The notes beneath the pieces were generated by a model, which searched no databases, was not told where the DNA came from, and saw only the letters and a program-made list of their open reading frames with translations. Shown one piece after another: positions 1 through 35,133 of a stretch of 35,133 bases of DNA (positions within the stretch are counted from its first letter, which is position 1; the number at the start of each line of letters is the position of its first letter). A program made the position numbers and the translations under genes. Origin of the DNA: Rhodopila sp. (GTDB lineage: Bacteria > Pseudomonadota > Alphaproteobacteria > Acetobacterales > Acetobacteraceae); the NCBI GenBank assembly GCA_031291715.1, contig JARLIN010000512.1, positions 1 through 35,133 on the forward strand. The letters run 5' to 3'.

Positions 1-258
1 GGTCAGGCCGGAATCCCTGTTCGCCGGCGAATAGTGGAAGCCGGGGATTTGCCCAGCCTGCCGCCCGACGATGCCGAAAAGGCTGGGTCCAACCATATTC
101 TTGCCTTGTAGCGGCGAGTGGCACACGGCGCACTGCGACTTGAACACCGCCGCACCGGCTGCGCCATCCTGAGCCCTGGCGGAACCCACGGCACCCGATG
201 CGCCGGCTGCCAGGATGGCCGCCAGTAGAAGATGCCGCATATTCGATACAAATCTCAT
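1..258 (-). CDS. Class I cytochrome c, N-terminal part (cut by window edge)
   Basis: The 86 visible residues start with a short Sec signal peptide ending near S-A-R-A-Q, followed by a heme-attachment motif CAVCH and the sequence MVGPSLFGIVGRQAG, typical of small soluble periplasmic cytochromes c. The axial Met region would lie beyond the window start. It closely resembles the other cytochrome c of this operon at 2855-3247 (FGVVGRKTG, YSPAN), so the two look like paralogues. It is the last visible gene of the minus-strand run and has its own FixK-like box 64 bases upstream. The likely role is electron shuttling between a membrane complex and the multicopper oxidase or an oxidase. The start ATG at 258 was chosen because the signal peptide begins there; a second Met lies six codons in. 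Confidence 0.85.
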   Translation of the reverse strand, partial: MRFVSNMRHLLLAAILAAGASGAVGSARAQDGAAGAAVFKSQCAVCHSPLQGKNMVGPSLFGIVGRQAGQIPGFHYSPANRDSGLT

Positions 259-321
259 GACCGTTTATCGCCTCGTTGCGTCCTCGGACCGGCGACGTGG
301 GACGAATTGCCCGGCCGTTCA

Positions 322-335
322 TTGATCTGCGTCAA
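322..335. promoter_or_regulatory. FixK/FNR-type box, TTGATCTGCGTCAA
   Basis: The sequence is TTGA-N6-TCAA and differs by one base from the classical alphaproteobacterial FixK box TTGATCTGGGTCAA. Its centre lies about 70 bases upstream of the cytochrome c start at 258, so a start site about 41 bases downstream of the box would leave a short leader. It suggests oxygen-responsive activation of the cytochrome c gene. Functional use is inferred. Confidence 0.6.
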
Positions 336-404
336 GGCGCATCGGCGCCAACGGTCTGTGGCGGGTCAGGGTCTTGTTATCCAGGTGGCTTGGAGAATCC
401 GGCT

Positions 405-424
405 CTGTCCCCCAGGGCGGACAG
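405..424 (-). terminator. Possible weak hairpin after the multicopper oxidase gene
   Basis: CTGTCC and GGACAG form a 6-bp stem around an 8-base loop, just past the stop of the multicopper oxidase on its strand. No T-run follows, so intrinsic termination is doubtful. It may instead be an mRNA processing or stabilising hairpin. Confidence 0.3.
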
Positions 425-431
425 GCTGATA

Positions 432-1886
432 CTATCCGTAGTTGAACAGCGCCATGAGGCCGAAATCCATGTGCAATTGCTGATGACAATGGAACAGCGA
501 CGGTCCTGGATTATCGGCCAGGAAGTCGAATTCCACTTCCTGGAACCCGCCCAGCATCACCACGTCCTTGATCACGCCCGCAGTCGCTTTGCCGTCGATG
601 CGGGTCAACTCGAAGCTGTGCCGATGCAGATGCAGCGGATGGATGTCGTCGCTCGCGTTGCGGATTTTCAGCCGGTAGCGGCGGCCTTCGTGCACCGTGT
701 AATTCGGCTTCATCGTATCCATTGAAAAGGCTTCGCCGTTAATGGTCCACTGATTGAAACCATTCAGCGCGGCGTTATGCTTGACGATCGTCATCTCTAT
801 CGTTTCGTCGGGTGATGTCGCCGTGACACCCGCCGTGCCGAACCGCGCGTAGTCCCAGTGGAAAGGTTTCGGGGCGGTCCATTGCGGTTTGCCCTTCCGG
901 CCGGCGTATTCGACCACGATGCCCATGCCGTGGCCTCGATCATCGTCTGCGAGATCGCCCATGACCCACACACCTGGATGATTCATTTCGACGACCGCCG
1001 ATATCCGTTCGGCCGTGCCCAGCCAGAGGACAGGGACGTCGGCTTGAGTCGGCACGGGATTGCCGTCGAGCGCCACGACACGGAAGACATGATGCGGCAG
1101 GGCGAGGCTGCGAATCTCGCCCGCGCTCGCGTTCAGCACATGGAACAGAACCCGCTCGCCTTGCTTGACGCGGATAGGCTCGCCCTGCCCGAGCATCCGG
1201 CCATTAATGCTGAACAAATCATAGCCAACTTCGAAGCCTTTTGTCTTTTCCGTCGCTTGCTCGTCCGCCGCCTGCCCCATCTGCTGCAGCGCCTTGATCG
1301 GAGCACCGGTCAGCGCATCCACCGCCATGTCGCCGCCGCGGCTGAAGCTTGGGAGGAACTCCTTGAGCACCAGGAATATTTCGTGATCGTACGCGCCGGG
1401 ATCATTCTTTGGCTCGATATAAACCGGCCCAGCCTGACCCGTGTATGTACCGCGGTTGAGATCGGCGCCCGCCACTACATGCGTATGGTAGAACCGGAAT
1501 CCCGAAGGCTTCGGCACGAACGATACCCGTTGCATCCCATGCGGCGGCACGAACGGCGAGCCTTCCTCGGCCGCCCCGTCCACGTCGGACGGGATCGCCT
1601 GACCGTGCCAATGAACCAGTTCCGGCGTATCGGTGTCGTTTTGAATATCGACCACGACGCGCTGACCTTCCTTGAGGCGCAGCAGCGGCCCGGGAAACTG
1701 CCCATTATAAAGCGTCGTGGAGACGATATGCCCGGGCGCGAGTTCGACCAGGCCGGTGCCGATACGCAGCGTATAGTCCGCCTTCGCGGCGGCCGCCTCG
1801 TCGGCAGCCCGGGCGAAGCCCGGCAATGCGCCCGTGAAGGGCACGAGGCCGGCGTATTTGAGCAGGGAACGGCGTTCGATCGCCAC
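432..1886 (-). CDS. Tat-exported multicopper oxidase (laccase-like)
   Basis: This 484-residue protein opens with a twin-arginine signal (ERRSLLKYAG) and a cleavage region near GFARA, so it is exported folded to the periplasm. All four copper motifs are visible: HWHG (about 92-95), HTH (134-136), HPLHLH (416-421) and HCHQQLH (466-472). It should therefore hold one type 1 copper and a type 2/3 trinuclear centre and reduce O2 to water while oxidising a donor. The residue ten after the type 1 Cys (C467) is Leu, not Met, which in this family usually goes with a higher-potential type 1 site. The start is GTG with a GGAAGG-type ribosome site upstream. Neighbours are cytochromes c and membrane proteins, so it could be a terminal oxidase-like electron sink, a metal oxidase or a copper-detoxifying enzyme. 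The substrate is unknown. Confidence 0.9.
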   Translation of the reverse strand: MAIERRSLLKYAGLVPFTGALPGFARAADEAAAAKADYTLRIGTGLVELAPGHIVSTTLYNGQFPGPLLRLKEGQRVVVDIQNDTDTPELVHWHGQAIPSDVDGAAEEGSPFVPPHGMQRVSFVPKPSGFRFYHTHVVAGADLNRGTYTGQAGPVYIEPKNDPGAYDHEIFLVLKEFLPSFSRGGDMAVDALTGAPIKALQQMGQAADEQATEKTKGFEVGYDLFSINGRMLGQGEPIRVKQGERVLFHVLNASAGEIRSLALPHHVFRVVALDGNPVPTQADVPVLWLGTAERISAVVEMNHPGVWVMGDLADDDRGHGMGIVVEYAGRKGKPQWTAPKPFHWDYARFGTAGVTATSPDETIEMTIVKHNAALNGFNQWTINGEAFSMDTMKPNYTVHEGRRYRLKIRNASDDIHPLHLHRHSFELTRIDGKATAGVIKDVVMLGGFQEVEFDFLADNPGPSLFHCHQQLHMDFGLMALFNYG

Positions 1887-1926
1887 GGCTTCTTTCCTTC
1901 CACAGCCGGTCAGCCCACGCCCGCGG

Positions 1927-2277
1927 TTATTTGCCCTGGAGTAGGTCCATGAACGGCGGGAACGTCAACAGCAATGCCACGGCCAACATCAGGAACGACG
2001 CCACGTTAACCGGGACGAGATTCACTTCCCGCGATGCCCAGCGTCGCGAAAGCGCGTACCAGGACGCCAGCCAGACGGCGATCGCGGTCAGCGTCACGCC
2101 GGATAGAGCGCCCGTTGGGTTCCAGAAGTTGAACGCGCGCCCTATAACGGGAACAGCATCTCCGGCAAAAGCGAAGATCCCCAGGGCGAGTGAACCGATA
2201 CCGGCGGCGAGGATCGCTGCGGCGCCAGGACCGGTGGGAAGCCCCATCGGCGCCCGTTCGGTCGGTTCGGTGGCCAT
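1927..2277 (-). CDS. Small integral membrane protein, function unknown
   Basis: This 116-residue protein has about three hydrophobic segments (roughly residues 18-40, 58-73 and 87-107) and a short hydrophilic N-terminus. I do not recognise a family. Its start lies 1 base beyond the stop of the 188-residue membrane protein at 2279, and the ribosome site sits inside that gene's end, so the two are probably translationally coupled and may form one membrane complex. Its place between a membrane protein and a multicopper oxidase suggests an accessory subunit of an electron-transfer assembly. No cofactor ligands are evident. Confidence 0.7.
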   Translation of the reverse strand: MATEPTERAPMGLPTGPGAAAILAAGIGSLALGIFAFAGDAVPVIGRAFNFWNPTGALSGVTLTAIAVWLASWYALSRRWASREVNLVPVNVASFLMLAVALLLTFPPFMDLLQGK

Positions 2278-2278
2278 G

Positions 2279-2845
2279 CTATTTGTCCTGAAACAGAATG
2301 ATCTCCGGGCCGCCCCGGACAGGCGCGTATTTGTTCAGGAAGGCACCAAAGGCGCCTGCCACGGCAGTCGCGAAGAAGGCGACGGCGGTGAAGGTCAGAA
2401 TCGCGTTCCGCATCTGGCGATGAAGGGCAAGCTGTGGGCCATACTTGATGAAGACATAGGCGACCATGGTCATCGCGATGGGCGTGAACCAGGCGATATG
2501 CTCCTTCCACTCCATCCCGAGGTCGTGCCATCCGGCGGTCAGCGGACTCGATAGCAACAACAACCGCGGATAGGCCGACAAATCCGTAGTGCCGGCGGGC
2601 GGAACGGCGCGGTACCACGGATAAACGACATACGCACCTGACAGCGTGGCCAGCCAGGCGAGTGCCGCCACGCTGATCAGGTAGAAGCGGAACATCGAGT
2701 TGTTCCGCTGCGAAGACGGCCATTGCGGGCCGGCGACGGCGGTCGCGTAAATAACCCCGATCGCGCCGGAAAACGCGAGCATAAACAGGGCGCCGAAACC
2801 CATGCCATGGAGCACCGTGATCATGTCACGAAACGAGATCTCCAT
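2279..2845 (-). CDS. Four-TM membrane protein, possible heme-b or quinol-side subunit
   Basis: This 188-residue protein has about four hydrophobic segments (roughly residues 10-35, 52-73, 116-135 and 146-168). Several His residues lie near membrane boundaries: one in VLHGMG near the N-terminus, GWHDLGMEWKEH before the third segment, and LALHRQ after it. These could bind heme or interact with a quinone, but that is inference; I do not recognise the family. It follows the cytochrome c gene by only 9 bases and is coupled to the next small membrane gene. In this operon it is the best candidate for the inner-membrane link between periplasmic cytochromes and the quinone pool. Confidence 0.7.
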   Translation of the reverse strand: MEISFRDMITVLHGMGFGALFMLAFSGAIGVIYATAVAGPQWPSSQRNNSMFRFYLISVAALAWLATLSGAYVVYPWYRAVPPAGTTDLSAYPRLLLLSSPLTAGWHDLGMEWKEHIAWFTPIAMTMVAYVFIKYGPQLALHRQMRNAILTFTAVAFFATAVAGAFGAFLNKYAPVRGGPEIILFQDK

Positions 2846-2854
2846 GGCCGGACC

Positions 2855-3247
2855 TTACTTGAGCGTGGCGAGATAGGCGATCAGGTCCGCGCGCTTGGCC
2901 GGATCCTTGATGCCCCCATAGGTCATCTTTGTGCCCGGGATGACCGCCTTTGGTGATTCCAGGTACTTGTCCAACGTGGCCGCATCCCAGGTCAGATTCG
3001 CACCCTCGTTGGCGGGTGAGTAGCTGTAGCCGGGCACAGCGCCGGTCTTACGGCCGACAACACCGAAAAGCGTCGGTCCGATCTTGTTCTGCCCCGGCTG
3101 GACGCTATGACAGATGCTGCAAGATGACTGAAACACCGACTTGCCGGCCCCTGCATCGGCGGCCAGCACGGCGGGGCCGGACAGCGAAGTCAGCAACGTG
3201 CCACAGACAGAGACGGTACGCGCGACGCGTGCGATACGCCCAGACAT
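2855..3247 (-). CDS. Periplasmic class I cytochrome c
   Basis: This is a 130-residue cytochrome. A signal peptide ends near VLAA, the heme site is CSICH (C43, C46, H47), and the probable axial Met is M108 in PGTKMTYGG, followed by the C-terminal helix typical of the family. The start ATG at 3247 is preferred because GAGGAG lies about 8 bases upstream; an upstream in-frame ATG at 3268 lacks such a site. It is a mobile one-electron carrier, and in this operon it probably accepts electrons from, or donates them to, the outer-membrane cytochrome-porin or the multicopper oxidase. It resembles the partial cytochrome c at 1-258. Confidence 0.92.
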   Translation of the reverse strand: MSGRIARVARTVSVCGTLLTSLSGPAVLAADAGAGKSVFQSSCSICHSVQPGQNKIGPTLFGVVGRKTGAVPGYSYSPANEGANLTWDAATLDKYLESPKAVIPGTKMTYGGIKDPAKRADLIAYLATLK

Positions 3248-3272
3248 GATCAATCTCCTCGTGAACACGCGA

Positions 3273-3836
3273 CTAATGACCAGCCGGCAGCTTGCTGTGC
3301 AGGATATCGCCGATCAGCAACAACGTCGGTTGAAGGATCTCCAGGTCGTTCAGCGATTCAGCGGCGGCGGATTCCGCGAATTCCTTGGCATCGTTGTCAT
3401 GAGCGACCGCCGCGGCGACGACGAGCTGGTTGAGCGCTTCGGTGATCTCCGTATGCTCATCGAATATCTGCTCACGTTCCGCCTTGACCCGGTCCGTCAT
3501 GGGTAACGCCCAGGCCATGTCCGGCGTTACCTTGCCTTCGGCCAACAAGGGCAGCAACGTCAGAGGCGGCAGGATGAACTCCTGTTCGCGCGCGATATGC
3601 TTTTTGAACAGCACGAGCGCCTTGCCCGCGGCGACCCCAACCGGCCCTTTCCGGCGAGCCAGCATCGAGATCTGTTCCAGGGTCTCCTTCTGCTCGATCT
3701 GAAGCGACTGCGGAATCAGGTGCTGAGGCGCCGCGGTCTGTGCCGGTTGCGCCATAGCCGCCCCTAAGGATCCTCCCATCCACGCCACGGCCGTGAAAGC
3801 CATCAGCGCGATTATTGACGGTGACCTTGGACGCAT
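3273..3836 (-). CDS. Exported hemerythrin-like four-helix protein
   Basis: This 187-residue protein starts at 3836, with GGAGGAA just upstream; an in-frame ATG 19 codons earlier lacks a ribosome site. A signal peptide ends near GAAMAQ. The mature part is almost all helical. KKHIAREQEFILPPL and FDEHTEITEAL have the His/Glu spacing seen in hemerythrin-like helices, so a non-heme di-iron or metal-binding role is possible but not proven; several canonical His ligands are not obvious. It lies between the cytochrome-porin and cytochrome c genes and probably shares their transcript. Possible roles are O2, NO or iron sensing or handling in the periplasm. Confidence is good that it is a gene and moderate for the family. 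Confidence 0.7.
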   Translation of the reverse strand: MRPRSPSIIALMAFTAVAWMGGSLGAAMAQPAQTAAPQHLIPQSLQIEQKETLEQISMLARRKGPVGVAAGKALVLFKKHIAREQEFILPPLTLLPLLAEGKVTPDMAWALPMTDRVKAEREQIFDEHTEITEALNQLVVAAAVAHDNDAKEFAESAAAESLNDLEILQPTLLLIGDILHSKLPAGH

Positions 3837-3892
3837 TGCTGTTCCTCCGGGCGAGTTTCGGGTCCGCGAGATCATTATGGTGCCTGTGGGCA

Positions 3893-5275
3893 TCAGAAGA
3901 TCAGCCAGGCGAACACCAGCAGCGTGTTGTTGTCGCTGGCATTGCGTCCGGCTCCGTCATAGTTCGACGAGCCGCCGTTGAACTGGGTGTACGCGGTGTA
4001 CTGTATACCTAGCTTCAAATTCATGAACGGCGCCCACAGGGACGTGTCCTTCCCGAACGGCACCCAGTCGGCCTCGATGATGAACGCGTTGCTGTTAGGC
4101 TTGTTGTTGGCGCTGCCGGTCAGTTCAGCCTGCGGATAAAGCAGCGGGTTCGCCGACCCCCAGGTCTTCTGCCAGCCAAACGTCACCCCGTAGGTGTTCC
4201 GATACCAGTAGGAGACGTTCGCCCGGATCTGGTCGAGGTTGTAGCTTGAGCCAAATCCCGTACCGGAAGACGTGGCGCGCAGATTCTGGTATTCGTGCGT
4301 ATAGATACCCTGCACGGTCGCGATATGTGTGCCGTCACCAAGAAACTGATACCCGGCGTCAACCGCATAGTCAGTATAGCGGTCGCTGCCGTTGACATTG
4401 CTTGTCTGGAACGGAACACCGGTCGCTGGATCAACGTCCGCGTACATGAACAGCGCACCGACATGCGCAGCGCTCTTGTCCCAATGCCATTCATACGCTG
4501 CCCGTAGATAAGGGGCCGGGCTAACCGTGCTCCCGATAACATAGTCGTTACCGAAACGTGCGAGCGTCCACGGGCTCAAGGTGTTGTAGGCGCCGCCTTC
4601 AAGGTAAAGCTTGCTGTCATACCATGCGTACACCGTGTAACCGATCGTGTTGCCGGAGAAGGCCCCGGACAGCATTGGGTTAGCCGCGGGTGTCGGCGCA
4701 AGCGCGGAGGCGATGTAGGGAAAGCCCCAGGCGAACGTCGTGTTATAGGGATCCTGCACCGTCGGGTTGTTGTTGAGCGTGGTGCCGATGCGCAGGTCCT
4801 TGCCGCCGAGATCGAACACCGTCGTATAGGGCCGCAGATCGGTATTATCGACATGTGAGGTGTTATCGACGTCGGTCCAGGTGAACTGAATAAGGCCGCC
4901 GGTATGCTGGCCAATAGCGCCGCCGACAAACCCGCTGATTTGGTCGAGCGAGAAATTGTTATTCGTGCCGTAGTGCTGGGGGACCTGGTCGGTCGGGAAG
5001 CCTGAGGAGGTGTGGGTGAACGAGCCTTGTATCATGAGCGACAGCGGCACACTCGCCGCCACGCCTTCCCCGCCGCCTTGGGTATAGCCACCAATCTTGA
5101 ACGCGCGGCCGAGGGGAGTGAGTTGCGGTCCGTAAGCGCCGATGTGGCAGGCTGTGCAGGGCTGCCCGGTCTGCGATGCGAAGGCGGGGATCGCTTCGGC
5201 CGGCCTGACCGCCAGCAAAAGGCCTATCAGCGGTATAAGCAAAATCCACAACCGCGACCGCATCACCCTGACCAT
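3893..5275 (-). CDS. Outer-membrane monoheme cytochrome-porin, Cyc2-like
   Basis: This 460-residue protein has a signal peptide (residues 1-28, ending AEA), then PAFASQTGQPCTACH with a single heme site C40-T-A-C43-H44 and LTPLGRAFKIGGYT. About 400 residues of alternating aromatic and polar strands follow, with many Gly, Asn and Tyr, ending in WLIF, a terminal Phe typical of outer-membrane barrels. This order (short N-terminal heme domain fused to a porin barrel) matches the family that includes Cyc2, the Fe(II) oxidase of iron oxidisers. The wider family is not fully characterised, so iron oxidation is a hypothesis. GAGGGG sits 6 bases before the ATG. It is first in the operon and has an FNR/FixK box upstream. 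Confidence 0.75.
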   Translation of the reverse strand: MVRVMRSRLWILLIPLIGLLLAVRPAEAIPAFASQTGQPCTACHIGAYGPQLTPLGRAFKIGGYTQGGGEGVAASVPLSLMIQGSFTHTSSGFPTDQVPQHYGTNNNFSLDQISGFVGGAIGQHTGGLIQFTWTDVDNTSHVDNTDLRPYTTVFDLGGKDLRIGTTLNNNPTVQDPYNTTFAWGFPYIASALAPTPAANPMLSGAFSGNTIGYTVYAWYDSKLYLEGGAYNTLSPWTLARFGNDYVIGSTVSPAPYLRAAYEWHWDKSAAHVGALFMYADVDPATGVPFQTSNVNGSDRYTDYAVDAGYQFLGDGTHIATVQGIYTHEYQNLRATSSGTGFGSSYNLDQIRANVSYWYRNTYGVTFGWQKTWGSANPLLYPQAELTGSANNKPNSNAFIIEADWVPFGKDTSLWAPFMNLKLGIQYTAYTQFNGGSSNYDGAGRNASDNNTLLVFAWLIF

Positions 5276-5416
5276 GACGGACCCCTCTCTTTTTTATACG
5301 CAGCAACCTTTTGCATCGAGCCGAACCCGGTCGATGATCTTGCTCAAGTGCCACCGACCGGAATCGCTGCTCGTTTCTTGGTTTAGGAGTATGAATAGTC
5401 GTAGCGTGATTTTTCC

Positions 5417-5430
5417 TTGATATCGATCAA
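5417..5430. promoter_or_regulatory. Perfect FNR/FixK box, TTGATATCGATCAA
   Basis: TTGAT-N4-ATCAA matches the FNR/Anr consensus at all ten defined bases. It lies about 148 bases upstream of the minus-strand cytochrome-porin start and 50 bases before the CIRCE element of groEL. The better reading is oxygen-responsive control of the electron-transfer operon, since groEL has its own heat-shock element. The intergenic stretch 5276-5663 otherwise holds only the CIRCE element and the groEL leader. Confidence 0.7.
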
Positions 5431-5468
5431 TTTTCGAGTAGGCCATCAAACCATACGGCATGCCGTGA

Positions 5469-7265
<1,797 letters not shown>

Positions 7266-7284
7266 TCGGCTTGAACCCTGAAGC

Positions 7285-7314
7285 CTGCCGCGCCAGATCC
7301 GTCTGGTGTGGCAG
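7285..7314 (+). terminator. Strong hairpin between groEL and the next small gene
   Basis: A 13-bp stem (two G-U pairs) runs from CTGCC to GGCAG and is closed by the four-base loop TCCG, a UNCG-type tetraloop. No T-run follows, and the ribosome site of the next gene begins within 10 bases. It may attenuate readthrough or protect the groEL mRNA end rather than terminate fully. Confidence 0.55.
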
Positions 7315-7332
7315 GTGCCACGGGAGGCTGCG

Positions 7333-7545
7333 ATGGCCGACGACGACCAACCCGATCCCGCGTTCGATACGTTCACCTCGCGCCTGATCCGCCGCGAGGC
7401 GCTTCGTCGCGCAGCCCAGGAACTGAGCACGGCGACGCCGGTTGGTCTCGAGGATGCCTTGGCCCGCATTTCCGCCGAGGTAACGGCCGAGGCTGCGGAG
7501 GCCAAGGCTGATGCGACCAAGGTGAAGGCGTCGTCAGGCTCTTAG
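7333..7545 (+). CDS. Small acidic/Ala-rich hypothetical protein downstream of groEL
   Basis: A 70-residue helical protein, MADDDQPDPAF onward, rich in Ala and Glu, with no signal peptide or membrane segment. The start at 7333 has GGGAGG six bases upstream. The segment FTSRLIRREALRRAAQEL is a basic amphipathic helix and the C-terminal half is a repetitive A/E/K helix. I do not recognise the family. It follows groEL by 67 bases, with a strong hairpin between them, and may be co-transcribed. Confidence 0.65.
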   Translation: MADDDQPDPAFDTFTSRLIRREALRRAAQELSTATPVGLEDALARISAEVTAEAAEAKADATKVKASSGS

Positions 7546-7657
7546 ACCGGTTCGCGCAAAGACTGACACGCCAGCCGCTGTTTCATGGTCGCCATGGCCC
7601 GCTAATGTCCATCCGTCATGGCCGGCGTCCCACACAGAGTGACGGCCCCGACAAAGC

Positions 7658-8482
7658 CTAGCCCTGCGCGACCGCCGCCGGTTCCTCGTCCGTCCAGACC
7701 TTGAAGCTAACCAGCGTGTTCGGCCCGAACGTATTGCTGATCGGCACATCGACAGCATCGCGGCCGCGAGCGATCAGGATCCGGCCGATCAGCGGTTTGT
7801 TGTTACGCGGATCGAAGGTGTGCCACGCTCCACCCAGATAGGCCTCGAACCAGCCCGCGAAATCCATCGGCGAGTGCGGCGGCGGCACGCCGATGTCACT
7901 GAGGTAGCCCGTGCAATACCGCGCCGGAATGTTCATGCAGCGGCACAGCGCGACGGCGAGGTGCGCATAATCGCGGCACACCCCCCGCTTCTCGTTGAAA
8001 ACTTCCCACGCCGTCTTGGTCGAACGCGCGGCCATGTAGTCGAACACGATATGCTTGTGCACGAAATCGCAGATTGCCTGCACGCGCGCCCAGCCGGCCG
8101 GCCCGTGTCCGAACATCGCCCACGCGATCTCCGACAGGCGATCGGTCTCGCAGTAGCGGCTGCCGAGCAGGAACACGAGGGTGTCGTCCGGCAGGTCCTG
8201 GACCGGATGCTGCTGAGCTGACGGCACGATGGGATCTGGCAGGCCGGCATCATTGACCACCGCGGTGCTGGCGATTCGGGTCCGGCCCGCCGGTGCGAGA
8301 ATCCGGCTGCACCAGTTGCCGAACGAATCGTGATAGGCATGGACCGGTAACGCCGGGTCTGTCATCAGATGGTCCGGAACAACGATGTCGGCGACTCGCG
8401 AATGATGCACGTGCAGCATCAGCACCATCGGTGTCGGTTGGACGCAGTCATAGACGATTTCGTAGCCGACGCGGATTTGCAT
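7658..8482 (-). CDS. Transglutaminase-like cysteine protease-fold protein
   Basis: This is a roughly 274-residue cytoplasmic protein. The transglutaminase core shows the catalytic Cys in KRGVCRDYAHLAVALCR and the His/Asp pair in GAWHTFDPRNN. The N-terminal part, IRVGYEIVYDCVQPTPMVLML, is the usual beginning of bacterial proteins of this type (N-terminal beta region, then the transglutaminase domain), so the Met at 8482 is preferred; the frame remains open to an ATG at 8533. Neither start has a strong ribosome site. Such proteins are widespread in proteobacteria, with peptidase, amidase or crosslinking activity generally unproven. It diverges from the small gene at 8556. Confidence 0.85.
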   Translation of the reverse strand: MQIRVGYEIVYDCVQPTPMVLMLHVHHSRVADIVVPDHLMTDPALPVHAYHDSFGNWCSRILAPAGRTRIASTAVVNDAGLPDPIVPSAQQHPVQDLPDDTLVFLLGSRYCETDRLSEIAWAMFGHGPAGWARVQAICDFVHKHIVFDYMAARSTKTAWEVFNEKRGVCRDYAHLAVALCRCMNIPARYCTGYLSDIGVPPPHSPMDFAGWFEAYLGGAWHTFDPRNNKPLIGRILIARGRDAVDVPISNTFGPNTLVSFKVWTDEEPAAVAQG

Positions 8483-8555
8483 GAGTTTGCTGGCTTTCAA
8501 ACGAACTCGGTTAAGTGCGGCGCTGTCCGGCATCTCAGGTTAGGAACAATTCTCC

Positions 8556-8804
8556 ATGGCGCGTGAGACCCTTTATCTCGTGCAGGCATTTCGGTCCGGC
8601 AAAGGCACCAGGCTGACCGCCGATAGCCCGGTTCGCTGCCGGTCGCCCGAAGTCGCGCTCAAGAGAGCCGAGGATTTGGCGCCGATCCGTGCCGGAGTGG
8701 TGGCCTTCTCGACCTCAGGCGATGCAGAGCTGGGCGATTACGACGACGAACCGACGATCATATTCAAGGCGGGACGTTTGCCGTCATCATTCGGAGACGC
8801 ATGA
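8556..8804 (+). CDS. Small conserved hypothetical protein
   Basis: An 82-residue protein, MARETLYLVQAF onward, with a beta/alpha pattern: a strand (ETLYLVQAF), a helix (PEVALKRAEDL), a strand (AGVVAFSTSGD) and an acidic D-Y-D-D-E-P stretch before a final strand. The pattern resembles small cytoplasmic proteins often seen in alphaproteobacteria, but I cannot name a family. AGGAAC precedes the ATG. It is divergent from the transglutaminase-like gene. Confidence 0.65.
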   Translation: MARETLYLVQAFRSGKGTRLTADSPVRCRSPEVALKRAEDLAPIRAGVVAFSTSGDAELGDYDDEPTIIFKAGRLPSSFGDA

Positions 8805-9113
8805 AACGGCGGCGCTGGGTAAGGGCCTGCCGGCTTATAAGCGCCATTTTCCACCACCCGAGCGGTTTGGATCTTACAGTGTTCTGGCCCTTGCCGCCAG
8901 GGCCTGTGGCGGCGGCCTTGCATTCGACCGTAAACATGCGCACATACACTACTGATTTTGCCACGCGCGCGCGGGGCAGCGCGGGTGTAGCCACCGCGGA
9001 TAGCCTTTGCCGTCAGCCTTGTCTGACCTGATCGCCGAAATGTCCAAGCACCCCTGGCATCCGCCAAGGGGTCGGCTTCCCTAACACGACCGCCTACGAA
9101 AAGGAAAATATGC
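8805..9113. other. Intergenic stretch of about 310 bases, no gene recognised
   Basis: No convincing coding frame was found. The only structure seen is a hairpin at 9051-9071 (CCCCTGGC, loop ATCC, GCCAAGGGG, one bulge) about 40 bases before the next gene, which could be a terminator-like or leader element. Confidence 0.4.
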
Positions 9114-9428
9114 ATGAGCGAAGCGCCCACCGACGAATCAATGCCCACGGATGACCCAAATGACGCGATGAAGGATCAGTTGCGAAAGGATGTCGCATCA
9201 TGGCGTGAAGGCCGGTCCGACGGATCGGGGCGCCAGGCAACGGAACTCAGTGTCGCGGTAGCCCGTTCGATCGTGCCGCCGACGACCGCGCGCATGAAGC
9301 GAGCCAAGCCCGCCGCTGCCCCGGAGGCCAAGCCGGTTACCGCTGAGAAGAAGCCGTTCGGCATGTCCTATGACGGCACAAGCCGCGCGGATTATATCAA
9401 GCTCATGATCTCACGCGGCGCCAGGTGA
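9114..9428 (+). CDS. Hypothetical protein with charged N-terminus
   Basis: A 104-residue hydrophilic protein. The first 30 residues are acidic (EAPTDES, TDDPND), the middle is Ala/Lys/Pro-rich and probably disordered, and the end (FGMSYDGTSRADYIKLMISRGAR) looks ordered. AAAAGGAAAA precedes the ATG. The stop overlaps the GTG start of the next gene (GTGA), so the two are translationally coupled. No family recognised. Confidence 0.6.
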   Translation: MSEAPTDESMPTDDPNDAMKDQLRKDVASWREGRSDGSGRQATELSVAVARSIVPPTTARMKRAKPAAAPEAKPVTAEKKPFGMSYDGTSRADYIKLMISRGAR

Positions 9429-9628
9429 GCTGGGTCACGTTCGAAGCGGCCACCGGCGGACTGGTGGTGGTGCAGCTTCGGCATATCGTGGCGATCTACG
9501 ACGAGCAGGGTGCAGTCAAGTTGGCGACCGCGGCGGGCGGCGTGCATGTCCTGAAGGACATGACCGTCCGGCGGGCCGCCGCCATCGTCTCCGGGGCTGA
9601 GGATGCAGTCGCGGCGCGGCCAGAATGA
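9425..9628 (+). CDS. Small hypothetical protein coupled to the upstream gene
   Basis: A 67-residue protein starting with GTG inside a GTGA overlap with the upstream stop. The body is beta-rich (LVVVQLRHIVAIYDEQGAV) and followed by a helix (VRRAAAIVSGAED). The alternating hydrophobic pattern suggests a small beta-sheet fold. No family recognised. The coupling and the absence of a separate ribosome site argue that it is made together with the 104-residue protein. Confidence 0.55.
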   Translation: MSWVTFEAATGGLVVVQLRHIVAIYDEQGAVKLATAAGGVHVLKDMTVRRAAAIVSGAEDAVAARPE

Positions 9629-9692
9629 CGATTTTCGGTTCCGTTGGCCAACCGTCACGTGCAAACCTGCCGCCACCGTGGGATGATGGGTG

Positions 9693-9896
9693 ATGGCAGA
9701 TACAAACTATCGGATCGTCCGTCGCGAAGACGGTAGCTTCGCGGTCGAAATCGTTCGGGTGGGCGCCCTGCCCCAGACCGCGGCCGGCTTCGCGACCGAA
9801 GCCGAGGCTCAGGGTTGGGTCGCGCAGGACCAACGGCTGCGCTCCACCGCCGACCCGTTCAGTGCCACGGCTGGCCGACGGTGGCGCAGTTTTTAA
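9693..9896 (+). CDS. Small hypothetical protein
   Basis: A 67-residue protein (MADTNYRIVRREDGSFAVEIVRVG onward) with two predicted strands, then an Ala/Glu-rich helix (GFATEAEAQGWVAQDQRL). This resembles short proteins that pair a beta-hairpin with one helix, common in alphaproteobacteria and of unknown role. A GTG directly precedes the ATG and could also serve as start; GGGATGATGGG lies upstream. No family named. Confidence 0.6.
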   Translation: MADTNYRIVRREDGSFAVEIVRVGALPQTAAGFATEAEAQGWVAQDQRLRSTADPFSATAGRRWRSF

Positions 9897-10176
9897 CCGG
9901 CGTGGTGTTGTGAAACAGTCATTCCCGTTCTGCGGCCGTATGTTCGTGACCGCGCGGCGTTCGGGCGAGACGCCGGGGCTCTTACGCATCTGGTCGAGGG
10001 AAACGCACATACAGCTCGGCTGACCGCGCACGGATGCTCCCAACACCGGCGCGTCGATCGATTCCATTGTGCCGTTGTATCGCCGGCTGCCACGAACGTT
10101 CGCGCGGTCGGGATCTGACAAACCAACAGAACAGGACTAAACTGCGCCGCTGTTTGGCACCCCCAGGAGGGTTACA

Positions 10177-10314
10177 ATGGCGAAGGGTCAGAAGCGAAGC
10201 GGCCGCGAGCCGAAAAAGCCTAAGCAGAACAAGCTAAAGGGTTCTCCCCCGGCGACGGCGCTGTCCAGCATTCAGCCGAAACCGACCGCTCCGGCAAGCG
10301 ATCGAAACAAATAG
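10177..10314 (+). CDS. Tiny basic protein, MAKGQ-type
   Basis: This 45-residue, very Lys/Arg/Pro-rich peptide begins MAKGQKRSGREPKKPKQNK and ends with an S/P/T-rich tail. A textbook AGGAGG lies 7 bases before the ATG. Small basic proteins with this opening (MAKGQ-x-R-S-x-R-E-x-KKPK) recur in proteobacteria, which makes a real gene likely despite the size. Its role is unknown; nucleic-acid or ribosome contact is a guess from the charge. The stretch 9897-10176 before it holds nothing I can name. Confidence 0.65.
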   Translation: MAKGQKRSGREPKKPKQNKLKGSPPATALSSIQPKPTAPASDRNK

Positions 10315-10495
10315 GATCCTGCGAACGCGCGGGCGCGGCCGAGGGATGGCGCGAGCCGTCCGCCATAGCGCGGTGAGCCGATCATTGTCCGCACAGAGCC
10401 GTGCAGAGAATGCACGGAAGATGGCTGGCGCCCGCGTCGCCGCACGAAAGCGCAAGGCGACAGCGCCGCAAAGATAGATCAGGACCGATGGTGGC

Positions 10496-10526
10496 AAAGC
10501 CCCCTCCCACGAAGAGAGGAGGCTTT
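10496..10526 (-). terminator. Possible terminator of the catalase gene
   Basis: AAAGCC...CTCC and GGAGGCTTT can pair with a three-C bulge, just after the catalase stop on its strand. The transcript then reads GGCTTTGCC with only a short T-run. Moderate to low confidence. Confidence 0.4.
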
Positions 10527-10531
10527 GACGC

Positions 10532-12040
10532 CTACTCCGCCGCGATCCTGGTCCGGGCGCCATTGATTCCCTTTTCGACGGCCGCACCGAAATCCGGATG
10601 GACGTTGTACCAGTGTTTGAGCATCCGCTGCTGGATCTCATGGCGCTTGGCATCGTTTTCCATGCCCATCGCCGGCTCGGTCATGCTGCCGACGATGTTT
10701 GCCACGAGACGGGCGCGTCCGGTTTCGTCCAGAACCTTCTCCCAAAACGCTCGCGGCTGGCCATAGAGGTCGGCGTCGTCACCCGGGTAGGTGATGTAGC
10801 GTTGGCCGTTGCCGTCGATTTTGAGCGGCGGCTCCATGACCGACTTGTCTTCCACCGGGCCGCCGAACGAGTTCGGCTCGTAATCCACCGATCCGCCGCC
10901 ATTACTGCCAGTGACCATATTGCCATCGCGGTGATAGGTGTGGACCTTCGCGGCCTTGGCCTGGTTCACCGGGATATGGTCGTAATTGATGCCGATGCGG
11001 TACCGGTGCGCATCGGCGTAGGACAGGATCCGGTTCTGGAGTACCTTATCCGGGCTGAACCCTATGCCGGGCACAATGTTGGAAGGCTCGAACGCCGCCT
11101 GCTCAACCTCGGCGAAGTAATTGTTCGGGTTGCGGTTCAGCTCCATCTCGCCCACCTCGATCAACGGATAGTCGCCGTGCGGCCAGACCTTGGTCAGGTC
11201 GAATGGGTTCCATTTGTAGGTGTCAGCGTCGGTCTCCGGCATGACCTGAATGGACACGGTCCACTTCGGGAAGTCGCCGGTCTTGATGGCGGTGTGCAGG
11301 TCACGGGCCGAGAAGTCCGGGTCGTCGGCCGTCATTTTCAGGGCTTCTGCATCCTCGAAGGTCTTGTTGCCCTGCTTGGTCTTTACATGGAACTTGACCC
11401 AGAATCGCTCGCCACTGGCATTCCACAGGCTGTAGGTGTGGCTGCCGTAGCCGTTCATGAAGCGTGCGGACAACGGCGTGCCGCGATCGCTGTACAGGAA
11501 CATCACCTGGTGAATCGCCTCGGGCGACAAGCTCCAGTAGTCCCAACGCCGCCAATGCGGCTTGAGATGCGTGCCGGGGTCGCGCTTCTGGGTGCGGATG
11601 AAATCGCTGAACTTCAGCGGATCACGGATGAAAAAGATTGGTGTGTTGTTTCCCACGAGGTCCCAGTTGCCGTCCTCGGTGTAGAACTTTAGTGCGAAGC
11701 CGCGGGGGTCCCGCGCGGTATCGGCCGATCCGCTCTCACCGCCCACGGTGGAGAAGCGCGCGAACATCTCTGTCTCTTTCCCGATGGCGCTGAAGATCTT
11801 GGCGCAGGTGTATTTTGAGATGTCCTGGGTCACCCGGAACGTGCCGTAGGCTCCGTAGCCCTTGGCGTGCACGACGCGCTCGGGCACCCGCTCCCGGTTG
11901 AAGTGGGCCATCTTCTCGGTGAGATGATAATCCTGGGTTAGCACAGGACCGCGCGGGCCTGCCGTAAGCGAGTGCTGGTTGTCCTCGACCGGACGGCCAA
12001 AGGCCGTGGTCATGGTGGGCTTTCCTGTAGCGTCAGCCAT
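10532..12040 (-). CDS. katA: Monofunctional heme catalase (small-subunit type)
   Basis: A 502-residue catalase that disproportionates H2O2. The active-site motif [15 protein letters not shown] contains the distal His (H58), the distal Asn (N131) lies in [11 protein letters not shown], and the proximal heme-ligand Tyr lies in [14 protein letters not shown]. The length and lack of a C-terminal flavodoxin-like domain indicate a small-subunit (clade 3-like) enzyme, usually named katA. There is no signal peptide, so it is cytoplasmic. AAAGGAGG precedes the ATG by about 9 bases. An inverted repeat lies 40-90 bases upstream of the start and may be an operator. The gene stands alone, convergent with the tiny basic-protein gene. 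Confidence 0.95.
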
Positions 12041-12784
12041 TATTGTGGGCCTCCTTTTGGTTGGTTCGGCGCACGGCAGAATTCAAAGCCATCCGTCGAG
12101 CGCTTCGCTCTTAAGCTCGAGTGCTTTGAATATAAGCCTTGAGCGAGGCGAGGGTTCTCTTACGGGTGTTCACAAGGTCGGCTCGCACGGGAATGGATGG
12201 GGACACAGGAATTCCGGCAGGGTATCCCTGCCCCGAACATACTGGCCGCAGCGGCGGGTGCTGGCGTGTTCAAGGGGCTTGTGGCCCCCCTATCTTGGGC
12301 ACCTGTTCGGCCAGGGATTGCCCTGCGCCCGACAATGGACGGATGGCAGGGCCGCGCATATTCCTCCTGCCAGGCAGTTGCGTGACCTCGCCGCATGAAC
12401 CAATGACATCTCGACGGGGGACACCCTGCCGTCAGTTTCCACCACCTTTGCGATGCGATCCAATTCAGCTGTGCCCAACCGTCAGGACCACCACACCAAG
12501 CGTCTCCGATCACGGGGAAATGCCATGCTTTGTCGCTCAGTCGTACCGCCACAGGCGTTGGCGATGACCGCCACTGATCGAGCCGAGCCCGCGGAAGGAA
12601 ACGGGTCTGTGCCCGATAGATCTGATGGTGCGGCAACAATCGCCGCCGCGGAGGCGTTCGTCGGGCTATCGGCATGGGATTGGACCGAGCCTCCCTCGCT
12701 TGCGACACAACCAAACGGTCTGGCCGTGGGGCATACGCGCGCTCGGCGCGGTCTGCGCGCGGTGCAAGCTCACGGCCGACCGCG
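12041..12784. other. Intergenic stretch of about 740 bases between catalase and SulP genes
   Basis: Both strands have open frames here, but their compositions (Arg/Pro/Cys-rich, no domain, no ribosome site) look like chance frames in GC-rich DNA. Structure seen: the inverted repeat at 12081-12131 in the catalase promoter region. No transposase fragment, tRNA or recognisable decayed gene was found. Confidence 0.5.
12081..12131. repeat. Inverted repeat upstream of catalase
   Basis: ATTCAAAGC at 12081-12089 and GCTTTGAAT at 12123-12131 are perfect 9-base complements around a centre that also contains GAGCG-CTT-CGCTC. It lies 41-91 bases upstream of the catalase start, a suitable place for an oxidative-stress regulator or an RNA leader hairpin. 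It does not obviously match OxyR or PerR consensus. Confidence 0.5.
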
Positions 12785-14464
12785 ATGCGGCTGAACCTCT
12801 TCGGGGGCCTCCGGCCCTTCAGCCGCGGTGGGGCGGTGCACAACGCCCTGGCGGGCGTGATCCTCGCGTCTATGAACATCCCGCAGGTGCTCGGCTATGC
12901 CCGCATCGCCGGCATGCCTGTCGTCACGGGGCTTTACACCGTGCTGCTGCCGCTCGCTGCGTTCGCGGTCTTTGGTTCCTCCCGCCACCTGGTCGTGGCG
13001 GCTGATTCGGCCACAGCGGCCATCTTATTCAATTCGCTGGGCGACATGGCGGCGCCCGGCAGCGGTAAGTACCTGGCGCTGGTCAGCATGGTGGCACTGC
13101 TGACCGCCGGGATTCTGTTTCTCGCGCGGATCTTCAAGCTGGGGTTCCTGGCCGATTTCCTCTCACGCACGGTGCTGGTCGGGTTTCTCACCGGTGTCGG
13201 GTTTCAGGTCGGTATCACGATGCTGAGTGACATGCTCGGCGTCACCGTCCACTCGCAGCGCACGCTCGTTCAGGCATGGGAGATCATAGAGGGCTTGCCG
13301 CGGCCCAATCTTCCGACGCTGGCGCTGTCCACGCTTGTTGCGGGCAGCATTCTGCTCGGCAAACGCGTTGCCCCGCGACTGCCTTTTTCGCTGTTCGCGG
13401 TCGTCGGGACGATCGCGGCAAGCGCTGCGTTCCACTTCGCTGAACGAGGCATCGCGGTCATCGGTCCGGTCCCCGGCGGGCTACCGCTGATCGGGTTACC
13501 CGACGTGACCTGGAGCGAAATCCTGGCACTGCTGCCAGTCGCCGCTTCATGCTCCGTGATGATAATCACGCAAAGCGCCGCCACATCGCGCGCTTTCGCC
13601 GAGCGGTATCACGAGAGCGTCGACGAGAACGCGGATATCCTCGGGCTGTCAGCCGCCAACGCGGTTGCTGCGCTGAGCGGGACATTCGTGGTTAACGGCA
13701 GCCCGACGCAGACTGCCATGGCAAACCGCGCGGGTGCGCGCAGCCAGGTCGCGCAACTGGTATTTGCAGGCGTTGTGCTGCTGGTGCTGCTTGTCCTGAC
13801 CGGCCCGCTTCAGTACCTGCCGCGCTGCGTGCTGGCCTCTATCGTGTTCACGATCGCGGTCGGCATGATCGACCTGAGAGGGCTGCGCGCGATCCGCCAC
13901 GAAAGCCCCGGCGAGTACTTGCTTGCCGTCGCCACCGCGGCCGCCGTTGTCGCGGTCGGCGTCGAGCAAGGCATCCTGCTGGCGATCGCCTTGTCGCTGT
14001 TCCGGCACGTGCGCCACAGCTATCGGCCGCACACGATGATGCTCGCGCCGGACGCGACCGACCGGTGGATGCCGGTTCCCGTGACGCCGGGAAAGGAGAC
14101 CGAACCAGGGCTTATCGTTTATCGATTCGGTTCGGATCTGTTTTACGCAAACCAGAACCGCTTCGTCGACGAAGTGCGCGTCCTCGTGAAACAGGCACCG
14201 ACACCGGTCCACTGGTTCATCGTCGATACCGGCGCGATCACGGATATCGACTACTCCGCCGCGCATTCCCTCCGGGACCTGCTCGATGATCTGGCGCGCC
14301 AAAGAGTCGGCATGGTCTTCGCGCGTGTCAGCCCGTACCTGCGGTCAGACATGGACCGGCATGGCATCACGGCGGCGACCGGCGAGGCGCGGATTTTCGC
14401 GACCCTCCACGAGGCCATCGCTGCGGTGCGCGGTGGCGCGCTCGAGGCACGTGCGGAGCAATGA
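12785..14464 (+). CDS. SulP-family anion permease with C-terminal STAS domain
   Basis: A 559-residue inner-membrane transporter. About 10-12 hydrophobic segments span residues 20-405. The N-terminal motif (ASMNIPQVLGYARIAGMPVVTGLYT) and the VVAADSATAAIL segment are hallmarks of SulP sulfate/bicarbonate/dicarboxylate permeases. The C-terminal 120 residues form a STAS domain (LIVYRFGSDLFYANQNRF, then WFIVDTGAITDIDYSAA), the usual regulatory module. The Met at 12785 is preferred since SulP proteins begin near it; the open frame starts at 12674 with an Arg/Ser-rich extension. No good ribosome site was seen for either. The substrate cannot be read from the sequence. Confidence 0.9.
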   Translation: MRLNLFGGLRPFSRGGAVHNALAGVILASMNIPQVLGYARIAGMPVVTGLYTVLLPLAAFAVFGSSRHLVVAADSATAAILFNSLGDMAAPGSGKYLALVSMVALLTAGILFLARIFKLGFLADFLSRTVLVGFLTGVGFQVGITMLSDMLGVTVHSQRTLVQAWEIIEGLPRPNLPTLALSTLVAGSILLGKRVAPRLPFSLFAVVGTIAASAAFHFAERGIAVIGPVPGGLPLIGLPDVTWSEILALLPVAASCSVMIITQSAATSRAFAERYHESVDENADILGLSAANAVAALSGTFVVNGSPTQTAMANRAGARSQVAQLVFAGVVLLVLLVLTGPLQYLPRCVLASIVFTIAVGMIDLRGLRAIRHESPGEYLLAVATAAAVVAVGVEQGILLAIALSLFRHVRHSYRPHTMMLAPDATDRWMPVPVTPGKETEPGLIVYRFGSDLFYANQNRFVDEVRVLVKQAPTPVHWFIVDTGAITDIDYSAAHSLRDLLDDLARQRVGMVFARVSPYLRSDMDRHGITAATGEARIFATLHEAIAAVRGGALEARAEQ

Positions 14465-14485
14465 GAGGTGCCCGGTGTCCTGCCA

Positions 14486-14518
14486 CCGAAGTTCGCCGCA
14501 TCACGCGGCGGACTTCGG
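14486..14518 (+). terminator. Hairpin after the SulP gene
   Basis: GAAGTTCGCCGC and GCGGCGGACTTC form a 12-bp stem (one U-G pair), extended by CC/GG, around a 5-base loop, 22 bases after the SulP stop. No T-run follows. Confidence 0.5.
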
Positions 14519-14551
14519 GGATAAGCAGGCCACTGAAAACAAAGAGCCAGT

Positions 14552-14582
14552 GCATGATGGCCTCAGCCTGAAGCCATCATGC
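14552..14582. terminator. Perfect hairpin between convergent SulP and hmp genes
   Basis: GCATGATGGC and GCCATCATGC form a perfect 10-bp stem around an 11-base loop, just before the hmp stop. Its place between convergent genes suggests a bidirectional terminator or transcript-end stabiliser. Confidence 0.6.
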
Positions 14583-14588
14583 TCCAGG

Positions 14589-15842
14589 TCAGGCTGCCAG
14601 GGTTTCCGCGTCGGGTGCCAGCACTTCGTCGGCCGGTCCGAAGAACTCATAGCGTATGCGGTCCGACGGAACGCCCTGGGACAGCAGTCCGCCGATCAGG
14701 CTGTGCAGGAAGGGTTTCGGACCGCACAGATAGTATGTCGCGTCGCCGATCGGCGTATTCTGCGCAAGCCACGATGCAGAGACGAGGCCCTGGATGTCGT
14801 AGGCGCTACCCGCTTGATCCCTGCTCAGCGGTTCGGCGTAAAAGGTGGTCAGGCTCACGCCAGGCGCCTGGGCGGCCAGGTTGCGAACGTGACCACGCAT
14901 GGCATGGACGCGGCTGTTCAGGGCGCCGTGCACCCACCATGTCGGGCGTTGGGGTTGGGATTCCACGATTGTCTCGAGCATGCTCACCATGGGCGTCAAT
15001 CCAACGCCGCCGCTGACCAGCACCACCGGCGTGCTGGAATCCGTGTCCAGGAAGAAGTCGCCGGCGGGTGCTGCTGCCCGCAGGATGGTCCCGGGTAGCG
15101 CATGGTCGTGCAGCCAGTTGGAGGCCGCCCCGGCAGGCACGCCCGGCGTCGCTTCGCGCTTGACCGTTATTCTGTAGGCCCGGTCGTTCGGAGCGCAGGA
15201 AATGGAGTAGTTCCGGCGTAGCGCGGCCACGCCGGGTATATCCAGGGCGAAGCCAAGATACTGGCCGGGCTTGTGGCGCAGGACCTTGCCACCATCCGCT
15301 GGAACAAGGGTGAACGACCGGATGATGCTGCTTTCATCGGCGACGCTCTCCACGACGAAATCACGCCAGCCGTTCCAGCCGCCGGGTTGCGAGGCGAGCT
15401 CGCGATAGACCGCCGCTTCGCGTCCAATCAGGATTTCGGCGAGGAACCAATATGCCTCCCCCCACGCCGCCAGGATCTCATTGGTGGCCGCGGCGCCCAG
15501 CACGTCCCCGATCGCGCCGAGCAACGCCTCTGCCACGAACGGGTAGTGTTCCGGCAGGATGTTGAGAGCGACATGCTTCTGGACGATGCGCTCGACGGCG
15601 CCGCCGAGGGCGCCAAGATTGTCGATGTTGCGCGCATAGGCCAGAACGGCTGCCGCGAGGGCTTTCGGCTGGGAGCCCGTTTCGCCCTGATGCGATTGAT
15701 TGAACAGGTCGCGGATCGCCTCGTTCCGGAACAGGCGCTCATACATGCGACGGGTGATCTCGACGCCATGGGCCTCCAGTGCAGGCACGGTTGCCTTCAC
15801 GATTGTGATCGTCTTGTCTGATAGCGGTGTCGGCATAGTCAT
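14589..15842 (-). CDS. hmp: Flavohemoglobin, nitric oxide dioxygenase
   Basis: This 417-residue cytoplasmic enzyme converts NO plus O2 to nitrate using NAD(P)H. The globin domain (1-140) has the distal Tyr in RRMYERLF (Y34) and proximal His in VQKHVALNI (H90). The reductase half has the FAD motif RNYSIS, the nucleotide motif GGVGLTPM, the YYLCGPKPF motif and the terminal RYEFFGP. The length is typical. The start at 15842 (ATGACTATG) has GGAAGAGA just upstream; the ATG two codons later is also possible. It follows a 4-TM membrane protein gene by 79 bases and lies downstream of nsrR-type operators, so NO induction through NsrR is expected. Confidence 0.96.
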   Translation of the reverse strand: MTMPTPLSDKTITIVKATVPALEAHGVEITRRMYERLFRNEAIRDLFNQSHQGETGSQPKALAAAVLAYARNIDNLGALGGAVERIVQKHVALNILPEHYPFVAEALLGAIGDVLGAAATNEILAAWGEAYWFLAEILIGREAAVYRELASQPGGWNGWRDFVVESVADESSIIRSFTLVPADGGKVLRHKPGQYLGFALDIPGVAALRRNYSISCAPNDRAYRITVKREATPGVPAGAASNWLHDHALPGTILRAAAPAGDFFLDTDSSTPVVLVSGGVGLTPMVSMLETIVESQPQRPTWWVHGALNSRVHAMRGHVRNLAAQAPGVSLTTFYAEPLSRDQAGSAYDIQGLVSASWLAQNTPIGDATYYLCGPKPFLHSLIGGLLSQGVPSDRIRYEFFGPADEVLAPDAETLAA

Positions 15843-15921
15843 TTCTCTTCCGTAGGCAAGTAGATTTCGAGGCGACAGCGGGCTGCGTCGCGGGATCGTG
15901 GGCCGAGGCTTCTCCAGAGCC

Positions 15922-16404
15922 TCACCAGGTAAAGAGATTGCCGCCAATGCTTCCGGCGACGGCGCCGGCGACGGTCAGCAAACTGAGGCTGAGCAGAAGG
16001 CGATGCAGCCATTCCACCAGGCGATAGGCCGACTCCGGGGCCGATGCCGCGCGTCGGGACAGCAACCGCTCCAGAAACAAGGGTTCGACAACGAAAAGCA
16101 TCGTCGTGAACACCAGCCACGTCAGAACCATCGCGTGCATCCACCAGAAATCCGCCGACCGGAACCTGTCCCAGACGTCCAGTCGCCACGCCATATAGAA
16201 GCCGCTGAGGCCCGCGACGGTCGTGGTGATCCGGGCCTGCCGGGCGAAGCGGGCCTCCATGGTATGAAACACGGCGAAGCGTTGGGCGGCTGGGTAGGAC
16301 CGCCTGATGGAAGGAAGCAGGACCGTCGTGACCATGCCGACGCCACCGATCCAGAGAACGACAGCGAGAACATGCAGGACTCGCGCAAGAACGATATCCG
16401 TCAC
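15922..16404 (-). CDS. Four-TM membrane protein in the NO-response operon (CopD-like)
   Basis: A 160-residue protein with four hydrophobic segments (residues 6-28, 58-76, 87-108 and 136-154). The opening VLARVLHVLAVVLWIGGVGMVTTVLLP resembles CopD-like membrane proteins, with a His in the first segment that could bind heme or copper. GAAGAGG lies 7 bases before the GTG at 16404, making that the best start; a TTG two codons earlier is possible. It is placed between nsrR-type operators and hmp, so it probably acts in NO or redox stress. Function unknown. Confidence 0.75.
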   Translation of the reverse strand: MTDIVLARVLHVLAVVLWIGGVGMVTTVLLPSIRRSYPAAQRFAVFHTMEARFARQARITTTVAGLSGFYMAWRLDVWDRFRSADFWWMHAMVLTWLVFTTMLFVVEPLFLERLLSRRAASAPESAYRLVEWLHRLLLSLSLLTVAGAVAGSIGGNLFTW

Positions 16405-16450
16405 GGCCAAACCTCTTCCTGGCTACACACCTGTCAGGACAATAAACCGG

Positions 16451-16549
16451 TCAACGTGTGAAGCGTGGAAAAAGCTCGTTGTTCTCCGTAGGGATGTGCT
16501 TGATCAGGCCATCGGCGAAGTTCGTTTCGGTGGCAATGGTGGCGCGCAT
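16451..16549 (-). pseudogene. 32-codon mini-ORF resembling the C-terminal helix of YtfE/Ric
   Basis: The short frame encodes 32 residues. A strong AGGAGG lies about 8 bases before the ATG. The second half, GLIKHIPTENNELFPRF, matches the last hemerythrin helix of the iron-centre repair protein YtfE/Ric (LMDHISLENNVLFPRA in E. coli as I recall it), including the H...E-N-N iron-ligand pattern. A full Ric is about 220 residues, so this looks like a gene with its middle deleted but start and end retained, or a genuine mini-protein. ric/ytfE genes are classic NsrR targets and it lies directly between the NsrR-type operators and hmp, so the context fits. Called a pseudogene with moderate confidence. 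Confidence 0.5.
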
Positions 16550-16627
16550 GAGTGCAACCTCCTGACCCACGGCTTGGCGGGCGATAGGCCCGCGGGGCGC
16601 GGCGGGCTAGGGCGATCGCCCTAAATT

Positions 16628-16642
16628 GGTATCGGCGATACC
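16628..16642. promoter_or_regulatory. Operator-like palindrome 1 upstream of nsrR
   Basis: GGTATCGGCGATACC is a near-perfect dyad, a likely Rrf2/NsrR binding site. It lies in the divergent region between nsrR and the mini-ORF/hmp operon. The same arms recur 37 bases further on. Confidence 0.65.
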
Positions 16643-16664
16643 AGTTACGTGCGCCTGGAAATGT

Positions 16665-16679
16665 GGTATCGTCAATACC
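16665..16679. promoter_or_regulatory. Operator-like palindrome 2 upstream of nsrR
   Basis: GGTATCGTCAATACC repeats the GGTAT...ATACC arms of the first palindrome, 20 bases before the nsrR start. The position would allow autorepression. Confidence 0.65.
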
Positions 16680-16698
16680 TATTTATCGGAATTCACCT

Positions 16699-17148
16699 AT
16701 GCGCCTGCTTGCATCCACCGATCTCGCGCTGCGCGTCCTGATGCTGCTCGCTCGTGAACCGGCCGGGCATCACCTGAGCGTCGATGCGCTGGCGCGCGAA
16801 CTTGGCGGCTTGTCGCGTCATCATCTGCATAAGATCGTCCAGGATCTGACCGCGCTGGGTACGACCCGCACCGTGCGCGGGGCCGGAGGCGGCGCGATGC
16901 TGGCCTTGCCCCCGGAGCAGATCCGCCTGGGGACATTGGTAAGGCAATTGGAGGCTGACCAGGCCCTTGTCGAGTGCTTCCGGGCCGACAGGGGAAACTG
17001 CACGCTGACACCGGGGTGCCGGCTTCGCGGGATGTTGAGCGACGCCCAGGACAGCTTCTACAAGAGCCTGGACGGTCACACGCTGGCGGATTGCGCGCTG
17101 ACGCCGTTCGAGCGCGATCGTCCGAGGTTGCATCAGCCTCAGGCGTGA
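16699..17148 (+). CDS. nsrR: Rrf2-family NO sensor NsrR
   Basis: A 149-residue DNA-binding repressor. The winged-helix N-terminus begins MRLLASTDLALRVLMLLA, with the recognition region LSRHHLHKIVQDL. Three Cys (C93, C101 and C107, in ECF...NCTLTPGCRLR) match the cluster-binding Cys of NsrR, and D8 is at the position of the fourth [4Fe-4S] ligand described for Streptomyces NsrR. NO damages the cluster and relieves repression. It is divergent from the hmp operon, with two GGTAT-N5-ATACC palindromes between them. The start at 16699 is fixed by the conserved MRL...TD opening; no strong ribosome site was seen. Confidence 0.92.
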   Translation: MRLLASTDLALRVLMLLAREPAGHHLSVDALARELGGLSRHHLHKIVQDLTALGTTRTVRGAGGGAMLALPPEQIRLGTLVRQLEADQALVECFRADRGNCTLTPGCRLRGMLSDAQDSFYKSLDGHTLADCALTPFERDRPRLHQPQA

Positions 17149-17383
17149 ATCGCCCTCTCGGACAAATAAGCCGGAGCACCACCGCGGTAACCGGACCGGT
17201 CCCGTCGCCCGTAGCGGCAGCGCGGCCACCGCTGGACGGTCGCCCATCCACAAGATTCCCGGAAAACTGGCTTTTTGGGCTGTCAATCTGACGCTGATCC
17301 CCGGTCGGCACCTGCCGTGAGCTGCGTGCCGGGTGATTTCGTGTCGGTGCCGACGACGACGGTGCAGCGCGCCGTAAACCATA
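17149..17383. other. Gene-free stretch after nsrR
   Basis: No gene recognised. At 17342-17358 there is TGTCGGTGCCGACGACG, a near match (final ACG instead of ACA) to the 17-bp dyad described at 17384; it contains the perfect palindrome GTCGGTGCCGAC. The full gap to the next gene runs to 17617 and includes that dyad and a sigma-54 promoter. Confidence 0.4.
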
Positions 17384-17400
17384 TGTAGTCTGTGCCGACA
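17384..17400. promoter_or_regulatory. Predicted activator site (TGT-N11-ACA), amidohydrolase promoter
   Basis: TGTAGTCTGTGCCGACA shares TGT, R at position 11 and GACA with four other intergenic copies, and shares the seven central bases TCTGTGC with the copy at 30186. It lies 84 bases before the -24 element at 17484, a normal enhancer distance. Confidence 0.6.
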
Positions 17401-17483
17401 CATGTTTGTTCGACAGCCAGCGATCCGCCAATCCAGCATCGCGACGCCCCACGGTTTCCCCGGTGAGAGACATGAATACCGGC

Positions 17484-17499
17484 TGGCACGGCTCTTGCT
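17484..17499 (+). promoter_or_regulatory. Sigma-54 promoter (TGGCAC-N5-TTGCT)
   Basis: TGGCACGGCTCTTGCT has GG and GC separated by ten bases and matches the -24/-12 consensus. Transcription would begin near 17510 and run into the damaged amidohydrolase gene about 108 bases later. Confidence 0.85.
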
Positions 17500-17617
17500 C
17501 CACTCCCTGATGATGGCGGCCGCTCATGCGGTCCAACCGAAGGGGCACGAGAAATAAACATGCCACTCGCGGGACTGCTCGGAACTCGGCCCGGATGAAA
17601 CGTGAAAGGAATCGACG

Positions 17618-18536
17618 ATGCCGGATGGGCTACCCGTTTTTTGGCCGTGTCCACTGTCCGAACGAAGAATGGCTTGCACGCACCGCGCCTGAACCGGCGC
17701 TGGAGCCCGATCTGCCAATTGTCGATACGCACGTCCACCTATGGCATTTCGGTGAATGCGCACCCTATTTCGTGCCGGAATATGCCCGCGACCTGGAAGC
17801 ATCGGGCCACAACGTAGAAGCTTCAGTGTTCGTCGAGTGCCACGCCATGTATCGCGCGGACGGGCCCGAGCATTTGAAATGCGTCGGTGAGACCGAATTC
17901 GCCGCGGGTATGGCGGCAATGAGGGCGAGCGGCAAATATACCAAATCCCGGGTGGCCGCCGGTATCGATGCCAGCATCTTTCATCCTCAGATTCCGGACG
18001 TCATTTCGCTGGCGAAGGCTCATCCGGCCGCCAACATCGTACTGATCCATTGCGGGAGTCCGATCGGCCATAGCGCGTATGCAGGCAAGGAAGCCGAAGT
18101 CCACGGGTTCTGGCTCGCGGGCATGAAGGAGCTCACCAAATGCCCAAACGTCTCTGTGAAGATGGGCGGATTACTGATCAACATCGGCAATTTCGATTTC
18201 ACCACCGCGCCCCTCCCGCCTGATTCGGCCACGCTCGCCTCACTTTGGCGCCCCTACATCGAACCATGCATCGAAATCTTCGGCGCAGAACGTTGCATGT
18301 TCGCCTCCAACTTCCCGGTCGATAAGGCGGTTGCCCGCTACGGCACGATCTGGAACGTCTTCAAGCGCATCACCGCCGGGTGCTCGGATGAAGAAAAGCG
18401 AGCGCTGTACAGCGGCACCGCGAAGCGCGTGTGTCGCCATGCCACGTTCGGAGACCAGCGATATCGTCCCTCCCCGTGGCTGGTACGGCGGGCGCGACTA
18501 TCACTACCTCTGTCGGCACCCGACCGGGTAGGCTGA
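17618..18536 (+). pseudogene. Amidohydrolase-2 family metal-dependent hydrolase, apparently decayed
   Basis: The frame from 17625 encodes a TIM-barrel amidohydrolase-2 protein: DTHVHLWHF (metal-binding HxH), LIHCGSP, PNVSVKMGG, then RCMFASNFPVDK near the end. Two defects are visible. First, the ATG with a proper ribosome site (AAAGGA, then ATGCCGGATGG at 17618) is one base out of frame; removing one G in GATGGGCTA would give MPDGYPFFGRV. Second, RVAAGI joins directly to DASIFHPQIPDV, where family members have about 70 more residues, including one wall of the barrel and a substrate region. The C-terminal tail after GTAKRV is also unlike the family. The bracketing parts are well preserved, so decay is recent. 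The intact protein would be a hydrolase or decarboxylase of a cyclic acid or lactone. Confidence 0.7.
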
Positions 18537-18576
18537 TCGGAATAGCTCTGGACTAACACCTGACGGAGACAGACCA

Positions 18577-18954
18577 ATGGCAACTTGGACGCCCGTAGAA
18601 CTCGACAAGATCGGCGCCGCGGAGGAACTGCGGATTTCAACCTTCCGACGCGACGGCACGCTGCGCAATCCGGTTACCATTTGGGTCGTCCGGTATGACG
18701 ACGACCTATACATCCGGTCCGCACACGGTGCGACCGCCACCTGGTTCAGGGGCACCCAGGCTCGTAGCGACGGCCACATCCAGGCTGGCGGTATCGATAA
18801 GGATGTGAACTTTCAGTCCGTTGACCCCGCATTGAATGACCAGATCGATGCGGTGTATCGCACCAAGTATCGACGACATGGCGCGCAGTATGTGAACATG
18901 GTGGTGACAGCCGACGCTCGCGCCACGACGCTGAAGCTGATGCCTCGATCCTAG
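18577..18954 (+). CDS. DUF2255 family protein
   Basis: A 125-residue protein, MATWTPVELDKIGAAEELRISTFRRDGTLRNPVTIWVV onward, with the split-barrel pattern of the DUF2255 family (distantly like FMN-binding nitroreductase or pyridoxamine-oxidase folds, though no cofactor motif is proven). Conserved parts seen are YIRSAHGATATWFRGTQA and a long beta-rich middle. GACGGAGACAG precedes the ATG. It follows the decayed amidohydrolase by 40 bases on the same strand and could be transcribed from the same sigma-54 promoter. Function unknown. The 280 bases after it (18955-19233) hold only a terminator-like hairpin for the convergent gene. Confidence 0.8.
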   Translation: MATWTPVELDKIGAAEELRISTFRRDGTLRNPVTIWVVRYDDDLYIRSAHGATATWFRGTQARSDGHIQAGGIDKDVNFQSVDPALNDQIDAVYRTKYRRHGAQYVNMVVTADARATTLKLMPRS

Positions 18955-19203
18955 ACGGCGCACGGGACTCCCACCGCGATCGGCATCTTGATCCGGTGCC
19001 GTTCTTGCCTGCGCACTATCCAACAAACTCTGAGAGCCCCGGGGGCGAAGATGGATTCGAAGACTTACGATCATATCGTCACATGCCGACCGTCCCCTCA
19101 GGCAATACAAGCATTCCCTGCATGATGATCGGCAAGAAATGCGCCGATATGGTTTTGGCGGACGCGGCCCGACGCGATCGGCGGGAAAGCGATCTGGCGA
19201 GAG

Positions 19204-19225
19204 GGCGGGACCGGCAGGCCCCGCC
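19204..19225 (-). terminator. Possible terminator of the acyl-CoA synthetase gene
   Basis: GGCGGG and CCCGCC form a 6-bp GC stem with a 10-base loop, 9 bases beyond the synthetase stop on its strand. No T-run is present. Confidence 0.35.
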
Positions 19226-19233
19226 TATCCTGG

Positions 19234-21345
19234 TCAGTGATTGGGCTTCCCTGAAACGGTGCCCAGGAAGTCAACCGCCGCCAGCCCTTTTCCCGCCGGA
19301 CGTACCATCACCGGATTGATCTCCGCCTCCGCCAGGTCAGGCGTCGCCAGGATCATGTGGCCGAAGCGGACAGCGGCTTTGATCAGCGCGTCAATATCGG
19401 CTCGCGGGGCACCGCGGAACCCTTCCAGTAGAGTCCATAGCTTCAGCTTTCGCAGTGCGGCCCCAACCTGCTCGGGCGTAACCGGCAGCGCGAGATAGGT
19501 GACGTCACGATACAGCTCGATCGCGACGCCCCCCGACCCGATTGAAAGGACGGGTCCGAAATCTGTGTTACGCAGACTGGACAGCACCACCTCGACCACG
19601 TCGGTGATCATTTCCTGCACGAGCACGCCTGCATCCGGTTTGCCAAGCTTCGCGCGGAACGCGGCGGCGTGGGCATCGACATCCTCGGCTGTCTGCACCC
19701 GCAATTTCACCAGACCCAATTCTGTTTTGTGTTCGGCGTCCGACGGTAGGACCTTGACCACAAGCGGCCAGTTCATGTCCGCGCAGATCTCGGCCGCCTT
19801 ATCGCCAGGCCTCAGGACTTTCCATTTCGCCGGCGTGACACCACTTTCCTCCAGGAAGGACATTGTGTCCTCCCAGGAGACAGGTGCCGGCCGCTTGCCG
19901 ATGGTCTCATCTCGCTCGGCGAGTGTGCTGGCGGACATCCGCTTGCGGTCATAAATCCACCGCAGGGCGCGCATCGTGGTCGATGGATCTTGCGACAGCA
20001 GGATGCCCTCCTTCATGAATTCCGCTCGGACCTCCGGCGATGCCATATTGACGGCGAAGGAGATAATCACCGGCAGTCCATCGCGGGCCGCGGCCTTGAA
20101 TGCGTCGGCATTTTCAGTGAGGTCGCGCATGCCGCCGCTGGCGAACTGCACAACAATCGCCTCGGTGCGCGGGTCAGTGCTGAGCACCGCGACCGTATCC
20201 CGAAACAGATTAGGGAACGCTCGGATTTGGCCGGTCAGGTCAACCGGGTTGGCCTTCCTGGCGAACTCGGGCAGGAAGGTCTCCAGCTTCGCCGCCGTAT
20301 CGGGGCTGAATTCCGCCAACGGCACGCCGAATTCGTCGGCATGGTCGGCTAGCAACGCACCCGCGCCACCCGACGAACCCATGATCGATACACCGCCCTT
20401 GGGATCGCCAGATACCCGCGGCGGCGGCAGGACCGTCAGCACTTCCAGGGCCGCCATGGCTTCCAGCAGACTTTCGACCACGATCACGCCTGCCTGTGCG
20501 AGAACATCGAGGTAGATCCCATACCTCGACGCGATCTTGCCTGTGTGCGAGGCCGTCGCCTCCTGGCCAGACGCGGAACGACCGGCCTTCAACATCACAA
20601 TCTGCACGTTACGTTCGCGCGCCCGGGCGGCCAATGGCAGCAGTCGCGCGGCGTTGTTCAGGCCCTCGACGTAAAGCGCGACGGCGTTGACATCCTCCTG
20701 CTCGATGATCCAGCCGAGGGCATCCAGCGCGTCAAGGCAGGTCTCGTTGCCGACGCTGACAATATAGGAACAGCCGAGCCCGCTTTGTTGCAGGTGGTTG
20801 CCGATCGCACCCGCCAAGGCGCCGCTCTGGCTGATAACCGCGATCGGCGCGTGCTGGATCGAGTCTAGCGCAATCGCCGCCCCCCCGAAGGTGAGCATGG
20901 TCTTGGCCTTGACCGACCACACACCCTGACCATTGGCGCCGAGCACCGCGATACCGTGCTTGCGTGCAGCCTCGGCGAGGCGGCGGGCGTGTTCCTTGCC
21001 TGACTCCACTTCCTCGAACCCGGCGCTGTAGACGATGGCGCAGCGAACGCCCTTCGCCCCACACTCTTCGATAATGCCGGGCACCGTCGCCGCGGGGGTG
21101 ATAATGAGCGCCACATCAGGCGTTTCCGGAAGCTCCGCCAGCGACTTGTAGGCCTTCAAACCTTCGATTTCGCTATGGCTCGGGGTCACCGGATAGACCC
21201 GCCCCGGAAAGCCGTGCTTTAACACGACGCGGACCAGCGTGTTACGCGCAGTCCCGCGGTTTGGCGAAGCGCCCACGATCGCGATGCTTTGCGCGCGAAA
21301 GATCTCGTCCAAAGCTGGTGCTGTGAAATCGGCTTGGCGCTGCAT
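19234..21345 (-). CDS. ADP-forming acyl-CoA synthetase (acetate--CoA ligase family)
   Basis: This 703-residue fused enzyme makes an acyl-CoA from acid, CoA and ATP via a phosphohistidine. The domain order is an N-terminal CoA-binding Rossmann domain (SIAIVGASPNRG, residues about 19-30), a succinyl-CoA-ligase-like middle with the candidate phosphohistidine in ATASHTGKIAS, and a C-terminal ATP-grasp domain (VLVQEMITDVVEVVLSSLR, GSGGVAIELYRD). The start at 21345 is chosen because the conserved protein begins there and GAGGG precedes it; the frame stays open another 160 codons without similarity. It is divergent from the substrate-binding-protein operon and has its own sigma-54 promoter 83 bases upstream. 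It may activate the imported acid or recover CoA ester energy. Confidence 0.9.
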   Translation of the reverse strand: MQRQADFTAPALDEIFRAQSIAIVGASPNRGTARNTLVRVVLKHGFPGRVYPVTPSHSEIEGLKAYKSLAELPETPDVALIITPAATVPGIIEECGAKGVRCAIVYSAGFEEVESGKEHARRLAEAARKHGIAVLGANGQGVWSVKAKTMLTFGGAAIALDSIQHAPIAVISQSGALAGAIGNHLQQSGLGCSYIVSVGNETCLDALDALGWIIEQEDVNAVALYVEGLNNAARLLPLAARARERNVQIVMLKAGRSASGQEATASHTGKIASRYGIYLDVLAQAGVIVVESLLEAMAALEVLTVLPPPRVSGDPKGGVSIMGSSGGAGALLADHADEFGVPLAEFSPDTAAKLETFLPEFARKANPVDLTGQIRAFPNLFRDTVAVLSTDPRTEAIVVQFASGGMRDLTENADAFKAAARDGLPVIISFAVNMASPEVRAEFMKEGILLSQDPSTTMRALRWIYDRKRMSASTLAERDETIGKRPAPVSWEDTMSFLEESGVTPAKWKVLRPGDKAAEICADMNWPLVVKVLPSDAEHKTELGLVKLRVQTAEDVDAHAAAFRAKLGKPDAGVLVQEMITDVVEVVLSSLRNTDFGPVLSIGSGGVAIELYRDVTYLALPVTPEQVGAALRKLKLWTLLEGFRGAPRADIDALIKAAVRFGHMILATPDLAEAEINPVMVRPAGKGLAAVDFLGTVSGKPNH

Positions 21346-21427
21346 ATACCCTCGTCCCCGTTTCCTCGCGTTCTGACGAACGGCAGATCCCGTGCCGCCA
21401 GAAGGTGACATGTCCTCTCTGCCAATG

Positions 21428-21443
21428 AGCAAGGGGCGTGCCA
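21428..21443 (-). promoter_or_regulatory. Sigma-54 promoter for the ADP-forming synthetase
   Basis: On the minus strand the sequence is TGGCACGCCCCTTGCT, a perfect TGGCAC-N5-TTGCT. Transcription would start near 21416, about 70 bases before the ATG. Confidence 0.87.
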
Positions 21444-21497
21444 AACCCGGGGTACAGCGCACGCACCCAGGTTCGGCCCGACGATCAGCAGACGCAG

Positions 21498-21514
21498 TGT
21501 CCCTCCCGGAAACA
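21498..21514. promoter_or_regulatory. Predicted activator site (TGT-N11-ACA) between divergent promoters
   Basis: TGTCCCTCCCGGAAACA keeps TGTC and ACA of the dyad. It sits 55 bases from the minus-strand and 83 bases from the plus-strand sigma-54 promoter, so one site could serve both. Confidence 0.55.
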
Positions 21515-21596
21515 TGCGTCTTCCTCGCACACACATTGTCGGTCGACGTGACCCATAAAGCGCCATTCAAGGCGCCGCCAAGTCGGCGACAGGCAA

Positions 21597-21612
21597 TGGC
21601 ACGCGCCTTGCT
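21597..21612 (+). promoter_or_regulatory. Sigma-54 promoter for the substrate-binding-protein operon
   Basis: TGGCACGCGCCTTGCT is a perfect match to TGGCAC-N5-TTGCT. Transcription would start near 21624, just ahead of the GGGAGGAG ribosome site of the gene at 21650. Confidence 0.9.
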
Positions 21613-21649
21613 GTGCGTCTCCTGAGAAATTCTTTTGGGAGGAGCGAAC

Positions 21650-22873
21650 ATGCACATCAACCGCCGCGCCGCCTTGACCGGTGGCGCCGCCCTGGCCCTT
21701 GCGTCATCGAAACGGGGCCGCGCCCAGGCAAGACCCACTATCAGGCTTGGGGCCTTAGTAGATATGAGCGGCGAATATAGCGCCAACACCGGCCCAAATG
21801 CCGTGGTATGTGCGCGACAGGCGGTTACCGAGTTCAACGCGTCTTCTCACGGGTTCGATGTCGAGTTGATCCAGGCAGATCACCAGAACAAGCCGGACAT
21901 CGGAGCGTCCATCGCTCGCCAGTGGTGCGACCAGGGTATCGACGCGATTGTTGCTGTCCCCACGTCCTCGGTGGCGCTGGCGGTAGCAGAGGTCGCGAAA
22001 GAAAAAAACAAGGTCATGTTAGGCAGTGAGTCATCCACGGCTGCCCTGACCGACACACAATGTAGTCCCAATACAGTTATTTGGAGTCTCGATACCTATA
22101 GCCTCGCTTATGCACTCGGCACTGCCGTGGTGAAGCGGGGCGGAATGAGTTGGTTCTTTGTCGCCGCGGATTACGCGTTCGGGCATGGCATCTCAGAGCT
22201 GGCGTCCGACATCGTAAAAAAGGCCGGCGGTAGCGTTAAGGGAACCATCTTCCATCCATTCCCTGGTACAACCGACTTCTCGTCATACCTGCAGACAGCG
22301 CAGGCGTCGGGGGCTCAAGTGCTGTGTCTCGCAAACGGGGGCACGGATACCCAGAATTGCATCAAACAGGCGCACGAGTTCGGCCTGACGGAGACGATGA
22401 CGATCGCTCCGCTGATCGCGGTTATCGGAGACATCCATTCGCTGGGAGACCTTGGCGCCGGCCTCGACGTTGTGTCGAGTTTCTATTGGGATTTCAACGA
22501 CCGCAGCCGCGCTTTTGCCCGCCGCGTGCTTCCAAATATGGTCGATCATGCCTATCCTAATTGGTTCTTCGCCTCCACCTACAGCCTGACGCTGCATTAT
22601 CTGAAGACGGTGGCGGCAATGGGTGCGAGCGAAGCGAAGAAAAGCGGACGAGATACTGTTGCACGCATGAAGGGTATTCCCACTGACGATGATGCGTTTG
22701 GTCAGGGCCGTATTCGGGCAGATGGGCGAGGCGAATTCCCGGCCTATCTGTTTCGGACCAAGGCACCGTCCAAGCCAGGTGGGTGGGACCTGTACGAACA
22801 CCTGGAGACCATTCCAGCGTCAGAGGCACTCCACCCACTGAACCCCAAATGCGTTTTCCCGATAACGACCTGA
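21650..22873 (+). CDS. ABC transporter substrate-binding protein, branched-chain amino acid type
   Basis: A 407-residue periplasmic binding protein of the LivK-like family (Peripla_BP_6). It has a Tat-like signal (NRRAALTGGAALALA, cleavage near GRAQA), then TIRLGALVDMSGEYSANTGPNA, a typical mature start. SWFFVAADYAFGH and TDFSSYLQTAQAS are shared with the second binding protein at 26663. GGGAGGAG precedes the ATG. No permease or ATPase gene is in the window, so it may use a shared transporter core. It heads an operon with crotonase, MaoC and probably the sigma-54 activator, and likely captures the carboxylic acid the pathway degrades. Confidence 0.92.
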   Translation: MHINRRAALTGGAALALASSKRGRAQARPTIRLGALVDMSGEYSANTGPNAVVCARQAVTEFNASSHGFDVELIQADHQNKPDIGASIARQWCDQGIDAIVAVPTSSVALAVAEVAKEKNKVMLGSESSTAALTDTQCSPNTVIWSLDTYSLAYALGTAVVKRGGMSWFFVAADYAFGHGISELASDIVKKAGGSVKGTIFHPFPGTTDFSSYLQTAQASGAQVLCLANGGTDTQNCIKQAHEFGLTETMTIAPLIAVIGDIHSLGDLGAGLDVVSSFYWDFNDRSRAFARRVLPNMVDHAYPNWFFASTYSLTLHYLKTVAAMGASEAKKSGRDTVARMKGIPTDDDAFGQGRIRADGRGEFPAYLFRTKAPSKPGGWDLYEHLETIPASEALHPLNPKCVFPITT

Positions 22874-22897
22874 CCCACGGAGCGCGAGGAGACGCTG

Positions 22898-23683
22898 ATG
22901 AGCGACTTTGAAGACATACTCTACACAATCAACAACGGCGTCGCGACGATCGCCATCAACCGGCCAGAGAAACTCAACTCCGTAACGGCGCAGTCGTTGC
23001 AAGAGATTGAAGCGGCCTTCGACATGGCTGGAAAGGATCCCGCTGTGGGCGTCGTCGTCCTGACGGGGACCGGCGAGAAATCGTTCTGCACCGGCGCCGA
23101 CGTCTCGTGGCAGAAGGCAGGAAAAATGGGGCGGACCGGCGCAGCGGCGTATTCCCCGCCCTATATGATCATCTCCCGCTGCCCGAAGCCTGTCATCGCG
23201 CGCGTCAACGGCTATGCGATTGGCGGCGGCCACCACTTCGCGTATTTCTGCGACTTCACCATCGCCGCCGAACACGCGATGTTCGGTCAAAGCGAGCCGC
23301 GCGTCGCCTATCCGGCTGGCGGACCCGTGGTGAACTATCTCACCCGCATCGTCGGTCACAAACGCGCCCGCGAGATGTGGATGCTCGGCCGCCGGTACAC
23401 CGCCAAACAGATGATGGATTGGGGACTGGTGAATGCCGTCGTCCCGATGGCGGAACTGGATGCGGAGGTCGCGCGCTGGTGCGACGAATTGCTCGCCGTG
23501 TCCCCGACCTGCCTGAAAATCTACAAAGCCTCTTTCATCGAGGAATTCGAGGACTTGCTCGGCCAGGCCGACTTCCTCCGCCGCTGGATGGTGCCAACCG
23601 AATTCTGGGAGTCCGAACAGAAGGAAGGCACCAGCGCGTTTATCGAGAAGCGGAAAGCCGATTTCTCTCGGTTCCGTAAGTAA
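22898..23683 (+). CDS. Crotonase-family enzyme, MenB/BadI-like but with altered active site
   Basis: A 261-residue crotonase-fold protein (hexameric CoA-ester enzyme). The oxyanion-hole loops are clear: SFCTGADVSW and YAIGGGHH. Overall it reads like MenB and BadI (GHKRAREMWMLGRRYTAKQ, DWGLVNAVVP, terminal RKADFSRFRK), enzymes of ring closure or ring opening. However, in FGQSEPRVAYPAGG the Asp that MenB and BadI use (SFDGG in MenB) is replaced by Ala, while a Glu sits where hydratases and hydroxycinnamoyl-CoA lyases carry their catalytic acid. The reaction could thus be hydration, hydration/retro-aldol or hydrolysis. It lies 24 bases after the binding-protein gene. Confidence 0.88.
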   Translation: MSDFEDILYTINNGVATIAINRPEKLNSVTAQSLQEIEAAFDMAGKDPAVGVVVLTGTGEKSFCTGADVSWQKAGKMGRTGAAAYSPPYMIISRCPKPVIARVNGYAIGGGHHFAYFCDFTIAAEHAMFGQSEPRVAYPAGGPVVNYLTRIVGHKRAREMWMLGRRYTAKQMMDWGLVNAVVPMAELDAEVARWCDELLAVSPTCLKIYKASFIEEFEDLLGQADFLRRWMVPTEFWESEQKEGTSAFIEKRKADFSRFRK

Positions 23684-23721
23684 ACCCCTGAGTATCACAA
23701 CACCCAAAAGGGAGTTACAAT

Positions 23722-24186
23722 ATGACGTCGACCAGACGGGGACTGTATTGGGAGGATTTCGAGGTGGGTCGGGTCATCAGCACCCCCGCCCGCACGATCA
23801 CCTCCACCGACATCGTGAATTTCGCATGCTTGTCCGGCGATTTCAACGAAGTGCACACGAACTGGGAATACTGCAAGACCACGCCATTCGGCGAACCAAT
23901 CGCGCATGGACCGCTCGTCTATGCCATCATGGGCGGCTTGCAGTACGCCAGCGGCGTCAACGATGGCACCTTGCTAGCCCTTGTGCAGGTCGATAAGTGG
24001 CGCATGCTCGCGCCGGTCAAACATGGCGATACGCTGCATGTTGAGGCGACGGTGATCGACCGCAAAGCGTCAAGCAAGCCGGATCGCGGCACTGTTACCC
24101 TGAAGCGCCAATTCCTTCGCCAGGACGGCGTCGTCGTGCAGGAGATGGAGGTGACACTGCTCTACCGCCGCCGGCCCGCGGAGTAG
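23722..24186 (+). CDS. MaoC-like (R)-specific enoyl-CoA hydratase/dehydratase
   Basis: This 154-residue hot-dog-fold protein adds or removes water on an enoyl-CoA or a related thioester. The hydratase motif is visible as SGDFNEVHTNWEYCKTTPFG (catalytic Asp and His, residues about 39-44), followed by IAHGPLVYAIMGGL. AAAGGGAG lies before the ATG. It follows the crotonase by 38 bases and is followed by two stacked hairpins, then the activator gene. It likely acts on the same CoA-bound intermediates as the neighbouring crotonases. Confidence 0.9.
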   Translation: MTSTRRGLYWEDFEVGRVISTPARTITSTDIVNFACLSGDFNEVHTNWEYCKTTPFGEPIAHGPLVYAIMGGLQYASGVNDGTLLALVQVDKWRMLAPVKHGDTLHVEATVIDRKASSKPDRGTVTLKRQFLRQDGVVVQEMEVTLLYRRRPAE

Positions 24187-24191
24187 GTGTG

Positions 24192-24230
24192 CCGCCGAAG
24201 GACGGCGGGAGCCATCCTTGGATGGCTCCC
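24192..24230 (+). terminator. Two tandem hairpins after the MaoC gene
   Basis: CCGCCG-AAGGA-CGGCGG (24192-24208) is followed by a perfect 11-bp stem GGGAGCCATCC-TT-GGATGGCTCCC (24207-24230). They overlap by two bases, so they compete. No T-run follows. They may partly terminate or attenuate the operon before the activator gene. Confidence 0.55.
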
Positions 24231-24282
24231 TCCCCTCCCGATCCGGCGGTGGTTGCATTTGCCTGGGGGCAGGGTATTTAGT

Positions 24283-24299
24283 TGTCCGCCATGGCGACA
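24283..24299. promoter_or_regulatory. Predicted activator site upstream of the activator gene itself
   Basis: TGTCCGCCATGGCGACA is the most symmetrical copy of the dyad. It lies 48 bases before the activator ATG, with no sigma-54 promoter beside it, which suits autorepression or autoregulation. Confidence 0.6.
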
Positions 24300-24346
24300 G
24301 ATTCCGACATAAGAATGCCGCCAACGCCGAGAGGAAGGTCCAACCA

Positions 24347-25999
24347 ATGGAATCGACGAACCCTGCCATTAAGGGTGTCGTTATCGTGGACAGCTCAGGT
24401 CGTATCGCCCTGACGATCGGCGTGGGTGCCGATCGCCGTGTCCGCGCGCTGGCTGGAGACGCTGAATGGCTAGACGAAGCGCGTAAGCGGCGACTCCAGC
24501 CGCTGATCTTTGATAACGCCGACTACGTCCTGCTGGTGACCCATTTCCAGGAAGGCGACCTGATCGTCATCAGTGAACCGCCCGGACAAACCCTGCTGGA
24601 TTTCATTGGCTCCGTCGACTTCGCCTACGAAATCATCGACCGTCTGCTGTCCGATCCGTTTGAGGGCATGACGGTCATCGATAACAAGAAGCGGCTGCGC
24701 TACATCTCGCCGGTGCACGAGAAATTCTTCGGACTGCGCCACGGCGAAGCCAATGGCCGCCCAGTGCGGGATGTCATCGAGAATACCAAACTCGATCGCG
24801 TTATCGACACTGGTCGTGTTGAAATCGGAGAACTCCAGCGGGTGCGCGGTCTGGAACGCATCGTGTCGCGAATTCCGATCAAGCGCGACGGCGAGGTCAT
24901 CGGTGCCTATGGCCGGGTAATGTTCAAAGGACCCCAGCAGATAGAAGGAATTCTCCGGCGGCTGAACACCCTTGAAGGCGAGGTGGAATTCTACAAGCGC
25001 GAAGCAGCCATCCTGCGGGCACGCACCTACGGCCTGGAGAACCTGATCGGCAGCTCGCCAGCGATGCGTAACTTACGGTCCGAGATCATCAAGATCGCAC
25101 CATTGGAAATCCCGGTTCTCATACGCGGCGAAAGCGGTACTGGTAAGGAACTGGTTGCCCATTCGTTGCACCAACTCAGCCCGCGGCGTGACGCCGCGAT
25201 GGTAATGGTCAACTCCGCCGCATTGCCTGCCACGCTCGTGGAATCGGAGTTGTTCGGCTACGAGGCTGGTGCGTTCACCGGCGCTAACAAGAAGGGACGC
25301 AAAGGCAAGTTCGAACAGGCTTCAGGCGGTACGATCTTCCTCGATGAGATCGGCGACATGCCGCTTGAGGTCCAGGTCAAGCTGCTGCGGGTCTTGCAGG
25401 ACCAAATGGTGGAACGCGTCGGCGGCGACCGGCCCTACCAGGTGGACTTTCGCCTGATCACCGCGACCAACTGGGATCTCAAGCAGCTTGTCACCGAGGG
25501 CAAATTTCGGCTGGATTTGTATTATCGCATTTCCGCGCTCGTCATCGAGGTGCCACCGCTGCGTCAACGTATCGGCGATATTCCCGAACTGGCCGAAGGT
25601 TTCCTCAACGATATCGCCACGCGGCATGCCCGCCCAAAGCCGGAACTGACTTCGGACGCGCTATCCTTCCTCATGGAGCAGCGATGGCCCGGCAATGTGC
25701 GGGAACTCCGCCACGAGATCGAGCGGGCCTTTGTTTTTGCCGAAGACGGACGCATCACAACCGATGTGCTTGCACGTTATGGCGACGGCTTGTCGCAACC
25801 TCAGGAACGGCCAACCACGGTGCCGGTTGTGGTGCCGACCGAACCGACCACCATGAAGGAGGCTCTTGCCCAGGTTGAGGTCGAGGTCATTCGTCAGGCA
25901 ATGACCCGCCACAAAGGCAACAAGAAGCGGGTTGCCACCGAACTGGGTATATCGCGGTCGTATCTCTATAAAATGCTGGAGGGACACGTCGCCCACTGA
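24347..25999 (+). CDS. Sigma-54-dependent transcriptional activator, PAS-AAA+-Fis
   Basis: A 550-residue enhancer-binding protein. The N-terminal 90 residues are an unrecognised input region (no receiver Asp pattern), then a PAS domain (about 92-195) and a short coiled coil (200-225). The AAA+ domain follows, with Walker A GESGTGKE (261-268), the sigma-54 contact loop GAFTGA (308-313) and Walker [13 protein letters not shown] Fis-type HTH ends the protein ([20 protein letters not shown]). GAGAGGAAGG precedes the ATG. It presumably senses a pathway CoA ester or acid and activates the six sigma-54 promoters in this window by binding the TGT-N11-ACA sites; that link is inferred from co-location. 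Confidence 0.95.
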
Positions 26000-26005
26000 T
26001 GCTCA

Positions 26006-26034
26006 CCGCAGCGGTCGCCGAACGACCACCGCGG
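26006..26034 (+). terminator. Terminator of the activator gene
   Basis: GGTCG-CCGAA-CGACC with outer CCGC/GCGG pairing forms a GC-rich hairpin 7 bases after the stop, followed by CTTTCTTT. Confidence 0.65.
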
Positions 26035-26047
26035 CTTTCTTTGCACA

Positions 26048-26662
26048 TCAGGTCAATCTGATCATGATGCTCTCGGTTTCAAGAAATGCGTCCAGCCCCT
26101 CTGGACCCATCTCACGTCCAAGACCGCTATGTTTGAATCCACCGATAGGCATGTGGCGAAGCACGGCGTCATCCCGGTAGCTGTTCACCCAAATACCGCC
26201 AGCGCGCACAGACCGGCCAAACCTCATCGCGGTGTTCAGATTGCTCGTCCAGCACCCAGCCACCAAACCGAAAATTGTTTGGTTCGCGAGTTGGATTGCC
26301 TCGTCGACGTCCTTGAACGTCAGGATGCTCCGGACGGGGCCGAAAATTTCCTGCTGCGCGATGCGCGCGTCTGGAGACACCTGGTCGAATACGGTCGGCT
26401 CCAGGAACCATCCTCGGCTGAGGTCTGGGCGATCAGGGCGTTTGCCGCCGATCAGCAGCCGTCCGGCGGACCGGCCGGCCTCGACATAGGATTCCACCCG
26501 GTTCAACTGCGTTTCGGTGACCAAGGGACCGCATGTGGTGTCTTCCGCAAACGGATCGCCCAGTTTGTTGGCGGCGACATGCGACAGGAGGCGGTCCTCG
26601 GCTACCCCGAGCGGAAGCCCTGTTTGCATTCGCGGTCCTAAGCAAGCCGATTGGGGACCGGT
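26048..26662 (-). pseudogene. Aldehyde dehydrogenase, C-terminal fragment only
   Basis: About 200 codons match the last 40% of an NAD-dependent aldehyde dehydrogenase: KLGDPFAEDTTCGPLVT, EPTVFDQV, QQEIFGPVRSILTF, IFGLVAGCWTSN, GGIWVNSYRDD and PIGGFKHSGLGREMG. The full enzyme is about 480 residues, so the Rossmann NAD-binding half is missing. The reading frame runs back to the stop codon of the binding-protein gene at 26663 and may retain the region of the catalytic Cys, but there is no start with a ribosome site. The first Met gives 193 residues. It looks like a deletion that joined the end of the binding-protein gene to the middle of the dehydrogenase gene. It was probably part of the catabolic pathway. 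Confidence 0.8.
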
Positions 26663-27874
26663 TCAGCTTCCCTTAGCCAATGGGCAATCGCTCGCAGCCA
26701 ACGGCTTGTAGGCTTCGTTCCCTGGGATCGTGCTCTTGATGCGCACCATGTCCCACGTTCCAGTCGACTCGCTCGGCTTTTTCACCTCGGCCAGGAACAT
26801 GTCGTGCACCATCTGACCGTCGACACGGATGTGGCCGTCCTTCGCGAAGACGTCGTTGATCGGCGTGTCACGCATCCACTTCAGCACCGGTTCCGAAGCG
26901 TCGGTCCTCGTCGCGGCAATGGCTTTGAGGTAGTGCATCGTCGCCGAGTAGGCAGCGGTCTGGTTTTGATTCGGCATCGCCTTCTGTACTTCAAAGAACC
27001 GCTTGGCGAACTCTCGCGTCTCGGGGGTGCGATCCCAGTAGAATGCGGTCGTGAACTGCAAGCCCTGCGCGGCTTGCAGGCCAAGTCCCTTGATGTCGCT
27101 GTCATAGAACAGCAAGGCGGCAAGCGTCTGGTTCTTCGTCAGGCCAAATTCGGCAGCCTGCTGGATCGCGTTCTGTAGGTCTTTCCCTGCATTGGCCAGG
27201 CCTACCACCTTAGCCTTCGATGCCTGCGCCTGGATCAGGAACGACGAAAAATCCGCCGTGCCCAGAGGCGCCACCGTCGAACCGAGCACCTTCCCGCCAC
27301 TTTTTTCGATCACGGTGGTGGCATCGTTCTGCATCGAATGACCGAAGGCGTAGTCGGCGGTGATAAAATACCAACTGTCACCGCCCTGGCGATCCAACGA
27401 CCCCGCGGTGCCAGCGGCCAGCGCGTAGGTGTTGTAGGTCCATTGGATGCCGAACGGCGTGCATTCCTTGCCGGTCAGCATGGCCGACACCGAGCCAGCG
27501 AACACAATCGGCTTCTTCTTCTCCGTGGCGATCTTCAGCATCGCGAGTGCCGCCGCCGAATCCGAGGATTCAATGATCAAGTCGACCTTGTCGACGTCAT
27601 ACCATTCCCGAGCCTTGGAGGCCGCGATGTCCACTTTGCTCAGATAATTGGCCGATACGACCTCGATCGGTTTCCCGAGAACCGTGCCGCCAAAATCCTT
27701 CACGGCTAGTTCCACCGCTCGGACCACCCCCATGCCGCCGATATCGGCATACGGTCCGGTCATATCGGCGATGACCCCGATCTTCACGACATCGTCCGAT
27801 ATCTGTGCCATCGCAGGGCCGGAGGCCAGCGCGGCGGCGGCCCCAGCCACGGCTATGATGTTTCGAAGTCGCAT
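26663..27874 (-). CDS. ABC transporter substrate-binding protein, branched-chain type (paralogue 2)
   Basis: This 403-residue periplasmic protein has a Sec signal (MRLRNIIAVAGAAAALASGPAMAQ) and a LivK-like fold starting VVKIGVIADMTGPYADIGG. It shares SWYFITADYAFGH, TADFSSFLIQAQAS and the LAN-x-G-x-D-x-QN-x-I-x-QA-x-EFGL pattern with the first binding protein at 21650, so the two are paralogues, probably of different specificity. AAGGAGGG precedes the ATG at 27874. It has a sigma-54 promoter about 50 bases upstream. The only gene after it on this strand is the broken aldehyde dehydrogenase. No permease genes are visible. Confidence 0.92.
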   Translation of the reverse strand: MRLRNIIAVAGAAAALASGPAMAQISDDVVKIGVIADMTGPYADIGGMGVVRAVELAVKDFGGTVLGKPIEVVSANYLSKVDIAASKAREWYDVDKVDLIIESSDSAAALAMLKIATEKKKPIVFAGSVSAMLTGKECTPFGIQWTYNTYALAAGTAGSLDRQGGDSWYFITADYAFGHSMQNDATTVIEKSGGKVLGSTVAPLGTADFSSFLIQAQASKAKVVGLANAGKDLQNAIQQAAEFGLTKNQTLAALLFYDSDIKGLGLQAAQGLQFTTAFYWDRTPETREFAKRFFEVQKAMPNQNQTAAYSATMHYLKAIAATRTDASEPVLKWMRDTPINDVFAKDGHIRVDGQMVHDMFLAEVKKPSESTGTWDMVRIKSTIPGNEAYKPLAASDCPLAKGS

Positions 27875-27922
27875 CTTCCCTCCTTGGGCATATAGCCGAA
27901 ATTCTTGTTCTAGGAGTTGAAG

Positions 27923-27938
27923 AGCAAACCTCGTGCCA
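27923..27938 (-). promoter_or_regulatory. Sigma-54 promoter for binding protein 2
   Basis: On the minus strand the sequence is TGGCACGAGGTTTGCT, a perfect TGGCAC-N5-TTGCT. Transcription would start near 27911, a 37-base leader. Confidence 0.88.
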
Positions 27939-28001
27939 ACTGCCTTGAGCGACACTCAACGGGGTCGCCAAGTCCACTTGCGGCGTTTTTTGCCGCACCG
28001 A

Positions 28002-28018
28002 TGTCGCTGCGGGAGACA
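28002..28018. promoter_or_regulatory. Predicted activator site (TGT-N11-ACA) between divergent promoters
   Basis: TGTCGCTGCGGGAGACA matches TGTC-N2-Y-N3-R-N2-GACA. It is 64 bases from the minus-strand sigma-54 promoter and 165 from the plus-strand one. The divergent region 27875-28395 holds no gene; a small ATG frame starting at 28187 overlaps the promoter and is probably chance. Confidence 0.6.
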
Positions 28019-28182
28019 GACGAGAACGGTTTGTGTAGGCGTCGCGATCACTACGCGCGGTACCCGTTTCGCTACCGAAGATGCTGTACGCGGCAATGCG
28101 TCCGCCTGCGAACGCCTGCTTGCATGGGCTCACCATTTAGACGGTTCACCGGCAGTAGACAGCGATCATCACCCTAAAGACT

Positions 28183-28198
28183 TGGTATGAAGATTGCT
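28183..28198 (+). promoter_or_regulatory. Sigma-54 promoter for the AMP-forming ligase
   Basis: TGGTATGAAGATTGCT keeps GG-N10-GC and the TTGCT box; the -24 element is TGGTAT rather than TGGCAC. Transcription would start near 28209, leaving a long leader of about 187 bases. Confidence 0.75.
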
Positions 28199-28395
28199 AC
28201 AAACTCCAAGAGTGACAAAAAGACAAAGAGGCGTCTGTCAATGCCAGGGCGGCATAACATGCTGGTCTTCCCCGTTTGCGACTTCGGCCGCGGCGTCGGT
28301 CCGGCCAATGGCCACCGGCAACGTGGTACAGCACCTGCGTACCGCGCCCGTGCCTTTTCGCCGCTGCCACTGACCCATCTGAGGAGGCTGATGCC

Positions 28396-30048
28396 GTGAA
28401 GCCATACCTGACACTCCACCATCCAGCCAAAGCACGACTCTACCGGGAGCAAGGGCTGTGGAACGATGATACATTCTATGGACTCCTGTCGCGGAACGCC
28501 TCGGTCAGACCCGACGAGGTCGCACTGGAGGATGGGTCCAAGCGCCTAACCTGGCAGGAGTTGCGCCATTGGGTTGACGGGGTGGCAGCCGACCTTCGGA
28601 TTTACGGCCTCATCCCCGGCGATCGGGTGTCGATCTGGATGTCCAATCGTGTCGAGGCAATCGTCACTTTCCTGGCCTGCTCCCGCGAAGGCTTCGCCTG
28701 CAATCCCTCTCTACACCGGACCTTCACCTGCGCAGACGTCATGCCGCGTCTGGAGCGCCTTTCGGCGAAAGCCCTGGTCACAGAACCAGGATGGAGTGCC
28801 AACGAACAAGAGGTCGATGTTGATGCCGCCTTGGCACGGGTCGAGTCGTTGCGTGTCGTCTACACGCCTGACACCTTTCCCCGGCCCGGTCCAAACATGA
28901 CCCCGCCCTCCGCCGACCCGGACAAGGTGGCCTATCTGGCGTTTACGTCCGGAACCACCGGCAACCCAAAATGCGTCATGCATTCGGACAACACACTGCT
29001 TGCCAATGCACGCGACCTGGTGCGCGATTGGGGGCACACGCGCGACACCGTCATCATGTCGCTTTCCCCCGTATCACATCACATCGCCTGGGTGGCTGTG
29101 GCCCAGTGGCTGCTCCTCGGCTGCCATCTGGTCATGGACAACCCACCGAAGGGAATGAGTCGGATCGACTGGATCACCAACCGGGGTGTCACCTACATCC
29201 TGGGAGTCCCCACTCACGCCATCGACATTCTTGCCGAACAGCGGTCGCTCGGCGCGACGCGCCTAGGCTCGGTTAAGGTGTTCTATATGGCGGGGGCACA
29301 GATTCCGCCCTCGCTCGCGGCCGAATTCATTGCGCAAGGGATCGTGCCGCAGAACGTTTACGGCATGACGGAGAATTCGTCACACCAATATACCCACCCC
29401 ACCGATGAGACCGACACGATTATCGGAACGTGCGGGCGCGGCGGGCTCGCCTACCAGGTTCGAATCTTTGACATCGCCAATCCCGACCGAGAGGTGCCAC
29501 GCGGCGAAGTTGGCCAGATCGGCGGACAAGGCGCCGCACTCATGCTCGGATATTTTGACAACCAGTCAGCAACGGAAAAGAGCTTCAACGCCGACGGCTG
29601 GTTCCTCTCCGGCGACCTTGGGGTCATGGATGGCGCCGGCAATCTCCGCATCGAGGGACGCCTCAAGGACATCATCATCCGCGGCGGCCATAACATATAC
29701 CCCGACCACATCGAGACCTTGGCGATCCGTGGTCAGGGCGTCGAGAAAGCAGCCTGCTTTCCGGTCCCGGATGAACGTCTTGGCGAACGGGTTTGCATTG
29801 CCGTCGTGGGCGACGCCGATCCGCAGGATGTGCTTCGGCATCTGGCTACGGAGGGTCTGTCCCGTTACGAGATGCCGGAATACTTCGCCCGGGTTTCTGA
29901 CTTTCCGGTCAACATCCACGGCAAGGTGCTAAAGCGGGAACTGATCCAGATGGTGGAGCGGGGCGACCTTGCGCCACAACCCATCCGGTTCCGACTGGAG
30001 CAGCCCAACTTGGGCCGGGCATCCCGCCCGAGCGAATCCCGGGTATAG
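28396..30048 (+). CDS. AMP-forming acyl-CoA synthetase / carboxylate-CoA ligase
   Basis: This 550-residue enzyme of the ANL superfamily activates a carboxylic acid with ATP, giving AMP and acyl-CoA. The motifs are AFTSGTTGNPKCVMHS (P-loop), VYGMTEN, GWFLSGDLG, GRLKDIIIRGGHNIYP (hinge) and the C-terminal catalytic Lys region NIHGKVLKREL. The start is GTG at 28396, 8 bases after GAGGAGG; the ATG five bases earlier runs into a stop after two codons. It has its own sigma-54 promoter and is followed after 302 bases by the acyl-CoA dehydrogenase operon. The family contains cyclohexanecarboxylate, cinnamate and fatty acid ligases; substrate not deducible. Confidence 0.92.
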   Translation: MKPYLTLHHPAKARLYREQGLWNDDTFYGLLSRNASVRPDEVALEDGSKRLTWQELRHWVDGVAADLRIYGLIPGDRVSIWMSNRVEAIVTFLACSREGFACNPSLHRTFTCADVMPRLERLSAKALVTEPGWSANEQEVDVDAALARVESLRVVYTPDTFPRPGPNMTPPSADPDKVAYLAFTSGTTGNPKCVMHSDNTLLANARDLVRDWGHTRDTVIMSLSPVSHHIAWVAVAQWLLLGCHLVMDNPPKGMSRIDWITNRGVTYILGVPTHAIDILAEQRSLGATRLGSVKVFYMAGAQIPPSLAAEFIAQGIVPQNVYGMTENSSHQYTHPTDETDTIIGTCGRGGLAYQVRIFDIANPDREVPRGEVGQIGGQGAALMLGYFDNQSATEKSFNADGWFLSGDLGVMDGAGNLRIEGRLKDIIIRGGHNIYPDHIETLAIRGQGVEKAACFPVPDERLGERVCIAVVGDADPQDVLRHLATEGLSRYEMPEYFARVSDFPVNIHGKVLKRELIQMVERGDLAPQPIRFRLEQPNLGRASRPSESRV

Positions 30049-30185
30049 CTGGGTGGTTGCATTCTTTATGACGGCACGACGGGGCGACTGTCCTGGGGCT
30101 GCGATCGGCTCGCCTGGCCAACCGGACGGACACACCGCGCGATGAATGTCGGCGTCCACCATGCAGACAGCCCGCGTCAGCCGAG

Positions 30186-30202
30186 TGTCCTCTGTGCGGA
30201 CA
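30186..30202. promoter_or_regulatory. Predicted activator site (TGT-N11-ACA), dehydrogenase operon
   Basis: TGTCCTCTGTGCGGACA has perfect 5-base arms TGTCC/GGACA and shares its seven central bases TCTGTGC with the site at 17384. It lies 52 bases before the -24 element at 30254. The gap 30049-30350 otherwise holds only the promoter and a leader hairpin. Confidence 0.65.
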
Positions 30203-30253
30203 ACCACCGGCTGACGTTTGGCGATGCGCTCGATAAATGCGCCCGATCAGCGA

Positions 30254-30269
30254 TGGCATGACAGTTGCT
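30254..30269 (+). promoter_or_regulatory. Sigma-54 promoter for the acyl-CoA dehydrogenase operon
   Basis: TGGCATGACAGTTGCT matches the -24/-12 consensus apart from one base (CAT for CAC). Transcription would start near 30280 and drive the run of genes to the window end. Confidence 0.85.
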
Positions 30270-30310
30270 AGTGATTAGCTGAGGCTCCCAAGGAGCGAAA
30301 CCGTTTCAAA

Positions 30311-30330
30311 TTCCAACCTTTTGGTTGGAA
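30311..30330 (+). promoter_or_regulatory. Perfect leader hairpin upstream of the dehydrogenase gene
   Basis: TTCCAACC-TTTT-GGTTGGAA is an 8-bp perfect stem with a four-T loop, between the predicted start site and the ribosome site (GAAGGAAGG). It may stabilise the mRNA 5' end or bind a regulator. Confidence 0.5.
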
Positions 30331-30350
30331 GACGAAGGAAGGAAAGTCGA

Positions 30351-31586
30351 ATGGATCCGGCGATGTCTGAGCAGATCGAAGCAGTGCGCGAGATGGTTAT
30401 CCGCTTCATGCAGACCGAAGTGGTGCCTGTCATGGAGGACTTCGAGCAACGCGGCGAGTTCCCCCGCGACCTTATCAAGAAGGCTGGCGATGCGGGCATC
30501 TACGGCGCGATCTTCCCGGAATCGGTCGGTGGCAGCAACCTCGGCTACCTGGCCGCGACGGTGGTCCAGGAGGAAATGGGGCGCCTCGACGTCCGGTTCG
30601 CCGCCTGCAACAACCAGCAAGGTTCGACCTGCCCAAGCTGTATCTACATGGGTGGGACGGCCGAGCAGGTGATGAAATACGTCCCCAACCTGATCGCTGG
30701 CGAGACGATCGGCATGATGTCGCTGACCGAGCCGAGCAGTGGTTCGGACGCCGCGGGGGCGATGAAGACCGTGGCTCGGCGCGACGGCGATGTTTATCGC
30801 ATCAACGGCCAAAAGATGTGGGCCTCCATGGCCAATCAAACCGATGTCGGCGTTCTGCTGGCGAAAACCGATCCATCCGCCGGACCACGTGGTATCACGG
30901 CCTTTATCGTAGAACCGAAGAAGTATCCCGGCTTCACCGCCAAGCCGATCGAGATGCTTGGCTTGTCGAATGCGCTACGCACCAACGTCGTGTTCCTCGA
31001 CGATTTCATCGTTCCCGTCGAAAACCGGCTCGGCGCCGAGGGCGATGGCTTCAAGATCATCATGCGGGTGTTGCAAGCGGGACGCGTGACCGTGGCCGGC
31101 AAGGCCTTGGGCGTCGCACGCGCCTGCTTCGAGGACGCGGTTCGCTACGCCAATGAGCGCGAGATTCGCGGTCAGCCGATTGGCAAATTCCAGATGATCC
31201 AGGCAGACATTGCGGAAATGGCCTGCGCGATCGAAGCCAGCCGCGCTCTGGTCTACAAGGCAGCATGGTGCATGGACGAATCTCTGCCGTCCAACCGCCT
31301 CTCCGCCATCGCCAAGTACCATGCGTCGCAGACCGCGAAGCTGTGTGCCGACAAGGCGCAACAGATATTCGGCGGCTATGGCATGGCGCGGGAATATCGC
31401 GTGTCCTGGCTGAAGTCTTACGCCGACCTGTTCTTCACGGGCGAGGGTTCGGCCAACATCCAGAAGATCCTGATCGCCGAGGACGCCCTCGGCTACAAGG
31501 TCGCCGACCGCCACCATGGCAGGACCGGCCTGCGCGATATCCGCAAGAACGACGTCGCCGATGAACTCAAACAAAAAGCCGGTTGA
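30351..31586 (+). CDS. Acyl-CoA dehydrogenase
   Basis: A 411-residue FAD enzyme that introduces an alpha,beta double bond into an acyl-CoA. Family motifs are visible: MMSLTEPSSGSDAAGA (FAD/substrate region), INGQKMWASMANQTDVG, REIRGQPIGKFQMIQADIAEM and QQIFGGYGMAREY. The probable catalytic base is E365 in FFTGEGSANIQKILIAEDALG. GAAGGAAGG lies before the ATG. It heads a tight operon (gaps 13, 11 and 14 bases, then two ATGA overlaps). Electrons would pass to an ETF outside the window. The specific acyl chain or ring cannot be told. Confidence 0.94.
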   Translation: MDPAMSEQIEAVREMVIRFMQTEVVPVMEDFEQRGEFPRDLIKKAGDAGIYGAIFPESVGGSNLGYLAATVVQEEMGRLDVRFAACNNQQGSTCPSCIYMGGTAEQVMKYVPNLIAGETIGMMSLTEPSSGSDAAGAMKTVARRDGDVYRINGQKMWASMANQTDVGVLLAKTDPSAGPRGITAFIVEPKKYPGFTAKPIEMLGLSNALRTNVVFLDDFIVPVENRLGAEGDGFKIIMRVLQAGRVTVAGKALGVARACFEDAVRYANEREIRGQPIGKFQMIQADIAEMACAIEASRALVYKAAWCMDESLPSNRLSAIAKYHASQTAKLCADKAQQIFGGYGMAREYRVSWLKSYADLFFTGEGSANIQKILIAEDALGYKVADRHHGRTGLRDIRKNDVADELKQKAG

Positions 31587-31599
31587 GCGAAGAAAGACA

Positions 31600-32388
31600 A
31601 TGTCCGAAAATCTGAAATTTTCTATCGACAACGGCATCGCCACGATCACACTCGATCGCCCGGAAAAGCTCAACGCCTTCACCGACGAAATGCTCGAGGA
31701 CTGGCTGACGGCACTCGAGGAATGCCGGGTCAATGACGAGGTCCGTGTCATTGTTATCACGGGCGCCGGCCGCGCGTTCACCACCGGCGGCGACGTCAGT
31801 ACCTTCGACCAGCACGCCGCCCAGACGGCGCGCGGGATCAAGTCCCGCGTCACCGAGGGGATCCAGCGGCTGCCGAAAAAGCTTGCCGAGATCGACAAGC
31901 CGGTGATCGCCGCGATGAACGGCATCGCCACCGGCGGTGGCGTGGACGTTGCCCTGGCCTGCGACATCCGTTTCGCCGCAGAAAGCGCGCGCTTCGCCGA
32001 AACCTATGTGAAGATCGCGATGATTCCCGGTGCTGGCGGTGCCTATATGCTGCCGCGCCTGGTTGGCCTATCGAAGGCGCTGGAACTGCTTTGGACCGGC
32101 GATTTCGTCGACGCGCGCGAAGCCGAACGCATCGGCCTTGTGAACAAAGTCTTCCCGGATGCCGAACTGATGGCGCGCACTTATGAGTTCGCCCGCCGCC
32201 TGGCCGACGGCCCGCCTCTTGCCATCCAACTGGTCAAGCGCGTAGCCCGCATGGGTCTCGACAAGGACCTGGCAACCGGCCTGGAAATCGCCGCGGCGAA
32301 CCTGCCTGTGGTTCGCTCCAGCGAGGACCACAAGGAAGCCGTCGCGGCCTTCAAGGAAAAGCGCCGCCCGCAGTTCAAGGGTCGCTAG
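31600..32388 (+). CDS. Crotonase-family enzyme, enoyl-CoA hydratase/isomerase-like
   Basis: A 262-residue crotonase. The oxyanion loops AFTTGGDVS and GIATGGGVDVALACDI are present, then FAETYVKIAMIPGAGGAYMLPRLVG. Compared with mitochondrial enoyl-CoA hydratase, the first catalytic Glu (GGGCEL) is Asp here (GGGVDV) and the second (PEIKLG) is Tyr (TYVKIA), so classic hydration is not assured. The start at 31600 is preferred because the family begins there, 13 bases after the dehydrogenase stop. It should act on the product of the preceding dehydrogenase. Confidence 0.88.
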   Translation: MSENLKFSIDNGIATITLDRPEKLNAFTDEMLEDWLTALEECRVNDEVRVIVITGAGRAFTTGGDVSTFDQHAAQTARGIKSRVTEGIQRLPKKLAEIDKPVIAAMNGIATGGGVDVALACDIRFAAESARFAETYVKIAMIPGAGGAYMLPRLVGLSKALELLWTGDFVDAREAERIGLVNKVFPDAELMARTYEFARRLADGPPLAIQLVKRVARMGLDKDLATGLEIAAANLPVVRSSEDHKEAVAAFKEKRRPQFKGR

Positions 32389-32399
32389 GGAAGCGAAAC

Positions 32400-33188
32400 A
32401 TGGAACAAATCTTCCAACCCGGCAAGCTTGCTGGCCGCGTGGCACTCGTCACCGGCGGCGGCACCGGCATCGGGCTTGAAACCGCCACGCAAATGGCCAG
32501 CCTCGGCGCCCACGTCGTCATTGTAGGACGCCGCCTCGACGTAGCCGAGGACGCCGCCGCCGGGCTTGTCGCCCAGGGCCTGAAAGCGTCCGCCTTCAAG
32601 ATGGACGTGCGCGAATACGCCATGGTCGAAGCCGTCTTTGGCGAAGTCGTTCACAAGCACGGCAGCCTCGACATCCTGATCAACAACGCCGCGGGCAACT
32701 TCCGCGCCGATACCGAGAAGCTGTCGCCCAACGGCTGGCGCACGATCATCGATATCGACCTGAACGGAACGTTCCACTGCTGCCGCGCGGCTTTCCCCGC
32801 GCTATCCGCCTCGCAGCACGTTGGCCGCATCGTCAGCATCATCACCTCCTACGCCTGGAGCGGCTGGCCCGGTTGCGCCCCCGCCGCCGCCGCCAAAGCC
32901 GGGATCCAGTCCCTCATGCGCACGCTCGCCGTGGAATGGGGCAACCGGAACATCGTCTGCAACAGCGTTGCACCCGGCGCGATCGGCGACACCGAAGGCA
33001 CCAGGCGCATCCACGAGGACGCCGGGCGCGCGGCGCACGAGCTCGGCCGCGTTCCCGTGGGCCGGTTCGGCAGCCGTGCCGATATCGCCGCGGCGGTGGC
33101 GTATCTCGTCTCCCCCGCCGGCCGTTACATCAATGGCACGGATCTGGTCGTCGATGGCGGACGGCAATTCTGCTTCGGAAATGCCTGA
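32400..33188 (+). CDS. Short-chain dehydrogenase, 2,4-dienoyl-CoA reductase type
   Basis: A 262-residue SDR with the nucleotide motif TGGGTGIG (residues 18-25) and INNAAGNF (94-101), the form typical of 2,4-dienoyl-CoA reductases. The usual YxxxK is absent: the residue four before K166 is Ala. Instead a Tyr lies 15 residues before the Lys (Y151), the same spacing as the Tyr/Lys pair of mitochondrial dienoyl-CoA reductase (Y199/K214). SPNGWRTIIDIDLNGTF also matches that family. The role would be NADPH reduction of a dienoyl-CoA, between crotonases of the operon. A hydroxyacyl-CoA dehydrogenase role is the alternative. Confidence 0.88.
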   Translation: MEQIFQPGKLAGRVALVTGGGTGIGLETATQMASLGAHVVIVGRRLDVAEDAAAGLVAQGLKASAFKMDVREYAMVEAVFGEVVHKHGSLDILINNAAGNFRADTEKLSPNGWRTIIDIDLNGTFHCCRAAFPALSASQHVGRIVSIITSYAWSGWPGCAPAAAAKAGIQSLMRTLAVEWGNRNIVCNSVAPGAIGDTEGTRRIHEDAGRAAHELGRVPVGRFGSRADIAAAVAYLVSPAGRYINGTDLVVDGGRQFCFGNA

Positions 33189-33202
33189 GGAAGGAAACCG
33201 CA

Positions 33203-34036
33203 ATGAACGTCGAAGGCATCATAGAAACCAGCCGTCACGGCCACGTCGGGATCATACGGCTGATCAACGAACGCGGACGCAACTCGCTGATCAATCCGAT
33301 GCGGGAAGGACTCGTCGCCTCCTTCACCGAGATGGCCGACGATCCCGACATCCGAGCGGTGTTGCTTATTGGACGAGGGAAGGTGTTCTGTGCCGGGGGC
33401 GATTTCGGGATGATGCAGACCGAGGGTGACCCCTGGTCCGCGCATCAGCGTTTCCGCCGTTCCTCCCGCTGGCTGACCGACCTGTTGCGCTACCCGAAAC
33501 CGATCATCGTCGGCGTAAACGGCGCCGCGGTCGGCGGCGGCATCGGCCTCGCCCTGATTGGCGACTTCATCTACGCCGCCGAGGAGCAAGCCAGGTTCAT
33601 CGCCGGTTTCCTCCGCCTCGGCCTGATCCCCGACATCGGCATGATGTACACCCTGCCGCGTCTCGTCGGCATGTCCCGCGCCAAGTCGTTCGTGTTTGGC
33701 GGCGAGACCTGGACCGCCCAGCAGGCCGCTGACGCCGGGCTGATCGCCGGCGCCGTGCCCGACGCCGAACTTGAAGCCCGCTGCATGGCTAAGGCCGAGG
33801 AAATGGCTGCGGTGGCCACCGAAGGCTTCTCCCTGGCCAAATGGCTCATGGGCCGCAGCCTCGAGTCCAGCCTGGACGACATGATGACAATGGAAAACCT
33901 CGGCCAATCCCTCGCCTACTCCACCGAGGCGATGCGCGAGGGTCTGACCGCCATCACCGAACGCCGGCCGCCCGACTTCGCCGCCGCGTCCGAACGCGAA
34001 ACCGCAACCAAGGCTGCCCGGAGACGCCGCCAATGA
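33203..34036 (+). CDS. Crotonase-family enoyl-CoA isomerase, PaaG-like
   Basis: A 277-residue crotonase. AAVGGGIGLALIGDF and FIAGFLRLGLIPDIGMMYTLPRLVGMSRAKSF closely follow the PaaG/enoyl-CoA isomerase pattern: both hydratase Glu positions are lost (Gly and Phe), while the Asp after IP in LGLIPD, the acid used in PaaG-type isomerases, is kept. It would shift double bonds rather than add water. GAGGAAGG precedes the ATG. The C-terminal tail is Arg-rich. It ends in an ATGA overlap with the DUF35 gene. Confidence 0.88.
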   Translation: MNVEGIIETSRHGHVGIIRLINERGRNSLINPMREGLVASFTEMADDPDIRAVLLIGRGKVFCAGGDFGMMQTEGDPWSAHQRFRRSSRWLTDLLRYPKPIIVGVNGAAVGGGIGLALIGDFIYAAEEQARFIAGFLRLGLIPDIGMMYTLPRLVGMSRAKSFVFGGETWTAQQAADAGLIAGAVPDAELEARCMAKAEEMAAVATEGFSLAKWLMGRSLESSLDDMMTMENLGQSLAYSTEAMREGLTAITERRPPDFAAASERETATKAARRRRQ

Positions 34037-34446
34037 CCGCACAACTGACCCTCCGCGAGCCGGAGGCCGACGGCAAGCCGTTCTGGGAGGCCGCCGCTGA
34101 AGGCCGCCTGATCATACAACGGTGCTGTTCCTGCGGGACGGTGCGCTTTCCGCCCCGCCACCAGTGCACCAAGTGCTGGTCGCCCGAGACCGAGTGGATC
34201 AACGCCACCGGCCATGGCGAAATCGAAAGCGTCACGGTCATCCACCGCGCCCCGACGCCAGCTTTCCGCGACCGCGTCCCCTTCGCCCTGGTCGCCGTCA
34301 CCCTCGACGAAGGCGTGCGGATGATCACCGATCTGCTCGGAGACGGCGCCTTGCAAGCCCGCATCGGCGACAAGGTCGAAGTCTGCTTCGAAACCTGCAC
34401 CAACGGCACCCTGCCGCAATTCCGGCTGACGAGGTCCGAACCATGA
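34033..34446 (+). CDS. DUF35 zinc-ribbon/OB-fold protein, partner of thiolase-like enzyme
   Basis: A 137-residue protein with an N-terminal helix (PEADGKPFWEAAAEGRLIIQRC), a zinc ribbon of two CxxC pairs (C31/C34 and C45/C48 in CCSCGTVRFPPRHQCTKC) and a C-terminal OB fold. This is the standard DUF35 layout (ChsH2 C-terminal domain, HMG-CoA/thiolase partners). DUF35 proteins bind thiolase-fold enzymes and, in the steroid side-chain pathway, form an aldolase with Ltp2. The start overlaps the upstream stop and the stop overlaps the thiolase-like start (both ATGA), pointing to a 1:1 complex with the next protein. Confidence 0.9.
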   Translation: MTAQLTLREPEADGKPFWEAAAEGRLIIQRCCSCGTVRFPPRHQCTKCWSPETEWINATGHGEIESVTVIHRAPTPAFRDRVPFALVAVTLDEGVRMITDLLGDGALQARIGDKVEVCFETCTNGTLPQFRLTRSEP

Positions 34447-35133
34447 GCACGCTTCGTAACGCTGCCGTCGTCCTCGGCGTCGGCGAGTCCGACATCGGCC
34501 AGGTCCAGGGGATGACCGGGCTCGGCCTGAACGCTCAGGCGGCACGGCGCGCGATCGAGGATGCCGGATTGCAGCCGTCCGACATTGATGGGCTGCTGAC
34601 GGCGTATTCCTTCACCGAACCCTACTTCATGCTGGGGTCCGTCATGGCGGAGTATCTCGGGCTGAAGCCCGCGATGTGCGCGTCGATGATCGCCGGCGGC
34701 GCCTCGCCAGGTGTGATGATCGGCCACGCGGCGGCGGCGATTGCGACGGGGCGGTGCCGAGCGGTGCTGATCTGCTGCGGCGAGAACCGGGTCACCGGCA
34801 TGGGACGCGACAACACCGTCGCCGCGCTGACCGCCGTCGGCCATCCCTGGTACGAGGCCCCCTATGGCGCGTTCATCCCCGCGTTGTATGCGTTGATCGC
34901 CAAGCGGCACATGCACGAATATGGCACGACGAAGGAGCAGATGGCGGCGGTCGCCGTGCAGTCTCGGCTGCATGCGTCGATGCATCCGCGCGCCCACAAG
35001 CGGTCGCTGATTACGATCGAGGACGTGGTTCGGGCTAAGCCGATCTCGGACCCGCTGGGGCTGCTGGACTGCTGTCTTATCTCCGACGCGGCCGGCGCGA
35101 TTGTCCTGGTGTCGCCCGAGTTGGCGGGAGAAA
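34443..35133 (+). CDS. Thiolase-fold (SCP2/Ltp-like) enzyme, N-terminal part
   Basis: The first 230 residues of a protein normally about 390 long; the window cuts it. The opening NAAVVLGVGESDIGQ and the segment GLQPSDIDGLLTAY belong to SCP2-type thiolase-like proteins. At the nucleophile position the sequence is MIAGGASPGVMIGHAAAAI, so Gly appears to replace the Cys that thiolases have just before the A-S; a Cys (C79) is seven residues earlier. Such Cys-less forms include Ltp2, which with a DUF35 partner catalyses retro-aldol cleavage. The start overlaps the DUF35 stop. The role is C-C cleavage at the end of the pathway; thiolysis is not excluded. Confidence 0.85.
   Translation, partial: MSTLRNAAVVLGVGESDIGQVQGMTGLGLNAQAARRAIEDAGLQPSDIDGLLTAYSFTEPYFMLGSVMAEYLGLKPAMCASMIAGGASPGVMIGHAAAAIATGRCRAVLICCGENRVTGMGRDNTVAALTAVGHPWYEAPYGAFIPALYALIAKRHMHEYGTTKEQMAAVAVQSRLHASMHPRAHKRSLITIEDVVRAKPISDPLGLLDCCLISDAAGAIVLVSPELAGE

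Follow-up and report, generated by a model that had tools for sequence, protein, structure and literature searches.

A phased 17-bp dyad, TGTC-N9-GACA, predicted as the enhancer site of a PAS-AAA+-Fis activator at sigma-54 promoters

Which regulator reads the short palindromes that recur between the catabolic genes of a Rhodopila sp. contig? The window, i.e., the whole stretch of 35,133 nt analysed here, corresponds to one complete contig, C313, of a draft assembly in 545 contigs that is 91.13% complete with 4.29% contamination. An earlier note had reported a 17-bp dyad at five positions in it and proposed it as the binding site of the activator encoded at 24347. All five sites were found: 24283, 28002 and 30186 are exact matches to TGTC-N9-GACA, 17384 and 21498 deviate by one arm base, and the seven central bases said to be common to 17384 and 30186 are indeed there (TCTGTGC). 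The list was incomplete, lacking two exact dyads within coding sequence (24376 and 19866) and the weaker 17342, 21537 and 30153. The dyads, none of which is assigned a strand, are given here with their scores against a matrix built from other loci:

17342-17358, no strand: accompanying dyad TGTCGGTGCCGACGACG, lying four turns (42 bp) upstream of 17384; score 10.6
17384-17400, no strand: dyad TGTAGTCTGTGCCGACA, one arm base off (TGTA arm); score 11.3
21498-21514, no strand: dyad TGTCCCTCCCGGAAACA, one arm base off (AACA arm); score 9.0
21537-21553, no strand: weak candidate for an accompanying dyad, TGTCGGTCGACGTGACC, at 39 bp from 21498; score below 8
24283-24299, no strand: exact dyad TGTCCGCCATGGCGACA; score 17.1
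24376-24392, no strand: exact dyad TGTCGTTATCGTGGACA, within codons 10-16 of the activator gene; score 21.3
28002-28018, no strand: exact dyad TGTCGCTGCGGGAGACA, with divergent sigma-54 promoters on either side; score 14.1
30153-30169, no strand: accompanying dyad CGTCCACCATGCAGACA, lying three turns (33 bp) upstream of 30186; score 11.6
30186-30202, no strand: exact dyad TGTCCTCTGTGCGGACA; score 18.2

Scores are modest (9.0-11.6) at 17342, 17384, 21498 and 30153. Allowing at most one mismatch, the window holds 12 matches, about half of them within coding sequence; shuffled sequences held 3.16 on average and none of 100 reached 12. The dyad is real and beyond chance.

Six sigma-54 promoters were identified in the window, one of them weaker than the others:

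17484-17499, + strand: sigma-54 promoter TGGCACGGCTCTTGCT, upstream of an amidohydrolase gene
21428-21443, - strand: sigma-54 promoter TGGCACGCCCCTTGCT, acyl-CoA synthetase (ATP-grasp type) gene
21597-21612, + strand: sigma-54 promoter TGGCACGCGCCTTGCT, binding protein, BadI/MenB-like hydrolase and MaoC genes
27923-27938, - strand: sigma-54 promoter TGGCACGAGGTTTGCT, second binding-protein gene
28183-28198, + strand: weaker sigma-54 promoter TGGTATGAAGATTGCT, CoA ligase gene
30254-30269, + strand: sigma-54 promoter TGGCATGACAGTTGCT, acyl-CoA dehydrogenase, enoyl-CoA hydratase and SDR genes

Dyads 17384, 21498, 28002 and 30186 lie tens to ~200 bp upstream of these -24/-12 elements, the distance typical of an upstream activating sequence (UAS). 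Measured edge to edge, the intervals to the -24 elements (17484, 21443 on the minus strand, 21597, 27938 on the minus strand, 28183 and 30254) come to ~51-164 bp, in agreement with the 52-165 bases given previously; from the centres, 17384 is 92 bp upstream of the element at 17484 and 30186 is 60 bp upstream of that at 30254. Both 21498 and 28002 are flanked by divergent promoters, as had been described, and no partner site was found for the latter. A site scoring at least 9 accompanies each of the five strict sigma-54 promoters in this stretch (one site being common to two), compared with one of 17 in the rest of the genome at a score of at least 8; in a looser test allowing one arm mismatch, 5 of these 17 also matched. 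The claim of one site per sigma-54 promoter region holds for four of the five sites and fails for 24283, where no sigma-54 promoter exists.

That fifth site begins 64 bp ahead of the start codon of the activator gene:

24347-25999, + strand: activator with N-terminal alpha/beta domain, PAS domain, AAA+ sigma-54 interaction domain with GAFTGA and Fis-type helix-turn-helix

The translation combines the three features of a bacterial enhancer-binding protein, namely the AAA+ sigma-54 interaction domain (PF00158, E 5e-67), the GAFTGA loop and the Fis-type DNA-binding domain (PF02954, E 7.6e-11); no GAF domain was detected in its N-terminal region at E 0.1. Ahead of the gene (24150-24380) no sigma-54-like match occurred, even at 7 of 11 positions, and no sigma-70 promoter was found by consensus. 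Because 24283 precedes the activator gene without a sigma-54 promoter, autoregulation is likelier there, and this dyad is probably an autoregulatory site. Exact dyads also occur at codons homologous to 24376 in two other loci (L063 and L064); since all three encode GVxxxDS, the recurrence of the in-gene dyad may merely reflect protein constraint.

The earlier note had named conservation in orthologous loci as a test. For this, 20 further loci from Alpha-, Beta- and Gammaproteobacteria were examined, each with a gene for a relative of the activator and picked by the activator alone; several of their start codons are estimates from alignment. Excluded from the set were fragments (L035, L036), plasmid matches with the same identities and spans as others (H2, H9 and H11, the same as H1, H8 and H10) and 14 weak PAS relatives from a phylum search (E 1.9e-19 to 7.5e-16), of which two had a site scoring at least 10. 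Enumerating 256 tetramers at 21 gaps (5,376 dyads) in 19 loci, with the window and L072, a near-copy of L065, left out, ranked TGTC-N9-GACA first (16 occurrences against an expectation of 0.64, log10 P -16.7); the second-ranked dyad is this motif again, displaced by a single base. The spacing is fixed, with 16 occurrences at N9 and none at N8 or N10. The outside sites have a consensus of about TGTC-S-K-Y-R-W-Y-R-M-S-GACA, and the pyrimidine-N3-purine interior noted in the window recurs in the 16 of them, position 7 being a pyrimidine in 30 of 32 half-sites.

Matrices built with each group left out gave 32 matches within 6.0 kb around the activator gene (5.3/kb, in 16 of the 20 loci). The 8.2 kb ahead of other sigma-54 promoters contained 11 (1.3/kb), and the remaining 414 kb of the loci contained 67 (0.16/kb). 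The motif is far rarer in unrelated DNA, contrary to the refuting condition set in the earlier note; the window has two, five and two such matches, respectively. At other sigma-54 activators of related genomes we counted 13 matches in 111.8 kb (29 loci) vs 29 in 5.7 kb, the latter sequence having served in part to train the matrix. The sites are statistically tied to the activator gene and to sigma-54 promoters. A site scoring 10 at the activator gene was absent in four of the 20 loci: in L062 the activator lacks its N-terminal part, L065 carries its sites elsewhere, at other sigma-54 promoters, and those of L066 and L067 accompany only promoter matches of a looser kind (9 of 11). Conservation with the cognate activator and enrichment over background, both expected of a UAS, were found despite these four loci. 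Neighbouring genes and regulators partly vary between loci, and the motif is kept where the genes partly differ (L064, L071). In 15 of 21 loci the sequence of the recognition helix is [IV]SRSYLYK; the remaining six depart from it slightly. Taken together, the comparison supports the proposed assignment: the dyad is very probably the UAS, i.e., the predicted enhancer site, of the PAS-AAA+-Fis activator at 24347.

Neighbouring sites are helically phased, a feature absent from the earlier note. Adjacent sites are mostly 20-23, 31-34 or 40-42 bp apart. In 17 non-redundant loci (L069 and L073 as well as L072 left out), 14 of 15 adjacent spacings fell at 20-23, 31-33 or 40-41 bp, the exception being 28 bp (P 2e-4). 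The phased pairs of the window are 17342/17384 and 30153/30186.

These observations suggest how the system might work. One activator dimer would bind each 17-bp palindrome through the Fis-type helix-turn-helix, and two or three palindromes spaced by two, three or four turns would place dimers on the same DNA face and aid hexamer formation. The PAS domain may receive an inducer signal, perhaps a pathway intermediate, and the hexamer would then reach sigma-54 polymerase by looping and open the six -24/-12 promoters through ATP hydrolysis. At its own gene, where a site but no sigma-54 promoter is present, the activator probably limits its own synthesis.

The genome-wide control sets bounds on the word itself. 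Exact sites number 34 in the 6.24-Mb genome, five of them on the 35-kb contig, vs five genome-wide for a reversed control pattern. All 29 exact sites outside the window lie within stop-free stretches of at least 115 codons and none is beside a strict sigma-54 promoter, although one has a 10-of-11 promoter match 218 bp away and another a 9-of-11 match 39 bp away; the word alone is therefore insufficient. Given the draft state of the genome (its many contigs and its contamination), the contig is possibly mis-binned or plasmid-borne. The motif conclusions are independent of the host, whereas the genome-wide control (29 sites, 17 promoters) depends on it.

Could another protein own the site? An Rrf2-family gene at 16663-17148 makes it conceivable that the dyad is the operator of this or another cluster regulator, travelling with the genes, and the site ahead of the activator gene could serve as a repressor operator. 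We consider this improbable: the loci were chosen by the activator alone, while other regulators and part of the pathway genes differ; no Rrf2 product appeared in eight annotated neighbourhoods, the gene tables of which are incomplete; the Rrf2 gene lies close to a flavohaemoprotein gene; and the sites come in phased pairs at the distances expected of sigma-54 enhancers. There is likewise very little probability that the dyads are true activator sites acting mainly as silencing operators, with another activator serving the sigma-54 promoters. The site at the activator's own gene, which lacks a sigma-54 promoter, would fit such a role, but the others lie 51-164 bp upstream of the -24/-12 elements rather than over them, and the activator retains GAFTGA. 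A NifA-type activating sequence (TGT-N10-ACA) is suggested by the outer letters, the sigma-54 setting and an AAA+ domain resembling that of NifA, and is scarcely credible in view of the spacer of 11 rather than 10 (TGTC-N8-GACA never vs N9 16 times), the PAS-like domain in place of a detectable GAF domain and a score of 328.7 bits where the NifA model requires 528.85. That chance, G+C-rich composition and the reader's eye produced the dyad is a negligible prospect, for although TGTC and GACA are common in the genome, the excess over the reversed control indicates that composition or coding favours the word, and the outside sites all have stop-free surroundings, the concentration on one contig, the conservation counted without the window, the single spacing and the phasing speak against it.

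The activator family occurs in 15 plasmid records and in scattered genomes. A search for orthologs in 32 same-genus genomes gave no match better than E 1.4e-75, vs 1e-174 or better for full-length relatives elsewhere; the same-genus matches, among those listed, begin at residue 168 or later. With the odds evenly balanced, the PAS-type activator and its enhancer code of 17-bp palindromes two, three or four turns apart could form a portable module. It would travel, frequently by plasmid, among Alpha-, Beta- and Gammaproteobacteria and would have been connected to CoA-thioester pathways and transporters that differ in part, the palindrome at and inside its own gene start, remote from any sigma-54 promoter, being a built-in brake. 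Among the open-access papers listed we found no characterisation of the family and, in their text (motifs in figures being beyond reach), no published description of the dyad. The binding site and spacing rule would make the genes controlled by each member predictable from sequence and link a group of genes for CoA-thioester degradation to a single regulator. The loci also provide a natural data set in which enhancer number and phasing vary while the recognition helix changes little.

Several known systems resemble parts of this arrangement. The TyrR box, TGTAAA-N6-TTTACA, has similar outer letters, and the N-terminal region of TyrR (2jhe) ranked 23 among the fold matches of the activator; the box differs in being 18 bp long with A+T arms, and TyrR acts on sigma-70 promoters. 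The best curated model for the activator is PrdR (NF041552), which aligns with residues 134-588 of the 593-aa reading frame at E 1.6e-110; its score, 370.1 bits, falls short of the 795 required, and no proline reductase genes were among the family matches. The BadI-like hydrolase and AliA-like ligase score well but below the curated cut-offs of the bad-ali pathway (237.6 of 467.6 and 210.8 of 792.3 bits). The cyclohexanecarboxylate (bad-ali) genes are controlled by BadR, a MarR-type repressor with the operator CAA-N4-TTG, described in a paper in which the word sigma-54 does not appear (PMC9795900), in contrast to the sigma-54 activator with TGTC-N9-GACA here. CbrB has several sub-sites on one helix face ahead of a sigma-54 promoter, with centres 20-25 bp apart (PMC6296734); these are non-palindromic hexamers, whereas each site here is a palindrome. 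NifA is likewise an AAA+ activator that binds a palindromic enhancer with the outer letters TGT...ACA (UAS TGT-N10-ACA) at genes dependent on sigma-54 (PMC6066989). The present system differs from it in a spacer of 11 instead of 10, in arms extending to TGTC/GACA, in a PAS instead of a GAF sensor, and in serving catabolic rather than nitrogen-fixation genes.

All five sites that the earlier note had proposed as a 17-bp dyad (17384, 21498, 24283, 28002 and 30186) were located at these positions. TGTC-N9-GACA is exact at 24283, 28002 and 30186, and one arm base is missing at 17384 and 21498. The sole error among its site descriptions was a sigma-54 promoter at 24283: none adjoins this site, and the start codon of the activator gene (24347-25999, +) lies 64 bp downstream of where the dyad begins. 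Strict promoters, i.e., exact (11/11) matches to TGGCAY-N5-TTGCW, number 22 in the 6.24-Mb genome, five of them in the window:

17484, +, sigma-54 promoter, exact TGGCAY-N5-TTGCW
21443, -, sigma-54 promoter, exact TGGCAY-N5-TTGCW
21597, +, sigma-54 promoter, exact TGGCAY-N5-TTGCW
27938, -, sigma-54 promoter, exact TGGCAY-N5-TTGCW
30254, +, sigma-54 promoter, exact TGGCAY-N5-TTGCW
28183, +, sigma-54 promoter, weaker match

The genome holds 34 exact dyads, five of them on the window's 35-kb contig, for which the density seen elsewhere (29 dyads) would predict about 0.16. Three of the five are intergenic, one (24376) lies in the start of the activator gene and one (19866), probably background, in a synthetase gene. 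With up to one mismatch the window contains 12 dyads vs a shuffled mean of 3.16. The 29 outside copies all fall in stop-free stretches of at least 115 codons; one has a 10/11 sigma-54-like match 218 bp off and one a 9/11 match 39 bp off.

Among the matches listed, none in 32 same-genus genomes was near full length to the activator or better than E 1.4e-75. Relatives came from a pattern scan of a genome collection (six activator loci, four usable), from a profile of the N-terminal region run against 385 genomes of the class (two further loci besides the window's own) and 398 of the phylum (two strong loci taken, 14 weak rows excluded), and from plasmids, where 12 of 15 records with relatives were used (Aminobacter, Methylorubrum extorquens AM1, Celeribacter, Salipiger, Paraburkholderia (2), Cupriavidus (3), Burkholderia and Achromobacter (2)). 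The final set comprised 20 loci besides the window. The four usable loci from the pattern scan were:

Hyphomicrobiaceae MAG, 66% identity
Pseudomonadales MAG, 51% identity
Alteromonas lipolytica, 51% identity
Tropicibacter naphthalenivorans (L034), 52% identity, frame broken

In L034 (10001-11342) the halves of the activator gene match in different frames, leaving no single reading frame. The M. extorquens AM1 megaplasmid locus (L062, ~11626-13266) looks like a relic, since its activator lacks the N-terminal part (the match begins at residue 126) and neither an exact dyad nor a sigma-54 match of at least 10/11 occurs there. The window itself is all of contig C313 in the draft genome, and plasmid origin or mis-binning is possible.

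For an enumeration without the window and the near-copy L072, 19 loci supplied 48 regions (14,304 bp), spanning 300 bp upstream to 30 bp downstream of the partly estimated activator starts, plus 250 bp before every sigma-54 match of 10-11/11. All 256 tetramers were counted with their reverse complements at gaps of 0-20. TGTC-N9-GACA ranked first with 16 occurrences (log10 P -16.7), where the remaining sequence of the loci predicts 0.64 and Markov sequences 0.18; the motif had been noticed in these loci beforehand, and the counting procedure itself prefers no word. The dyad is thus conserved in orthologous loci, a check that the earlier note had proposed. The runner-up, GTGT-N11-ACAC, is the same motif shifted, TGTC with gaps of 8 and 10 gave zero occurrences in these regions, and the highest count for any dyad across 100 Markov sets reached 13 (mean 7.9). 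In the symmetric matrix built from the 16 sites, position 7 is a pyrimidine in 30/32 half-sites and position 8 a purine in 24/32, in agreement with the proposed Y-N3-R interior.

At a score of at least 10, this matrix found 29 matches in 5.7 kb at 19 orthologs, on part of which it had been trained; held-out matrices, each omitting one locus group, were therefore used at the same threshold. Around the activator gene they gave 32 matches in 6.0 kb (16/20 loci); upstream of other sigma-54 promoters there were 11 in 8.2 kb, five of which come from the near-copies L065 and L072, and the remaining 414 kb contained 67. For the window the corresponding counts were two, five and two. The four loci with no such site at the activator gene were L062, L065, L066 and L067; L065 has dyads at other sigma-54 promoters, L066 and L067 only at 9/11 promoter matches. 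Control loci of other sigma-54 activators in related genomes (L002-L030; 29 loci, 111.8 kb) contained 13 matches, which together with the held-out background bears out the motif's rarity in unrelated DNA.

A dyad scoring at least 9 occurs at 5/5 strict promoters in the window, site 21498 being common to two, and one scoring at least 8 upstream of 1/17 strict promoters outside it. The arms alone discriminate less, as a loose one-mismatch rule matches 5/17 outside promoters vs 5/5. The one outside promoter with a matrix match (L123 ~4370-4454, on contig C106 of this genome) carries TGTCGGTATTATTTACA (score 13.8) ~60 bp upstream of its -24 element, near hisZ/purA-like genes; the match could be either chance or an additional target. 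Two similar sigma-54 promoters elsewhere in this genome (L121 2191-2228, contig C487; L122 7531-7568, contig C502) are each preceded by a dyad pair 21 bp apart with related arms and a different core (TGTCCGAAAGCCGGAC), perhaps the enhancer of another activator; frames just downstream had no Pfam match at E 1e-5.

The dyads are grouped, with a phasing overlooked in the earlier note. Adjacent spacings (score at least 10, 17 non-redundant loci) were 20, 20, 20, 23, 28, 31 (five times), 32, 33, 40, 40 and 41 bp, which departs from uniform spacing at 10.5 bp (Rayleigh test, P 2e-4); the best period in a larger set was 10.1-10.4. Window pairs are 17342/17384 (42 bp), 30153/30186 (33 bp) and, weakly, 21498/21537 (39 bp), and no partner was found for 28002. 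An oligomeric activator on one DNA face would need such spacing, a rule that is directly testable.

The activator carries PF00158, GAFTGA and a Fis domain, whose recognition helix reads [IV]SRSYLYK in 15/21 loci, with small changes (e.g., SRSHLYK) in the other six. A structure model of its first 228 residues (mean pLDDT 77, pTM 0.62) shows:

about residues 8-87, alpha/beta domain
about residues 93-194, PAS-like domain
after the PAS-like domain, long helix

The top Foldseek match of this part was the CitA cytoplasmic PAS domain, with the TyrR N-terminal part at rank 23; a Pfam PAS match stayed below cut-off. The activator is thus probably of the one-component type, with a cytoplasmic sensor. 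We infer activator binding to the dyads, an oligomer, an inducer and autoregulation: each palindrome most likely takes one dimer, and phased dimers would assemble a hexamer that would loop to the sigma-54 polymerase. In many loci dyads closely precede, overlap or fall just within the activator coding start (in part an estimate), suggesting that the activator probably limits its own synthesis at its own gene. Exact dyads of the form GGTGTC-N9-GACAGC occupy homologous positions within the first activator codons in the window (24376-24392), L063 (15012-15028) and the Salipiger abyssi pPABY4 locus L064 (3694-3710), where either an operator or a protein constraint could account for them.

The window operons encode an amidohydrolase, a BadI/MenB-like hydrolase (the BadI-like match was checked in one compared locus, L061), a MaoC hydratase, enoyl-CoA hydratases, an ATP-grasp acyl-CoA synthetase, two binding proteins, a CoA ligase, an acyl-CoA dehydrogenase and an SDR enzyme. 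They would degrade a cyclic acid via its CoA ester, with matches below curated cut-offs. On several plasmids the activator adjoins CoA ligase, enoyl-CoA hydratase, SDR and acyl-CoA dehydrogenase genes; the Achromobacter A8 locus has a thiolase set, and the Salipiger locus chiefly transporter genes and rpoN. As this plasmid gene annotated rpoN (L064 1903-3333) is divergent to the activator gene, the pPABY4 module may bring its own sigma-54. Also in the window, a 193-aa aldehyde dehydrogenase frame (26048-26629, -) matches only the family's last part (Aldedh 287-460 of 461) and is apparently a remnant, and an NO-inducible flavohaemoprotein gene (14589-15947, -) near an Rrf2-family regulator gene (16663-17148, +) suggests a separate NO-response unit.

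In published work, the NifA site has a 10-base spacer (PMC6066989), unlike the 11 bases between TGT and ACA here, and CbrB uses phased sub-sites, as in our loci, but non-palindromic ones (PMC6296734). A Desulfovibrio activator study gives, in the passages covered, other motifs, e.g., yGTCA-N6-TGACr (PMC4641369), and cyclohexanecarboxylate genes of Aromatoleum are under a MarR-type repressor (PMC9795900). Since these motifs differ and no report of a TGTC-N9-GACA site was found among the open-access matches listed, the dyad is, as far as visible, a well supported new addition to a known class of site.
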